From Streptomyces sp. I6 (GTDB lineage: Bacteria > Actinomycetota > Actinomycetes > Streptomycetales > Streptomycetaceae): a stretch of DNA of 64,000 nt. The DNA lies in assembly GCA_003725745.1 (NCBI GenBank), contig RHDP01000001.1, positions 1,081,001-1,145,000 of the forward strand, written 5' to 3'. Of this stretch, positions 1 to 64,000 are shown in pieces. The position numbers and the translations under genes were made by a program. The first letter of the stretch is position 1. Each line of letters begins with the position of its first letter. Under the pieces are notes generated by a model. It saw only the letters and a list, made by a program, of their open reading frames with translations. It was not told the origin of the DNA and did not search any database.

Positions 1-399
1 GTGGCGATACCGGATGCGACCGGCAACAAGCGGCTGGACACACTGCAGAACGTCATCGCCACCGGGCGGGCCGGTCTGCTGTTCGTCGTCCCCGGGCGGA
101 CCACCACCCTGCGGGTGAACGGCAGGGCCTGCGTCTCCACCAGCCCGGAGCTGCTGTCGCAGCTGACCGCCGTGGGCAAGCCGCCGGCCAGTGCGCTGGT
201 GGTCGGGATCGAGGAGGTCTACCCGCACTGCCCCAAGTCCCTGCTGCGCAGCGGGGCCTGGAAGCCGGAGCAGTGGCTGCCGGCGGACGCCCAGCCGACC
301 TCGGCCGAGGTGACGCTGGCCCAGCTGCGGATGCCGGAGCTGACGATCGCCGACATCGAGCAGACGGAGGCGGACTCGCTGACGTACCGGTACGAGTAG
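1..399 (+). CDS. PPOX-type (pyridoxamine 5'-phosphate oxidase-like) flavoprotein, 5' part missing
   Basis: The open frame enters from the left edge and ends in TAG at 397-399, so the GTG at position 1 is probably an internal valine. The visible 132 residues begin with IPDATGNKRLDTLQN and continue to FVVPGRTTTLRVNGRA, the central strand pattern of FMN-binding split-barrel proteins of the MSMEG_1061-like PPOX group, which usually run to about 200 residues. The later PHCPKSLLRSGAW segment is also typical of this group. Such proteins bind FMN or F420 in the cytosol; the substrate cannot be told from sequence. It converges on the DUF5685 gene with a hairpin between them. Confidence 0.8.
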   Translation: MAIPDATGNKRLDTLQNVIATGRAGLLFVVPGRTTTLRVNGRACVSTSPELLSQLTAVGKPPASALVVGIEEVYPHCPKSLLRSGAWKPEQWLPADAQPTSAEVTLAQLRMPELTIADIEQTEADSLTYRYE

Positions 400-528
400 C
401 GGGCCGATCCGCCAGTGGGCACCGGCCGACCGGCCCGGGCCCGGCATACCCAGGGATCGGTCGTGGCTCAGCCCGTGGGCACCGCCCCGTGGTCCCCGGC
501 GGATCGGCGCGCGGCGTCACTGCGGCCT

Positions 529-551
529 CCCCGGGCCCCAAGGGCCCGGGG
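529..551. terminator. Perfect 10-bp hairpin between convergent genes
   Basis: CCCCGGGCCC and its exact complement are separated by a 3-nt loop (CAA). It lies between the end of the PPOX gene and the end of the minus-strand DUF5685 gene, so it can serve both. No U tract is present, which is usual in Streptomyces. The rest of 400-717 contains no gene that I can support, only GC-rich sequence and the short repeat at 581-619. Confidence 0.5.
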
Positions 552-580
552 ACGCGTCGCACGGCGGACGGCCGTCTTCG

Positions 581-619
581 AACCGGGGTCCAACCGGGGT
601 CAAGCCGGGGTCAAGCCGG
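581..619. repeat. Four short tandem repeats (about 10 bp)
   Basis: AACCGGGGTC, CAACCGGGGT, CAAGCCGGGG and TCAAGCCGG follow one another, a run of CCGGGGTC-AA units with a period of 10-11 bp. It lies in the gene-free stretch downstream of two convergent genes. It shows no coding potential, and I know of no function for it. Confidence 0.5.
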
Positions 620-717
620 CTCATGGCGGGCTCGTAGCCGGCTCTTCCGGGTGCTGCGCCAGCGCGGCGCGGTGTCACGGCCGTCGTGGTGCGCCCGCCG
701 GGATCGCGGGGCGGACC

Positions 718-1965
718 TCAACCTCCGTTGCAGGGACAACAGCATTCGCAGCAGTCGCAGTCGCATTCGCAGCCGTCCTTGTGGCAGCAGCCCTCGCGCT
801 TCCTGCGCGACCAGGGTCCCTCGTACTCCTTCGCGCAGCAGAGCCGGCAGGTGCAGCACAGGCCGGCGAAGGCCGCGCAGCCCGCCCAGAAGCCCCGGGG
901 TGCGGGCTTCCGGGGCTTGCCGCCGAAGTGCGACCGGGGCGGCTCGCCTCCGTACCCGCCGCCCCCACCACCGCCCAGGGCGCCGCCGTACGGGTTGCCG
1001 CCCCCGTGGGGGACGGCTTGCCCGTAGGGTCCCGCCGCCTCGTCGCCGGGGCCGCCGTGCGGAGCCCCTCGCCGCGGCGGCTGCCCGCCGCGGCCCTGGT
1101 GCGGACAGGGCGCGGCACCGAAGACCCGGTCGACGGACCGCCGGAGCTCGTGCGTCAGGAGCACGTGCAGCAGCCGGTCGTCGGCGAACTCCGCCTCACG
1201 CAGGGCGAGCCGGGTTCCGCGCAGGGCGTCGTCGGCGAGGCGGCGGGCCTCGGGGAGGCTCGTGCCGGTCGCCGTGAGCGGGTTCCAGGCGCCCGACGCG
1301 GCATCTTCCTCCCGGTCCTCCACGGCGTCCAGGAGATGGGCCAGCCGGCCGAAGAGCCGGCCGGCCTCGGCGAGCGGTGCGGCGTTCCCGGGGCGCCCGG
1401 CCAGGACCGCGGTGTGTGCGAAGGCCGCCGCGGTCGCCGTCTCCGTCGGCTCGGTCACGGCCGTCAGCGGGGTGCCGGGAGCGGCCAGCGACTCGATGCG
1501 GGCCTGCCGGTCCACGGCGTCGACCAGCACCGCCGTGTCGAAGCCCAGTGCCGCGCCGCCGCGGGCACCGGCACGCTCCCAGCCCGTCGCCATCCGGCGC
1601 GCGACCGCGGCCGCCGGCCTGCGGGCCAACACCCCGTCCCGGTCCGCCAGGTGGTCGCGGACCCTGGCTGAGGCGAGGAGGAGCGACACGGCGGCGGCCA
1701 GCCGGGCGCCCGCACCGCGGGCGACGGCCGCGGTGCGCATGGCGCGCAGCGGGCAAGGCCCGGCCGTGCGGCGCTGGGCGGGGGTGCGCCCGGACTGAGC
1801 CTCCGTCAGGACCGAGACGACGAGCCCGTCGTAGTTCGTCACGATCCTGGCGAACTGCCCGTGGTCGGCGCGAAGTGCCAGGCAGAGTCCGCAGAGATGG
1901 GCCGTCCACTCCGCCCTGAGCCCCTCCGTGAGGCGATGGGTGCAGGGCCTGACGATTCCGAACAC
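718..1965 (-). CDS. DUF5685 family protein with cysteine-rich C-terminal tail
   Basis: The protein has 415 residues starting at a GTG (1963-1965) preceded by GGGGGA at about 7 nt; the N-terminus [11 protein letters not shown] is the family's usual start, so longer upstream starts are rejected. The first 290 residues are an alpha-helical, Ala/Arg-rich domain with [12 protein letters not shown] near the start. A Gly/Pro/His-rich linker follows. The last 57 residues hold 17 cysteines, with clusters such as [14 protein letters not shown] at the very end. No signal peptide or membrane segment is evident. The function is unknown; the tail suggests metal binding or disulphide cross-linking (inference). 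It is divergent from sflA. Confidence 0.8.
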
Positions 1966-2061
1966 GACGTTCCCCCGGGTGCCGTTCACCTGTGCGGCCG
2001 ACATCGCGTCCGGCTGCCCGTTCACCCGGACGCTCCGACACTCACCCGTCTGCCGAGACAT

Positions 2062-2082
2062 TCATATTTTGCTTCGATATGA
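2062..2082. promoter_or_regulatory. Inverted repeat TCATAT-N9-ATATGA in the divergent promoter region
   Basis: Two perfect 6-bp arms are separated by nine bases, in an unusually AT-rich patch of an otherwise GC-rich chromosome. The site lies about 97 bp upstream of the DUF5685 start and 172 bp upstream of sflA, so it could be an operator or part of a promoter for either gene. Confidence 0.4.
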
Positions 2083-2189
2083 GCCCCTTCAGGGCCCCTA
2101 CGCTGGAGGAACCTTGACGAACCGCCACATGTTCTGCACCAGTACCGTCACGAATCCCCTGCGCGGCGACTATCCACTTGGCGCGCGAT

Positions 2190-2220
2190 CCGCATTATGG
2201 ACGACCATAGGGATATGCGG
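2190..2220 (+). promoter_or_regulatory. Nested palindrome upstream of sflA
   Basis: An outer pair CCGCAT (2190-2195) and ATGCGG (2215-2220) encloses an inner pair TATGG (2196-2200) and CCATA (2205-2209). It ends 21 bp before the AAAGGAGG ribosome binding site of sflA, so it is either an operator or a hairpin in the sflA leader. The two arm pairs are in register on the left side, with a five-base bulge on the right. Confidence 0.4.
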
Positions 2221-2254
2221 AACCACAAGTGACCGCGGTCGAAAGGAGGCGTCC

Positions 2255-2689
2255 ATGGGATCGGTGCGCAAGGCGAGTGCATGGCTCGGTCTCGTCGAGG
2301 ACAACGACGAGCGCTACTACGACGACGAGTACGCCGAGGGTACGGGATCCGGCGACCAGTGGGTGACCGACCCGCGCGTCCGGGTGGCCTCCGAGACGGC
2401 CGAGGAGCAGGGGCGCCGGATCGCCACCGTCTCCCCCGACAGCTTCCGGGACGCCCGCGGCATCGGCGAGCACTTCCGCGAGGGCGTCCCGGTCATCGTC
2501 AACCTGACCTCCATGGAGCCCACGGACGCCAAGCGCGTGGTGGACTTCGCCGCCGGGCTGACCTTCGGTCTGCGCGGCTCCATCGAGCGCGTGGCGACCC
2601 GGGTCTTCCTGCTGACCCCCGCCGACACGGAGATCGTGAGCGGGGAGTCCGCGGGCCGCCCCGGCGACGGCTTCTTCAACCAGAGCTGA
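2255..2689 (+). CDS. sflA: SepF-like cell division protein (SflA type)
   Basis: This is a 144-residue cytosolic protein with an excellent ribosome binding site (AAAGGAGG at 2242-2249, 5 nt before ATG), which fixes the start. An acidic, Tyr/Asp-rich N-terminal linker ([10 protein letters not shown]) is followed by the SepF core with [20 protein letters not shown] and [10 protein letters not shown]. SepF proteins anchor FtsZ to the membrane. In Streptomyces the SepF-like paralogues SflA and SflB have been linked to correct placement of FtsZ and DivIVA and to tip growth. SepF itself sits in the dcw cluster next to ftsZ; the isolated location here and the neighbours fit SflA (the S. coelicolor SCO1749 position). 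An N-terminal membrane helix like that of SepF is not clearly visible. Confidence 0.85.
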
Positions 2690-2728
2690 GCGGGGCGCTC
2701 GCCGGTCGGCCGGAACGGGACGGCCGGC

Positions 2729-3919
2729 CTACCGGAACGCGTCAAGGCCGGTGAGCGCCTTGCCCAGGACGAGCTGGTGCATCTCGACCGTGCCCTCGTA
2801 GGTGAGCACCGACTCGAGGTTGGTGGCGTGGCGCATCACGGGGTATTCGAGCGAGATCCCGTTGGCGCCGAGGATCGTGCGCGCGGTGCGGCAGATCCCG
2901 ATCGCCTCACGTACGTTGTTCAGCTTCCCGAAACTGACCTGCTCGGGGCGGAGCGTCCCGGCGTCCATCCGCCGCCCGAGGTGATGGGCGAGCAGGATTC
3001 CCTTGTGCAGTTCGACCGCCATGTCGGCGAGCTTGGCCTGGGTGAGCTGGAAGCCCCCGATGGGCTTTCCGAACTGCTCCCGCGTCCTCGCGTAGTCGAG
3101 CGCCGTCTCGAAGCTGGAGCGCGCCGCGCCCATCGCACCCCAGACGATGCCGTAGCGGGCGTGCGAGAGGCAGCCGAGCGGGCCCTTCAGCCCCGTCACT
3201 CCCGGGAGGACGGCGTCTTGCGGCAACCGCACCTCGTCCAGGACGAGTTCACTGGTCACAGAGGCCCGCAGCGACCACTTGTGCCGGATCTCGGGGGCCG
3301 AGAAGCCGGGTGTGTCGGTGGGGACGGCGAAGCCGCGGATGCCGTCGTCGGTCCGGGCCCAGACGACGGCGACACCGGCGACGGAGCCGTTGGTGATCCA
3401 CATCTTGCGGCCGTTGAGCACCCAGTCGGAGCCGTCGCGCTTGGCGTGGGTGCGCATCCCGGCGGGGTCGGAGCCGTGGTCGGGCTCGGTGAGCCCGAAG
3501 CAGCCGATGGTCTCACCGGCCGCCATGGCCGGCAGCCACCGCTGCTTCTGCTCCTCGGAGCCGTACTTCCAGATCGCGTACATGGCGAGCGAGCCCTGGA
3601 CGGACACGAGCGAGCGGATACCGGAGTCGGCGGCCTCCAGCTCCAGGCAGGCGAGTCCGTACTGGACCGCGGTGGCGCCGGCGCAGCCGTAGCCGGTCAG
3701 CGACATGCCGAGGGCGCCGATGGAGCCCAGTTCCCTGGCCAGTTCGCGGACGGCGGGCAGTTCACCGCTCTCGTACCACTCGGCGATGTGCGGCAGCACG
3801 CGCCCGGCGGCCCAGGAGCGGACGGTGTCGCGCACCGCGAGGTCCTCCGGCTCCAGCAGGTCGTCGATGCCCAGGGGGTCGGCGGGGTCGAAGGGCGGCA
3901 GCTTCGAGGGTGCGGACAT
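2729..3919 (-). CDS. Acyl-CoA dehydrogenase, glutaryl-CoA dehydrogenase type
   Basis: The 396-residue FAD enzyme starts at ATG 3919 with GGAGG seven bases upstream, in preference to an upstream in-frame start. Visible features are the acyl-CoA dehydrogenase signature CFGLTEPDHGSDPAGM, the WITNG motif, and the C-terminal segment LTYEGTVEMHQLVLGKALTG, whose Glu in YEGT is the catalytic base position of glutaryl-CoA dehydrogenases. The predicted role is oxidation of an acyl-CoA, possibly glutaryl-CoA from lysine or tryptophan breakdown, passing electrons to ETF. No other lysine-degradation gene is adjacent, so the substrate is inferred from family resemblance only. Confidence 0.85.
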   Translation of the reverse strand: MSAPSKLPPFDPADPLGIDDLLEPEDLAVRDTVRSWAAGRVLPHIAEWYESGELPAVRELARELGSIGALGMSLTGYGCAGATAVQYGLACLELEAADSGIRSLVSVQGSLAMYAIWKYGSEEQKQRWLPAMAAGETIGCFGLTEPDHGSDPAGMRTHAKRDGSDWVLNGRKMWITNGSVAGVAVVWARTDDGIRGFAVPTDTPGFSAPEIRHKWSLRASVTSELVLDEVRLPQDAVLPGVTGLKGPLGCLSHARYGIVWGAMGAARSSFETALDYARTREQFGKPIGGFQLTQAKLADMAVELHKGILLAHHLGRRMDAGTLRPEQVSFGKLNNVREAIGICRTARTILGANGISLEYPVMRHATNLESVLTYEGTVEMHQLVLGKALTGLDAFR

Positions 3920-4023
3920 GAGGGTGCCTCCGGCGGCTCGCACGGGCGCTGTCCAGGTCCGGCGGCTGCCGGGGAACTGGAAACCTAGCAGTGGTAGTTA
4001 ATGCTCGGCGCCGACGTTACGGC

Positions 4024-5826
4024 TCAGCGGGCCGTGCGTCCAGTGGGGGCCGGGCCGGCCGCCTCCGCCGGCGTACGGCGGGCCGGGACCGCCGGCTCGG
4101 ACCGCACCTGGCCCAGGAGCGGACCGGCCGGCAGTGCGGGTCCGGGGACGGGACACCCCGGCCGGGAGTCGGCTGACGTCTCCGCTGACGTCTCGGCGGC
4201 CGGGAGTCCGTCGCGGCCGCCGAGCGCCTCGGGGTCGCCGAGTCCCCCGGGGGCGCCGGGGACTCCGACGTCGCCGGGCCCGCCGGGCTCCGCGCACTCC
4301 ATCGCCCTCGGCAGCCGGAGTGCCGCCAGCGCACCGAGCAGCAGCAGCCCCGCACTGGCGAAGAGCGTGACGTGCAGTCCGTGGACGAACGCCTGCCGGG
4401 CGGCGGTGCGCAGCGCGTCGCCGGCGGGGCCGCCGAGCTGGAGTGCCACCTGGTAGGCCTCGCCGAGCGAGTGCGCCGCCGCGCTGCGGGCCGCGGGCGG
4501 AGCGCTCACCGCGTCGTCGACCCCGGGGGCGTAGGCGGCGTTCATGATGCTGCCGAGCAGCGCGATGCCCATGCCGGCTCCGAGCTGGTACGAGGTCTCC
4601 CCGATCGCCGCGGCGCCGCCCGCGTCCTCGGGCGGGGCCTCGCTGAGCATCGACTCGTACGCGCCGAAGAGCGTGGTCTGCAGCCCGAAGCCGAGGAGGA
4701 CGAACCCGGCGGTCAGCAGCAGCGGGCGGTCGTGCTGCCCCATCAGGGTCAGCAGCACCACCGCGGCGGCGGTGAGCACGAAGCCCCAGCCGACCATCCG
4801 GCGGGGGCCGACGCGGCGGAGGGTGAAGGAGCCGGTGGCTCCGGCCGCCATGGCGGCGAAGGTCAGCGGCAGCAGCCGCAGACCGGTCTCCAGCGGGCTC
4901 AGCCCGAGCACCAGCTGAAGGTACTGGACGGCGATCAGCTCGAGGCCGACCAGCGCCAGCATGGCGAGCACGATGCAGCCGACCGCGGTGGAGAAGGTCG
5001 CCCTGGCGAACATCCGCATGTCGATGAGCGGATGGCTGCGGCGCTTCTGGCGGTGGACGAAGAGGACGAGGAGCCCCGCCCCCACGAGCAGCGGGCCGGC
5101 CGTGCGGAGGTCCGCCAGGGGATCGCCCGCGCCGAGCCGCTTCACGCCGAGGACGATGCCGAGGATTCCGGCCGCGGCCATGAGCGCCCCGAGGACGTCC
5201 CACGGTCCCTCGCGGTCTCCCCGGGACTCGGGGAGCAGCCAGCGGCCCACCGGCAGGATCAGCAGCATCAGCGGGATGTTGATCAGGAAGACCGAGCCCC
5301 ACCAGAAGTGCTGGACGAGGAAGCCGCCCAGAACCGGACCGGTTGCGGCGCCGACCGCGGCGACCGCGGTCCAGATGCCGATGGCGGTGGCGCGCTCGCG
5401 CCGGTCCGGGAAGACGGCCCGGAGTATGGAGAGCGTCGCCGGCATGATCATCGCTCCGCCGACGCCGAGCAGGGCGCGGGCGCCGATGAGCACCTCGGGC
5501 GTGGCGGCCAGTGCGGCGACGGCCGAGGCGACGCCGAAGAGCGCGTAGCCGAGCAGCAGGACGCGCCGCCGCCCGACCCGGTCGCCGAGGGTGCCGAAGA
5601 GGACCAGCAGCGAGGCGCAGACCAGGGGGTAGGCGTCCACGATCCACAGCAGCTCGACCCCGGAGGGGCGGAGGTCCTCCGTCACGGCGGGCACGGCGAC
5701 GTGCAGCACGGTGGCGTCCACCGCGACCAGGAGCAGGCTCACACAGAGGACGAGCAGGACGACCCAGCGGTTGGCACCGCCGCCGGCGGCACGCAGGCGT
5801 GCTCCGGCCGTGGTCCTGCCGAACAT
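4024..5826 (-). CDS. MFS efflux transporter, DHA2 (EmrB/QacA) family
   Basis: This 600-residue integral membrane protein has about 14 predicted hydrophobic segments. It carries the DHA2 hallmarks LLVAVDATVLHVAVPAVTED in helix 1, GTLGDRVGRRRVLLLGY in the loop after helix 2, and ATGPVLGGFLVQHFWW (motif C) in helix 5. The start at ATG 5826 has AGGAGG nine bases upstream. After the last helix comes about 90 residues of Gly/Pro/Ala-rich, probably disordered tail, longer than usual. The family exports drugs or other hydrophobic compounds by proton antiport. No TetR or MarR regulator is adjacent, so the substrate and control are unknown. Confidence 0.85.
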   Translation of the reverse strand: MFGRTTAGARLRAAGGGANRWVVLLVLCVSLLLVAVDATVLHVAVPAVTEDLRPSGVELLWIVDAYPLVCASLLVLFGTLGDRVGRRRVLLLGYALFGVASAVAALAATPEVLIGARALLGVGGAMIMPATLSILRAVFPDRRERATAIGIWTAVAAVGAATGPVLGGFLVQHFWWGSVFLINIPLMLLILPVGRWLLPESRGDREGPWDVLGALMAAAGILGIVLGVKRLGAGDPLADLRTAGPLLVGAGLLVLFVHRQKRRSHPLIDMRMFARATFSTAVGCIVLAMLALVGLELIAVQYLQLVLGLSPLETGLRLLPLTFAAMAAGATGSFTLRRVGPRRMVGWGFVLTAAAVVLLTLMGQHDRPLLLTAGFVLLGFGLQTTLFGAYESMLSEAPPEDAGGAAAIGETSYQLGAGMGIALLGSIMNAAYAPGVDDAVSAPPAARSAAAHSLGEAYQVALQLGGPAGDALRTAARQAFVHGLHVTLFASAGLLLLGALAALRLPRAMECAEPGGPGDVGVPGAPGGLGDPEALGGRDGLPAAETSAETSADSRPGCPVPGPALPAGPLLGQVRSEPAVPARRTPAEAAGPAPTGRTAR

Positions 5827-6248
5827 GTACGTACCTCCTGCTGGGTCTCTCGCGTCGGTGGGCCCGGCCGGGGGCTTGGCCCGGCGGGCGGCCCGGCATC
5901 GACGGGCGAGTGATCAGCCAGACTACGCGAGTCCCGGGCGGCGGCGCGTGGTGCACCTCTCACCTCGGAGGGCGCGCGGGTGTGGCGTACGCCACGCCGG
6001 CCGGGCCCGGCGCGGCTGCCCGTCCACGCCGAACGGCTGCGGAATTCGGTGCGGCAATCCCGTGAAGTGTCACCGCCGCCTGCAAACACACTTACGGAGT
6101 TGCGGCGCGGGCAATAGGCATCGCGTCCACCGGTTTTAGTCCGCCGCGCTCTTTCAATGCACCGGCGGGACGGACTCCACATCACATCGTCATCACGAAG
6201 AGCCTGGATCGGCCTGGGCGGACACTCACGCGCTGTAACGTCGATTGG
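5827..6248. other. Divergent intergenic region, no gene
   Basis: These 422 bp separate the minus-strand MFS gene from the plus-strand PAP2 gene. GC content falls noticeably from about 6050 onward, as expected of promoter DNA. I see no convincing coding frame, no RNA gene and no clear palindrome. The PAP2 start lacks a strong Shine-Dalgarno sequence, so that gene may be read from a short-leader or leaderless transcript. Confidence 0.5.
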
Positions 6249-7312
6249 GTGCGTACCGACATCTTTGCCCGTCTGGACCGGGAGCCGGAGCCGCCGAAGA
6301 TAGAGATCCCGCGGATGAGCCGCACCCGTCTCGCCCTCTTCGGCGGGACGTCGGCGTTCTATCTCGCGATCGTGGTCGCCGTGCTCATCCCGTCCTGGCT
6401 GGTGATCGTCGACTGGAAGGTCATGCTCTTCCGGCCGTATCAGCAGTGGCCCGAACTGCACGCGTTCCTGGACTACTTCGTGGTGCTCGGCCAGCGCGGC
6501 CCGACGGCCGTGATGGTCGCCGCCTGGCTCGGCTGGCGCTCGTGGCGGCAGCACACGCTGCGTCCGCTGCTGGTGCTCGGCGCCTCGCTGCTGCTGCTGA
6601 ACACGACGGTGGGCGCGGTCAAGCTGGGCCTGGGACGGCTGGGTCCCCACTACGCGACGCAGATCGGCTCCGCCGAACTCTTCGCCGGCGGCGATATATT
6701 CCCTTCCGGCCACACCGCCAATGCCGTCGTGACCTGGGGAATCCTCGCCTATCTGGCCACCACCCCGCGGGCCAGGCGGTACCTGTCGGCACTGTCCGCC
6801 GTGGTCGCCCTCGGCGTGGGGCTGACGACCGTCTACCTGGGCACCCACTGGCTCAGCGATGTGCTGCTGGGCTGGGCCGCCGGACTGCTGATCCTGCTCG
6901 CCCTGCCGTGGTGCGAGCCGCTCATCGGGCGCGTCGAGGACGGGGTCCTCTCGCTGCGCGACCGGCTGCGCGCCCGGCGTCTGCCGGTGCCGTCGCTGCC
7001 CGTCGCCTCGGGCGGCCCCCGTCCGGCCGTGTACGCGCAGCGGCTGTCGGCCGGGAACGGCGGGGAGCCGGTGCGCCACCCGGTGGGTGCGACGAGCGCC
7101 GCCCGGGGGCGGCGTCGAGGAGCGCCCTCGGCGGCGCGGCCGCGCCGGCCGGGTCGAAGCCGGCCGGTGCCTCGGGCACACAGGGAGTGGCGGCCCCCGC
7201 CCGGCACGCGCAGCCCCGCACCTACGCGGTGGGGCGCTCGCCGCACGCGCCCTGGACCCCGGCCCCGGCCGGGAGCAGGCGCCCGCCCCGGTCGCGGCCG
7301 CCGGGCGGCTGA
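6249..7312 (+). CDS. PAP2-superfamily phosphatase (frameshifted in this sequence)
   Basis: This membrane-bound phosphatase has about five transmembrane helices. The acid-phosphatase motifs are visible: KLGLGRLGP, then FPSGHTANAV with the catalytic His, and YLGTHWLSDVLLGW with the second His and Asp. The enzyme probably dephosphorylates a lipid phosphate such as phosphatidate or undecaprenyl pyrophosphate. After residue 280 the frame runs on without a stop to 8195. Adding one G to the run at 7104-7108 switches to a frame that ends in TGA at 7312, giving a 354-residue protein that stops just before a strong terminator. The GTG start at 6249 gives MRTDIFARLD. I treat the frameshift as a sequence error. 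Confidence 0.75.
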
Positions 7313-7347
7313 CGGCCCGCGGTGCCGCGAGGGCACCGTCGCGGTGA

Positions 7348-7397
7348 CCGGAGATGACGGGGGCCCCGACCGGCGTCGGGGCCCCCGTCATCTCCGG
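7348..7397. terminator. 23-bp perfect hairpin terminator
   Basis: Arms at 7348-7370 and 7375-7397 are fully complementary over 23 bp around a CGGC loop. The element lies between the end of PAP2 (plus) and the end of the I78 gene (minus) and is symmetrical, so it can stop transcription from both sides. It is the longest perfect inverted repeat I found in the window. Confidence 0.85.
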
Positions 7398-7442
7398 CGG
7401 GCTGCCGGGCGCTTCCGGTCCGCCCGTTCGCGGCCGGTGCGG

Positions 7443-7658
7443 TCAGCCCGTCCAGCAGCGGACGACCGTGCCGCCGTCGACCTCGAAGTTCAGCCGGCCC
7501 TCCAGGTACTCCATGGTGATGACGGAGCCGGGCGGAAGCGATCTGACGGTGGTCCAGCCGCGGCTGCGGGCGCGCCGCTCGGCCTGGTCGGCGTCGAGGC
7601 CGAGATAGGTCTCCGGGGCGTCGTCCGGCTGTCCTGTGGGAGTCGGTGTCGGTGCCAT
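7443..7658 (-). CDS. I78 family peptidase inhibitor-like protein
   Basis: The small protein of 71 residues starts at ATG 7658. The C-terminal half (WTTVRSLPPGSVITMEYLEG, then RLNFEVDGGTVVRCWTG) matches the compact inhibitor I78 fold, in which the RxN/NxxVD strand near the end inserts into a protease. No signal peptide is seen, so it acts in the cytosol or its partner is unusual. The family is known from fungal and bacterial serine-protease inhibitors; the target here is unknown. No strong ribosome binding site precedes it. Confidence 0.75.
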   Translation of the reverse strand: MAPTPTPTGQPDDAPETYLGLDADQAERRARSRGWTTVRSLPPGSVITMEYLEGRLNFEVDGGTVVRCWTG

Positions 7659-8372
7659 GGGAATCACCGTAGGCGGCAGCGGACGGTGACGGAAGGCCCG
7701 ACCGCGGCTGGCGGAAAACAGTCCGGACGAGCGGGATCGCACCCCTCCTCCGCCCCACATACCCCACCGGTCACACTTCTGTCACAGGTTCACGACAAGC
7801 GTTTAGCGGGCCACCGGGCATCGGCACAGGGAATCCGATTTATTCGCACAGAAATTCACCGTGAATTTCCGCACCGCTGCCAAGCCGCTCCACCCTGGGC
7901 CGTGAACAACTTCCACCACGCGCTTTCCACGCACATCCGTGCCGGTGGAATTCATCATGCCTTACGCACGTCCTACTTCTGGACGAACCGGAAATACTTC
8001 CGGGCGGCCTCCGGACGTCTTCCGCCCTGCTTCAACCCCCTTCGGCCCCCGCTTCCACCCTGCTTCAACCCCCCTTCAGCCCAGCTCCCGGACGAAGCGG
8101 TGAAAGCCCCGCACGAACCCGGGTGGCTCACCCATGCGCGTATCGCGCGTGCCCCGTTCCGTGCCCGACCGGCTCGTACGCACCTCCGTGGCTGAGGGCC
8201 GTCCCGTCATCACTGGCGGATCAACCCGCGTCGCCGGCAACGGCACCTCGCCGCGTTGCCGGATCGCCTGGACACACCCCGGAAGAGGACGGCCCTCCGC
8301 CGTGCGATGCACCGCATCCGACGCCGCGTGCTGATCCACCGGGGATTGCCGGACAGCCCTTAGCATCGGCCC
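7659..8372. other. 714-bp region without a supported gene
   Basis: The first part (about 7760-7990) is AT-richer than the surroundings. Positions 8024-8077 hold an imperfect direct repeat of a CCTGCTTCAACCCCC-like unit. Open frames cross this stretch on the plus strand, including one starting at a GTG near 7901, but they have no recognisable domain and no Shine-Dalgarno sequence. It may hold the promoter of the ctaD-like gene, an unrecognised small RNA, or decayed sequence. Confidence 0.4.
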
Positions 8373-10095
8373 ATGGGCACGGACACCGCCGAGGCCTCCG
8401 CCTCACCGGCGCCGGTGCGGCGGCCTGGCCGGGTGGTCGTGGACTGGCTGACGACCACCGACCACAAGAAGATCGGACACCTCTATCTGGTCACCTCGTT
8501 CGTCTTCTTCCTGGTCGCCGGGCTCATGGCGATGGTGATGCGGGCGGAGCTGGCCCGCCCCGGGCTCCAGATCATGACCAACCAGTCGTTCAACCAGGCG
8601 TTCACCCTGCACGGCACGATCATGCTGCTGCTGTTCGCCACACCCACCTTCGCCGGCTTCGCCAACGAGATCGTGCCGCTCCAGATCGGCGCCCCGGACG
8701 TCGCCTTCCCCGGCTGAACATGCTCTCGTACTGGCTGTTCCTCTTCGGCGGGCTGATGGTGCTGGGTTCGCTGCTGGTGCCGTCCGGCCCGGCCGCATTC
8801 GGCTGGACCGCGTACGCGCCGCTCAACAGCCTGGACCGCTCCCCCGGCGTCGGCATCGACCTGTGGATCATGGGCCTCGCCCTGTCCGGCTTCGGCACGA
8901 TCCTGACGTCCGTGAACTTCCTTGCGACGATCATCGGGATGCGGGCCCCCGGCATGACGATGTTCCGGATGCCGATCTTCACCTGGAACATCCTCTTCAC
9001 CACCATCCTGGTGCTGGTGGCGTTCCCGGTGCTCGCGGCCGCCCTGCTGGTGCTGGAGTCCGACCGGCGGTTCGGCTCGATGGTCTTCGCGTCGGGCAAC
9101 GGCGGCGCGCTGCTGTGGCAGCACCTGTTCTGGTTCTTCGGCCATCCCGAGGTCTACATCATCGCGCTGCCGTTCTTCGGCATCGTCACGGAGATCATCC
9201 CGGTCTTCTCCCGGAAACCCGTCTTCGGCTATCTGACCCTCGTCGGGGCCACCATGGCGATCACCGGCCTCTCGGTGGTGGTGTGGGCCCACCACATGTT
9301 CGCCACCGGTGCCGTGCTGCTGCCCTTCTTCTCCCTGCTGTCGTTCCTGATCGCCGTACCGACCGGGGTGAAGTTCTTCAACTGGACCGGAACGATGCTC
9401 AGGGGCTCGCTGTCCTTCGAGACACCGATGCTGTGGGCCGTCGGTTTCCTGGTGTCGTTCCTCCTCGGCGGGCTGACCGGCGTCATCGTCGCCTCGCCGC
9501 CGATGGACTTCCACGTGACCGACTCGTACTTCATCGTGGCCCACTTCCACTACACGGTCTTCGGCACGGTCGTCTTCGCGATGTTCGCCGGCTTCTACTT
9601 CTGGTGGCCGAAGTTCACCGGCAGGCTCCTCGACGAACGCCTCGGCAAGGTCCACTTCTGGACGCTCTTCCTCGGCTTCCAGATCACGTTCCTGGTCCAG
9701 CACTGGCTGGGCGCCGAGGGGATGCCCCGGCGGTACGCCGACTACCTCGCCGCCGACGGCTTCACCGCGCTGAACACCGTCTCCACCATCGGCGCCTTCC
9801 TGCTCGGCGCGTCCACCCTGCCGTTCCTCTACAACGTGTGGAAGACCCAGAGGTACGCCGGCAAGGTCACCGTCGACGACCCATGGGGGTACGGCCGGTC
9901 GCTGGAGTGGGCGACGTCCTGCCCCCCGCCGCGGCACAACTTCACCACCATCCCCGGGTGCGCTCCGAGTCGCCCGCGTTCGATCTGCACCATCCGGAGT
10001 TCGCGCCGCAGCGTCCGGCGGTGCCGCGGCCCCAGCGGGACGGCCTCACCCGGAGGCGTCCACGGCCCGATGGAGCCGGTCCCGGACCGTCCTGA
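8373..10095 (+). CDS. ctaD: Cytochrome c oxidase subunit I paralogue (two frameshifts in this sequence)
   Basis: This is the heme-copper oxidase catalytic subunit with 12 or so membrane helices. All key motifs are present: [14 protein letters not shown] (low-spin heme His), [15 protein letters not shown] (CuB His and cross-linked Tyr), [10 protein letters not shown] (two CuB His) and [11 protein letters not shown] (heme a3 and low-spin His). The raw sequence is broken twice, at C runs 8708-8711 and 9952-9955; one extra C at each gives a continuous 574-residue protein ending near [17 protein letters not shown]. The last 50 bp overlap the WYL gene tail to tail. No subunit II, III or assembly gene is nearby, so this is a stand-alone paralogue of the main aa3 oxidase operon. 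Confidence 0.85.
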
Positions 10096-11011
10096 CCTGC
10101 TCGGTCAGCTCCGCGGGCTCGACCACCTCGAAGTCGAACCCGAGCAGCGCGATATGGAGGACCATCACCTCCAGACTCCCCGCGCCGGTGCGCAGCAGGC
10201 AGCTGCCCGGCCCCTCCGGCTCCAGCACCCCGGCGGACGGCGACACGACCGCGGCCGCGCGCTCGGCGGGCACCAGCAGCCTCACCACCGCCCGCTCCGC
10301 GTACGTCGCCGTCGACACGCCCCGGGACACATAGGCGGCGAGGTCCCCGGCGGGCGGGGTCCGCGGCGGGACGCGCGGTCCGTGCGGCGGCCGGGGCCTG
10401 ACCCGGTCGACACGGAAGGTGCGCCAGTCGTCGCGGTCCACGTCCCACCCGACGAGGTACCAGCGGCGCTCGGAGCAGACCAGCCGGTGGGGGTCGACCG
10501 TCCGGCGGCTGGGAGAGCCGTTGTGGTCGCGGTATGCGAAGCGCAGCCGCTCGCCGTCGCGGCAGGCGCTCGCCAGCTCGGTCAGGACCGAGGGGTCCGC
10601 CTGGTCGAGCGGTGCGCGCAGCATCGGCACCGTGAAGGCGGTGAGCGCGCCGATCCGGCGGCGCAACCGGTGGGGAAGCACCTGCTCGAGCTTCGCCAGG
10701 GCGCGCAGCGAGGCCTCCCCGATGCCCTCGATTCCGTTCCCCGCGGCGGTGCGCAGCCCGGCCGCCACTGCGACGGCCTCCTCGTCGTCGAGCAGCAGGG
10801 GCGGCAGCTCGGCACCGGCCCCGAGCCGGTAGCCGCCGCCGGTACCCGGGCTCGCGTCGACCGGGTAGCCGAGGTCGCGCAGCCGGCCGACGTCCCGGCG
10901 CACGGTGCGGGGGGTGACGCCCAGGCGGTCGGCGAGTTCCGCCCCGGACCAGTCGCGGCGGGCCTGCAACAAGGACAGCAGACGCAGAAGTCGCGCCGAG
11001 GTCTCCAGCAT
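10046..11011 (-). CDS. WYL-domain transcriptional regulator (YafY-like)
   Basis: A 321-residue cytosolic regulator. Residues 1-60 form a DeoR-type winged helix-turn-helix ([20 protein letters not shown] followed by [18 protein letters not shown]). Residues 135-230 hold the WYL domain with [20 protein letters not shown] and FRVDRV, and a C-terminal extension domain follows. WYL domains sense nucleotides or nucleic acids in many regulators, including those of phage defence. Four 10-bp direct repeats sit 20 bp upstream of the start and are the likely autoregulatory site (inference). The targets beyond its own gene are unknown; it may also act on the convergent ctaD paralogue. Confidence 0.88.
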
Positions 11012-11030
11012 GCGGGCGATTCTGCCGCGG

Positions 11031-11070
11031 AACGCCGACCAACGCCGACGAACGCCGACGAACGCCTACG
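11031..11070 (-). promoter_or_regulatory. Four 10-bp phased direct repeats upstream of the WYL regulator
   Basis: AACGCCGACC, AACGCCGACG, AACGCCGACG and AACGCCTACG follow one another without gaps. The period of 10 bp places each copy on the same face of the helix. The block lies 20-59 bp upstream of the regulator's ATG, where a promoter and operator would be. Binding by the WYL protein is an inference. Confidence 0.6.
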
Positions 11071-11121
11071 GTCGCCGTCCTGACCGGGAGGTTCCGGGGA
11101 CGCCGCGCCCGGTGGAGGCGG

Positions 11122-12404
11122 TCACACCGCCCGCCCTCCGCGGACGAGGCCGGCCGCCCGGTACCGCAGCGCGTACGCCGCGTCGAGAACGGAGCCGCGC
11201 GAACGGTGCACCACGTCCCGGAGCACGGAGCGGGAGCGGTGCCGCCCGCCCCGGGCGGCCAGCTCGGTGAACAGCGCCTCGTGGCGCTCCGCGACCCGCG
11301 CCGGGTCGAACCGCCCGGACGCCTTCAGCGCCGCAGTCCCGGCCCTGCGCCGCAGCTCGTCGTCGTTGATCAGGGTGAGCAGGGCGCCGGCGATCGCGCC
11401 CTCGTCTCCGACGGGTACGAGCAGTCCGTCGACGCCGTCCTCGATGATCTCGCGCGGCCCGTGCGGGCAGTCGGTGGAGACGACGGGCAGTCCGCAGCGC
11501 ATCGCCTCCACGATCGTCATGCCGAACGACTCCCTGTCCGAGGTGACCACGGCGATGGAGCCCTTGGCCCACTCCGGCTCCAGCGGATGGACCGGTCCCA
11601 TCAGAAGCACGTGGTCGTGCAGCCCGAGCCGGGCGATCAGGGCCAGCAGCGCGTCGCGCTCGTCGCCGGTCGCGTCGCCCCCGCCGTAGATCCGCAGCCG
11701 CCAGTCGGGGCGCGCCGCGACGACCTTGGCGAAGGCGTTGACGAGCAGGTCGTAGCGCTTGACCCTGAGCAGCCGGCCGGCCGCGACGACCCAGGGGCTG
11801 CCCCGTCCGCGGGGGCGGCGGCCGGCGCCGGAACGCCGTTGGGCACGGCCTCGATCCGTACGTCCGGCAGCCTCAGGCGTGTCCGGTAGGCCCGGGCGTC
11901 GGCCTCCGTGACGGTGGTGACCGCGTCGAGCAGGGCGTACCGGTGGGCGATCTCGCGGCGCAGGCGGTAGCCGTGGCTGTCCAGGGTCAGATGCTCCTGG
12001 CCGATACGGACCGGGCCGCGGCGGGCCTGGCGGGCGATGTGGACGTTGAGGCCGGGGCGGGTTCCGATCACGACGTCGGCCTCCAGGGACTTCAGGCATG
12101 CGCCGATGCGCGCGTCCGTGAGACGGCCGTACTGCTTCCAGCGTCGGTCGCCGCGCGGGAACACCCGGGCCGGCCGGGTGTAGTCGGGGTCGGTGCCGTC
12201 GTACCCGGGGCTCCCCCGCCGCAGGTCGAGGAGGTGACGCAGGGTCACGCCCGGCGGCGCGCCCAGGGCCGGCTCCTGGCGGTGGCGGAAGACCGACACG
12301 ATCTCCACGTCGTGCCGCTCGGCCAGGGTGCCGGCGAGGGTGAACGTGGTGCGGATGGTCCCGCCGATTCCGTAGGCGTTGTGGAGCAGGAACGAGATGT
12401 GCAT
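11122..12404 (-). CDS. Glycosyltransferase family 4-like protein (frameshifted in this sequence)
   Basis: A GT-B glycosyltransferase of about 427 residues once one base is restored. The N-terminal acceptor domain begins HISFLLHNAYGIGGTIRTTF. The C-terminal nucleotide-sugar domain carries WVVAAGRLLRVKRYDLLVNA and the ESFGMTIVEAMRCGLPVVST segment with the conserved E-x7-E pattern. The two halves are in different frames, joined if the C run at 11801-11804 (a G run in the coding strand) had five bases. The start at ATG 12404 has AGGAG seven bases upstream. It probably transfers a hexose to a cell-surface or secondary-metabolite acceptor; donor and acceptor are unknown. Confidence 0.8.
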
Positions 12405-12774
12405 GGTGCCGCTCCTGGCGGTTCGTGGCGGCCGGGACGGGACGCCGGGTCCGGTTGCCGGGGGCCGGGGCGGAGTGCGGCCACCCCGTCACGCCCCACT
12501 GTGGGCGATCCGGCCGCTCCCGTCCCGGCGGCATGCCGTCGGGAGGCGCGGCGGCCCCGGAAGACCGGCGTGTCGCCGAGCGCCCGGGCCCTGTCAAGGA
12601 CCGGCGTGTCGCCGAGCGCCCCGGCCCTGCCCTCGATTTGTCGATGTGTCTCCGTGACGATCTGTCGGCCCGGCATCGCCGTGGCGTGACTCTTGCCCCG
12701 CGTCTCCCGTTGTGCTTTTCACGAGCCGGGAACCGCCCGGCGCACCGTTACGCACCGAGTCCGAGGAGCAACCC
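12405..12774. other. Divergent intergenic region with a 36-bp direct repeat
   Basis: The region separates the glycosyltransferase from the plus-strand hypothetical gene. Two nearly identical copies of a sequence beginning GACCGGCGTGTCGCCGAGCG occur at 12563 and 12599, a period of 36 bp. The function is unknown. No gene is supported here. Confidence 0.45.
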
Positions 12775-13592
12775 GTGCCGCGCATGCTCGACGTCAGCGA
12801 GGACGTACGCGCCGAGATCGGCGACGAAGAAGCCGACCGGCTGCTCGCGGGCGAGAACGCCCCGGGCAACTACGACTGCACCTCCTGCCGCACCCCGGGC
12901 GACTCCGAGCAGGAGCGGACCAGCACCGTGCTGTTCGTCGGCGAGGAGACCGCCGTCCTCGCCTTCGCCCATGCCAGCTGCATCCCCTCCCAGGTCGTCC
13001 AGGTCGCCGAGGAGCAGCTCAAGGGCGCCGTCCGCTCCATCACCGGCGAGGCCGCCGCCCCGGTGGCCCAGCAGCACGCCGTCCACCCGGGGCACGGCGG
13101 GCCGGCCGCGCCGCGGGAGCAGGCGGTGCTCGGCGTGACCAGCGGCCTGGTCCTGATCGGCGAGGAGCTGCACCCCGCACTCGTCGTGGAGCCGACCGCA
13201 CCGATCGCCCGCCCCGGCAGCTTCGGGGAGGGCGGGGACGACTTCCTTCCGCTGCTGATCGAGCAGGGCTTCCTGCCGGTCTCCACGGTCGACCAGCTGC
13301 CCCCTCGCTGCACGGCTGGTCGGTGCTGCTCGCCATGGGGCAGCTGCACGCCGTGCTGCAGCCGGGCACCGGCGGGAGCGGCCAGGTCGCGTGGTGGCAG
13401 GCCCACCAGCCGCTGCAGGTCACCGACGGCTGGCGCACCGCGGCGAACAGGTCGCACACGGTACTCGTCTTCGCCGCCCCGGTCGGCTCGATCGGCCAGC
13501 AGCCGCGCGAGGACCTGCTCCGTGACGCACTCGACAAGGCCGCCGCGAACGGCAGGCTGGTCGCCGCGGCGATGCCGCTCGCCGGCACCTGA
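12775..13592 (+). CDS. Conserved Streptomyces hypothetical protein (frameshifted in this sequence)
   Basis: The start is GTG 12775, with GGAG six bases upstream, giving MPRMLDVSEDVRAEIGDEEA. The protein would be 272 residues after adding one C to the run at 13300-13304; otherwise it breaks after STVDQLPP. The N-terminal part contains the Cys pair YDCTSCRTPGD followed by a His-Ala-Ser-Cys (FAHASC), which could form a small metal site of C-x2-C...H-x2-C type. Downstream are alternating strands (VLGVTSGLVLIGEELHPALV). It resembles conserved actinobacterial proteins of unknown function located near der. No membrane segment is seen. Confidence 0.7.
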
Positions 13593-13708
13593 CGGCCTCG
13601 GGCACCCGGTGCCGGGTGCCCGCCGGTGTGCGCCCCCCGTACCCCCGCCGAACTGCGATTTCCGGGACGGGCCCGCATCCGACGGACAGCGGGGTCGTTG
13701 GCCCCTAT

Positions 13709-13999
13709 GTGCACACAGACGACCCCGCCCGCCGGCCGTTCGAGAGCCGGAACGCCTCGGCCACCCCGATCTACGACACGCTGTACTCCGAGTACCGCAG
13801 AGCCTTCCGGTCACTGCCAGGTGACCGTTCAGGCGAGGAGGACCTCGCCTTCAAGGGGTTCGGACCCGGGCTGCACGGCGGTGGCGATCCGGGCGCCGTG
13901 GCCGCCGGCCGGTTCAGCCCCTGGCCGGCCGCCATCCGGCAGCACACCGGAGGGCTCCACGCCCGCGCGCTGCCGCCCGCGCCCCGCAGGGGGCTGTGA
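13709..13999 (+). CDS. Small conserved hypothetical protein
   Basis: The 96-residue protein starts at GTG 13709 (alternative upstream starts are possible). Its recognisable core is ATPIYDTLYSEYRRAFRSLP followed by GDRSGEEDLAFKGF, a motif seen in small Streptomyces proteins of unknown function. The C-terminus is Pro/His/Arg rich and likely disordered. It is followed by a strong hairpin. I do not recognise a function. Confidence 0.55.
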   Translation: MHTDDPARRPFESRNASATPIYDTLYSEYRRAFRSLPGDRSGEEDLAFKGFGPGLHGGGDPGAVAAGRFSPWPAAIRQHTGGLHARALPPAPRRGL

Positions 14000-14010
14000 G
14001 GGCGGCAGCA

Positions 14011-14049
14011 CGGGAACGGCCGGGACGCAGTGCGTCCCGGCCGTTCCCG
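14011..14049. terminator. 18-bp perfect hairpin terminator
   Basis: Arms at 14011-14028 and 14032-14049 are perfectly complementary around a 3-nt loop. The hairpin lies between the end of the small plus-strand gene and the end of der on the minus strand, so it probably serves both. A second, weaker hairpin (GCCCGCCG arms) follows near 14053-14077. Confidence 0.8.
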
Positions 14050-14163
14050 CGGGTGCCCGCCGCCTTCGTACGGCGGGCATCGGGGGGCCGCCGCTCCGGG
14101 CGCCGCTCCGCCCGTACGGCGCGGTGCCGTCCCGCCGGGGCCGTGTACGAGGCGCGCCCCTCG

Positions 14164-15612
14164 CTACTTCTTCCGGGAGCGCTTCTCACGCACCCGTACG
14201 GAGATGTGGATCGGAGTGCCCTCGAAGCCGAACTCCTCGCGCAGCCTGCGCTCCACGAAGCGGCGGTAGCCGTGCTCCAGGAAGCCGGAGGCGAAGAGCA
14301 CGAAACGCGGCGGCTTCGTGCCCGCCTGGGTACCGAACAGGATGCGGGGCTGCTTGCCGCCCCGGATCGGGTGGGGGTGGGCGGAGACCAGCTCACCGAG
14401 GAAGGCGTTGAGCCGGCCGGTCGGCACCCGGGTCTCCCAGCCCGCGAGCGCCGTCTCGATCGCCGGGACCAGCTTCTCCATGTGGCGGCCGGTGCGGGCG
14501 GAGACGTTCACCCGGGGCGCCCAGGACACCTGCTGCATCTCGGTCTCGATCTCGCGCTCCAGGTAGTAGCGGCGCTCCTCGTCGAGGGTGTCCCACTTGT
14601 TGTACGCGATGACGAGCGCCCGGCCGGCCTCGACGGCCATCGTGATGATCCGCTGGTCCTGGACGGAGATGGACTCGCTGGTGTCGATCAGTACGACGGC
14701 GACCTCGGCCTTCTCGACGGCGGCCGCGGTGCGCAGCGAGGCGTAGTAGTCCGCGCCCTCCTGGAGGTGGACGCGCTTGCGGATACCGGCGGTGTCCACG
14801 AACTTCCAGGTCGTGCCGCCGAGTTCGATGAGTTCGTCGACCGGGTCGCGGGTGGTGCCGGCCATCTCGTCGACGACGACCCGCTCCTCGCCGGCGACCT
14901 TGTTGAGCAGGGAGGACTTGCCTACGTTGGGGCGGCCGATGAGGGCGATGCGGCGCGGTCCGCCGATCGCGCCGCCGAAGGTCTGCGCGGGTGCGTCGGG
15001 GAGGGCCTTGAGGACCTCGTCGAGCAGGTCGCCGGTGCCCCGGCCGTGCAGGGCGGACACCGGGAACGGCTCGCCGAGGCCGAGCGACCAGAGCATGGCG
15101 GCGTCCGCCTCGCCCGAGGGACCGTCGACCTTGTTGGCCGCGAGGACGACCGGCTTCCCCGCGCGGCGCAGCAGCTTCACGACGGCCTCGTCCGTGTCGG
15201 TGGCGCCGACGGTGGCGTCCACGACGAAGACGACGGCGTCCGCGGCCTCGATGGCGAACTCGGCCTGGGCCGCCACGGAGGCGTCGATGCCGAGGACGTC
15301 CTGCTCCCAGCCGCCGGTGTCGACGACCTTGAAGCGGCGGCCCGCCCACTCGGCCTCGTAGGTGACGCGGTCGCGGGTGACGCCGGGCTTGTCCTCGACG
15401 ACGGCCTCACGGCGGCCGATCATCCGGTTCACCAGGGTCGACTTGCCGACGTTCGGGCGGCCGACGACGGCGAGGACGGGCAGCGGGCCGTGGCCGGCCT
15501 CCTCGATGGCGCCTTCGACGTCCTCGAGGTCGAAACCCTCCTCCGCGGCGAGCTCCATGAACTCCGTGTACTCGGTGTCGCCGAGTGCCCCGTGGTCGTG
15601 CTGGTCGTTCAT
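14164..15612 (-). CDS. der: Ribosome biogenesis GTPase Der (EngA)
   Basis: The 482-residue protein has two consecutive GTPase domains and a C-terminal KH-like domain. Each G domain shows its P-loop ([17 protein letters not shown] near residue 50 and [17 protein letters not shown] near 225), the DTGG/DTAG switch II and the NKVD or NKWD base-specificity motif. A 45-residue acidic N-terminal extension precedes the first domain, as in other actinobacteria. The C-terminal KH-like domain ends in a basic KKRSRKK-type tail. Der acts in 50S subunit maturation. It is the last gene of the aroH-tyrA-cmk-plsC-der block, with a 73-bp gap from the acyltransferase gene. Confidence 0.97.
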
Positions 15613-15685
15613 GAAGTCCGTTCCTCGTTCATTCGTGGTCGGTGGGCCGGGCCCGTGCGGCCGGAGCCCACTACTGGAGTGTCGC

Positions 15686-16330
15686 TCAGCGCCCGCTGAG
15701 GCGCCTGGCGTTTTCCAGGTGCGCGGTGAGCCGCTCCTGGATGTGGACCGTCGCCTCGTCGAGCGCCTTGCGGGTGCGCCGCCCGCTGCCGTCGCCGGGC
15801 GCGAAGGGCTCGCCGAAGACGATGTCGAAGCGGCTGCGCAGCGGGGGCAGCGCCCGTATCAGCCGTCCGCCGTGCCCGCTGCTTCCCAGCACGGCGACCG
15901 GGACGATCGGGGCCCCGGAGCGCACGGCGAAGTACGCGAGCCCGGCGCGGATGGAGCCGAAGTCGCCGCCGCCCCGGGTGCCCTCGGGGAAGATCCCGAG
16001 GACCCCGCCGTTCTCCAGGACACCGAGGGCGCCGGTCACGGCCGTGCGGTCCGGTCCGGAGCGGTCCACCTTCAGCTGCCCGATCCCGGTGAGGAAGGGG
16101 TCGAGGGGGCCGGTGAACGCCTCCTTCTTGATGAGGAAGTGCACCGGCCTGGGTGCCGTGCCCATGAGCATCGGGCCGTCGATGTTGTGGGCGTGGTTGA
16201 CCGCGAGGATCACCGGCCCGGCGGCCGGCACCCGCCAGGCGCCGAGCACCCTCGGGCGCCACAGCGTGTGCATCAGGCCGACGCCGATGGCCCGGCCGAC
16301 GGCGGCGCCCCGCGCGGACGGTACGGTCAC
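15686..16330 (-). CDS. 1-acyl-sn-glycerol-3-phosphate acyltransferase-like protein (PlsC family)
   Basis: The 214-residue protein begins at GTG 16330, which overlaps the stop of cmk (GTGA). It has the acyltransferase catalytic motif NHAHNID (NH-x4-D, residues 45-51) and the glycerophosphate-binding FPEGTRGGG (near residue 114). Family members transfer an acyl chain from acyl-CoA or acyl-ACP to lysophosphatidate at the inner membrane face; this short version lacks an obvious transmembrane helix. Location between cmk and der is conserved in streptomycetes. The exact acceptor is not shown by the sequence. Confidence 0.88.
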
Positions 16331-17006
16331 CGCGCGGCCCGCTTCTCCTCAACGAGAGCGACGACACACTCGATGACCTGCTTGAGCGTGAGATCGGTGG
16401 TGTCGACCTCGATGGCGTCGTCCGCCTTGGCCAGCGGGGAGGTCTTCCGGCTGGAGTCGGCGGCGTCGCGCCTGATCAGCGCCTCGCGGGTGGACGCGAG
16501 ATCGGCCGCCTCCTTGCCCTTCAGCTCGCCGCTGCGACGGGCCGCACGGGCCTCCGGGAGGCGGTGAGGAAGATCTTGACATCGGCTCCGGGGAGGACGG
16601 TGGTGCCGATGTCCCGGCCCTCGACGACGATGCCCTTCTCGGCGGCCGCGGCGATGGCCCGCTGCAGCTCGGTGATCCGGGTCCGCACCTCCGGGACCGC
16701 GCTGACGGCGCTCACCCTGGAGGTCACCTCCCGGGTGCGGATCGGGCCGGCGGCGTCCGCGCCGTCGACGCTGATGGCCGGGGCGAGCGGGTCCGTACCG
16801 GACTCTATGACGGGCTTCCCGCAGACGGCGGCGACGGCCCCCGGGTCGTCCACGTCGATGCCGTTGGTCAGCATCCACCAGGTGATCGCCCGGTACTGCG
16901 CGCCGGTGTCCAGGTAGCTGAGGCCCAGCTCTGCGGCGACCGCCCTGGAGGTGCTCGACTTGCCCGTGCCGGAGGGCCCGTCGATGGCGACGATCACGGA
17001 TTCCAC
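16327..17006 (-). CDS. cmk: Cytidylate kinase (frameshifted in this sequence)
   Basis: This enzyme phosphorylates CMP and dCMP with ATP in the cytosol. The N-terminus VIVAIDGPSGTGKSSTSRAV holds the P-loop, and LDTGAQYRA and VVEGRDIGTTVLPGADVKIF follow in the expected order. The raw frame then breaks; adding one base to the GGG at 16556-16558 joins FLTAS to PEARAARRSGELKGKEAADL and gives 226 residues, the normal length. The start is GTG 17006. The gene follows tyrA after 188 bp and overlaps the acyltransferase start by four bases. Confidence 0.9.
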
Positions 17007-17194
17007 GGTGTCGGAGACCTTCCTGAAGCTGGTGTGCGGGCAGGGCGGAGTGCCGAGGTGCCCTGCACAAGGTTACCGAGTGCGGGACGGGCCCCGTGCA
17101 CCGCTTCCCGGACCGGGCGGCCGGGCCCGGGAGGCGGGCGCGGCCGGGCCCGTGGAGCAGCCGCGGCGGGTCCGGAGGCGGCCCGCCGCGCGGG

Positions 17195-18280
17195 TCACTG
17201 GCGCAGTGCCCAGCCCCGCTCCCGGAGCGCCGCCGACAGCACGGGGGCGGCCGCGGGCTCCACCATGAGCTGGACCAGACCCGCCTGCTGCCCGGTCGCG
17301 TGCTCGATGCGCACGTCCTCGATGTTGACGCCCGCGCTGCCCGCGTCGGCGAAGATCCGGGCCAGCTCGCCCGGCCGGTCGCTGATGAGGACGGCGACGG
17401 TCTCGTACACCGCGGGCGCGGCACCGTGCTTGCCGGGTACGCGCTCACGGCCGGCGTTGCCGCGGCGCAGCACGTCCTCGACCCCGCTCGCTCCGCCGCG
17501 GCGCTTGTCCTCGTCGGAGGACTGCAGCGCGCGCAGGGCGCGGACCGTCTCCTCCAGGTCCGCGGCGACGCCCGCGAGGACGTCGGCGACCGGGCCCGGG
17601 TTCGCCGTCAGGATGTCGATCCACATCCGGGGGTCGGAGGCGGCGATCCGGGTCACGTCGCGGATGCCCTGCCCGCACAGCCGCACGGCCGTCTCGTCCG
17701 CGTCCGCCAGGCGTGCGGCGACCATGGACGAGATCAGCTGGGGCGTGTGCGAGACCAGTGCGACCGCGCGGTCGTGGGCGTCGGCGTCCATCACGACGGG
17801 GACCGCGCGGCAGAGCGCGACCAGTTCCAGCGCCAGGTTGAGCACCTCGGTGTCGGTCTCCCGGGTCGGTGTGAGCACCCAGGGCCGCCCCTCGAAGAGA
17901 TCGGCGGTGGCCGCCAGCGGACCGGACCGCTCCTTGCCGGACATGGGGTGCGTACCGATGTACGCCGACATGTCGACTCCCAGCGCCTCCAGCTCGCGCC
18001 GCGGACCGCCCTTGACGCTGGCCACGTCGAGGTAGCCGCGGGCGATCCCGGCGCGCATCGCCTCGGCGAGCGCCGCGGGCACGTGGGCGGGCGGCACGGC
18101 GACGACCGCGAGGTCGACGGGCCCCTCGGGGGTGTCCTCGGTGCCCGCGCCGAGCGCGGCCGCGGTCCTGGCCCGGGTGGGGTCGTGGTCCGTGAGGTGG
18201 ACGGCCACGCCGCGCCCGGCGAGCGCCAGGGCCGCCGAGGTGCCGATCAGGCCGGTTCCGATGACAAGGGCGGTTCTCAC
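17195..18280 (-). CDS. tyrA: Prephenate dehydrogenase
   Basis: The 361-residue enzyme of tyrosine synthesis converts prephenate to 4-hydroxyphenylpyruvate with NAD(P). It has the N-terminal Rossmann motif VIGTGLIGTSAALAL, the THPMSGKE active-site segment and the conserved SHTPQLIS histidine, with a helical dimerisation domain after residue 170. Residues from about 290 form an ACT domain (VAVLISDRPGELARIFADAG), suggesting feedback control by an aromatic amino acid. The GTG start overlaps the aroH stop by four bases, so chorismate mutase and this enzyme, two consecutive steps, are translationally coupled. Confidence 0.95.
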   Translation of the reverse strand: MRTALVIGTGLIGTSAALALAGRGVAVHLTDHDPTRARTAAALGAGTEDTPEGPVDLAVVAVPPAHVPAALAEAMRAGIARGYLDVASVKGGPRRELEALGVDMSAYIGTHPMSGKERSGPLAATADLFEGRPWVLTPTRETDTEVLNLALELVALCRAVPVVMDADAHDRAVALVSHTPQLISSMVAARLADADETAVRLCGQGIRDVTRIAASDPRMWIDILTANPGPVADVLAGVAADLEETVRALRALQSSDEDKRRGGASGVEDVLRRGNAGRERVPGKHGAAPAVYETVAVLISDRPGELARIFADAGSAGVNIEDVRIEHATGQQAGLVQLMVEPAAAPVLSAALRERGWALRQ

Positions 18281-18639
18281 TGGGCGATGTCCTTGCGGAG
18301 GGCGGCGGCGGCACCGAGGTAGACGTGCGCGATGTCGTTCCTGGGCAGGTCGGACTCGATGTGGGCGAGTACCCGCACCACGCGGGGCATCGCTCCGGCG
18401 ATGTCGAGTTCCTGGGCGCAGATGAGCGGGACGTCGACGATGCCGAGCCCCCGTGCCGCGGCCGCCGGGAAGTCGCTGTGCAGATCCGGTGTGGCGGTGA
18501 ACCAGATGCTGATGAGGTCGTCCGCCGTGAGCCCGTTGCGCTCCAGGATGGCGGTGAGCAGCTCACCGACCTGCTCGTCCATGTGCCCGGCTTCGTCCCT
18601 TTCCAGCTGGACGGCTCCCCGGACGGCTCGTACCGCCAC
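18277..18639 (-). CDS. aroH: Chorismate mutase, AroH class
   Basis: The 120-residue monofunctional enzyme converts chorismate to prephenate. It starts at GTG 18639 with AGGAGG eight bases upstream. Residues matching the Bacillus AroH active site are visible: Arg in AVRAVRGAV, Cys and Glu in PLICAQELDIAGAM, Arg in RVVRVL and Tyr in AHVYLGAAAALR. It is the first gene of the operon with tyrA, cmk, the acyltransferase and der, linking aromatic amino-acid synthesis to nucleotide and ribosome functions by position only. Confidence 0.93.
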   Translation of the reverse strand: MAVRAVRGAVQLERDEAGHMDEQVGELLTAILERNGLTADDLISIWFTATPDLHSDFPAAAARGLGIVDVPLICAQELDIAGAMPRVVRVLAHIESDLPRNDIAHVYLGAAAALRKDIAQ

Positions 18640-18892
18640 CTCGCGCTCCTCCTCGGCGTCGACTCCGCGGTTCCGGCCCCGCGGATGCTCCGATCAGCCT
18701 AGTGCCGCGTCGGGCCGGGCTGACCCCGGTAGTGGCCGGCCGCCCGGACGCGGGTCCGCGGCGACGCCCGGCGGGCGCGTCGGCACGGCCCGGGGTGCGG
18801 CGGACCGGAGGCACTGCCGCCTGGTGATCAAATGTCGCCCACCGCGGCAGCCGCCGCCACTGGGGCGGCCACCGGGTGCCGCCCGACTCGAC

Positions 18893-18912
18893 AGGCAAGT
18901 GAATACTTGCCT
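18893..18912 (+). promoter_or_regulatory. Operator-like palindrome in front of the ArsR gene
   Basis: AGGCAAGT and ACTTGCCT form a perfect 8-bp inverted repeat around GAAT, ending 11 bases before the GTG start of the ArsR-family gene. ArsR/SmtB dimers bind this kind of two-fold symmetric site with short spacing and repress their own operon. The site would overlap the start of transcription or translation, a natural position for autorepression. Confidence 0.7.
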
Positions 18913-18923
18913 ATTGTGAGGCC

Positions 18924-19226
18924 GTGGCCGACGACCTCTTCAAAGCCCTGGCCGACGCCACCCGCCGCACCATCCTCGACGAGCTCGCGGAGAGGTCCGG
19001 GCAGACGCTGTTCGAGATCTGTGCGCGACTGAGCACAAGGCACGGGCTCGGCATCTCGCGCCAGGCGGTCTCCCAGCACCTGGCCGTGCTGGAGGCCGCC
19101 GGTCTGGTGGAGACCAGGCGGGAGGGCCGCTGCAAGTTCCACGACCTCAACACGGCTCCGTTGCGACGGATCACCGAGCGATGGCCCGCACCCCCCGTAC
19201 CGAACCCGGAGGACAGCACCCGATGA
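18924..19226 (+). CDS. ArsR/SmtB-family transcriptional regulator
   Basis: The 100-residue winged helix protein starts at GTG 18924. FKALADATRRTILDELAERS and ISRQAVSQHLAVLEAAGLVE are the typical first and recognition helices. There is no CxC metal motif, so it belongs to the ArsR members that sense something other than metals or act together with a partner. It overlaps the following VOC gene by four bases (ATGA), which makes a two-gene operon behind a perfect palindrome. It probably represses that operon and is released by the VOC protein's substrate (inference). Confidence 0.9.
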   Translation: MADDLFKALADATRRTILDELAERSGQTLFEICARLSTRHGLGISRQAVSQHLAVLEAAGLVETRREGRCKFHDLNTAPLRRITERWPAPPVPNPEDSTR

Positions 19227-19615
19227 AGATCCATCTGACCAGCGTCTTCGTCGACGACCAGGCCGCAGCACTGCACTTCTACACCGAGGTCCTCGGCTTC
19301 CTGAAGAAGCACGACGTCCCCCTCGGCGAGCAGGACCGGTGGCTGACGGTCGTCTCGCCCGAAGAGCCCGGCGGCACCGAACTCCTCCTGGAGCCCGCCC
19401 GCCACCCGGCCGCCAGGACCTACCGCGACACACTCGTCGAGGACGGCATCCCGCTCGCCCAGTTCGCCGTCGACGACGTGGCGGCGGAGTACGAGCGCCT
19501 GAGCGCCCTCGGCGTCCGCTTCACCCAGAAGCCCCTGGAGATGAGCCCGGTCACCACCGCCGTCCTCGACGACACCTGCGGCAACCTCATCCAGATCGCC
19601 TCGCGGCCGCAGTAG
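19223..19615 (+). CDS. VOC-superfamily (glyoxalase/bleomycin-resistance-like) protein
   Basis: The 130-residue protein starts at ATG 19223, overlapping the ArsR stop. It shows the paired beta-alpha-beta-beta-beta modules of the vicinal-oxygen-chelate fold: IHLTSVFVDDQAAALHFYTE at the start and VTTAVLDDTCGNLIQIASRP at the end, with the Glu of GGTELLLEPA as a likely metal ligand. Members include glyoxalases, dioxygenases and antibiotic-sequestering proteins. Its partnership with an ArsR regulator suggests an inducible detoxification unit; the substrate is unknown. Confidence 0.88.
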   Translation: MKIHLTSVFVDDQAAALHFYTEVLGFLKKHDVPLGEQDRWLTVVSPEEPGGTELLLEPARHPAARTYRDTLVEDGIPLAQFAVDDVAAEYERLSALGVRFTQKPLEMSPVTTAVLDDTCGNLIQIASRPQ

Positions 19616-19625
19616 GCGGCCGGCC

Positions 19626-19653
19626 GCGGACGGCGCCCTCCCGGTCCGTCCGC
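19626..19653. terminator. Hairpin between convergent VOC and PhzF genes
   Basis: GCGGACGG (19626-19633) pairs perfectly with CCGTCCGC (19646-19653) around a 12-nt loop. It lies in the 56-bp gap between the two converging genes, consistent with a shared terminator, although the loop is long. Confidence 0.45.
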
Positions 19654-19671
19654 TCCCCCGCGCCGGTTCGC

Positions 19672-20564
19672 TCAGGCTTCCCGCCCACCGGTGCCGGCAT
19701 CCGCTTCCACGATCGCCACCGCCTGCCCGCTCACCCGCACACGCGGGTCGGCGGTGGAGGCCTCCACCCGGAGCACGCTGGGCCGGCCGAGGTCCTCCCC
19801 CTGGCGGATGGTGAAGGCACCGGAAGGCGGGAGGGCGCCGAGAGCGCGCAGATAGCCGCCGAGAGCGGCGGCCGCGGCACCGGTGGCCGGATCCTCGACG
19901 ACACCGCCGACCGGAAAGGGGTCGCGGGCGTGGAAGAGCTCTCGGGCCTCACGCCAGACCAGCTGGAGCGTGGTCCAGCCGTGACGGTGCATCACCTCGG
20001 ACAGGGCGTCGAAGTCGTAGTCGAGGGCCGCGAGACGCTCGCGGGTGGCCGCGGCGAGGACCAGGTGCTCGTTTCCGCCGAAGGCGACGTGCGGGGAAGT
20101 GCGGGGTCGAGGTCCTCCGGGGACCAGTGCAGGGCCGTGAGGGAGGCGTGCAGTTCCTGGTCGCTCGCCGGCCGCGAGCGGGTGGGGACGCTGGTGAGCG
20201 TCGCCGTCACGGAGCCGTCCGGCTCTGCCGAGGTGTCCAGGGCGATCTCACCCACCGGCGTGTCGAAGGCGAGCGGGCCGGTGCCGATCCGCTCGGCCAG
20301 CGCCACCGCGGTGGCGACGGTTGCGTGGCCGCAGAAGGCGACCTCGGCCAGCGGGCTGAAGTAGCGCAGCCGGAACCGGCGCGCCGCAGGGTCGGCGGCT
20401 GTGACGAACGCCGTCTCCGAGTAGCCGACCTCGGCTGCGGTGGCGCGCATGGCGGCATCGTCCCGTGCGGCCGCGTCGAGCACGACGCCGGCCGGGTTGC
20501 CACCGGCGGGGTCGGTGGTGAAGGCGGTGTAGCGAAGGATCTCGGGGTGTGTCCTCGGGCTCAT
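19672..20564 (-). CDS. PhzF-family isomerase/epimerase-like protein (frameshifted in this sequence)
   Basis: The family has a diaminopimelate-epimerase fold and includes the phenazine isomerase PhzF. The N-terminal half shows TTDPAGGNPAGVVLDAA, GYSETAFV with the catalytic Glu, and FCGHATVATAVALAERIG. The second domain has VVEDPATGAAAAALGGYL. The raw frame breaks after DLDPALP; one extra base in the G run at 20093-20096 gives a 297-residue protein of normal length. I chose ATG 20564 (MSPRTHPEILRYTAF). It is divergent from a LysR regulator that probably controls it. No phenazine genes are present, so the substrate is unknown. Confidence 0.85.
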
Positions 20565-20599
20565 GCCCTTAACCGTCACACCGCGCAGCCATGTTCACA

Positions 20600-20640
20600 A
20601 ACGATGGAAAGCGATGGAAGCGATCGATACATGCGATGGC
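20600..20640. promoter_or_regulatory. Phased CGATGG repeats between PhzF and LysR
   Basis: CGATGGA occurs at 20602 and 20612, CGATCGAT at 20621 and CGATGG at 20634, roughly one helical turn apart, between two divergent starts. ATCG-N7-CGAT within it is a short inverted repeat of the sort LysR-type regulators bind. It is a candidate LysR site controlling both genes. Confidence 0.4.
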
Positions 20641-20659
20641 AGCGGCTATCGTCGGCAGC

Positions 20660-21524
20660 ATGGACACACGACTGCTGCGCACCTTCGCCACGGTCGCCCG
20701 GACCGGGAACCTGACGGCCGCCGCGGAGCGCCTGCACCTCGTCCAGTCCACCGTCACCGCCCAGGTGCAGGCACTGGAGAAGGACCTCGGCCTGCGCCTG
20801 TTCGACCGGCTGCCGCGCGGGGTGGTGCTCACCGGTGCCGGACGCGAGGTGCTGGCACAGGCAGAGGCCGTGCTGGAGGCGGAGTCCCGGTTGCGGTCGG
20901 TTGCCGCCTCGGCCGGTGGCGCGGGCGATCAGGTGACCGGACGCGTGGTGCTCTCGGCCGGCGAGACGCTGGTGTCCGCGCGGCTGCCGGGAGTCATCAC
21001 CGCGCTCCGGCGCAGCCACCCCGGGATCGAAGTGGACCTGCACACGATGGGCACCGCAACCGCCGTAGCCGCGCTCCGCACCGGCGAGCTCGACCTCGCC
21101 CTGCTCCTGGAGGACGAGGCGGACTTCCGCGACATCGAGTGCACGCCGCTGGCCCACGAGCCGCTCGTGCTCGTCTGCTCCCCAGAACACCCCGTCGCCC
21201 GCGGCGCCACCGACTCGCCCGCCCGCTGGGCAGAGCTGGCCCGCCAGGACTACTCGGCTGCTCACCGCCGCCGAAGGCACGCAGCCCCGGATCACCCGCT
21301 TCGGCAGCCTGGAGGCCGCCAGGTCCTGCGTCGCCGCGGGCCTCGGCCTCAGCCTGCTGGCCCGCGCCAATGTCGCGGACGCTCTCGCGGCGGGCCGCCT
21401 GACGCAGGTGCCCGGCCCGCGGTTCCCCGACGTCACCGTCCAGCTGGCCCGCCACCAGCGGCGCTGGCTCTCCCCCGCGGCGGCCGCGCTCACCAGGGAA
21501 CTACCGCACCACTTCCCGCGCTGA
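20660..21524 (+). CDS. LysR-family transcriptional regulator (frameshifted in this sequence)
   Basis: The start MDTRLLRTFATVARTGNLTA at 20660 opens a standard LysR helix-turn-helix (QSTVTAQVQALEKDLGLRLF). The effector domain follows, with VVLSAGETLVSARLPGVITA. The frame breaks at about 21251-21260 after WAELARQDY. Continuing in the next frame gives LLTAAEGTQPRITRFGSLEA and ARSCVAAGLGLSLLARANVA, ending in TGA at 21522-21524, the expected LysR C-terminus. The shift needs one base fewer or two more, unlike most shifts in the window. The restored length is about 287 residues. It is divergent from the PhzF gene and probably regulates it. Confidence 0.85.
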
Positions 21525-21542
21525 ACGCGGCCGCCCCGCGGG

Positions 21543-22641
21543 CTACGGAACGGGAGCGAGGACGTTCCCGGGCCCGTGCAGCCACAGACACCCGCCCTCG
21601 GGCCGCACGGTGAGCCCGAACGCCTCGGCCGCCGGCGAGCCGAGGCCGGCATAGTCGCGGTGCGCCCGCTCGATCTCCGCCCACAACGCGCGCGGCCCGT
21701 ACTCCCACACGTCCCCCGCGACCGCGGTCGCCGCCGAGCCGTCCGGGTGCCGCGCCCACACCTGCGCGCCCGCCGGGCCCTCGCTGTGCCACAGCCGCAC
21801 GGCCGGCAGCCGGGTACCGCCCCAGAGGGCGAACCCCAGGTGCAGCACCGCGGCCGGGCCGAGGCCGGTCCGCCGGCCGCGGGCCGTTCGGCTGTCGACC
21901 GGCTCGCCGCCGGCGACGCGGTGCGACCGCATCGGCATGTACGACGCGGCGCCGTGGAACCGGCCCGTCGCCGTGCCGTCGCCCCGCACGGCGAGCCGCA
22001 CCAGGGCGCCCGACCAGAACTCGCGGGCGAGCGGGGCGACGATCAGCCCGCCCGGCCGCACCTGGTCGACGTACGCCCGCGGTTTCGTGGCGCAGAGCGC
22101 ACGTCGCGAGCAGCCGGTCGAACGGCGCGGCCTCGGGCCAGCCCCGCTCGCCGTCGCCGCAACGGAGGTTCGGCCGGTAGCCGGCGGTGTGCAGCGCCGT
22201 CCCGGCGTGCGCGGCGAGCGCCGGGGCGGGCTCGATGCTGAACACCCGCTCGCCGCCGAGCCGCTCGGACAGCAGCGCCGCGACGTACCCGGACGCGGTG
22301 CCGATCTCCAGTACGCGGGCGCCGTCCTCGACCCGCAGCAGACCGAGCATGCGGGCGGCCGTGCTCGGCTGCGAGTTCGACGGCGTCGCGATGCCGGGCC
22401 CGTCCTCGGCGCCGTCGTCGAGCTGGATCAGGACCGGCTCGTCGGCGTGGACGAGCGCGTGCCGCTCGGCCGGCGAGTCGGGCAGTGTGCATCCGTCGTC
22501 GTCCTGCCGCCACGCGCGGGCGGGGATGATCGGTTCGCGCGGTACGGCGCCCCACACGCGGCGCCATGTGCCGTCGAGCAGACCGCGCTCGTGCAGGTCC
22601 TGCACGAGCGCGGCGTGCCCGCCCGGTCGGGCGGTCGTCAC
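21543..22641 (-). CDS. SAM-dependent methyltransferase, PCMT-like (frameshifted in this sequence)
   Basis: The N-terminal half resembles protein-L-isoaspartate O-methyltransferases, with VLEIGTASGYVAALLSERLG (SAM motif I), FSIEPAP (motif post-I) and FDRLLATCALR. The C-terminal part from RPGGLIVAPLAREFWSGALV is typical of actinobacterial methyltransferases of this type, some of which modify ribosomal peptides. The two parts are in different frames around 22089-22093 and fit if one base there is extra, giving about 365 residues. GTG 22641 overlaps the stop of the upstream XRE gene (GTGA) and has GGAGGAC upstream, so the two are coupled. I found no peptide precursor gene next to it. Confidence 0.75.
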
Positions 22642-23353
22642 GACGTCGAGTCCTCCGTGGCCTTGCCGGGCCCGCTGCCGTCCGGTGAGGGCGGCAGCGG
22701 CGGCGGGTTCCACGGCCGGTCGCTCGGCTGCCCCGCGTGCGCGGCCGGATCGTCGGCATCCTGCGCCGCGGCGAGCGCCCGGTCGGCGACGACCCACGCG
22801 AGCTCGGCGGGCGCGACATACGCGGTCGCCTGCCCAGTGAGTCGGTACACGTCCGACAGCGCGACGAGCCCCGCCCGACGCTCGGCGCCGTCGAGGCCGC
22901 GGCCGGCTGCCTCGGCATCGCGGATCAGCTTCGGCAGCAGCCGGGCGACTTCCGTGCGGTTGTGGCCGCTGCTGTGCCACAGCTCCCACGTCTGGTCGAC
23001 GCGACCCTGCAGCGCGGCGACATCGACCGGGCACCCGGGCCTTGACGGGATGAGCCGGCGGTTCATCACCGCGTCCCGGATCGCGGGCATTCCCGAATGG
23101 TGCAGGAGACCACTCGGAACGGTCTGAGCCGGCCCCGCAGCGCCGGTGATGATCGAGGCGTCCGAGATCTGCAGCGCGGCGGCGAGACGCAGAATCAGGG
23201 TGTTGGAGCGCAGCTCACGCTCCCCTGTCTCGATCTTCTTCAACCAGTCGACGCCGCGGCCGACATGCCCGCGAGGATCTCGCGGGTCATGCCTCGGGAG
23301 TCGCGCAGCAGCCGGATGCGTTCGCCGGTCGTGAGTTCGTCGGGGATGTCCAC
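22638..23353 (-). CDS. XRE-family helix-turn-helix regulator (frameshifted in this sequence)
   Basis: The true N-terminus starts at GTG 23353 (DIPDELTTGERIRLLRDSRG) with the first helix-turn-helix helices MTREILAGM. The frame then shifts: one missing base near 23264 joins it to VGRGVDWLKKIETGERELRS, completing the Cro/CI-type domain. The remaining 150 residues (NRTEVARLLPKLIRDAEAAG, VYRLTGQATAYVAPAELAWV) form the helical, TPR-like C-terminal domain common in large Streptomyces XRE proteins. The restored length is 238 residues. Such regulators often sit beside small-protein or peptide-modification genes; here the partner is the coupled methyltransferase. Confidence 0.75.
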
Positions 23354-23630
23354 GACCGGTGCCCTTCTCTGTTCCGTTTCGGTCAGGGTGCGGGCGTAGT
23401 CCCCGGCGAGGGAACGTCGTTCGTGTACAAGCCGTCCGGGTATGCCAAGGCTCCCCCGGTGCGGACCCGCCGGGCGGACCCTGCGGCCGCCCGTTGACCT
23501 GCGGGCCCCCAGGCCCCTCCGGACCGGGCGGGCCCGGCTCGCCCTGCGCGCCGTACGGGCCCGTCACCGCGCTTGGGAGCCCTGCCCGCCTTCGCCCTGG
23601 CCCTCGGCCCGGGTCACGTAGCCTTCGTCC
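23354..23630. other. Divergent intergenic region, no supported gene
   Basis: These 277 bp lie between the XRE gene (minus) and the nucleotidyltransferase gene (plus). On the minus strand the sequence could encode a Gly-Pro-rich, collagen-like stretch, but this has no ribosome binding site and no conserved context. I see no other structure beyond GC-rich sequence. Confidence 0.4.
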
Positions 23631-24380
23631 ATGACTCCCCAGGACCTGGTGCGCGACCACACGATCTACTCCTGTGTGATGGGGTCACGGGCCTTCGGCC
23701 TGGCCACGGACGGCAGCGACACCGACCTCCGCGGTGTGTTCCTCGCACCGACCGCCCTGTACTGGCGGTTCGACAAGCCCCCGACCCATGTGGACGGTCC
23801 CGCGGAGGAGCAGTTCTCGTGGGAGCTGGAGCGCTTCTGCGAGCTGGCGCTGCGGGCCAACCCGAACATCCTGGAGTGCCTGCACTCCCCCCTCGTCGAG
23901 CGCGTCGACGACACCGGCCGTGAACTGCTCGCGCTGCGAGACGCGTTCCTGTCCCGGCGGGTCCACGAGACGTTCGTCCGCTACGCAGTCGGCCAGCGGC
24001 GCAAGCTGGACGCGGATGTCCGGCAGTACGGCGCTCCGCGCTGGAAGCACGCGATGCATCTGCTGCGGCTGCTGGCGACGTGCCGCGATCTCCTGCGTAC
24101 GGGCCGGCTGGTGACCGACGTGGGCGACGGCCGTGAGCGGCTGCTCGCGGTCAGGCGGGGCGAGGTGCCCTGGCCCGAGGTGGAGTCCTGGACCGCCCGG
24201 CTCGCCGCGGAGGCGGACGCCGCGGTGACCGGGAGCCCGCTCCCCGCCGAGCCGGACCGGGCGCGGGTGGAGGACTTCCTGGTCCGGGTACGGCGGGCGT
24301 CAGCGCTGCGGGAGGCCCAGCCGGGTCCGTACGGCGAAGTCGTGCAGGTCGTGGCGGGCGGTGGCCTCGTCGGGCAGTGA
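23631..24380 (+). CDS. RlaP-type nucleotidyltransferase (DNA polymerase beta superfamily), copy 1
   Basis: The 249-residue protein starts at ATG 23631. The catalytic segment YSCVMGSRAFGLATDGSDTD followed by LRGV is the GS...SDxD signature of minimal nucleotidyltransferases of the COG3541/RlaP type, which place NMP on an unknown acceptor. The middle (PNILECLHSPLVER and WKHAMHLLRLL) is the family's helical C-terminal part. RlaP proteins have been associated with RNA repair and with ADP-ribose-processing genes. It converges on a second, diverged member and overlaps it by 81 bp in antisense, so its last 27 codons may be a run-on caused by a lost stop or an indel. Confidence 0.8.
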   Translation: MTPQDLVRDHTIYSCVMGSRAFGLATDGSDTDLRGVFLAPTALYWRFDKPPTHVDGPAEEQFSWELERFCELALRANPNILECLHSPLVERVDDTGRELLALRDAFLSRRVHETFVRYAVGQRRKLDADVRQYGAPRWKHAMHLLRLLATCRDLLRTGRLVTDVGDGRERLLAVRRGEVPWPEVESWTARLAAEADAAVTGSPLPAEPDRARVEDFLVRVRRASALREAQPGPYGEVVQVVAGGGLVGQ

Positions 24381-25025
24381 CGAGCGCGCCCGGGCCTCGT
24401 CCAGGACGGAGTGCAGTTCCTCCACCTCCGCGTGCACGGTCCCGGTGTCCACGAGCGCCATCCCGTGCTCGGCCTCGGTCTTCGCCGCGATCAGCTCGGG
24501 CAGCCGGGCCGGCGCCGTCATCTCGCCCAGCAGCGTGGGCAGATGGGCGACGACCTCGCCGGTGCGCATCAGATGGATACCCGTGAGCAGCGCCCGGTAG
24601 GTGTAGAGCAGTGGCTTCAGCTCACCGGTCTTCTCGAACAGCCGCCACTGGGTGCCGGCGAACCCCCGGTAGTGGTGGGCGTGGTGCGTCGTCAGCACCC
24701 CGGGGGCGAGCGCGACGAGCTCCTCGTGGGCCGGCGTGGTGTGGGCCACCAGCGGCGACAGCAACTGCTCCAGCACATAGCCGTTGCGGCGCAGCATCAG
24801 CCGGACGAACTTCCGGAGGTCGTGCGTGACGAGGTCCATCTCCACGCCGCCCCTGACCCACATCAGGGACCGGGTCTCGTCCGGTTCGCGCAGTCCGACC
24901 AGGTCCTCCACCGGCAGCAAGTGGACTCCGCGCAGATCCACGTCCGAGTCGCGGGACGGAAAGCCGTAGAGGTGCGCGCCGGAGACCGTCGCGAAGAGCA
25001 GCGGGTGGGGCTGCTCCGCGGCCAC
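24300..25025 (-). CDS. RlaP-type nucleotidyltransferase, copy 2
   Basis: A 241-residue paralogue of the convergent gene. HPLLFATVSGAHLYGFPSRD followed by SDVDLRGVHLLP gives the catalytic Asp pair (SDVD). LMLRRNGYVLEQLLSPLVAH and RGFAGTQWRLFEKTGELKP follow the family pattern seen in Bacillus YcgL-like proteins. The first in-frame start after a stop is GTG 25025; it has no strong ribosome binding site and begins 40 bp after the ADP-ribosylglycohydrolase stop, suggesting it is the last gene of the pnuC operon. The acceptor molecule is unknown; RNA ends or a small nucleotide are possible. Confidence 0.82.
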   Translation of the reverse strand: MAAEQPHPLLFATVSGAHLYGFPSRDSDVDLRGVHLLPVEDLVGLREPDETRSLMWVRGGVEMDLVTHDLRKFVRLMLRRNGYVLEQLLSPLVAHTTPAHEELVALAPGVLTTHHAHHYRGFAGTQWRLFEKTGELKPLLYTYRALLTGIHLMRTGEVVAHLPTLLGEMTAPARLPELIAAKTEAEHGMALVDTGTVHAEVEELHSVLDEARARSSLPDEATARHDLHDFAVRTRLGLPQR

Positions 25026-25064
25026 GGGGGCGAGTTCGGCGAGGTGAAGGGCCAGTGTCTTGGC

Positions 25065-26105
25065 TCAAGCATCCCAAAGGGCACCCAGGGTCAGCAGTTC
25101 GCTGCGGTACTCGATGCGCTCCTCCCACTCCTTGGGCCAGGCCCGGGCACCGAGGTGCGCCCCGGCGAAGGCGCCCGCGAGGCAGGCGATCGAGTCGGAG
25201 TCCCCCCGGGTGCACGCGGCGCGGCGCAGCGCCGTCAGCGGTTCCTCGGGGAAGAGCAGGAAGCAGTGCAGCGCGGTGGCGAGGGCCTCCTCGGCGATCC
25301 AGCCGTCGCCGGTGGCGAGGCAGGGGTCGGTCTCCGGGTCGGGGTCGCGCAGGGCGTCGGCCAGGCGCTCCAGCGCCGCGAGGCACTCGTCCCAGCCGCG
25401 CTCGATGAAGTCCTCCGGCGTGCCGTCGTGGGCGTAGGTCCAGAGGTCGCCGAGCCAGCCGTGGTGGTAGCGGGAGCGGTTCTCGTACGCGTACGACCGC
25501 AGCCGCCCGACCAGGCCGGCCGGTTCCGTGCCGCGCGCCAGCAGGTACACGGCCCGTGCCGTGAGGTCGGAGGCGGCCAGCGCCGCCGGGTGGCCGTGTG
25601 TCAGCGCCGCCTGGAGCTGGGATGCGCCGGCACGCTGCCCGTCGCTGAGGCCGGGAACCAGCCCGACGGGCGCCACGCGCATGTTCGCCCCGCAGCCCTT
25701 GGACGCGATCTGGCTCGCTTCCTGCCACGGCATGTCGCTGTCGAGTTTGTGGCAGGCGACCAGACAGGTGCGGCCGGGGGCGCGGTTGTTGTCGGGCGAG
25801 TGGTACCAGTCCACGAACTCCTCGCGCAGCGGCCGGGTCAGCCGCAGCGGGGCGAGCAGTCCCCGGTCCGTGGCCGTGCGTATGGCACGGGCCAGCGCGA
25901 GGGTCATCTGGGTGTCGTCGGTGACGACGGCGGGCCTCGGCAGGTCCATCTCCCGCCAGGGCCCGAACGAGGCGAGGATCGACGGCACGTCCTTGAACTC
26001 GGTGGGGAAGCCGAGCGCGTCGCCGAGTGCCAGCCCGACGAGGGTGCCGGTGGCGGCCTGCTTGGTGGCGGTCATCGCCGCCGCCAGGCCGGTCATGTCC
26101 TTCAT
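25065..26105 (-). CDS. ADP-ribosylglycohydrolase (DraG family)
   Basis: The 346-residue hydrolase removes ADP-ribose from proteins or small molecules. Conserved metal-binding motifs are present: GLALGDALGFPTEF near residue 25, VVTDDTQMTLALARAI near residue 60 and GDSDSIACLAGAFAGAHLGA near the C-terminus, together supplying the Asp residues for two Mg ions. It starts at ATG 26105, overlapping the stop of the Nudix gene (ATGA), so it is made together with the NAD salvage proteins. No dinitrogenase reductase is around, so the substrate is not the classical DraG target; free or nucleic-acid-linked ADP-ribose fits the context better. Confidence 0.9.
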   Translation of the reverse strand: MKDMTGLAAAMTATKQAATGTLVGLALGDALGFPTEFKDVPSILASFGPWREMDLPRPAVVTDDTQMTLALARAIRTATDRGLLAPLRLTRPLREEFVDWYHSPDNNRAPGRTCLVACHKLDSDMPWQEASQIASKGCGANMRVAPVGLVPGLSDGQRAGASQLQAALTHGHPAALAASDLTARAVYLLARGTEPAGLVGRLRSYAYENRSRYHHGWLGDLWTYAHDGTPEDFIERGWDECLAALERLADALRDPDPETDPCLATGDGWIAEEALATALHCFLLFPEEPLTALRRAACTRGDSDSIACLAGAFAGAHLGARAWPKEWEERIEYRSELLTLGALWDA

Positions 26106-26830
26106 GTCGAATGCCGTCCTTCCGGTCGCAGAAGCGGAGGGTGCAGGGCGTTCGCCGGCCCCGCGCGGTAGAGCGCGGCCGGTTTCCCCCGGCCACCGGT
26201 CAGGCGCGCGCCTCCTTCGACGGCTTCCACGAAGCCTGGCGTGGTGAGGACCTTGCGCCGGAAGTTGGGGCGGTCGAGTTCGACGCCCCAGACGGTCTCG
26301 TACACCTGCCGCAGCTCGCCGAGGGTGAACTCGGCGGGGCAGAAGGCGGTGGCGAGTCCGGTGTACTCGAGTTTGGCGCCGACGCGTTCACGGGCGTCGG
26401 CGAGGATGCGTTCGTGGTCGAAGGCGAGGAGCGCCTGGCTGCCGTGGGCCACCCAGCGGGCGTGCGCGGCGTCGCCTCCGCCGCGCGGTTCGGGCAGGTC
26501 GGGCAGGAGGGCGGTGTAGGCGACCGACACGACCCGCATCCTGGGGTCGCGGCCGGGGTCGCTGTAGGTGCGCAGCTGCTCCAGGTGGAGGCCGGCGACG
26601 GTGGCCTCCGACAGACCGGTCTCCTCGGCGAGTTCACGGCGGGCGGCCTGCTCGGCGGACTCCCGCGGGAGGAGGAAACCGCCGGGCAGCGCCCAGGCGC
26701 CCTTGTACGGTTCGGTCCCGCGTTCGATCAGCAGGACGTGCAGCCGGCCGTCGCGGATGGTGAAGACGGCGAGGTCCACGGTGACGGCGAAGGGCGGGAA
26801 CGCCCTCGGGTCGTATCCCTCGACGCTCAC
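26102..26830 (-). CDS. NrtR-type Nudix hydrolase/transcriptional regulator
   Basis: The 242-residue protein starts at GTG 26830, which overlaps the NadR stop (GTGA). Residues 15-150 form a Nudix domain with an intact box: G-x5-E in GGFLLPRESAEQ followed by RRELAEETGL. Residues 160-225 form the winged helix typical of NrtR (FTLGELRQVYETVWGVELDR, then NFRRKVLTT). NrtR proteins repress NAD synthesis and salvage genes and are released by ADP-ribose or related NAD derivatives. The intact Nudix box suggests that this one can also hydrolyse ADP-ribose. The palindrome in front of pnuC is its likely operator (inference). Confidence 0.88.
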   Translation of the reverse strand: MSVEGYDPRAFPPFAVTVDLAVFTIRDGRLHVLLIERGTEPYKGAWALPGGFLLPRESAEQAARRELAEETGLSEATVAGLHLEQLRTYSDPGRDPRMRVVSVAYTALLPDLPEPRGGGDAAHARWVAHGSQALLAFDHERILADARERVGAKLEYTGLATAFCPAEFTLGELRQVYETVWGVELDRPNFRRKVLTTPGFVEAVEGGARLTGGRGKPAALYRAGPANALHPPLLRPEGRHST

Positions 26831-27933
26831 CGGAACTCCGGCACGGGTGCGTCCCCGCCCCGGGCGGGGAGGGGGGCGGCGAAGTGCCAGCCCTCGGCGA
26901 TCAGTTCGTCCACGGCGGCGACGGCGGTGGCCAGCCGCTGGTGGTGCGGTCCGGTGACGGTGACGAACCGCCGGCCGGTGCGGGTGAGTTCCCCGGCGAA
27001 CCGGGCCGTCATCCAGGGGCGCAGATGCTCGCCGTCGCGCAGTCCGTCGTCCTCGAAGGGCACTCCCTCGTGGTCGGTGAGCAGCCAGAGGTCGCCCCGG
27101 CCGGCCGCGGCGATCCGGGCGACCTCCTCGTGCCGGCCGCCCAGGTAGCGCTCGTGCCAGACGGTGGTGGCGAAGGCGTCGGTGTCGCAGATCAGGACCG
27201 GGGAGCCGATCCGGGCGGCGGCGTTCTCCCGTTCGGTCTGGCGGCGGGCGATCAGCGGGAAGTCGTCGCCGGCGAAGCGGACGTCGGACCAGACCGCGCC
27301 CGGCTGTTCGGCGCGCAGGGCCGCGAGCTTCCGCTCGCTGTACTCCCTGCCGTACTCGGGTACGGCGGCGGTGCGCGACCACACCCCGCCGCGCGACCGG
27401 TAGTGCGCGGCGAGGGCCTCGGCCAGGGTGGTCGTGCCGGTGGACTCCGCGCCGAGGACGACCACGCGCCGGGCGAGGGCGGCGCGTACCGGCGGCTCCA
27501 GGAAGTCCCAGCAGCCGACGGGGTCGTTGCGCACGGCCGTGCCGGAGACCGGGAAGACCGTCCGCTCCGGGTCGACGCAGACCGAGTCGGCGCGGAACCT
27601 GCGGGCCAGTTCCTCGCCGTACGCCTCGGACGTGAACACGGCGTCCACGCGCTCGGGGACGGCCGAGCGGAAGACCGCCATGTGCGCGTCCCACACCGCC
27701 GGGTCGGTGAGGTCGACGGGGATGTCGTCGACGGCGCCGACCACCCGGACGTCCGGGTGCACCTCGCTCATCCACGCCGTCCGGGCGTCGAGCGGGATCG
27801 ACTCCACGGAGGCGGCGCAGACGAGGACGGTCAGCCGGTCGCAGCGGTCGCGCGCGGTCCTCACCAGATGGTGGTGGCCCGCGTGCGGCGGATAGAACTT
27901 GCCGAGGACGAGCCCGTGCCGGTAGCGCTTCAC
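26827..27933 (-). CDS. nadR: NadR-like bifunctional NMN adenylyltransferase / P-loop ATPase
   Basis: The 368-residue protein starts at GTG 27933 with GGAGG seven bases upstream, overlapping the pnuC stop. Residues 1-150 are an NMN adenylyltransferase with LVLGKFYPPHAGHHHLV and the PVSGTAVR nucleotide-binding motif, making NAD from NMN. From residue 158 comes a P-loop domain like the ribosylnicotinamide kinase part of NadR. Its Walker A is GAESTGTTTL (residues 161-170), with Thr in place of the usual Lys. There is no N-terminal helix-turn-helix, so regulation is left to the NrtR-type protein. The predicted pathway is nicotinamide riboside to NMN to NAD, fed by PnuC. Confidence 0.9.
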   Translation of the reverse strand: MKRYRHGLVLGKFYPPHAGHHHLVRTARDRCDRLTVLVCAASVESIPLDARTAWMSEVHPDVRVVGAVDDIPVDLTDPAVWDAHMAVFRSAVPERVDAVFTSEAYGEELARRFRADSVCVDPERTVFPVSGTAVRNDPVGCWDFLEPPVRAALARRVVVLGAESTGTTTLAEALAAHYRSRGGVWSRTAAVPEYGREYSERKLAALRAEQPGAVWSDVRFAGDDFPLIARRQTERENAAARIGSPVLICDTDAFATTVWHERYLGGRHEEVARIAAAGRGDLWLLTDHEGVPFEDDGLRDGEHLRPWMTARFAGELTRTGRRFVTVTGPHHQRLATAVAAVDELIAEGWHFAAPLPARGGDAPVPEFR

Positions 27934-28616
27934 GCCGTCGCCTCCACGGTCGTTTCGTGCCGCGCTGCGCCGGTGGGCACCGGCAGCGGGCGCCTGACCG
28001 CCGGATCGCGCGACCAGTGCCGCAGCCCGAGGACGCAGAGCGTCATGAAGCCGATGTACAGCAGGGCGGTGAGATACAGCTCCTTGTACGCGTACAGCGG
28101 CACGTAGACCACGTCCGCCGCGATCCACAGCCACCAGGACTCCAGCCGCTTGCGGCACTGCCCGTACGTCGCCATCAGGGACAGCGCGGTGGTCAGCGCG
28201 TCCCAGAACGGGACGTCCGAGTCGGTGGCCCGGTCCAGGAGCAGTGTCAGCCCGGCTGTCCCCACCACCCCCGCCGCGAGCAGCCACGTCCACTCGGCGC
28301 GCGTGGTGCGGCGCACCGGGAGGACGCCGGAGCCTGGTCCACCCCCGTGGGTCCAGGTCCACCAGCCGTACACGGCGAGGGTGATGAAGACGACCTGCAG
28401 CCCCGCGTCGGCGTACAGGCCGGCCTGGGTGAAGAGCAGGACGAAGAGGACGTTGTTGGCGATGCCGACGGGCCAGTTGGCGATGTGCTGCCGGGCCACG
28501 AGCCAGACGCACAGGGCCCCGGTGCCGAAGCCGAGCACCTCGGTCCAGCTGACCGGTGTGCCGAGCGGCGTGAACAGCGGCTGCTGCAACGGCGCGAGTA
28601 CGTCCGCGAGGCTCAC
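27930..28616 (-). CDS. pnuC: PnuC-family nicotinamide riboside transporter
   Basis: The 228-residue membrane protein has about seven hydrophobic segments. Family features include QHIANWPVGIANNVLFVLLF, AVYGWWTWTHGG and the C-terminal WLWIAADVVYVPLYAYKELY. PnuC proteins import nicotinamide riboside by facilitated diffusion, pulled by its phosphorylation by the partner NadR kinase. The start is GTG 28616, with an AGAGGGGG-type ribosome binding site; a second GTG lies two codons upstream. It is the first gene of the NAD salvage operon and the promoter with its palindrome lies directly upstream. Confidence 0.9.
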   Translation of the reverse strand: MSLADVLAPLQQPLFTPLGTPVSWTEVLGFGTGALCVWLVARQHIANWPVGIANNVLFVLLFTQAGLYADAGLQVVFITLAVYGWWTWTHGGGPGSGVLPVRRTTRAEWTWLLAAGVVGTAGLTLLLDRATDSDVPFWDALTTALSLMATYGQCRKRLESWWLWIAADVVYVPLYAYKELYLTALLYIGFMTLCVLGLRHWSRDPAVRRPLPVPTGAARHETTVEATA

Positions 28617-28631
28617 GGCCACCCCCCTCTT

Positions 28632-28674
28632 TAGAGTCACTATGACTATAAAGGTGCGAGGGGCGGCCCGGCAA
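28632..28674 (-). promoter_or_regulatory. Promoter and NrtR-like operator in front of pnuC
   Basis: Read on the minus strand, TTGCCG (28669-28674) and TATAGT (28645-28650) are 18 bp apart and make a good sigma-70-type promoter. The -10 hexamer is part of an inverted repeat TATAGTCA-TAG-TGACTCTA (28632-28650), with 7 of 8 positions paired. Overlap of operator and -10 is what a repressor needs. The obvious candidate regulator is the NrtR-type Nudix protein encoded in the same operon. Confidence 0.65.
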
Positions 28675-28725
28675 GCACGACCGCGGAAGGAAGGGACACG
28701 GTGGGCGGCGCGGGCACAGCTACGG

Positions 28726-28842
28726 CGGCGGCACGGTGGGCGGACGCACGGCGGCCCGAGCAACGGCGCCACGGTGGACGGACACGCAGCGGCCCGAGCA
28801 ACGGCGCCACGGTAGGCGGACACGCAGCGGCCCGAGCAACGG
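28726..28842. repeat. 38-bp tandem repeat (about three copies)
   Basis: Two complete copies start at 28751 and 28789, with a partial copy before and one of about 16 bp after (28827). The unit contains GCGGCCCGAGCAACGGCG and ACGGACACGCA. The two full copies differ at only two or three positions. It lies in a gene-free region between the pnuC promoter and the end of rluB. There are no unique spacers, so it is not a CRISPR array. Confidence 0.75.
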
Positions 28843-29211
28843 GGCGTTGCCGGGCAGGAGCGGGTCGGGGCCCGGGCTGCGGGCATCGCTCCCCCGGGCG
28901 CCCGAGGCCCGGCGCCTGGCCGCGCACCTGCCGGGGCCGATACCCGAGCCCGGCCGCCCGGCCGAGCCGCCGGGCGCCCTCCCGGGCACGGCGGCCATGG
29001 CGGCCGACGGCCGCTTCGGGGCGGCCCCGCGCTTCTTCCGCCGGGCCCATCGCCCCGGGGGAGCACCTGTCGGGCGAAGCGCGGGCGCCCGCCCGGCACC
29101 CAGAACGGAGGGCGGGTACCCGGGATCCGGGCTCCCGGCCGCCCGCCGCTCACCGCCCGCGGGAGAGCGCCGGACAGGCGTTCGCGCTCCACCGCCGCAG
29201 CACGGCAGGCG
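28843..29211. other. Gene-free region downstream of rluB
   Basis: Very GC-rich sequence without a convincing coding frame on either strand. Open frames exist but show the composition of chance ORFs in high-GC DNA and no domain. It probably contains the rluB terminator and spacer DNA. Confidence 0.4.
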
Positions 29212-30294
29212 TCAGAGCCCGACTTCCTTCATCAGCATGCCGACCTCGGTGTTGCTCAGCCGGCGCAGCCAGCCGGACTTCTGGTCGCCGAGCGCGATCG
29301 GGCCGAACGCCGTCCGCACGAGCTTGTCGACCGGGAAACCCGCCTCGGCCAGCATGCGCCGGACGATGTGCTTGCGGCCCTCGTGCAGTACGACCTCGAC
29401 GAGGTAGTTCTTGCCGGTCTGCTCCACGACCCGGAAGTGGTCGGCGCGAGCGTACCCGTCCTCCAGCTGGATGCCTTCCCTGAGGCGCTTGCCGACCTCG
29501 CGCGGGAGGGGGCCCTGGATCGCGGCGAGGTAGGTCTTCTGCACTCCGTACTTGGGGTGCGTCAGCCGGTGCGCCAGCTCGCCGTGGTTGGTGAGCAGGA
29601 TGATGCCCTCGGTCTCCGTGTCGAGCCGGCCGACGTGGAACAGGCGGGTCTCGCGGTTGGTGACGTAGTCCCCGAGGCACTGGCGGCCGTCCGGGTCCTC
29701 CATCGTGGAGACGACTCCGGCCGGCTTGTTGAGCGCGAAGAACTGGTACGACTGCGTGGCGACCGTCAGGCCGTCCACCTTGATCACGTCCTTGGCCGGG
29801 TCGACGCGCAGGCCCTGCTCGGTCACGATCTCGCCGTTGACCTCGACACGGGCCTGGTCGACCAGCTCCTCGCAGGCCCGCCGTGAGCCGTAGCCGGCGC
29901 GGGCGAGCACCTTCTGCAGCCGCTCGCCCTCCTGCTCGGCACCCGGAAACGTCCTGGGCGTGCTCGTCCGGGGCTTGTTCGCGTGGCGCTCGCGGTTGCG
30001 CTCCTCGGCACGGGCCTCGTACTCGCGGGAGCGGGCGGGCGCGGTACGCCCGCCGCCGCGCTGCGGGGACTGCTTGGGACCTCCCTTGGCGCCGCCCCGG
30101 GCGGTCGCGCCGCGGCCCTTCTTCGGGCCGTCGGACGCCGAGCCCCCCACGTCGTAGCGGCGCTCCTCGGGACGGGGCTTGCCCGCGCTCTTCTGCTTGT
30201 CGTCGCGCTGTCCCCCGCTCCTCGACCGGGCGGCGCCCCCACCGGTACCCCGGTAGTCGCCGCGTCCGCTGCTGTTCCTGCCGCTGCTTCGCAT
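29212..30294 (-). CDS. rluB: 23S rRNA pseudouridine synthase, RluB/RsuA family
   Basis: The 360-residue protein starts at ATG 30294, overlapping the scpB stop. The first 110 residues are a basic, Gly/Arg/Ser-rich disordered extension, an RNA-binding-like tail common in actinobacteria. Then come an S4 domain (RLQKVLARAGYGSRRACEEL) and the catalytic domain with the GRLDTETEGIILLTN motif, whose Asp attacks the target uridine. The C-terminal part VLHEGRKHIVRRMLAEAG is also conserved. The expected target is a uridine in the 23S peptidyl transferase region. It is the last gene of the parA-scpAB operon. Confidence 0.93.
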   Translation of the reverse strand: MRSSGRNSSGRGDYRGTGGGAARSRSGGQRDDKQKSAGKPRPEERRYDVGGSASDGPKKGRGATARGGAKGGPKQSPQRGGGRTAPARSREYEARAEERNRERHANKPRTSTPRTFPGAEQEGERLQKVLARAGYGSRRACEELVDQARVEVNGEIVTEQGLRVDPAKDVIKVDGLTVATQSYQFFALNKPAGVVSTMEDPDGRQCLGDYVTNRETRLFHVGRLDTETEGIILLTNHGELAHRLTHPKYGVQKTYLAAIQGPLPREVGKRLREGIQLEDGYARADHFRVVEQTGKNYLVEVVLHEGRKHIVRRMLAEAGFPVDKLVRTAFGPIALGDQKSGWLRRLSNTEVGMLMKEVGL

Positions 30295-31136
30295 CAAAGT
30301 TCCGTCGTCGTCGTGTCGTCTGCGTCTGTGTCCGGTGCGTCCGGATCGAACGACGGGACACCCTCCTGGGTCTCGGCCTCGATCGCCTCCGCCTCGGGGA
30401 GGAACGGCGCGAGTTCGGGGAGCTCGTCCAGACCGCGCAGGCCCATCCGCTCCAGGAAGTAGTTCGTCGTCCTGTACAGGATCGCACCTGTCTCGGGTTC
30501 CGTGCCCGCCTCCTCGACCAGACCGCGCTGGAGCAGGGTGCGCATGACGCCGTCGCAGTTCACTCCGCGCACGGCCGAGACCCGGGAGCGGCTGACGGGC
30601 TGGCGGTACGCGACCACGGCCAGCGTCTCCAGGGCGGCCTGGGTGAGCCGGGCCTGCTGGCCGTCGAGGACGAACCGCTCCACGGCGGCGGCGTGCTCGG
30701 GACGGGTGTAGAAGCGCCAGCCTCCGGCGACGAGCCGCAGCTCGAAGCCGCGGCCCTGGACCGTGTACTCGTCCGCGAGCCGGCGCAGGGCGTCGGCGAC
30801 GGCGCGGCGGGGCTGCTCGAGGACCTTGGCGAGGTGCTCCTCGGTGGCCGGCTCGTCGACGACCATCAGCACGGCCTCGAGGGCGGGCTTGAGCGCGGAC
30901 CGGGCCCCGGCGGCGTCCCCGGTCCGGGGCTCGTGCGGCACCCCGGAGGCGTCCTCCGGCACGGAGGCGTCCCCGGCACCGGGCGCGTCCCGAGCCGCGG
31001 GAGCGACGGCCGCACCGGGCGCCGCGGCGGTGCGGGTCCCTGGCGCGGCGGCCCGACCGGACGCGTCCTGAGCCCCGGGCGGCGCGGCGGCGGTACGCGC
31101 CCCGGGCACTGCGGCCTCTGCGAGGTCGTCGCTCAC
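30294..31136 (-). CDS. scpB: Segregation and condensation protein B
   Basis: This is a 280-residue kleisin-associated (kite) protein with two winged-helix domains: LKPALEAVLMVVDEPATEEH starts the first, and LTQAALETLAVVAYRQPVSR followed by SRVSAVRGVNCDGVMRTLL the second. An 80-residue Ala/Pro-rich extension precedes them and an acidic Asp/Thr tail follows. ScpB dimers bind ScpA and the SMC ATPase to form the condensin that organises and segregates the nucleoid, important during the multi-genome septation of sporulating hyphae. The GTG start overlaps the scpA stop. Confidence 0.95.
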   Translation of the reverse strand: MSDDLAEAAVPGARTAAAPPGAQDASGRAAAPGTRTAAAPGAAVAPAARDAPGAGDASVPEDASGVPHEPRTGDAAGARSALKPALEAVLMVVDEPATEEHLAKVLEQPRRAVADALRRLADEYTVQGRGFELRLVAGGWRFYTRPEHAAAVERFVLDGQQARLTQAALETLAVVAYRQPVSRSRVSAVRGVNCDGVMRTLLQRGLVEEAGTEPETGAILYRTTNYFLERMGLRGLDELPELAPFLPEAEAIEAETQEGVPSFDPDAPDTDADDTTTTEL

Positions 31137-32730
31137 GCCTTGTCCTCCATGCTCTCGGGAATCCGGTCGAACTCGTCGGTGACGTGCGCCTCGGCCTCGC
31201 CGCCGGTCCAGGTGATCACGAGTTCCCCCAGGGCGTCCGCCTGGTCCAGGACCACCGCCTTCTCACGATAGAGCTCCAGCAGGGCCAGGAACCGGGCGAC
31301 CACGGTGAGGGTGTCCGTCACCCCGTGGGTCAGCTCCCGGAAGCTCGCCCTGCCGCGCTCGCGCAGCAGGCCCACGACGACCTCGGCCTGCTCGCGCACG
31401 CTCACCAGCGGCGCGTGGATGTGGTCGACGTACACCTGCGGCTTGGGCTTGGGCTGCATCGCCTTGACCGCGAGCCTCGCGAAGCCCTCCGCGCCGATGC
31501 TGATGACGACGTCGGGAAGCAGCTCGGCGTGGTGGTCCTCCAGGCCGACGGTACGGGGGTGGCGCCGGGCCTCCTCGTCGAGCCTGCCGCTGAAGATCTC
31601 CGCGACCTGCTTGTACGCGCGGTACTGGAGCAGCCGGGCGAACAGCAGGTCCCGCGCCTCCAGCAGCGCGAGGTCCGCCTCGTCCTCCACCTCGGCGGCC
31701 GGCAGCAGCCGGGCGGCCTTCAGGTCCAGCAGGGTCGCCGCGACGACGAGGAACTCGGTGGTCTGGTCGAGGTCCCAGTCGGGCCCCATGGCGCGGATGT
31801 GGGCCATGAACTCGTCGGTGACCTTGGACAGCGCCACCTCCGTGACATCGAGCTTGTGCTTCGAGATGAGCTGCAGCAGCAGGTCGAACGGCCCCTCGAA
31901 GTTCGCCAGCCGAACCGTGAACCGCCCCTCGCCGGCCGGGTCCGCGGCCTCCGCCGCCGACGCGTCCGCCGCGGGGGCCGCTCGGGGAACCGGCCCCGGG
32001 GCCTGTGCCTCGCCGCCGGGAGCGGCCGCGGGCCGCCGGACTCCGCTCAACGGGGCCGCCGCGGGGGGTCCGGCCACCGAGGGCGCGGGGCGTCGCTACC
32101 GGAGGCCCCCCACCCGGGCGGCCCGGATGCCTCCGCCGTGCCCTCGGGCGCTCCCGCGGTACCGCCGGGCCCTGCCCGGGTGTCCTGGGCTACCGGCCTC
32201 GCCGCGCTGTCCTGCGGTACCGGCCCTGCCCGGGTGTCCTGCGGTACCGGCCCCGGAACGGCGTCTTCCCCGGACGCCGCCGGCGCGTCGGCGGGCCGCG
32301 CGACCTGGCCGGGGAACGGACCCCGCGCGGCAACCGGATCGGGAACCGGATCGGGAACCGGTGCCGGAGCGACGCCCGGGTCAGGGTCCGCAGCCGGAAC
32401 CGGCACGGCGACCGGACCAGGGACCGCAGCCGGGACCGGGACCGGTGCCATCTCCCCGGTGGGGGCGGCAGCGGGGCCGTCGGTCTCCGGGGCGGACTGC
32501 CGCTCCCGGCCGTGCCCCGCGGCCGGCCGGCTGCCGGCAGCCGTCTCCGCACGGGCGTCGCCCTGGCCGGGGGAGCCGCCGGGTGCCCCGGGCGCCTGCC
32601 CGGACGCCGGGGGAGCCTCGCGGGCGGCGTCCGGGGCCGCCGGCGGTACGGGTGCCGCCCCCGGGCCGCGGCCCAGGGTGCGGCGGGGCGGGCGGGCCGG
32701 AGGCCGGGAGGCGGGGTCGTTCGGCGGCAT
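31133..32730 (-). CDS. scpA: Segregation and condensation protein A with long N-terminal extension (frameshifted in this sequence)
   Basis: The kleisin core runs from FTVRLANFEGPFDLLLQLIS to the C-terminal winged helix FRELTHGVTDTLTVVARFLA and LLELYREKAVVL. It links SMC heads and binds ScpB. The core frame opens at a GTG at 32077. Upstream, in another frame, a 227-codon Pro/Ala/Gly-rich ORF begins MPPNDPASRPP and contains RRTLGRGPGAAP, resembling other streptomycete ScpA N-termini. One missing base at GGG 32081-32083 would fuse them into a 532-residue protein, which I favour; the shorter 314-residue form from 32077 remains possible. Confidence 0.82.
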
Positions 32731-32774
32731 CGTGGTCCAGGGAGCGGAAGGAGCGTCGCGCGAAGGCTATCCCG

Positions 32775-33353
32775 TCAGCGGCCGCGCAGACGGCGCACCA
32801 GGATGCTCGCGTCGCCCCGGGACTCCAGGTCCGCCAGGACGACCGCCACCGCCTCGCGGACGATGCGCCCGCGGTCCACGGCCAGCCCGTGCTCGCCGCG
32901 CAGCACCAGCCGCGCGTGCTCGAGGTCCATCAGTTCCTCGGCCGAGACATAGACCGTGATCTTCTCGTCGTGCCGTTCCCGGCCGCTGGGCCTGCGGCCC
33001 GCCGCGCGTCCGCGGCGGCGCGGGGCGGCGGCCTCCTGCGGACGGCGGTTCTTCTGCGCGGCCTGCGCCGCCGGGGGCGGCTGGTCGCCGTCAGCGCCCC
33101 GGCTCCGCGGCACGGACGCCTCCGTGTCGCCGGCCGGCGAGTGCTCCTCGGAGACCGCCGGGGCTCCTGGACCGGACGACGCGGGCGGGCTCTGCGGCGC
33201 GGCCGGAGGCGAGTCCACCGGGTCGCTCTCACCGGCCGGGGCCGGAACCCGTGCCTCGCCGTTCACCCCCGCCGGCCCCCGCCTCGGGGACGAGGACTGC
33301 AGCCCCATGCCTCCGGTGGTACGGAACAGTTCGTCGGCTCCGGGCAGACTCAC
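32775..33353 (-). CDS. ParA-partner-like protein with ribbon-helix-helix-type C-terminus
   Basis: The 192-residue protein starts at GTG 33353, overlapping the parA stop (GTGA). The start SLPGADELFRTTGGMGLQ may bind the ATPase. A long Pro/Ala/Ser-rich linker then leads to a conserved C-terminal 65 residues (ERHDEKITVYVSAEELMDLE, GLAVDRGRIVREAVAVVLAD). That arrangement of one strand and two helices looks like a ribbon-helix-helix DNA-binding fold. Its position between a ParA ATPase and scpA suggests that it is the DNA-binding partner of this orphan ParA, possibly loading condensin. No function is established that I know of. Confidence 0.75.
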   Translation of the reverse strand: MSLPGADELFRTTGGMGLQSSSPRRGPAGVNGEARVPAPAGESDPVDSPPAAPQSPPASSGPGAPAVSEEHSPAGDTEASVPRSRGADGDQPPPAAQAAQKNRRPQEAAAPRRRGRAAGRRPSGRERHDEKITVYVSAEELMDLEHARLVLRGEHGLAVDRGRIVREAVAVVLADLESRGDASILVRRLRGR

Positions 33354-34555
33354 TCGGCGTGACACCGGGCGAGCACCTCCCTGGCGAGCTGGCGGTAGGC
33401 GGCGGCACCGACGGAGTTGGACGCGTACGTCGTGATGGGCTCACCGGCGACCGTCGTCTCCGGGAAACGCACCGTGCGCCCGATGACGGTGTGGTAGACG
33501 TGGTCGTCGAACGCCTCGACCACGCGCGCCAGCACCTCACGGCTGTGCACCGTGCGCGAGTCGTACATCGTGGCGAGGATGCCGTCGAGTTCCAGGTCCG
33601 GGTTGAGCCGCTCCTGGACCTTCTCGATGGTCTCGGTGAGCAGGGCGACGCCGCGCAGTGCGAAGAACTCGCACTCCAGCGGGACGATGACCTTGTGAGC
33701 GGCCGTCAGGGCGTTCACCGTCAGCAGGCCGAGCGACGGCTGGCAGTCGATCACGATGTAGTCGTAGTCCTGCAGCAGCGGCTTCAGGGCGCGCTGCAGC
33801 GTCGACTCGCGCGCGACCTCGCTCACGAGCTGGACCTCGGCCGCCGAGAGGTCGATGTTGCTCGGCAGCAGGTCCATGTTGGGCACGGCGGTCTTCAGCA
33901 GGACCTCGTCCGCGGACATGCCCCGCTCCATGAGCAGGTTGTAGACGGTGAGGTCGAGTTCCATCGGGTTCACGCCGAGGCCGACCGACAGGGCCCCCTG
34001 CGGGTCGAAGTCGACGAGCAGCACCCGGCGGCCGTACTCCGCGAGCGCGGCACCCAGATTGATGGTCGACGTCGTCTTGCCGACGCCGCCCTTCTGGTTG
34101 CACATTGCGATGATCTTCGCGGGGCCGTGGTCGGTGAGCGGGCCGGGGATCGGGAAGTACGGCAGCGGGCGCCCGGTCGGGCCGATGCGCTCGCGGCGCT
34201 GGCGGGCCGCGTCGGGGGCGAGTGTGGCCGCGTACTCCGGATCGGGCTCGTACTCGGCGTCGGGGTCGTAGAAGTGCCCCTCGGGCACCTCGTCGTAGTC
34301 GGCGAAGTGGGTGGACTCTCGGCCACTCCCGTTGCCGGCCATGGCGTTCACGTGTTGGCCGTCCGTCATCTTCATCGTGTGGACTGTCGTCGTCATGTGC
34401 TGGTGCGTCGCGAAGGTACGGACAGCGACGGAGCCGACAGCTTCGGGTCCGGACGAGGGCGCCCGGCCCGGTGCCGGGGGTACCTCCACGCCCAGAGGGC
34501 GCACCGTGAGCATTCCTGGCTGTCCGCCCCCGGGAGAAAATGTCGACTCATTCAC
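33350..34555 (-). CDS. ParA-family ATPase
   Basis: The 401-residue protein starts at GTG 34555 with AAGGAGGT about 11 bases upstream. After a 140-residue N-terminal region comes a deviant Walker A (IAMCNQKGGVGKTTSTINLG), the A' motif LLVDFDPQGALSVGLG and the Walker B VIDCQPSLGLLTVNAL. It is not the oriC-proximal ParA of the parAB operon but the second, orphan ParA found upstream of scpAB in actinobacteria (Rv1708 position in M. tuberculosis). ATP-dependent DNA binding on the nucleoid is expected. It leads the operon parA, RHH-like gene, scpA, scpB, rluB, with overlapping starts. Confidence 0.9.
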   Translation of the reverse strand: MNESTFSPGGGQPGMLTVRPLGVEVPPAPGRAPSSGPEAVGSVAVRTFATHQHMTTTVHTMKMTDGQHVNAMAGNGSGRESTHFADYDEVPEGHFYDPDAEYEPDPEYAATLAPDAARQRRERIGPTGRPLPYFPIPGPLTDHGPAKIIAMCNQKGGVGKTTSTINLGAALAEYGRRVLLVDFDPQGALSVGLGVNPMELDLTVYNLLMERGMSADEVLLKTAVPNMDLLPSNIDLSAAEVQLVSEVARESTLQRALKPLLQDYDYIVIDCQPSLGLLTVNALTAAHKVIVPLECEFFALRGVALLTETIEKVQERLNPDLELDGILATMYDSRTVHSREVLARVVEAFDDHVYHTVIGRTVRFPETTVAGEPITTYASNSVGAAAYRQLAREVLARCHAE

Positions 34556-34903
34556 AAGTCGTCTTACCTCCTTGGACGTGACCAGGCAACTTATCGATAG
34601 GTCAGCGTGGCACCATGCCGACGGTTGGCGACTCTATGGCGTGTCACCGGTCCGCAGCAACACAATCCGCCGGACCCGGCCCGATGTGTCGGCAACCGAA
34701 CACCCCGCTGTCAAGGGTGCACAGCAGCCGTTCCGCGCCTTTCGCGGAGGTGCGAATCGGTTGAAGGGTTACGTTCAAGGCGAGTTGAGCGCGCGCGCCG
34801 CGCCGGGCGGACACGCGTCCGGCCGGACCTCGCTCCTCAAGGTCCGGCCGGATAAGTGATGTTGACTACCCCGGTTGACAGGGCGGCCGGCTGCCGCCGC
34901 GCG
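34556..34903. other. Intergenic region: parA promoter and ald terminator
   Basis: The 348 bp between ald and parA (both minus) hold a hairpin at 34818-34852 near the ald end, and an AT-richer stretch around 34560-34700 where the parA promoter should lie. Translating it gives no plausible gene on either strand. Confidence 0.5.
34818..34852 (-). terminator. 12-bp hairpin terminator after ald
   Basis: TCCGGCCGGACC (34818-34829) pairs perfectly with GGTCCGGCCGGA (34841-34852) around an 11-nt loop, 52 bp beyond the ald stop codon. It separates ald from the parA operon. Confidence 0.65.
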
Positions 34904-36018
34904 TCAGCCGAGCAGCGTGTTCAGCTCGACGCCGGCGAGGCCGTGCGCCTCGGCGACCTCCTGGTAGACGACCTGTCCCTCATGGACGTTGAGGCCCTTG
35001 GCCAGCGCGGGGTCACGGCGGAGCGCCTCGGCCCAGCCGTTGTTGGCCAGCGACACGACGTACGGGAGCGTGGCGTTGGTGAGGGCGTTGGTGGAGGTGT
35101 TCGGCACGGCGCCGGGCATGTTGGCGACGCAGTAGAAGACCGACTCGTGGACCCGGAAGGTCGGCTCTGCGTGCGTGGTCGGACGGGAGTCCTCGAAGCA
35201 GCCGCCCTGGTCGATCGCGATGTCGACAAGGACACTTCCCGGCTTCATCCGGGAGACGAGCTCGTTGGTGACCAGCTTCGGGGCCTTGGCGCCGGGGATG
35301 AGCACCGCGCCGATGACGAGGTCGGCGTCGAGGACGGCCTTCTCCAGCTCGAAGGAGTTGGACATGACGGCCTTGACCTTGGTGCCGAAGATCCTGTCGG
35401 CCTCACGCAGCTTGTTGATGTCGCGGTCCAGCAGCGTCACCTCGAAGCCCATGCCCACGGCGATCTGCGTGGCGTTCCAGCCGGAGACCCCGCCGCCGAT
35501 GACGACGGCCTTGGCCGGGGTCACTCCCGGGACGCCGCCCGGCAGCACGCCGCGGCCGCCGGCCGGGCGCATCAGGTGGTAGGCGCCGACCTGCGGGGCC
35601 AGCCGGCCCGCGACCTCGGACATCGGGGCGAGGAGGGGCAGGGAGCGGTTGGGGAGCTCGACCGTCTCGTAGGCGATGGCGGTGGTACCGGACTCGATCA
35701 GCGCGTCCGTGCACTCCTTGGACGCGGCGAGGTGGAGGTAGGTGAAGAGCACCTGGTCCTTGCGCATGCGGTGGTACTCCTCCGCGATGGGCTCCTTGAC
35801 CTTGAGCACCAGGTCGGCGGTGGCCCACACCTCGTCGGCGGTGGGCAGGATCCGCCCGCCCGCGGCGACGAACTCCTCGTCCGTGATCGACGAGCCGACA
35901 CCGGCGTTCGCCTCGATGAACACCTGGTGGCCGTTGCGCACCAGCTCTTGCACGCCGGCGGGGGTGATGGCCACCCGGAACTCGTTGTTCTTGACCTCGC
36001 GGGGATGCCGACCTTCAC
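34904..36018 (-). CDS. ald: Alanine dehydrogenase (frameshifted in this sequence)
   Basis: This is an NAD-dependent enzyme that interconverts L-alanine and pyruvate plus ammonia. The N-terminus KVGIPREVKNNEFRVAITPA appears only after adding one base to the GGGG at 36001-36004; the protein is then exactly 371 residues, the standard length. The NAD-binding motif VVIGGGVSGWNATQIAVGMG, the substrate segment VLFTYLHLAAS with catalytic His, and RPTTHAEPTFRVHESVFYC are all present. I chose GTG 36018 (MKVGIP). A 7-bp palindrome 55 bp upstream may bind an AldR/Lrp-type regulator. Confidence 0.95.
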
Positions 36019-36072
36019 GTCGATCACGGTCCTTGGCTCAGGGGGATTCTGGTGCAGTTCCATAGTTACCCG

Positions 36073-36089
36073 GATACGCCGGGCGTATC
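36073..36089 (-). promoter_or_regulatory. Palindrome GATACGC-N3-GCGTATC upstream of ald
   Basis: A perfect 7-bp inverted repeat centred 63 bp before the ald GTG start. Alanine dehydrogenase genes in actinobacteria are commonly controlled by Lrp/AsnC-type regulators such as AldR, which bind palindromes. No such regulator gene is adjacent, so the assignment is inference. Confidence 0.5.
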
Positions 36090-36179
36090 GGATGGACCGG
36101 GGCGACACCCGGCAGAGCCAGTTTAATGAAGGACTTCCCGCTGTCTAGCCTTGCAAAGTAACTTTCTCCGACGGCAACA

Positions 36180-38331
36180 CTACGGATTTCGTAGGCCGGA
36201 AACATCTTCTCCCAGCAGCCGCTCAGCGGCGGCGCGATGCAGTCCTGCCGCTGCCGCGTCACCGAGACGCTCCAGCGTGTCGGCCAGCCGCAGCTGGAGC
36301 GCGGCCTGGAGCCTCAGGTCCCCGGCCCGGCGCGCCCAGGCCACGGCCTCCTCGCAGGTGCGCAGCGACTCCTCCGGGCGTCCCGCGTACTCCTGGACCC
36401 GGGCCGCCTCGCTCAACGCCCGCGCATGACCCGGCAGATCACCGAGGCGCCGGTATCCGGCCGCGGCCGCCCGCCAGCTGCGCAGCGCCTCCCCGTACCG
36501 CCCGGCGTAGGTGTGCACGCCCCCAGCCGGCCGTACAGCCGTGCCTCGTCGGCCCGCTCCCCCGGGAGAGGCGCTGGGAGAGGGCGCGCCCGTACCAGTC
36601 CGCCGCCCGCTCCCAGTCCCCGAGCTCCTGGTGCGCACCGCCTACGGATTCCATCGCCCGGGCCACGGCGTACGGGTCGTTTCCGCACCGGCCGGCGTCC
36701 AGCGCGGCCCGGTATCGTGCCAGCGCGTCCTCCGTCCGGCCCGTCCGCGCGTCCAGGTCGGCCAGGTTCAGCAGCGCGGCGGCCTGCTCCCGGTGCAGTC
36801 CTCGGCGCACGGCCACATCCAGCACGAGCTGGTGCAGACCGTAGAGCTCGGGCGCGGCCGGCTCCGTGCCGCGGTGCGCGACCAGGGCCCGGACGAGCGC
36901 GGAGATCAGCCGCCGGGCCAGGGTGTCCAGCTCTCCGTCGGCCACCGCGATCCGCGCGGCGGCGACCAGCACGGGCCGGCGCGCCTCCAGCCAGGCCCCG
37001 GCGGCCTCGGCGCCGGGGAACCGCAGGGCACGCGGCAGTCCGGCGATCCTCCTGCGGGCCGCGGAGCCCTCGGGTTCGGTGACGGCGCGGCAGGACTGCA
37101 GCAGCCGTACGGTCCGCTCCAGCATCCGGGCCCGGGCGAGCTGCACCTCCGCGGGCCGCTCCTCCTCCGTCACCAGGGCCCGCAGCAGCGGGGCGAGGCA
37201 GCCGGGCACCTCGTACTGCTCGCCGCCCACCGGCTCGCCGCCCGCCCGCTGTCCGCCCGCACCCTCGCCGCCCGCACCGTCGTTCCCCTCCGCCGCGCCA
37301 CCGGCGGTGTGCAGCAGCCCGAGCGCGGCGAATTCCTCCAGGGCCGAGCGGGCCGCCGAGACCGAGCAGCCGGCCAGGGCGGACGCGATATGCGCGTCCG
37401 CCCGTCCGGCGGGAGCGAGGGCGAGCAGCCGCAGCAGCCGCGCCGCGGACTGCGGGAGCGAGTCGTGGACCAGCCGGAAGGCCCGGGCCAGCGGCCGGGC
37501 GCCGACGGGTGCCTCCGGGTCGTCGGACTGCCCGTGCAGCTGCTTGGTCGCGTCGGCGACCGAGGTCTGGGGGCGGGCCGCCAGCCAGCCGCCGACCAGC
37601 ATCATCGCGGCGGGCTGCCCGCCGCACTCCTCGACCAGCGACTCGGCGGCCTGCGGGTCGACGGTGACCCGCACCGAGCCGGTGAACCGGCTCAGCAGCT
37701 CGATCGCCGACTTGGCGTCCATGCCGCCGATCGTGCACGGCCGCACATCGGGGATCCCGGTGAGCGGCCCCTGGGAGACGGCGACGACCAGGCACTCCGG
37801 GTTGTCCGGCAGCAGGGGGTCCACCTGCTCCGCGTCGGCCGCGTCGTCCAGCACGAGCACGCACCGCCGCACGGCGAGCGCCTCGCGGACCATCTCGGTG
37901 AGCACGTCCTCGTCGGCACCGGCCGGTGCGGTGGCACCGAGCGCCTCCAGGAGTCCGCGCGCGGTGCGGTCGCCGGGGACGGGTTCGCCGCCCGGCTCGG
38001 TGAGCCTGGCCCACAGCACCCCGTCCGGGTACTCGTCCGCCAGTCGCCGGGTCAGTTCCGCGGCGAGCGCCGTCCTGCCCGAGCCGGGCCGTCCGGCGAC
38101 GAGCAGCACCCGGGCGCGAGGCGCCTTGCGCCCGGAGATCGTGTCCAGACCGGCCCGCTCGATGTCGGCCCGCAGCGCCCTCAACTCCCGCTGGCGCCCG
38201 ATGAATCGCCCACCCACGGCGCCAACGATCCCATGACCGGTCCGTTCCTCAGGCACGGGCCCTGCCTGCGACGGGCGGTTCTCGGACGAGGGCTCCTCGA
38301 AGTCCACCGCCTGATCCGTCACGGGCGCCAC
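36180..38331 (-). CDS. NB-ARC-like ATPase with TPR repeats (two frameshifts in this sequence)
   Basis: The protein starts near 38331 and opens with a STAND/NB-ARC-type NTPase: VLLVAGRPGSGRTALAAELT is the P-loop, with Arg in place of the usual Lys, and RRCVLVLDDAADAEQVDPLL the Walker B. A winged-helix region and a helical half follow, with TPR-like repeats at the C-terminus (AAALLNLADLDARTGRTEDA; AGRYGEALRSWRAAAAGYRR). C runs at 36559-36563 and 36520-36524 each lack one base; restoring both gives 717 residues. There is no DNA-binding domain, so it differs from SARP-type regulators. It may be a signalling switch or chaperone-like sensor; its target is unknown. Confidence 0.75.
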
Positions 38332-38576
38332 GCTCCCCAGTCCGTCACCGTACGAGCCGAGCCCGCACCGGGTGCCCGGGCGGGCGCTCCGAGCGTAGTT
38401 CAGGCACCGCGCCGAACCGGGGAGAGCGCGGCGGCGCGCGGCGGGAGTATCCCTCGACCGGATGAGCGGATGGTCACACCAGCCCTGGTCCGGGGCCGTG
38501 ACAGCGCGCCTCCCCCGGGGTCAGGGACGACCGGGGCGCCGGTGGCCCCGCCCGGGCCACCGCGGCGGGCGGGGGC

Positions 38577-39203
38577 TCAGGCCTCGAACGGGCGGGCCGG
38601 CCAGGGCGCCTCGGCGGGGCGGAGGGAGTCCGGTCCGTCGCCCGCGAGCGCCGCGCTGAGCGACAGGACGCCGACCACCAGGCAGGTGTTGTGGAGGTCG
38701 CCGGCGAGCACGCCGCGCACGAGGTCCCCGAGCGGGACACGGGCCAGTTCCATGTCCGCCTCCTCTTCGGAGACCTGGAAGCGCTCGCCCTCCACCTCGG
38801 ACAGATCACGGGCCAGGAAGATCCGCACGGCCTCGTCGCAGCCGCCCGGCGTGGTGTACACGTCCGCGAGGACGCGCCAGTCGACGGCCTTGACGTGGGC
38901 CTCCTCGTACAGCTCGCGCTGGGCCGCGGTCAGCGGGTTCTCGCCGGGGACGTCGAGGAGCCCGGCCGGGATCTCCCAGAGCTTCTGCCGCACGGGGTGC
39001 CGGTACTGGCGCAGCACCAGCACCCGGCCCTCCTCGTCGAGCGCGACCACCGCCACCGACCCCGGGTGCACCTGGTAGTCGCGGCGTGCGACCGAGCCGT
39101 CGGGCATGACCACGTCGTCGGTGCGGACACTCGTCTTGTTGCCCCTGAACGGCGTCGCGGTGGCGGTGACCCGCCATTCCTCGGGGGTGTCCTTGATGGT
39201 CAT
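38577..39203 (-). CDS. Nudix hydrolase, ADP-ribose pyrophosphatase type
   Basis: The 208-residue enzyme has an N-terminal beta domain (VRTDDVVMPDGSVARRDYQV) and a Nudix box G-x5-E-x7-REL-x-EE (GLLDVPGENPLTAAQREL followed by YEEA). The RQYRHPVRQKLWEIPAGLLD segment is typical of ADP-ribose pyrophosphatases, which split ADP-ribose into AMP and ribose 5-phosphate. It lies 78 bp upstream of rather than inside the pyrG frame and has the same neighbour, pyrG, as in M. tuberculosis. The start is at ATG 39203. Confidence 0.92.
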   Translation of the reverse strand: MTIKDTPEEWRVTATATPFRGNKTSVRTDDVVMPDGSVARRDYQVHPGSVAVVALDEEGRVLVLRQYRHPVRQKLWEIPAGLLDVPGENPLTAAQRELYEEAHVKAVDWRVLADVYTTPGGCDEAVRIFLARDLSEVEGERFQVSEEEADMELARVPLGDLVRGVLAGDLHNTCLVVGVLSLSAALAGDGPDSLRPAEAPWPARPFEA

Positions 39204-39281
39204 GTGCGTCCTCCCATAACGCCGGAACCGGGACGCGGAACGTGTTCCGTCCCCGCCCCGGCCACCGTAACGCCCTTCGCC

Positions 39282-40967
<1,686 letters not shown>

Positions 40968-41448
40968 GGCCAAGAGGGGGCTCCCGTGGTCGCGAGGTGT
41001 TTCGTGCGCAACGGCGCCCCACGGGGAGAATCCGGGGATCACCAGGAGTGCCGTCGCTGCGGTTCGGGGGCCGCCGTCCCTAGCGGGGGCACCACCGGTC
41101 CACGGGCTACCAGGGTATCAGCGCCCCGGGGAGACTGCTCCCGGCCACACGGGGCATGATGGCCTTCAACGGGCTCCACCGGGGCCAACCGGGCGCTCAC
41201 CCGTTCGGCCGCGATGCATTGTCGAGAGCGTCGCGCGGATCACCGGGGTGCGTCGTATCCTGCTCGGACACTTGATTCGGATTATCGCTGCCGAGCCAGG
41301 CCGGTGAACGGCACCACCCCCGCCTTTACCTCACAGTTTCGCCTGGGTGGGACACCCTTCCCGGAGCGAGCTCGTCATCGACCGAATGACACCCTTGACC
41401 GCAGTAAGTGCCACGCTGGGCGACGTGGCTGTTCGACTGGAGATCCAC
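40968..41448. other. Divergent intergenic region between pyrG and the GH15 gene
   Basis: This 481-bp region has no supported gene. An ATG at 41386 is in frame with the GH15 gene and could extend it by 21 codons, but GTG 41449 has the better ribosome binding site. The AT-richer part around 41250-41420 is the probable promoter area. Confidence 0.5.
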
Positions 41449-43250
41449 GTGGCCGGGCGCATCGAGGACTACGCACTCATCGGAGACATGCAGACCGCTG
41501 CCCTGGTCTGCCGGGACGGCACGGTCGACTGGCTGTGCCTTCCCCGCTTCGACTCGCATGCCGTCTTCGCAGGTCTTCTCGGCACCGAGGAGCACGGATT
41601 CTGGCGCCTGGGGCCGGCGTACCCGGCGGACGCGGAGCCTCCGGCGGCCAGCCGCCGGCGCTACCGGGGCGACTCCCTCGTCCTGGAGTCCGAGTGGGAC
41701 ACCCCCGCGGCACGGTACGTGTGACGGATTTCATGCCGCCCCGGGACGGCGCACCCCAGCTCATCCGGATCGTGGAGGGCGTCAGCGGGCGGGTGCCCAT
41801 GCGGTCGGCCCTGCGGATGCGGTTCAGCTACGGCCGGGTCGTGCCCTGGGTGCACAAGGTGGACAACCGCACGGTCGCCGTCGCGGGCCCCGACTCCGTG
41901 TGGCTGGACACCCCCGCCGACACCTACGGCAGGGACCTGACCACCTACTCCGACTTCACGGTCTCCCCCGGCGAACGGCTCGCGTTCACCATCAGCTGGC
42001 AGCCGTCCCACCACCAGCCGCCCGCGCTGCCCGACCCCGAGGGCTCGCTGGAGGCCACCGAGGAGTTCTGGCGCGAGTGGGTCGAGCACTGCACCTACCA
42101 CGGCCCCTACCGGGAGTCGGTGGTCCGCTCGCTGATCACGCTGAAGGCCCTCACCTACGCGCCGACCGGCGGCATCGTCGCCGCGCCCACCACCTCGCTG
42201 CCCGAGGAGATCGGCGGCGTCCGGAACTGGGACTACCGCTACACCTGGCTGCGCGACGCCGCCATCACCCTCTCCTCGCTGCTGCGCACCGGCTACCGGG
42301 AGGAGGCCCGGGCCTGGCGGGAGTGGCTGCTGCGCGCCGTCGCCGGCGACCCGGAGAACCTGCAGATCATGTACGGCATCGCCGGTGAGCGGGAACTCGG
42401 CGAGGCGGAACTGGACTGGCTGCCCGGCTACGAGGGCTCCGCGCCGGTACGGGTCGGCAACGGCGCGGCGAACCAGCTCCAGCTCGACGTCTACGGCGAG
42501 GTCACCGAGGCCCTGCACCTGGCCCATATGACGGGTCTGTCCCGCAACGACTACGCCTCGGTGCTCCAGCTGAAACTGATCCGGTACCTGGAGGACCACT
42601 GGGACCAGCCCGACGAGGGCATCTGGGAGGTCCGCGGTCCGCGCCGGCACTTCGTCCACTCCAAGGTGATGGCGTGGGTCGCCGTAGACCGCACGATCAA
42701 GCTGATCGAGTCGGGCGACGCTGACGGCCCGCTGGAGCGCTGGCGCGAACTGCGCGACGAGATCCACCGGGACGTCTGCGAGAAGGGCTACGACAAGGAG
42801 CGCAACACCTTCACGCAGTCCTACGGGTCCAAGGAACTCGACGCGGCGCTGCTGCTCATCCCGCAGATGGGCTTCCTGCCGCCGGACGACAAGCGCGTCA
42901 TCGGCACCATCGAGGCGATCCAGCGGGAGCTGTCCACGCCGGACGGCTTCGTGCTGCGCTACCCGACGGCGGGCGACGAGGCCGGCGTCGACGGACTCGA
43001 GGGCGACGAGGGGGCCTTCCTCGCCTGCTCGTTCTGGCTCGCGGACGACCTGGCGATGATCGGGCGCGTGGACGAGGCACGCCGGCTGTTCGAGAAGCTG
43101 CTGTCGCTGCGGAACGACCTCGGGCTGCTCGCCGAGGAGTGGGACCCGAGGCTGCAGCGCCAGGTGGGCAACTTCCCGCAGGCGTTCAGCCACGTCCCGC
43201 TGATCGACACCGCGCTGCGGCTCACCGCGTCCGGCGCGTACGGCGGCTGA
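41449..43250 (+). CDS. Glycoside hydrolase family 15 protein, glucoamylase/trehalase-like (frameshifted in this sequence)
   Basis: The start is GTG 41449 (AGRIEDYALIGDMQTAALVC) with GGAG six bases upstream. An N-terminal beta domain precedes an alpha/alpha toroid with VRNWDYRYTWLRDAAITLSS and, near the end, LLAEEWDPRLQRQVGNFPQA, the regions holding the two catalytic Glu of GH15. The frame breaks at the C run 41702-41706; one extra C gives 600 residues. Actinobacterial GH15 proteins of this type include trehalases and alpha-glucan hydrolases, and there is no signal peptide, so an intracellular role with trehalose or glycogen fragments is likely. Confidence 0.88.
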
Positions 43251-43296
43251 GGGCCCGCGCCCTTCGCCGTGGACGGCCGAGGCCCGGCCCCCTTTC

Positions 43297-43339
43297 GCGG
43301 ATGTGCGCGATGCGCGGATGTGCGGATGTGCGCGGCGGG
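43297..43339. repeat. Short repeats of GCGGATGTGC upstream of the flavoenzyme gene
   Basis: GCGGATGTGC recurs in overlapping fashion (43297, 43314 and a shortened copy at 43323) just upstream of the BBE-type oxidoreductase gene, about 55 bp before its start. It may be a regulator site or chance low-complexity sequence. Confidence 0.4.
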
Positions 43340-43392
43340 ACCGCTCGTACCTACGATGAGAAGGTCCTGTTCGCGCCCCGGAAGGGGGCATC

Positions 43393-44775
43393 ATGGCGCC
43401 CCAGCCGTTGGCGGAGCCGGCCCTGGCGGGACTCCGCGACTCCCTGGCCGGTGAGGCCATCACCCCGGGCGACACCGGTTACGACGAGGCCCGGGCGCTC
43501 TTCAACGCGATGATCGACCGGCGGCCCTCGGTGATCGTCCAGTGCGAGTCGGCCGCCGACGTCGCCGCGGCGGTCCGGTTCGCCCGGGAGCACGACCTCG
43601 AGCTCGCCGTCCGCGGCGGCGGCCACGGCGTCGCGGGGCTGGCGGCCACCGACGGCGGCCTCGTGGTCGACCTGCGGCGGATGCACGCCGTCGCGGTGGA
43701 CCCGGACGCCCGAACCGCCCGCGTCGGCGGCGGAGCCACCATGAGCGACCTGGACCGGGCCACCCAGCCGTACGCACTGGCGACCACGGGCGGACGGGCC
43801 TCCACCACCGGGCTGGGCGGCTTCGTGCTGGGCGGTGGATCGGGCTGGCTGGAGCGGAAGTTCGGCCTCGCCTGCGACAACCTGGTCGCCGTGGACCTGG
43901 TGACGGCCGACGGCGCCGAGGTGCACGCGAGCGAGGAGGAGAACCCGGAGCTGTTCTGGGCGCTGCACGGCGGCGGAGGGAACTTCGGCGTGGCCACGTC
44001 CCTGACGCTGCGGCTGCATCCGCTGCCCGCCATGTCCGTCGCGTTCCTGTTCTTCCCGGCGGAGCGCGGGGCCGAGGTGCTCCCCGTGTACCGGGAGGTG
44101 CTGGAGTCCGCGCCCGACGAGACGGGTGGCGGCTTCATCTACCTCACCGGCCCGCCCGAGGACTTCATGCCCGAGCACCTGGTGGGGCGGGCCGTGGCCC
44201 TGGTGCTGGTGACACACGCAGGCCCGGAGCCGGAGCTGCGCAGGGCCGCGGCGCCGCTGCTCCGCCTCGGCCATGAGGCCGAGATCCTGGAGGAGCTTCC
44301 GTACGCCGAACTCCAGTGCATGATCGACGACCCGCCCGGGCTGCGGAACTACTGGTCGGCGGAGTACCTGCGGGCCCTGCCCGACCCGGCGGTGGACGTC
44401 TTCTGCGCCCGCGCCGACAGCATGATCGTGCCGTCGAACACCCAGCACATCCTGTTCCCGATGGGCGGGGCGCTGCGCCGGGGCGACTCCGCGTGGCCGC
44501 TGCCGTGGCGCACCGCGCAGTGGGTACTGCACCCCTTCGCCATCTGGGAGGACCCGGCCGACGACGAGCGCGGCCGGCAGTGGGTGCGCGACGCCCGGAC
44601 CGATGTGAAGCCCTGGTCCGTCGGCCAGGTGTACCTGAACTTCATCGGCGACGAGGGCCGGGAGCGGGTGATGGCCGGATTCGGCACCGAGAACTACCGG
44701 CGGCTCGCCGGCGTGAAGGCCGCCTACGATCCCGACAACGTGTTCCGGCTGAACCACAACATCAAGCCGGGCTGA
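43393..44775 (+). CDS. FAD-binding (berberine bridge enzyme-like) oxidoreductase
   Basis: The 460-residue flavoprotein starts at ATG 43393. The PCMH-type FAD domain shows ELAVRGGGHGVAGLAATDGG, with the His used for covalent flavin attachment, and KFGLACDNLVAVDLV, with the Cys that makes a second bond in bicovalent members. The C-terminal BBE segment NYRRLAGVKAAYDPDNVFRL ends the protein. These enzymes oxidise sugars, alcohols or secondary metabolites using oxygen. There is no signal peptide. The PucR-type regulator directly downstream (41-bp gap, same strand) may control it. Confidence 0.9.
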   Translation: MAPQPLAEPALAGLRDSLAGEAITPGDTGYDEARALFNAMIDRRPSVIVQCESAADVAAAVRFAREHDLELAVRGGGHGVAGLAATDGGLVVDLRRMHAVAVDPDARTARVGGGATMSDLDRATQPYALATTGGRASTTGLGGFVLGGGSGWLERKFGLACDNLVAVDLVTADGAEVHASEEENPELFWALHGGGGNFGVATSLTLRLHPLPAMSVAFLFFPAERGAEVLPVYREVLESAPDETGGGFIYLTGPPEDFMPEHLVGRAVALVLVTHAGPEPELRRAAAPLLRLGHEAEILEELPYAELQCMIDDPPGLRNYWSAEYLRALPDPAVDVFCARADSMIVPSNTQHILFPMGGALRRGDSAWPLPWRTAQWVLHPFAIWEDPADDERGRQWVRDARTDVKPWSVGQVYLNFIGDEGRERVMAGFGTENYRRLAGVKAAYDPDNVFRLNHNIKPG

Positions 44776-44815
44776 CAGTTGTCCTTCGAAGTTTCGCCCA
44801 GGTAGCGTCCCGGCA

Positions 44816-46452
44816 ATGGAAACACAGGGCGGGATCACCGTGCAGCGGGCGCTCGAACTGCCCGCGCTGCGCGGTGGGCTTCCGGAGGTCGTCGCCGGAG
44901 CCGACCGGCTGAGCCGCACGGTGCGCTGGGTGCACGCGGGCGAGGTGCCCAACATCGCCTCACTGCTCAAGGGCGGCGAACTGCTGCTGACCACGGGACT
45001 CGGGCTGGGTACCCGGCCCGCGGAGCAGCGGGCCTTCGTGCACCGGCTGGCGGACCGCGGGATCGCGGCGCTGGTCGTGGAACTCGGCCCGCGCTTCACC
45101 CGGCTGCCCGCCGGCATCGTCGAGGCGGCCAGGGCGGCCGGACTACCGCTGATCCAGCTCCATCGTGAGGTCCCCTTCGTCTCGGTGACCGAGGAGGTCC
45201 ACACCGAGATCGTCAACGGGCACTACGCGCTGCTGCAGCAGGCGGAGGAGGTGTACCGGCAGTGCACCCGGGCTCTCCTCGAAGGCGGCGGTATCCCCCA
45301 GGTGCTGCGCGTCCTGGCCGACTTCACCGCCAACCCGCTGTTCCTGGAGACCGCCGACGGGCGGCTGCTGTACGCGGCGGGCACCGGCACCGGCCCGGCC
45401 GCCGCCGATCCGCTCCAGGTGTGGGAGGGGCTGCGCGGCCGGCGGTCGGCACGGGACGAGGGGCCGCCGTCCGGGTCGGTCCTCGTGGACGTGCCGGGCG
45501 GAGGGCACGGCGCCGGGGCGGTACGGGCGCGGCTCGTGCTGCTCGCCGTGTCCGGGCCGCTCCTTCCGGTGCACCGGATGGCGGCCGAACGCGCGGCGGG
45601 GTGCTCGCGGTCGTGCTGATGCAGGCCCGGCAGGAGGAGGAGCTGGCGGCACGCGGCCGCGGGGACTTCCTCACCGACCTCGCAGAGGGCCGCATCGCTG
45701 CGGACGACGCACCCGCCCAGGCGAAGGTCCTGGGCTTCCGGCCCGGTGACGGCCCGCTGCTGCCGGTGGTGATGCGGCTCGCCCCCGAGCCGTCCCCGTC
45801 CGGCAACTGGGCGCTGCTGGCGCGGGCGGTGCTGGAGGAGCTGGCGTCCGTCGGTGTGCCCGCGCTGCTCGGAGTGCGCCCCGTCGAGGGGCGGGTGCCG
45901 CTGCTGCTCGGGCTGCGCTCGGAGCAGGAGCGTACGGCGGTGGCCGACCGGGTCGCGGCGGCCCTGCGGGCCGGCCTGGAACGATCCGGTATGGCCGGTC
46001 CCGCACGGGCCGGGGCCCATCCGCCGGTGGTCGTCGTCGGTGTGCCGGGCGGCTGGGCGGCGGCGTCGGCGGGGCTGCGGCACGCCGCGGAGACCGCGAC
46101 TGCGGCACAGGGGCTGCCCGACCGTCCGTGGTACGACGCCCGCCGGCTCGACATCGACCTGCTGCTGTGGCGGCTGCGGGACCACCCCGACCTGGCGGCG
46201 TTCGTGGACCGCGCGGTCGGCCCGCTCCTGGAGCACGACCGCACCTCCCGACCGGCATTGCTGCCCACCCTGGCGACGTTCCTCGCCCACGCGGGCCGCA
46301 AGGCGGAGACGGCCCGCGAACTCCATCTCAACCGCCAGACCCTCTACAACCGGCTGGCCCGCATCTCCGAACTCCTCGGCACGGACCTGGACGACCCCCA
46401 GACGGTCCTGGCCCTCTCCCTGGCCCTGCGCGCCCGCCGCCACACGCCGTGA
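44816..46452 (+). CDS. PucR-family transcriptional regulator (frameshifted in this sequence)
   Basis: The start at ATG 44816 opens the PucR N-terminal domain (ITVQRALELPALRGGLPEVV, SLLKGGELLLTTGLGLGT). The C-terminal PucR helix-turn-helix is AETARELHLNRQTLYNRLAR. A GGDEF-like central region lies between. Translation breaks at the G run 45598-45601; one added G joins AAERAAG to VLAVVLMQARQEEELAARGR, giving a 545-residue protein. PucR regulators control catabolism of purines and other nitrogen compounds. The neighbouring flavoenzyme is the nearest candidate target. Confidence 0.88.
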
Positions 46453-46460
46453 GAGGCCAG

Positions 46461-46496
46461 GGCGTCCCTCCCGGGCCCGGGCCCGGGAGGGACGCC
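46461..46496. terminator. 16-bp perfect hairpin terminator
   Basis: GGCGTCCCTCCCGGGC and its exact complement flank a CCGG loop. It starts nine bases after the PucR stop and lies between two convergent genes, so it can stop transcripts from both directions. Confidence 0.85.
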
Positions 46497-46629
46497 GCCG
46501 GGCAGCCGGCCGTGCGCGTCCGCCGGAGGGACGGCCCGGGCCGGACCGGCCGGGCGACGCGGGCCGCGGACACCGCGGCGGGACCTCCCCGAACCGGGGA
46601 AGCCGGCAGCCCCGGCCCGCCGTCCCCCG

Positions 46630-47715
46630 TCAGGCCGTACGCGGGCTCGACGGCCGGGTGAGTTCGTCGTAGACGCTCAGGATCTGGGCGACGGTCTCGT
46701 CCTCCGTCGGCCAGGTCGCCGCCTGGGCCAGGCCCGCCGCCGAGAGCCGGCGGCGGCGATCGGGGTCCGCCAGCAGACGGCTGACCGCGGCGGCCAGCGC
46801 CACGGCGTCCCCGTAGGGCACGAACTCGGCCGCCGTGCCGACGAGTTCGGGTGTGCCGCCGACCCGGGTCGCCACCAGCGGCACCCCCAGCCGGAGTGCT
46901 TCCTGGGCGAGCACCGAGCGGGCCTCCCAGCTGCTCGGGAGCAGCGCCAGATCCGACACCGCCAGCAGCTCGCCGATGTCGTCGCGGTGGCCGAGGAGCC
47001 GTACCGGCAGGCCCTCCCCGTCGATGCGCCGTTGCAGCCCGGCGCGTTCCCGCCCCTCCCCCGCGATCGCGACCAGGGGAACGGGATCGAGCCCGAGCCA
47101 CCGGTGGGACGCGTCGAGCAGGGTGCCGTGGCCGCGACCGCGTTCGAGCCTGCCGACGGCCGTCAGCAACGGCCGCTCGACCACACCCAGTTCGGCCCGC
47201 ACCTTGCTCTCCGGACGGTCCGGGTGCGGAGGCGGTACGGCGACGGGGGCGAGGCGGGCGTCGCGCGCGCCCCGGCTCCGGGCCCGGTCCACCAGCTCGG
47301 AGGACGTCCCGAGCACGACCGTCGCCGCCCTCGCCACCCTCCGCTCCAGCATCCGCGTCACCCTTCCGCGCGCTCCCACGGCCCGGGTCCGGGTGTGCAG
47401 GGTGACCACCAGCGGCACGCGCCGTCCGCTGATCGCCAGGGCGGTCCGCACCGCGGCGTCGAGGCCGTGGGCGTGGACGACGTCCGCTCCCGCGCACACC
47501 GACCGGAGCGCCCCGACCGTTGCCGGGTCGCCGCGGCGCGGCACGGGCACGAACCGCGCCCCGGTACCGGGGAAGTCGTATGCGAACTCCAAGGGGGCGG
47601 GCGCGCACACGGTCACCCCCACTCCCCTCGCCACCAGGCCCCCGGCCAGTGACCTGACGTGAGCGCTGCTGCCCGCGCTGCCGCCCAGTACCTGGACCGT
47701 ACGCAGCTGTGTCAC
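46630..47715 (-). CDS. Glycosyltransferase family 4 protein
   Basis: The 361-residue GT-B enzyme starts at GTG 47715 (TQLRTVQVLGGSAGSSAHVR). It shows DVVHAHGLDAAVRTALAISG in the N-terminal domain and LLTAVGRLERGRGHGTLLDA and SWEARSVLAQEALRLGVPLV in the C-terminal nucleotide-sugar domain, including the E-x7-E pattern. The start lacks a good ribosome binding site, and longer frames upstream are unlikely because they cross a palindrome. Its place beside recN is conserved in streptomycetes. Donor and acceptor are unknown. Confidence 0.85.
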   Translation of the reverse strand: MTQLRTVQVLGGSAGSSAHVRSLAGGLVARGVGVTVCAPAPLEFAYDFPGTGARFVPVPRRGDPATVGALRSVCAGADVVHAHGLDAAVRTALAISGRRVPLVVTLHTRTRAVGARGRVTRMLERRVARAATVVLGTSSELVDRARSRGARDARLAPVAVPPPHPDRPESKVRAELGVVERPLLTAVGRLERGRGHGTLLDASHRWLGLDPVPLVAIAGEGRERAGLQRRIDGEGLPVRLLGHRDDIGELLAVSDLALLPSSWEARSVLAQEALRLGVPLVATRVGGTPELVGTAAEFVPYGDAVALAAAVSRLLADPDRRRRLSAAGLAQAATWPTEDETVAQILSVYDELTRPSSPRTA

Positions 47716-47800
47716 GCGCCAAGGATGCCAGTCCGCACGCACGTTCCGGCACCGCCATGATGTCGTTCCCGTGTCCGCGGCCTCAACAGCCTCACGCGTA

Positions 47801-47816
47801 TCACCCACACGGGTGA
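47801..47816 (-). promoter_or_regulatory. Palindrome TCACCC-N4-GGGTGA upstream of the glycosyltransferase
   Basis: A perfect 6-bp inverted repeat located about 85 bp before the glycosyltransferase start on the minus strand. It is a candidate operator; nothing in the window identifies its regulator. Confidence 0.35.
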
Positions 47817-48076
47817 GCGCACACCGGCGGACACGGGCTCGTCCGAAACGGTTCCGCGACCTGGATTGCCGGGTGGGAGGCGTTGGCGCCCGACGTCGTC
47901 CTGGATGTCAGGCGTCATTGAGGCGCTCCCACGGCGCACGACGCGACGTGTGCGCCGGTTCTCGCGCCGTACACCACCCGGGCGACCGCCGCGGCCCCGC
48001 CGCACGGCCCCGGCACGGGCTCCCCGGCCGGCCCGCGCGTCCCCAAGGCGGTTCGGGACGCCCCCGTGCGGCGGCG

Positions 48077-48128
48077 CGAACCGGCGGGCCGAACCGGGGC
48101 CCCGAACCGGCGACCCGAACCGGCGGGC
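48077..48128. repeat. Four tandem 13-bp repeats
   Basis: CGAACCGG recurs at 48077, 48090, 48103 and 48116, exactly 13 bp apart, each followed by five variable G/C bases. The block sits 125 bp downstream of the recN stop. Its function is unknown. Confidence 0.7.
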
Positions 48129-48253
48129 CGGGAAGCCCCTCGCCCAGCGGATCACCGAACACAGCGGCCCCCCTCGCCCAGCAGGCCCAGTGACGGCACT
48201 GCGGGTCCACACGCCCCGCGGGTCCATCGCCGCATCCGGCCCCGGACCTGTAC

Positions 48254-49984
48254 TCAGACCTCCGCGCGCGCCGTCGCCAGCAGTTCCTCCGCGTGCGCCC
48301 GCGCCGTCTCCGAGTCCTCCTGGCCGGCGAGCATCCGGGACAGCTCGCGCACCCGGTCCTCCCCCTGGAGGACCGTGACCCCGGACCGGGTCACCGACCC
48401 GTCGTCGGTCTTCTCGACCAGCAGCTGCCGGTCGGCGAACGCCGCCACCTGCGGCAGGTGGGTCACCACGACCACCTGCGCGGACTTCGCGAGCTTGGCG
48501 AGGCGCCGGCCGATCTCCACCGCCGCCTTGCCGCCGACCCCCGCGTCGACCTCGTCGAAGAGGTACGTCGGCACCGGGTCGGTCCCCGCGAAGACGACCT
48601 CCACCGCCAGCATCACACGCGAGAGCTCGCCGCCGGACGCGCCCTTGGCGATCGGCCGCGGCTGCGCGCCCGGGTGGGGGGCCAGCAGCAGCTCGACCTC
48701 GTCGGCGCCCGACGGCGCGTACGCGACGGTGCGCCCGTTGACCTCGACCCCGTCGGGGTCGTCGGTCTGCCGGACGGCGATCGTGACACGCGCGTGCGGC
48801 ATCGCGAGATGCGCCAGCTCCGCCGTCACCGCCTCCGCGAACCGGGCCGCCGCCGCCGTACGGGCGTCCGTCAGCGCCTGGGCCAGGCCCGACAGTTCGG
48901 TGCGCAGCGCGTCGCGTTCCGCCGTCAGCTCGCCGATCCGGTCGTCGTCGCCCTCGAGTTCCGTCAGCCGGCCGGCGCCCTCCTCGGCCCACGCCAGGAC
49001 GGCGGAGACGTCCTCTCCGTACTTGCGGGTGAGCGCGCCGAGCGCGGCCCGCCGCTCCTCGACCGCCGCGAGCCGCAGCGGATCCGCGTCGAGGTCGTCC
49101 GCGTAGCCGGCGAGTTCGCCCGCCACGTCGGCGAGCAGGATGGAGATCTCGCCCATCCGGTCGGCGAGCGCGGCCAGCGCCGGATCGTGGGCGCGCACGG
49201 CGTCCAGGGCCCGCCCGGCGCCGGCGACGAGGGTGGCCGCGTCGACGCCCTCGGGGTCCTCCGGGTTCCCCGCGAGCGCCGTGTGCGCCGCGGACGCGGC
49301 GGCGGCGAGGGCCTCGGCGTGCCCCAGCCGCTCGGCCTCGGCGGCCAGCTCCTTGTCCTCACCGGCCTGCGGTTCCACGGCCGCGACCTCGTTCAGCCCA
49401 AAGCGCAGCAGGTCGGCTTCCTGCGCCCGTTCACGGGCGCGGGTGGTGAGTTCGGCCAGCTCGGCGGAGACGGCCTTCAGCCGCCGGTACGCGGCCGCGT
49501 ACTTCGCGTGCGGCCCGGCGACCGCGTCCCCCGCGTACCGGTCCAGGGCCTGCCGCTGGCGGGCGGGCTTCAGCAGCCCCTGCTGGTCCGTCTGCCCGTG
49601 GACGGCCACCAGCTCGTCGGCCAGCTCGGTCAGCATGCCGACCGGAACCGAACGCCCGCCGAGGTGCGCCCGCGAACGGCCCTCCGCGGAGATCGTCCGG
49701 CTGATCAGCAGCGCCCCGTCGTCGAGTTCGGCGCCCGCCTCCTCGGCCCGTACCGCCACCGGGGCGCCGGCGGGCACGCTGACCCGCCCCTCCACGACGG
49801 CCGACCTGGCGCCGATCCGTACGAGGGCGGGGTCGGCTCGCCCGCCGAGCAGCAGCCCGAGGCTGGTGACGACCATGGTCTTGCCCGCACCGGTCTCACC
49901 GGTGACCGCCGTGAACCCCGGCGACAGCTCGACGACGGCGTCGTCGATGACCCCGAGCGACCGTATCCGCATCTCCTCCAACAC
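48254..49984 (-). CDS. recN: DNA repair protein RecN
   Basis: The 576-residue SMC-like ATPase acts early in double-strand break repair. The Walker A is AVTGETGAGKTMVVTSLGLL, the ABC signature is AKGASGGELSRVMLAVEVVF and the Walker B is PTYLFDEVDAGVGGKA. A central coiled coil (about residues 160-370) separates the two ATPase halves. The start is GTG 49984. It lies 254 bp after nadK in the tlyA-nadK-recN order that is conserved across actinobacteria. Confidence 0.96.
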   Translation of the reverse strand: MLEEMRIRSLGVIDDAVVELSPGFTAVTGETGAGKTMVVTSLGLLLGGRADPALVRIGARSAVVEGRVSVPAGAPVAVRAEEAGAELDDGALLISRTISAEGRSRAHLGGRSVPVGMLTELADELVAVHGQTDQQGLLKPARQRQALDRYAGDAVAGPHAKYAAAYRRLKAVSAELAELTTRARERAQEADLLRFGLNEVAAVEPQAGEDKELAAEAERLGHAEALAAAASAAHTALAGNPEDPEGVDAATLVAGAGRALDAVRAHDPALAALADRMGEISILLADVAGELAGYADDLDADPLRLAAVEERRAALGALTRKYGEDVSAVLAWAEEGAGRLTELEGDDDRIGELTAERDALRTELSGLAQALTDARTAAAARFAEAVTAELAHLAMPHARVTIAVRQTDDPDGVEVNGRTVAYAPSGADEVELLLAPHPGAQPRPIAKGASGGELSRVMLAVEVVFAGTDPVPTYLFDEVDAGVGGKAAVEIGRRLAKLAKSAQVVVVTHLPQVAAFADRQLLVEKTDDGSVTRSGVTVLQGEDRVRELSRMLAGQEDSETARAHAEELLATARAEV

Positions 49985-50238
49985 GGGGAAGACCTTACGA
50001 GGTCCGGGGCCGGGTGTGCGACGGCCCCCGCCTCCCGGATACGCATCCGCAGGTCGGCGCGCCCCTCATCACCCGTGGGGGTGGCCGGCGCGGGAGCCGG
50101 CGGCCGCGTCGCCCCCGCGCCGGGAACACCCCTCCGGCCCGCCGGGCGCGCCCGGCACCCGCCCGCCGCGCCAGTCGCCGGCGCCGGCGGTCGTCCAGGC
50201 GCCCGGCACCCGTCCGGCGCGCAGCAGCACGGCTCGGT

Positions 50239-51180
50239 TCAGGTGTCGCCGTGGGGGGCGCCCCGCCAGCCCGAGACCGGCAGCGCGAACTTCGCCACCA
50301 GCCGGTCCGTGAACGACGCGTGGTGCAGCCGGGCCAGCCGCACCGGCACCTCGCCGCGCCGCACCTCCACCCGCGCCGCGGCCGGCAGTTCGACGGCGCG
50401 GCGCCCGTCGCACCACAGCACACCGTGCGGGGTGTCGGGCTGCACCTCGACCGCGAGGACCGACGACGGCGAGGTGACCAGGGGCTTCGCGAACAGGGCG
50501 TGGGCGCTGATCGGTACCATCAGCAGCGCCTCGACCTCGGGCCAGACCACCGGCCCGCCCGCCGAGAACGCGTACGCGGTCGACCCCGTCGGAGTGGCGC
50601 ACACGATGCCGTCGCAGCCGAAGCCGCTCACCGGCCGCCCGTCGATCTCCAGGACGACCTCGAGCATCCGCTCCGGGGACACCTTCTGCACGGCGGCCTC
50701 GTTCAGCGCCCAGTCGCGGTGCACGACGTCGCCGTTGCGGCGGACGGCCACATCGATGGTCATCCGCTCCTCGACCTCGTACTCCCGGGTCACGACCCGG
50801 TCGACGACCCTGTCCAGGTCGTCACGCTCCGCCTCGGCGAGGAACCCGACCCTCCCCAGGTTGACCCCGAGCATCGGGACCCCGGAGGCACGGGCGAACT
50901 CGGCCCCGCGCAGCAGCGTGCCGTCGCCGCCGAGCACGATGAGCAGCTCGCACCCGTCGAGCACCTCCGGCGTCGCCTCGGGCACGGTCTCCACGGACCG
51001 CGGCAGCGGGAGGTCGGCGGCCTCGAAGGCGAGCACCCGCACTCCGATGCCCGCGCGCAGCAGCCCCTGGACCACGAGTTCTGCACTGCGGATCGCCGCG
51101 GGCCGGCCGGTGTGGGCCAGCAGGAACACGGTGCGGGTCCGGGCCCGCGCCTCCAGGGTGGTCACACTCGTATCGGTCAA
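50239..51180 (-). CDS. nadK: NAD kinase
   Basis: The 313-residue enzyme phosphorylates NAD to NADP with ATP or polyphosphate. It carries LLIVLGGDGTLLRGAEFARA with the catalytic GGDG, LNEAAVQKV and GIVCATPTGSTAYAFSAGGP. The preferred start is TTG 51180, which overlaps the tlyA stop (TTGA) and has GGAGG seven bases upstream; a GTG five codons further in is the alternative. With the NAD salvage cluster it is a second NAD-related locus in the window, but far away and in a different operon. Confidence 0.95.
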   Translation of the reverse strand: MTDTSVTTLEARARTRTVFLLAHTGRPAAIRSAELVVQGLLRAGIGVRVLAFEAADLPLPRSVETVPEATPEVLDGCELLIVLGGDGTLLRGAEFARASGVPMLGVNLGRVGFLAEAERDDLDRVVDRVVTREYEVEERMTIDVAVRRNGDVVHRDWALNEAAVQKVSPERMLEVVLEIDGRPVSGFGCDGIVCATPTGSTAYAFSAGGPVVWPEVEALLMVPISAHALFAKPLVTSPSSVLAVEVQPDTPHGVLWCDGRRAVELPAAARVEVRRGEVPVRLARLHHASFTDRLVAKFALPVSGWRGAPHGDT

Positions 51181-51992
51181 CGCGGCCCCTCCGCCACTGC
51201 GCGCTCGACGTCCGCCGGGTCGAGCTCCGGTGCCCCGGCCCGGAGCCAGAGAAAGTACTCGACATTGCCCGAGGGACCCGGCAGCGGACTCGCGGTCACG
51301 CCCAGCACGCCGAGCCCCAGCTCGGCCGCCTGCCGTGCCACCGTCCGCACCGCCTCGGAACGCAGCTCCGGGCTGCGGACCACACCGCCGCTGCCGAGGC
51401 GCTCCTTGCCGACCTCGAACTGCGGCTTGACCATCAGGACGAGATCGGCGCCGGGCGCCGCGCAGCGCACCAGCGCGGGCAGCACCAGGCCCAGCGGGAT
51501 GAAGGACAGGTCCCCGACGATCAGGTCCACCGCCTCCCCGCCGATCGCTTCCACGGTCAACTCACGGACATTCGTACGGTCCTTGACCGTCACGCGTTCA
51601 TCACTGCGCAGCGACCAGGCCAGCTGTCCGTACCCGACGTCGACGGCGACGACATGGGCGGCACCGGCCCGCAGCAGCACATCGGTGAACCCGCCCGTGG
51701 AGGCGCCCGCGTCCAGCGCCCTGCGCCCCTGCGTCCGCAGGCCCCGCGGCACGAACGCCGCGAAGGCGCCGGCGAGCTTGTGGCCGCCGCGCGAGACGTA
51801 CTCGGGGTCGCCGTCGTCGCGGGCGACGACGATGGGGGCACTGGTCTCCACCTGCGTGGCGGGCTTGGCGGCGGTGTTGCCGCCGACGGTCACCCGGCCC
51901 GCCGCGATCAGCTGGCTCGCGTGCTCGCGCGAGCGCGCCAGCTTGCGGCGTACCAGCTCGGCGTCGAGACGGCGGCGTGCCACTCCTGCCAC
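51177..51992 (-). CDS. tlyA: TlyA-family rRNA 2'-O-methyltransferase
   Basis: The 271-residue protein has an N-terminal S4 RNA-binding domain (RRRLDAELVRRKLARSREHA) and an FtsJ-like methyltransferase domain with RALDAGASTGGFTDVLLRAG as SAM motif I and DLIVGDLSFIPLGLVLPAL. In mycobacteria TlyA methylates 16S and 23S rRNA riboses and its loss causes capreomycin resistance. The GTG start at 51992 is followed by an operon with nadK and recN. Confidence 0.93.
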   Translation of the reverse strand: MAGVARRRLDAELVRRKLARSREHASQLIAAGRVTVGGNTAAKPATQVETSAPIVVARDDGDPEYVSRGGHKLAGAFAAFVPRGLRTQGRRALDAGASTGGFTDVLLRAGAAHVVAVDVGYGQLAWSLRSDERVTVKDRTNVRELTVEAIGGEAVDLIVGDLSFIPLGLVLPALVRCAAPGADLVLMVKPQFEVGKERLGSGGVVRSPELRSEAVRTVARQAAELGLGVLGVTASPLPGPSGNVEYFLWLRAGAPELDPADVERAVAEGPR

Positions 51993-51999
51993 GTTCGGT

Positions 52000-52431
52000 T
52001 CAGCTCCTGGGGTCGTACGGGTCTTCCGGTCGGGCGTCCAGCGCGGTCAGCGTGTCGCGCAGCCCCCGGTGTACATCCTCGTACACCTCCAGGTGGCCGC
52101 CCGCCGGGAGGTGGTCGGCGTCGCCCAGCCGCTCGAGGTGCGCGTCGACCCCGGTGTGGCCGGTGGTGACGCGCGCGACGCCCAGGGGCGCGGGGGCGGC
52201 CGGCTCGTACGCCGGCTCCTTTGCCACGGGGCCGGCTCCGGTGGCGTCCTGGACGGCGGTGGATCCGGTGCCGCCCAGGGCGGCCGGCGCGCCGTCACCC
52301 GGCGGGACAGCGTGTCGCGCGCCCGGGAGGCCCGCCGCGGGGCCGGGCGCCGGGAACGGCTCCCCGGCACCGCCCTGCGCCGCCCCGGACGCCTCGTGCG
52401 CCGCCGGAGGCGTGTGGATCGAGTCGCTCAT
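52000..52431 (-). CDS. Conserved hypothetical protein upstream of tlyA
   Basis: The 143-residue protein starts at ATG 52431 and ends seven bases before tlyA, so it is the first gene of that operon. The first 80 residues are Ala/Pro/Gly-rich and probably disordered. The conserved part is the C-terminus, VTTGHTGVDAHLERLGDADH followed by a helical EVYEDVHRGLRDTLTALDA. Proteins with this short C-terminal block are common beside tlyA in Streptomyces. I do not recognise a function. Confidence 0.7.
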   Translation of the reverse strand: MSDSIHTPPAAHEASGAAQGGAGEPFPAPGPAAGLPGARHAVPPGDGAPAALGGTGSTAVQDATGAGPVAKEPAYEPAAPAPLGVARVTTGHTGVDAHLERLGDADHLPAGGHLEVYEDVHRGLRDTLTALDARPEDPYDPRS

Positions 52432-52473
52432 GCCCAGACGCTACCGCGAAGCCCTGGGGTACCGTCGATCACA

Positions 52474-52821
52474 ATGGCGACGACAGAGGAGTGCCGCGGC
52501 GCACTCGACAGACTCTCGGGCAATCTCGCGAACGCGGACGGCGACGTGCGCAGCGCGGCCACCCTCGACCGCTCCCTGAGCTGCCACATCAGGGACCTGG
52601 ACCTCACCTTCACCGGTCGCCTCGCGGCCGGTCGGATCGCGGTCCTCGACACGCTCGACGGACCGCCCGCGGAGAAGGCCGACATCCGGCTGGAGATGAC
52701 CGGTGACGACCTGGTGGCGATGGTCGACGGACGGCTGGACTTCGCGAAGGCCTGGGCCTCGGGCCGGGTCAGGCTCGAGGCGGGCTTCCGCGATCTGCTG
52801 CGTCTCAGGGCGCTGCTCTAG
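52474..52821 (+). CDS. SCP2 sterol-binding domain-like protein
   Basis: The 115-residue protein starts at ATG 52474, 42 bp from the divergent hypothetical gene. The whole length fits the SCP2 fold: CHIRDLDLTFTGRLAAGRIA, ADIRLEMTGDDLVAMVDGRL and DFAKAWASGRVRLEAGFRDL. SCP2 domains form a hydrophobic pocket for lipids or acyl chains. It is a conserved single-domain protein in Streptomyces; ligand and partner are unknown. Confidence 0.8.
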   Translation: MATTEECRGALDRLSGNLANADGDVRSAATLDRSLSCHIRDLDLTFTGRLAAGRIAVLDTLDGPPAEKADIRLEMTGDDLVAMVDGRLDFAKAWASGRVRLEAGFRDLLRLRALL

Positions 52822-52975
52822 CTAGTGCCCGGGACCGGTGCCGGGGCGCCGCCGCGACCAGGGCAGCCGTAGTGCCCGGGTCGCCGCCGAGGCCCGCCGC
52901 GTCGGTAGCGGCCGAGCGCCGCCGAAGCCACCGCACGGGCGGGGCGGGGTGCGCCGCGGCGGCGGCCACCGCGTC

Positions 52976-53829
52976 TCAGGACACCGCCGCGGTCGCTCCG
53001 GCCGCCGCACCGGAAGCGGACGCCCGCGGGGCCTCTGAGGACGCCCTGCCGCGCCGTGCCAGCGGCACCACCAGCGGCGTACCGGTCTCCGGGTCGTCGA
53101 TGACCTGGGCACGGACCCCGAAGACCCGCTCGACGAGCCCGGCGGTGACCACGTCCCCCGGCGGACCCTCCGCGGCGATCCTCCCGTCCCGCATCGCGAT
53201 CAGGTGCGTGGCGTAGCGCGCTGCCTGGTTGAGGTCGTGCAGCACCGCGACGAGCGTGCGGCCCCGGGTCTCGTGCAGTTCGGCGCAGAGGTCGAGGATC
53301 TCCAGCTGGTGCTGGATGTCGAGGAAGGTGGTCGGCTCGTCCAGCAGCAGCAGCGGCGTCTGCTGGGCGAGCGCCATCGCGATCCACACCCGCTGGCGCT
53401 GCCCGCCGGACAGCTCGTCGACATAGCGGTCGGCGAGCCCGGCCACCCCGGTCTCCGCCATCGACTCCCGCACGATCCGCTCGTCCTCCTGCGACCACTG
53501 GCGCAGCAGGCCCTGGTGCGGGTACCGGCCCCGGGCCACCAGGTCCCCTACGGTGATCCCGTCGGGGCCACCGACGACTGGGGCAGCAGCCCGAGCGTCC
53601 GCGCGACCTTCCTCGCGGGCACGGTCTGGATCGTCTGCCCGTCCAGCAGCACCCGGCCCTGACTGGGCTTCAGCATCCGTGAGAGCGCCCGCAGCAGCGT
53701 GGACTTGCCGCAGGCGTTCGGGCCGACGATGACCGTGAACGAGTTGTCGGGTATCGCGACCGAGAGGTCCTCGGCGATCACCCGCCGGTCGTAGGCGAGG
53801 GTGACCGACTCCGCGGTGAGGCGCTGCAT
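52976..53829 (-). CDS. Iron-siderophore ABC transporter ATP-binding protein (frameshifted in this sequence)
   Basis: The FecE/FepC-type ATPase begins MQRLTAESVTLAYDRRVIAE at ATG 53829 (AGGAG seven bases upstream). The Walker A is VIVGPNACGKSTLLRALSRM; the Q loop precedes the frameshift at the G run 53564-53567. After one added base follow the signature DELSGGQRQRVWIAMALAQQ and the Walker B LLLLDEPTTFLDI, for a total of 284 residues. A C-terminal Ala-rich tail ends it. It is the last gene of an operon with two FecCD permeases and would power import of ferric siderophores. No binding-protein gene is seen. Confidence 0.9.
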
Positions 53830-53894
53830 GAAGGTACTCCTGGGGTTCTTCTCGGTCCGGTGCGGGTCTGCGCTCCCATGACCGGCACGGGCCG

Positions 53895-54932
53895 TCATAT
53901 CCGGTTCGCCTTGCGTTCGGTGACGAGCAGCCAGAGCAGGTAGGCGCCGCCGAGCACACCGGTGACGACGCCGACCGGCAGCCGGCGGTCGCCGAACGCC
54001 GAGGTGGCGACCCAGTCGGCGACGACCAGCAGGGCGGCGCCCATCACGGCGCTCGCGGCCACGTTCGGACCGGGCGAGCGGGTGAGCCGGCGGGCGAGCT
54101 GCGGGGCGCTGAGCGCGACGAACACGATCGGGCCCGCCGCGGCCGTCGCGACGGCCGTCAGCAGCACCGCGGAGCCCATCAGCACGGCGCGTGTCCGTTC
54201 GACGCGGATTCCCAGCGCGTACGCGGCGTCGTCGCCCATCTCCAGCATCCGCAGGGGCCGCCCGTACGCCAGGGACAGCGGGATGAGCACCGCGCAGACG
54301 GCGAGCAGCGGCCAGAAGTGGTTCCAGTCGCGGCCGTCGAGCGAGCCCGTCATCCACACGACGGCCCGGGTGGCGTCGACGAGGTCGGCCTTGGTGACGA
54401 GGTAGTGGATGGCGCCGGTGAGCATCGCGGCGATGCCGATGCCCACCAGCACCAGCCGGTAGCCGTGCACGCCCCGCTTCCAGGCGAGGAGGTAGACGGC
54501 TGCGCCGGTCGCCAGTCCGCCGGCGATCGCGCCGCCCGCGGTGGCGAAGGAGTCGCCCCGGAACAGCACGATCACCGTCAGCGCGCCGACGCTCGAGCCC
54601 TGGGCGAATCCGAGCACGTCCGGGCTGCCCAGCGGATTGCGCGAGATGGACTGGAAGAGCGCCCCGCCGACCGCGAGCGCCGCACCGACCAGCAGCGCCA
54701 CCAGGACCCGCGGCAGCCGCACATCCCGGACGATGAACTCCTGGGCGGCCGTACCGTCGCCGAGCAGGGTGGCGACGACCTCGCCCGGCGCCATCGGGAA
54801 GTCCCCGCTGCCGACGAGCACGACGGCGACGGCCAGCGCCGCGGCCAGCAGCAGCAGGACGACGAGGGCCGCCCTCGGGTCCACCCGCACCGACAGCCCG
54901 CCCGGGGTGCGTATCGCTTTCACGGCCTTCAC
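53895..54932 (-). CDS. FecCD-family iron-siderophore permease, second subunit
   Basis: The 345-residue protein has about nine hydrophobic helices. It starts at GTG 54932, overlapping the stop of the first permease (GTGA). Typical FecCD segments are RDVRLPRVLVALLVGAALAV, GGALFQSISRNPLGSPDVLG and AGPIVFVALSAPQLARRLTR. It pairs with the upstream permease to form the membrane channel of the importer and ends 66 bp before the ATPase gene. Confidence 0.92.
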   Translation of the reverse strand: MKAVKAIRTPGGLSVRVDPRAALVVLLLLAAALAVAVVLVGSGDFPMAPGEVVATLLGDGTAAQEFIVRDVRLPRVLVALLVGAALAVGGALFQSISRNPLGSPDVLGFAQGSSVGALTVIVLFRGDSFATAGGAIAGGLATGAAVYLLAWKRGVHGYRLVLVGIGIAAMLTGAIHYLVTKADLVDATRAVVWMTGSLDGRDWNHFWPLLAVCAVLIPLSLAYGRPLRMLEMGDDAAYALGIRVERTRAVLMGSAVLLTAVATAAAGPIVFVALSAPQLARRLTRSPGPNVAASAVMGAALLVVADWVATSAFGDRRLPVGVVTGVLGGAYLLWLLVTERKANRI

Positions 54933-55990
54933 AGCTGCGCCATCCTCCTGCGCCGTACGAGATGGATGAACACGGGTCCGCCGATGAACGCGGTGACCAC
55001 GCCGACCTGCAACTCCGAGGGACGGGCGACCATCCGGCCGACGACGTCCGACCCGAGCAGCAGCACCGGCGACAGCACGGCGGCGTAGGGCAGGATCCAC
55101 CGCATGTCGGGGCCGGTCACGGCCCGCACGAGATGCGGGACCATCAGCCCGATGAACACGATGGGCCCGCAGGCGGCGGTCGCCGCACCGCACAGCAGGG
55201 TGACCGCGGCCATGGCCAGCACACGGGTCCGGTGGAGATGGGCGCCCAGCGCGCGGGCGGTGTCGTCGCCCATCTCCATCGCGTTGAGCGGCCGGGCGAT
55301 CAGCAGGGCCAGCACCATCCCGGCGGCGATGAAGGGCGCCACCTTGCCGATCGTCGCGGGATCGGCCGAGGCGAGCGAGCCGACGGTCCAGAAGCGCAGC
55401 CGGTCCAGGGCGGCCGAGTCCAGCAGCTGTACGGCGTTGACATAGCCGAACAGCGCGGCCGTGGCGGCGGTACCGGCGAGTGCGAGCCGTACCGGTGTGG
55501 CACCGCGGCTGCCGCCCAGCAGGTACACGACCACCGAGACCACGCCGGCGCCGAGGAAGGCGAACCACACGTACTCGGAGATCGAGGTGACCCCGAGGAA
55601 GCTGATGGCCGTCACGACCGCCGCGGACGCGCCGGCGTTGACCCCGAGCAGACCGGGTTCGGCGAGCGGGTTGCGGGTCAGTGCCTGCATCACCGCACCG
55701 GAGAGGCCCAGGGCGGCACCCACCAGGAGGCCGAGCACGGTCCTCGGCACCCGGACGTCGCGGATCACCACGTCGTTGCCGGTACCGGAGTTCTGGAAGA
55801 GCCCGTGCCACACATCGGCGACCGGTACCGGCTTGGCTCCGATCGCGATGCTCGCGACACAGACCAGCGCCAGGACACCGACGGCGAGCAGCAGACCGGC
55901 CGCGCGCAGCGCATGGCGCCTGGCCGGCTCGGGCGCGGACGCCGCGGCCGTCCGGTCCGCGCTCTGTTCGGGAGGACTGTCGACCAACAC
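54929..55990 (-). CDS. FecCD-family iron-siderophore permease, first subunit
   Basis: The 353-residue protein starts at GTG 55990, only five bases after an iron-box-like site. Its first helix is ALRAAGLLLAVGVLALVCVA and its conserved segments include RDVRVPRTVLGLLVGAALGL, SGAVMQALTRNPLAEPGLLG and GPIVFIGLMVPHLVRAVTGP. It forms the permease heterodimer with the next gene. The operon lacks a substrate-binding lipoprotein, so the system may use a binding protein encoded elsewhere. Confidence 0.93.
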   Translation of the reverse strand: MLVDSPPEQSADRTAAASAPEPARRHALRAAGLLLAVGVLALVCVASIAIGAKPVPVADVWHGLFQNSGTGNDVVIRDVRVPRTVLGLLVGAALGLSGAVMQALTRNPLAEPGLLGVNAGASAAVVTAISFLGVTSISEYVWFAFLGAGVVSVVVYLLGGSRGATPVRLALAGTAATAALFGYVNAVQLLDSAALDRLRFWTVGSLASADPATIGKVAPFIAAGMVLALLIARPLNAMEMGDDTARALGAHLHRTRVLAMAAVTLLCGAATAACGPIVFIGLMVPHLVRAVTGPDMRWILPYAAVLSPVLLLGSDVVGRMVARPSELQVGVVTAFIGGPVFIHLVRRRRMAQL

Positions 55991-55994
55991 CCGG

Positions 55995-56013
55995 TTAGGT
56001 TAGCCTACCCTCC
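55995..56013 (-). promoter_or_regulatory. Iron box (DmdR1/IdeR-type) upstream of the iron transporter
   Basis: TTAGGTTAGCCTACCCTCC matches the streptomycete/mycobacterial iron-box consensus (TTAGGTTAGGCTMACCTAA) at 15 of 19 positions. It lies immediately before the GTG start of the first permease. It predicts repression by the iron-dependent regulator when iron is sufficient. Confidence 0.8.
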
Positions 56014-56102
56014 CAACTCGCCCTGATGGGGGGAGCGGTGCGGGCCCGGGCCCACCGGTCCCGCACCACGCATCCGCTCACCGGCCCGGCGTCCGCCTCG
56101 GA

Positions 56103-56201
56103 CTCCGGCGACCGGGCCCCTTCCCGCGCGTACGTTCACCAGCCCAGCCGGGCCAGCGCCCTCCCCGCCTCCGGCGACCGGGCCCCGTCACCCGCATACG
56201 T
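56103..56201. repeat. 66-bp direct repeat across the end of the HAD gene
   Basis: CTCCGGCGACCGGGCCCC occurs at 56103 and 56169, 66 bp (22 codons) apart, and the similarity continues for about 33 bp. On the minus strand the copy at 56169 encodes TYAGDGARSPE inside the HAD protein. The other copy, just beyond the TGA, would encode the related TYAREGARSPE in the same frame. It is a partial tandem duplication cut by a stop codon. Confidence 0.65.
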
Positions 56202-57170
56202 CCACGCCGCCGCACACAGTGCCCGCAGCCCGTCGAGCCGCCGGCCGTCCCCGTCGATCACGAGCGCCTGCCCCCGCACGGAGGCCGTCCAGCCGCCGCA
56301 GACGAATCCCTCCCCGGAGCCGGCGGACCCCACCTCGGGTTGTCCGGTGAGCAGCCCCCTCAGGTCCTCGTCAACGTAGGTCGGCCGGTGCTTCGGCTCC
56401 GCCCGCAGCAGCTGCGCCGGGTCCGTCACCCCGGTCAGCACGAGCAGCGAGTCCACCCCGCCGTTGAACGCTCCCTCGATGTCGGTGTCGAGCCGGTCCC
56501 CGATCACCAGCGGCCGTTCCGCCCCGGTCCGCAGGACCGTCTCCCGGTGCATCGGCGGCAGCGGCTTCCCCGCGACCTGCGGCTCGCGGCCGGTCGCGAT
56601 CCGCACGGCCTCGACCGCCGCGCCGTTCCCCGGCGCGATCCCCCGTGCGCTCGGGATCGTCAGGTCCGTATTCGACGCGAACCACGGCACCCCTCGCGCC
56701 ACCGCGTACGACGCCTCCGCGAGCCGGCCCCAGGCCAGCTCCGGGCCGCCGTACCCCTGGACCACGGCCGCCGGGTCGTCGTCCGCCGAGTCCACCGGCT
56801 CGAGACCGCGCTCAAGCAGCGCCACCCGCAGCCCCTCACCACCGATGACGAGCACCCGCGAACCCGCCGGGACCTGCTCGGAGATCAGCCGGGCCACCGC
56901 CTGAGCCGAGGTGATCACATCGTGCGCCTCCGCGGGCACGCCCAGTTCGGTGAGGTGCGCCGCCACGGCCTCCGGTGTCCGCAGGGCGTTGTTCGTGACG
57001 TACGCCAGATGCATCCCGCCGTCGCACGCCGTCCCCAGGGACGCCACCGCGTGCGGCACGGGCTCCCCACCGGCGTACACCACCCCGTCGAGGTCCAGCA
57101 GGGCCGTGTCGTACACCTCGCTGAGCGCCCGCGCACTGCCACCCGGCCTGGTTCTGCCCTGCTCGCCCAT
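56136..57170 (-). CDS. HAD-IIA family phosphatase
   Basis: The 344-residue hydrolase starts at ATG 57170. The catalytic motif YDTALLDLDGVVYAGGEPVP supplies the nucleophilic Asp; motif II is YVTNNALRTPE, and motif III/IV is PLVIGDRLDTDIEGAFNGGV. The middle cap and the GKPLPPMHRETV segment place it with NagD/p-nitrophenylphosphatase-like enzymes that dephosphorylate sugar or nucleotide phosphates such as phosphoglycolate. The position near tlyA is conserved (Rv1692 in M. tuberculosis). The C-terminal 60 residues are extra and end in a sequence duplicated downstream. Confidence 0.9.
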   Translation of the reverse strand: MGEQGRTRPGGSARALSEVYDTALLDLDGVVYAGGEPVPHAVASLGTACDGGMHLAYVTNNALRTPEAVAAHLTELGVPAEAHDVITSAQAVARLISEQVPAGSRVLVIGGEGLRVALLERGLEPVDSADDDPAAVVQGYGGPELAWGRLAEASYAVARGVPWFASNTDLTIPSARGIAPGNGAAVEAVRIATGREPQVAGKPLPPMHRETVLRTGAERPLVIGDRLDTDIEGAFNGGVDSLLVLTGVTDPAQLLRAEPKHRPTYVDEDLRGLLTGQPEVGSAGSGEGFVCGGWTASVRGQALVIDGDGRRLDGLRALCAAAWTYAGDGARSPEAGRALARLGW

Positions 57171-57293
57171 GCCGTTCCGCTCCTCATCTCCCGGTACCCG
57201 GTCCCTGCGGCCGGGGTGCCCGATCCGTAGCGCGCCACCGTCACGCGCTCCCCCCGATCATCGCTCATCACTCCGGCCACATACGATGCACCA

Positions 57294-58574
57294 ATGAGCG
57301 CGCGAGGTGACAGGGCAGCCGAGGGTCTGCACATGGTCCCGTTCCGTGGACTCCGCTACGTTCCCGAGCGGGTCGGCAGTCTCGCGGCCGTCACCTCACC
57401 CCCCTACGACGTCGTCGTACGGCCCGACGGGCTGCACCATCTCGAGTCCGCGGACCCCTACAACATCGTCCGGCTGATCCTCCCTCAGGCGGCGACCGCC
57501 AGCGCGCGCCACGAGCAGGCCGCCGAGACCCTCGACCGCTGGGTGTCCGAGGGCGTCCTCGCCCCCGACCCGAAACCCGCGCTGTACGTCTACGAGCAGC
57601 GCCGAGGCGTCCTCCTGCAACGCGGCATCATCGGGGCGCTGGCCCTCACCTCACCCGAGGAGGGTGTCGTCCTTCCGCACGAGGACGTCATGCCGCACGT
57701 GGTGGCCGACCGCACGGACCTGATGCGCACCACCGGCGCCAATCTCGAACCCCTGCTGCTGACCTACCGCAGCGAAGGCCCCGCGAACGGGGCGAGCGCC
57801 GTCATCGAGCGCGTCATCCACGAGGAACCGCTGCTGTCGACGACCACCGAAGACGGCTTCAGCCACCGCCTCTGGTCGGTCACCGACGCCGGGGACCTCG
57901 CGGACATCGCCGCCGACCTGGCCCGCCAGCAGGCCCTGATCGCCGACGGCCACCACCGCTGGGCCACCTACCTCCAGCTCCGCGACGAGCAACGCGCGCC
58001 CGGCGCCTGGAACTACGGGCTGGTGCTGCTCATCGACACCGCACGCTATCCCCTCCAGGTCCGCGCCATCCACCGGCTGCTGAACCGGCTGCCGGTCGCG
58101 GACGCACTCGCCGCGGTGGACGGGCTGTTCCGCGTCCGCCGGATCGACGGGCCGCTGTCGCACGCCCTCGGCGCCCTGGCGGAGGCCGTCGGCGAAGGCA
58201 ACGCCTACATCCTGGCCGGCGACGGCCGGTTCCATCTCATCGACCGGCCCGACCCCGCGCTCCTGGAACGGACGGTCCGGGGCGACCGTCCGGACGCCTG
58301 GCGCCGGCTCGACGCGACCGTGCTCCACGCCACCCTGCTGGAGCGGATCTGGAACATCCCGGACTCGCCCGAACAGATCACCTACATCCACGACACGGAG
58401 GCCGCCGTGATCCAGGCGGAGCGCCGAGGTGGCACGGCCGTGCTGATGCACCCCGTACGCGAGGAGGTCGTGCGGGACCTGGCCCGGCAGGGTGTCACGA
58501 TGCCGCGCAAGTCGACCTCCTTCGGCCCGAAGCCGGCGACCGGACTGGTGCTGCGCAGCCTGAGCCTGGACTGA
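57294..58574 (+). CDS. DUF1015 family protein
   Basis: The 426-residue cytosolic protein starts at ATG 57294. Conserved family segments are PFRGLRYVPERVGSLAAVTS, PPYDVV, the acidic LPHEDVMPHVVADRTDLMRT and LIADGHHRWATYLQLRDEQR. The GHHR motif recalls the nucleotide-binding motif of ParB/sulfiredoxin-like proteins and free-serine kinases, so a small-molecule kinase activity is possible but unproven. It is divergent from the HAD phosphatase and converges on the TPR protein with a strong terminator between. Confidence 0.85.
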   Translation: MSARGDRAAEGLHMVPFRGLRYVPERVGSLAAVTSPPYDVVVRPDGLHHLESADPYNIVRLILPQAATASARHEQAAETLDRWVSEGVLAPDPKPALYVYEQRRGVLLQRGIIGALALTSPEEGVVLPHEDVMPHVVADRTDLMRTTGANLEPLLLTYRSEGPANGASAVIERVIHEEPLLSTTTEDGFSHRLWSVTDAGDLADIAADLARQQALIADGHHRWATYLQLRDEQRAPGAWNYGLVLLIDTARYPLQVRAIHRLLNRLPVADALAAVDGLFRVRRIDGPLSHALGALAEAVGEGNAYILAGDGRFHLIDRPDPALLERTVRGDRPDAWRRLDATVLHATLLERIWNIPDSPEQITYIHDTEAAVIQAERRGGTAVLMHPVREEVVRDLARQGVTMPRKSTSFGPKPATGLVLRSLSLD

Positions 58575-58619
58575 CGGACCGAGCACGAAGGGCCGAGAAC
58601 CACCACGGCGGAGCACGGC

Positions 58620-58664
58620 GAGGGCCCGGCCCCTTGAGCTGTTCCGCTCAGGAGCCGGGCCCTC
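58620..58664. terminator. Hairpin terminator between DUF1015 and TPR genes
   Basis: GAGGGCCCGGC (58620-58630) pairs perfectly with GCCGGGCCCTC (58654-58664); an inner stem TGAGC/GCTCA surrounds a 6-nt loop. It is bidirectional. It also shows that the minus-strand TPR frame must stop before it, which supports the corrected reading frame ending at 58701. Confidence 0.8.
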
Positions 58665-58700
58665 GAACACCAGGTGTGCCCGTCCGTCCGGGCAGCGGGA

Positions 58701-60666
58701 TCAGGCGTTGCCGCCGCCGATCCGGTCGTCGCCCGGGGAGCTGTCCGACGCGGCAGCGGAAGCGCCGTCTGCCGGGGACGTACACCGGACCCGCCGGACC
58801 CGCCGGCATCCTGGGCGCCGTCGGTCCCCGCGTCGTCAGCCTCGTCCGCCCCGTTGCTGGTGTCGATGTCGGCGTCGTCAGCCTCGTTGCCGGTGTCGAT
58901 GTCGGCGTCGGCGTCGGCGTCGGTGTCGTCGTCGACCAGCGCATCGACGAACTCCACGCCGTCCAACTCCGCAAGCCGGTCGGAGGCGTCGGTCGAACCG
59001 TCCTTGTCCGCCTCGACTGCCTTAGCGAACCACTCGCGCGCCTCGGACTCCCGCTCGGCGGCCAGAAGTGCGTCAGCGTACGCATACCGCAGGCGGGCGG
59101 TCCACGGCTGCACCGCGTTCGACGCCAGCTCGGGGCTCTGCAGCGTCACGATGGCCGCTTCCAGTTGGCCCATGTCCCGGCGGGCGCCCGCGGCGACGAG
59201 CCGCATCTCGACCTGGCCGGCCTTGTCGAGCTTCTGCACCTCGGCCTCACCGGCCATCGCCAGCGCCCGCTCGGGCCTGCCCATGCCGCGCTCGCAGTCG
59301 GCCATCACAGGCCACAGTTCGACACCGCCGGTCATCCTGCGCGCTGCGCGGAACTCGGCCAGCGCCTCCGGGTACCGCTGCGTCGCGTAAGCGGCGAAAC
59401 CGGCCGCCTCCCGCACCGCGGCAACCCGGGACGCGAGCCGCAGCGCCACGCGCGAGTACCCGTACGCCTGCTCCGGGTCCTCGTCGATCAACCGCGCGAC
59501 CATGACGAGGTTCCTCGCGACATCCTCGGCGAGCGTCCTGGGCAGGCTCTGAAGCTCCTGTCGTACGTCCTTGTCGATCTCCTCACCGGTGACGTCCTCG
59601 GGAATCGGCAGCCGCTTGATCGGCTCCCGGTCCCTTTCCCGCCCGCGATCGTCGCGCCGCTCGTCCCGGCGGACGTACCCCCCGCGGTCGTCACCGGCGC
59701 GGTGGCCCCCCGGGGTCGGCCATAGCCGCCGCGGTCGTCGTCCCGGCGCGGCCCACGCGGCCGCTCATCACGACGCCCATAACCACCCCGGTCATCACGA
59801 CGGTCACCGTCACGACGCCCATAACCGCCACGGTCATCACGACGGTCACCGTCACGACGCCCATAACCACCACGGTCATCATCACGACGCGGCCCGCCGA
59901 AACCACCACGGTCGTCATCACGACGCGACCCACGCGGCCGCTCATCACGACGCCCATAACCACCCCGGTCATCACGACGGTCACCGTCACGACGCCCATA
60001 ACCACCACGGTCGTCATCACGACGCGGCCCGCCGAAACCACCACGGTCGTCATCACGACGCGACCCACGCGGCCGCTCATCACGACGCCCATAACCACCC
60101 CGGTCATCACGACGGTCACCGTCACGACGCCCATAACCACCACGGTCATCATCACGACGCGGCCCGCCGAAACCACCACGGTCGTCATCACGACGCGACC
60201 CACGCGGCCGCTCATCACGACGCCCATAACCACCCCGGTCATCACGACGGTCACCGTCACGACGCCCATAACCACCACGGTCATCATCACGACGCGGCCC
60301 GCCGAAACCACCACGGTCGTCATCACGACGCGACCCACGCGGCCGCTCATCACGACGCCCATAACCACCCCGGTCATCACGACGGTCACCGTCACGACGC
60401 CCATAGGCACGTTCGTCGCGTGGGAAGCGATCACCGGGGCTGTTGTCGCGACGGTCGTCACGACGTCCATAGCCGCGGTCATCGCGAGGGAAGGACCCCC
60501 CGCGGTCTCGATCGTCGCGGCGTGGTCCGCCGCGGTCGTCGCGGCGGTAACCGCCGCCACGGTTGTCGTCCCTACGCGGGCCCCCGCGATAGCCGCCCCG
60601 GTCGCCGCCACCGTCTCGGTGGCGCGGCTCGCGCTCAGGACGATCGTCGGCTGAGTTGGTGGGCAT
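58701..60666 (-). CDS. TPR protein with long Arg/Asp/Gly repeat N-terminus (two frameshifts in this sequence)
   Basis: The protein starts at ATG 60666 (AGGAG nine bases upstream). The first 300 residues are low-complexity (RGGYGRRDERPRGSRRDDDR) in a 45-residue tandem repeat. A conserved helical region follows: KRLPIPEDVTGEEIDKDVRQ, ELQSLPRTLAEDVARNLVMV and TPR-like SRVALRLASRVAAVREAAGF. An acidic Asp/Ala tail ends it. One base is missing at the C run 59706-59711 and one near 58780-58790; restored, the protein is 655 residues and stops at TGA 58701. The TPR part matches the actinobacterial protein at the M. tuberculosis Rv1691 position. The function is unknown; the RGG-like part suggests RNA binding. 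Confidence 0.78.
59759..60405 (-). repeat. 135-bp tandem repeat inside the TPR gene
   Basis: Units starting with the coding-strand complement of GGCCGCTCATCACGACGCCC occur at 59936, 60071, 60206 and 60341, exactly 135 bp apart and almost identical; a further unit at 59759 carries an extra 42-bp internal repeat. Each encodes 45 residues rich in Arg, Asp and Gly. Codons here often end in T (CGT, GAT, GGT), unlike the rest of the chromosome. The near-identity suggests recent expansion. Confidence 0.9.
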
Positions 60667-60750
60667 CGGTGAGGCTCCTGTCTTCGGGTACCGCAGTCAA
60701 TTCTCGCGCAGCCGGCCGGCCGACGCGCTCCGGGAAAAAATCAAACACGC

Positions 60751-60798
60751 AAAACAAAAGGACCCGTGGTCCCAGCTGAACGCTGGGACCACGGGTCC
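60751..60798 (-). terminator. Rho-independent terminator of the rRNA operon
   Basis: GGACCCGTGGTCCCAGC (60760-60776) pairs over 17 bp with 60782-60798 around a 5-nt loop. On the minus strand it is followed by a T-rich stretch (TTTTGTTTT, 60751-60759). It lies nine bases beyond the 5S 3' end. Confidence 0.95.
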
Positions 60799-60807
60799 TG
60801 AAAGATT

Positions 60808-60926
60808 GTTCGGCGGCGTCCTACTCTCCCACAGGGTCCCCCCTGCAGTACCATCGGCGCTGAAAGGCTTAGCTTCCGGGTTCGAAATGTAACCGGGCGT
60901 TTCCCTAACGCTATGACCACCGAAAC
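60808..60926 (-). rRNA. rrf: 5S ribosomal RNA
   Basis: The 119-nt gene begins GTTTCGGTGGTCATAGCG and ends GTAGGACGCCGCCGAAC on the minus strand. The two ends pair and the loop-C segment CGAACCCGGAAGCTAAG is present. The 108-bp spacer to the 23S gene (60927-61034) contains no tRNA. Confidence 0.97.
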
Positions 60927-61034
60927 CCTATCGGGTTCGAGCGAACAAGCACACTTTTCAATTGAAGAAGTGAATCTGGTTCGACCGGTGCGACTGTTCG
61001 CAACCCGGGAACCACACAGTGGACGCGAGCAACT

Positions 61035-64000
<2,966 letters not shown>

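Follow-up and report, generated by a model that had tools for sequence, protein, structure and literature searches.

A putative NrtR-controlled ADP-ribose-response operon with DraG and paired RlaP nucleotidyltransferases in Streptomyces sp. I6

Overall, after analyzing a window of 64,000 nucleotides from Streptomyces sp. I6, we lean with modest confidence toward reading its pnuC-nadR-nrtR-draG-rlaP2 operon as an ADP-ribose-response operon, in which an NrtR switch would govern NAD salvage, the ADP-ribosylglycohydrolase DraG and the nucleotidyltransferase RlaP2, the last working with RlaP1. NrtR together with PnuC and NadR is a known salvage arrangement, and most parts of the operon are known. 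The link of DraG with paired RlaP enzymes is new to us and can be tested.

The gene content and layout described in an earlier sequence-only reading were borne out by gene calls and by Pfam support for every family (Table 1). The first four genes, from pnuC (GTG start at 28616 or 28622) to draG, are joined by three 4-nt overlaps, in order GTGA, GTGA and ATGA, as had been claimed. The rlaP2 gene starts 39 nt past the draG stop codon on the same strand, and no terminator-like site was found in the scanned stretch. The second RlaP gene, rlaP1, does converge on the operon, the two 3′ ends overlapping by 81 bp. A single promoter had also been proposed; a scan of 8 kb (22500-30500) gave one sigma-70-like match against 0.1 expected, and it lies immediately before pnuC.

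Table 1. Genes and operator-like site of the operon and its convergent neighbor (window coordinates)
Feature	Description	Position	Strand	Support
pnuC	Nicotinamide riboside transporter	27930..28616	-	PF04973; TIGR01528
nadR	NMN adenylyltransferase and NR kinase	26827..27933	-	TIGR01526; AAA_28; HxGH motif
nrtR	Nudix and winged-helix repressor	26102..26830	-	PF00293; PF21906; Nudix box
draG	ADP-ribosylglycohydrolase (ARH/ARG)	25065..26105	-	PF03747; DDTQM and GDSDS motifs
rlaP2	RlaP nucleotidyltransferase	24300..25025	-	PF10127, 177.9 bits
rlaP1	Convergent RlaP nucleotidyltransferase	23631..24380	+	PF10127, 111.2 bits
NrtR-box-like palindrome	CTTTATAGTCA-TAG-TGACTCTAAAG	28629..28653	-	Overlaps promoter-like -10 element (TATAGT)

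The encoded proteins retain the key motifs of their families. PnuC matched NMN_transporter (203 bits) and scored above the TIGR01528 cut-off in a profile search. NadR matched AAA_28 (99 bits), CTP_transf_like slightly under its cut-off (19.7 versus 21) and TIGR01526 over nearly its full length (4.8e-55; 187 bits, under the equivalog cut-off of 341); the HxGH motif was kept in 9/9 NadR matches. NrtR combines a Nudix domain (74 bits) with the NrtR winged helix (57 bits), and its Nudix box (GX5EX7REUXEEXGU) is intact in the window protein and in all 31 of 31 local NrtR copies. DraG matched ADP_ribosyl_GH with 216 bits and was aligned to the solved DraG structures 2woe and 2woc; across the matches, DDTxM was kept in 59/60 and GDxD[ST] in 58/60. 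NrtR (NF050029) and DraG each scored under the cut-off of their NCBIfam equivalogs. Both RlaP proteins, the only two RlaP matches of the genome, exceeded the PF10127 cut-off of 23 bits, and the polymerase-beta nucleotidyltransferase carboxylates are conserved in both. In RlaP2, D28, D30 and D64 are invariant and the GS motif is altered to GA (alignment A2, 38 sequences); in RlaP1, the GS motif, D30, D32 and E60 are invariant (alignment A3, 37 sequences), the third acidic position being kept in 76 of 77 matches from Streptomycetaceae and replaced by Q in one. A sequence search found no solved structural relative of RlaP.

The palindrome in front of the NAD genes, as expected for an NrtR regulator, is matched nowhere else in the 7.05-Mb genome when up to 3 mismatches are allowed, and its reversed control gave 0 matches. 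Across loci, the operator precedes pnuC, nrtR or draG, whichever gene leads. Its pattern, TTTATAGTCA-N3-TGACTATAAA, differs from the Mycobacterium and Streptococcus motifs published in the available part of PMC6800001. According to the same partial text, the NrtR-controlled nadR-pnuC-nrtR cluster of Streptococcus suis comprises the same three families, which here lie under one palindrome, whereas the Streptomyces operon adds DraG and RlaP2.

In the mechanism that we favor, NrtR would bind the palindrome over the promoter, as its family membership predicts, and repress the operon. ADP-ribose would rise through NAD consumption or through DraG stripping modified molecules, and may then release NrtR as it does some other NrtR proteins. 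The accessible portion of PMC6800001 describes such release for the M. smegmatis and S. suis proteins; NrtR proteins are not uniform, that of Corynebacterium glutamicum binding DNA better with NAD. Judging from the intact motifs, PnuC and NadR would rebuild NAD from nicotinamide riboside, DraG would take ADP-ribose off its targets, and NrtR, through its Nudix domain, may reset the switch by hydrolysing ADP-ribose. RlaP2 would be induced together with these and probably works with its separately expressed paired paralogue, RlaP1. Nucleotidyl addition to damaged RNA ends would be the likeliest RlaP reaction; this is the weakest step. We give little credence to a stronger form, in which DraG and an RlaP1/RlaP2 heteromer successively repair the same molecule, ADP-ribose being taken off RNA ends and the missing nucleotide restored.

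The operator appears to have changed with the regulator. An A at the variable position of at least one half-site occurred at 22 of 23 loci with a local nrtR and at 0 of 10 without, counting sites scoring at least 18 and thus excluding 12 of 45 loci; the upstream scan showed no convincing operator at three loci (L036, L171 and L181). At 10 of the 14 loci without a local nrtR, the site is similar to the operator of a second NrtR paralogue, which suggests that draG-rlaP2 may stay in an NrtR regulon there. The half-site pattern TTTATCGTCA had just two occurrences, one before the second paralogue and one before draG, in 3 of the 12 genomes scanned (G003, G016 and G020), all without a local nrtR. 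On the tree, the operator switch rests on between 1 (supported branches) and 3 (all branches) independent events, a number that does not allow a significant test. Membership of RlaP1 in the NrtR regulon was rejected, since no site upstream of rlaP1 scored above 14 of 22 at 44 loci.

The sequence-only reading had proposed a candidate NAD/RNA-repair system. What is supported is control of NAD salvage, de-ADP-ribosylation and RlaP2 by one NrtR-type switch, with key motifs intact; a dedicated NAD/RNA-repair unit is not supported. The pnuC-nadR pair occurred at 8 of 45 loci in a strict scan (a ninth, L044, has nadR plus only a short PnuC match, and L183, which begins right at the end of a contig, cannot reveal the pair or the operator), so that pnuC-nadR, like nrtR, is optional even inside Streptomyces, and rlaP1 lies outside the operon. 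Beyond Streptomyces, the RlaP pair is wider and separate: of 65 RlaP2 loci carrying a name other than Streptomyces, 57 have both RlaPs, and no DraG, NadR or PnuC was present in the fetched flanks of the 65 or at 14 loci where another family has an RlaP pair (several contigs shared with the 65). We therefore rejected a single conserved system uniting all five functions. Conserved co-occurrence outside close relatives, on which the earlier proposal had been staked, largely failed for the NAD genes and partly for the DraG-RlaP link; against this, three loci with distant RlaPs have a DraG-like gene at 4.6 kb (L087) or a PnuC-like gene at 7-8 kb (L068 and L076) in the flank. At one of the 57 loci, a weak NrtR-like match lies at a distance of 7 kb. 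Among RlaP-pair neighbors in other genera (12 loci), 9 of the 26 listed were searched and gave only unrelated families, namely acyl-CoA synthetase, glycosyltransferase, solute-binding protein, melibiase, gyrase B, HTH regulator, NACHT, Band 7 and P450. The NACHT gene sits between both RlaPs in an Actinoplanes, and the protein between both RlaPs in two loci had no Pfam match.

These distributions bear on a possible, though to us doubtful, alternative: the operon is an ordinary NrtR-PnuC-NadR salvage regulon that includes DraG, and the RlaPs are unrelated neighbors that static synteny has held in place and that have a substrate of their own. Within Streptomyces, the DraG/RlaP2/RlaP1 trio occupies, with few exceptions, one scpAB-rsuA locus. 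The block adjoins scpA and rsuA at 32 of 35 loci, the remaining 3 being without DraG. RlaP1 lies within 3 kb of DraG for 28 of 30 genes in 37 Streptomyces (hand count), which favors the ADP-ribose-response reading, although a fixed chromosomal position alone can preserve such adjacency. Unrelated RlaPs would also agree with the 57 both-RlaP loci, with the lack of an NrtR box at rlaP1 and with frequent loss of RlaP2, a full copy of which stands beside DraG in only 18 of 33 DraG-bearing Streptomyces; both RlaPs are missing in 5 of the 33 at the threshold used, one of which, G022, retains an RlaP1 remnant. However, rlaP2 follows draG closely on the operon strand. Static synteny is further opposed by a related genus that retains the trio in an order unlike that of Streptomyces, rlaP2-draG with rlaP1 converging, where whole or partial DraG occurs at 12 of 17 loci with RlaP2 and at 2 of 15 without (raw counts, uncorrected for relatedness). 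In addition, G035, one of the two exceptions to RlaP1-DraG proximity, carries a different DraG-family gene, 28% identical, divergently beside a tandem RlaP pair. NrtR and its box are absent at the trio locus of the related genus; NrtR control is therefore not essential to the trio. A DraG tree (supports 0.52-0.85), for one analysis of which row L223 was assigned to the wrong genus group, did not settle how that genus came by its DraG. In the ADP-ribose-response reading, the RlaP pair and DraG would have met at scpAB-rsuA, with NrtR control following in Streptomyces and pnuC-nadR as an optional addition.

The polymerase-beta fold serves many acceptors, and the RlaP pair might transfer nucleotides to proteins or small molecules, like an AMPylator or a toxin, rather than act on RNA. 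We consider this unlikely, although the GS-to-GA change in RlaP2 and the ligase searches agree with it: no RNA ligase was found in the operon or in 13 flanking proteins tested, and no Rnl-type ligase family matched in the genome. RtcB sits elsewhere in the genome and is present in all 37 Streptomyces, with or without RlaP. In contrast, RlaP has been published, in the sections available of PMC7824862 and PMC6514570, as an RNA-repair nucleotidyltransferase family, associated with RNA ligase in the former; both window proteins match this family with catalytic carboxylates intact, and they differ from it in being two paired paralogues with no ligase in the operon or among those flanking proteins. 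In phages, RlaP relatives have genes for RNA ligase or polynucleotide kinase, both end-healing enzymes, nearby in 6 of the 7 regions read (with RNA ligase in 2 of the 7). Both observations support the earlier link of RlaP to RNA repair.

DraT-DraG and DarT-DarG are reversible ADP-ribosylation pairs. The operon has an ADP-ribose hydrolase in common with them, and the cognate ADP-ribosyltransferase was not found at the locus. Pfam matches of the 13 flanking proteins, a subset of the ORFs in 17-38 kb of which one had no match, included no ADP-ribosyltransferase or sirtuin. In this respect the locus resembles the ARG-centric systems of PMC9503650 (section 3.8), with which it also shares an ARG/DraG enzyme (here with intact motifs), a Nudix-HTH one-component regulator and variable extra genes; an ARG-plus-Nudix-regulator mechanism has already been published there. 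Of those systems, over 42% have a Nudix or WYL transcription factor; a coupled phosphatase (about 55%) and a peptide-binding chaperone, which is frequent, are optional. The operon differs in having RlaP, PnuC and NadR instead of a phosphatase, chaperone or restriction nuclease, and neither phosphatase nor chaperone was found among the 13 flanking proteins. The main text of PMC9503650 contains neither RlaP nor PnuC. That paper was the sole match, without RlaP, in a literature search for at least three of RlaP, NrtR, DraG, ADP-ribosylglycohydrolase and RNA ligase, a search that misses papers on RlaP plus one other term; the main text of PMC7824862, which has RlaP, contains no NrtR, DraG or ADP-ribosylglycohydrolase.

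A counter-ADP-ribosylation conflict module for recovery from phage or toxin, in which DraG would clear ADP-ribose added by a foreign transferase, RlaP would mend cut RNA and salvage would refill the NAD pool, agrees with that published prediction, with the phage RlaP neighbors, with the lack of a transferase family in the flanks, and with the Actinoplanes NACHT gene and an NB-ARC/TPR gene about 8 kb from the operon, yet we judge it quite improbable because the locus is core chromosomal with mostly housekeeping flanks (the NB-ARC/TPR protein is the exception), DraG is conserved genus-wide at one place, the phosphatases, chaperones and nucleases of the published systems are missing from the operon, and the sole PADLOC match was a weak one, between the Nudix domain and PDC-S07. 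None of these tests indicates a mobile defense island, and the phage-defense role once suggested was not upheld. A tRNA search of the window found none.

In bacterial ADP-ribosylation, of RNA especially, there are many hydrolases without known targets; the available part of PMC9411070 counts eight uncharacterised DraG/ARH homologues in S. coelicolor. The tie of a DraG to an ADP-ribose-type regulator and a paired nucleotidyltransferase points to conditions and partners worth testing. A natural experiment on NrtR specificity is offered by the apparent swap of regulators, in which the operator follows the remaining paralogue. If true, sequential action of DraG and RlaP, induced by ADP-ribose set free by DraG, would constitute an ADP-ribose-sensing RNA-end repair pathway.

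The gene order, the 4-nt overlaps and the second, convergent RlaP gene claimed in the sequence-only reading were borne out by the coordinates and by Pfam, NCBIfam and PHROGs searches with the window proteins, which backed the operon families. On the minus strand, pnuC, nadR, nrtR and draG form a chain with 4-nt overlaps, the rlaP2 start lies 39 nt past draG, and rlaP1 converges on rlaP2, with 81 bp shared by their 3′ ends. NadR, DraG and NrtR matched NCBIfam equivalog models with scores below the cut-offs, and neither RlaP protein was matched in the NCBIfam search; apart from rlaP1 and rlaP2, the whole genome, whose assembly is listed as 87% complete, has no RlaP match. The single promoter that had been claimed agrees with the sole promoter-like site in the 8 kb scanned, which lies immediately 5′ of pnuC and is overlapped by the palindrome CTTTATAGTCA-TAG-TGACTCTAAAG. 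With up to 3 mismatches allowed, no second match to this palindrome was found in the 7.05-Mb genome, and the reversed control gave none either. Overall, the operon is real and stands under a specific, genome-unique, predicted operator of the NrtR type. The window has a G+C content of 72.6%, of the high-G+C Streptomyces chromosome type. The split PhzF-like gene listed in the table appears to continue in another frame, which suggests a frameshift or an assembly error.

Additional features in the window and at compared loci
Sequence	Coordinates	Strand	Feature
Window	19672-20579		PhzF-like gene, split; one frame covers profile positions 1-152 of 281
Window	20591-21613		LysR-type gene; match covers only the first half of the substrate domain
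Window	21490-23400		Upstream of rlaP1; methyltransferase-like and XRE-like regulator frames, which look broken by eye
Window	36442-38331		630-aa NB-ARC and TPR protein beside alanine dehydrogenase and parA-scpA-scpB
Window	60808-64000	minus	5S and 23S rRNA genes at the window end
G000:C1 (locus L172)	5270806-5271552		Second paralogue of NrtR, preceded by a conserved promoter element of its own
L048 (genome G035)	7945-8889		Distant DraG-family gene of 314 aa with 28% identity, DDTQM retained, divergent from an rlaP1-rlaP2 tandem at about 110 bp
L162 (Actinoplanes)	7570-9885		NACHT-domain gene between rlaP1 and rlaP2
L055	4548-6230		Conserved 554-561 aa protein between rlaP1 and rlaP2 (as at L060)
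L060	8689-10350		Conserved 554-561 aa protein between rlaP1 and rlaP2 (as at L055)

The relatives set contains 37 Streptomyces genomes, the window's own among them; in tallies made by hand from tables, a DraG orthologue was found in 33, RlaP1 in 30, full-length RlaP2 in 20 and the local NrtR (identity of at least 74%) in 24. DraG lies within 3 kb of 28 of the 30 RlaP1 genes, and the two exceptions (genomes G018 and G035) are without a DraG orthologue at the threshold used. The distant DraG-family gene of G035 may represent a second, independent DraG-RlaP association; the second motif was not found in its protein by the pattern used. Five genomes carry DraG without RlaP1 and RlaP2 at the thresholds used, including G022, in which an RlaP1 remnant remains. 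The block occupies a single chromosomal place in the order scpA-scpB-rsuA-[pnuC-nadR]-[nrtR]-draG-rlaP2, with rlaP1 convergent, and 32 of 35 Streptomyces loci hold the scpAB-rsuA position, the remaining 3 being without DraG. In a strict scan of 45 DraG-bearing loci (one of them, L171, from a related genus), pnuC and nadR were present at 8 and a local nrtR at 31; read by eye, the DraG tree has most pnuC-nadR loci in a single part of Streptomyces.

A family survey led to 40 fetched loci, 33 from the related genus g147 and 7 from other genera of the family, the latter with RlaP genes and no DraG. At the scpAB-rsuA site, g147 often carries rlaP2-draG with rlaP1 convergent, so that draG is downstream of rlaP2, whereas it is upstream in Streptomyces. 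DraG is present at 12 of the 17 g147 loci that carry RlaP2 (a fragment at L211; partial, with an internal stop, at L216) and occurs at 2 of the 15 with RlaP1 and without RlaP2 (in two pieces at L235), a difference with a Fisher p of 0.0016 when kinship is ignored and L234, at a contig end, is left out. All 40 loci were without a match to NrtR, NadR or PnuC and without a box scoring 17 or more. Since the trio persists in g147 in an altered order and with no NrtR at the locus, the DraG-RlaP association survives reordering and is not mediated by NrtR.

In Streptomyces, 35 of 37 genomes matched NrtR at the chosen threshold, and 33 of 37 have a paralogue about 62% identical to the window's NrtR. 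In five genomes read, the region upstream of the paralogue contains GTTTATCGTCAGGNAGACGA (four) or GCTTATCGTCAGGCAGACGA (one). We compared the best operator-like site per locus over the 45 loci, keeping scores of at least 18 of 22, which left out 8 loci with local nrtR and 4 without. Where local nrtR is present, A stands at the variable position of at least one half-site in 22 loci and is absent in 1; where it is absent, A was found in 0 of 10 loci, all of which have the half-site TATCGTCA, CATCGTCA or AATCGTCA. Searched with zero mismatches in 12 genomes, TTTATCGTCANNNNGAC occurs at the paralogue's promoter in 9; in G003, G016 and G020 it is found there and at draG and nowhere else, in G009, G026 and G034 a match lies elsewhere, away from draG, and G036 and G010 gave no exact match. 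On the DraG tree, between 1 (supported branches) and 3 (all branches) independent pairs show the operator changing along with local nrtR, too few for significance. These sequence patterns suggest that, after loss of the local nrtR, draG-rlaP2 was taken over by the paralogous NrtR. No box was found upstream of RlaP1 in 44 loci scanned.

All 31 local NrtR copies have an intact Nudix box, in contrast to MsNrtR, described as having lost catalytic activity (PMC6800001). DraG keeps its DDTQM and GDSDS motifs and aligns to solved DraG structures. In RlaP2, D28, D30 and D64 are invariant over 38 aligned sequences and the GS motif is replaced by GA; in RlaP1, GS, D30, D32 and E60 are invariant over 37, and the third position is acidic in 76 of 77 RlaP1 hits of a wider set from the family. 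Judged by the catalytic residues of the polymerase-beta family, both proteins look catalytically competent. In the RlaP1-like proteins at L090 and L091 (42-46% identical), most of the G-S and D-x-D motifs are gone; they are apparently non-catalytic relatives.

The name RlaP derives from RNA-ligase-associating polymerase-beta NTases, whose predicted role is to put back lost nucleotides ahead of ligation (PMC7824862; PMC6514570). RlaP1-like matches occurred in 206 records and RlaP2-like ones in 27; seven phage regions were hand-picked from these. An annotated RNA ligase lies within 2 genes in two of the seven (those of the Gordonia phages Daredevil and Bantam, which resemble each other in gene order here), a polynucleotide kinase within 4 genes in four (BRock, VanLee, pSt2308 and Alone3), and neither in Kradal. 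The window's genome gave no match to the Rnl-type RNA ligase family, its RtcB and KptA-like gene are located away from the operon, and RtcB occurs in all 37 Streptomyces genomes regardless of RlaP presence. Thus, for the RNA-repair role that had been proposed, an RNA substrate is plausible from the protein family, yet this locus gives no indication of one.

Among the loci surveyed for co-occurrence, DraG was seen close beside RlaP only in Streptomycetaceae. An RlaP2 profile scan gave 80 named loci, the best 80 of at least 577. In all 15 Streptomyces-named loci, DraG adjoins RlaP2 and RlaP1 is convergent. In the remaining 65 (Planomonospora, Nonomuraea, Microbispora, Actinomadura, Kribbella, Actinoplanes, Salinispora, Yinghuangia and others), the fetched flanks of up to 10 kb gave no match to DraG, NadR or PnuC at E ≤1e-4; the sole NrtR match among them, at L155, is weak and partial and lies about 7 kb off. 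RlaP1 lies on RlaP2's strand in 57 of the 65 and RlaP2 is alone in 8, one near a contig end; in 39 of 56 same-strand pairs with usable coordinates, an in-frame start overlaps or abuts the RlaP1 stop. A class survey found DraG at 0 of 14 RlaP-pair loci of another family, several of which share contigs with the 65. These loci show the RlaP pair to be a module that can do without the NAD genes. Counter to this picture, three loci with more distant RlaP proteins have looser neighbours: a DraG-like gene (32% identical) lies 4.6 kb away at L087, and a PnuC-like gene (34%) at 7-8 kb at L068 and L076. The Actinoplanes NACHT gene is a possible defence link, and the protein shared by L055 and L060 has no Pfam match.

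We take SCO1764-SCO1770 of Streptomyces coelicolor to be rlaP1 up to scpA, in which case SCO1767 would be the NrtR of this locus. SCO1766 is named among uncharacterised DraG homologues (PMC5087735; PMC9411070), and SCO1767 ("DNA hydrolase") rises by about 1.9 and 1.8 log2 when topoisomerase levels are disturbed, in tables that also contain recA and lexA (PMC6637917). A distinct DraG homologue, the ARH-like SCO5809, strips RNA phosphate ends of ADP-ribose (PMC11833690). The nadR-pnuC-nrtR cluster has been published, with ADP-ribose releasing NrtR in M. smegmatis and S. suis, whereas C. glutamicum NrtR binds better with NAD (PMC6800001). ARG-centric systems are described in actinobacteria and others, with a Nudix or WYL regulator in more than 42% and the same proposed induction logic as here (PMC9503650, section 3.8); the words "rlap" and "pnuc" are absent from the main text of PMC9503650, whereas the window operon has both. 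Both the NAD part and the DraG-Nudix part belong to known kinds. Among the loci scanned here, which include the best 80 of at least 577 from the RlaP2 profile scan, DraG and RlaP at such closeness were seen only in Streptomycetaceae, and the new element is this close DraG-RlaP2/RlaP1 association, which recurs within the family.
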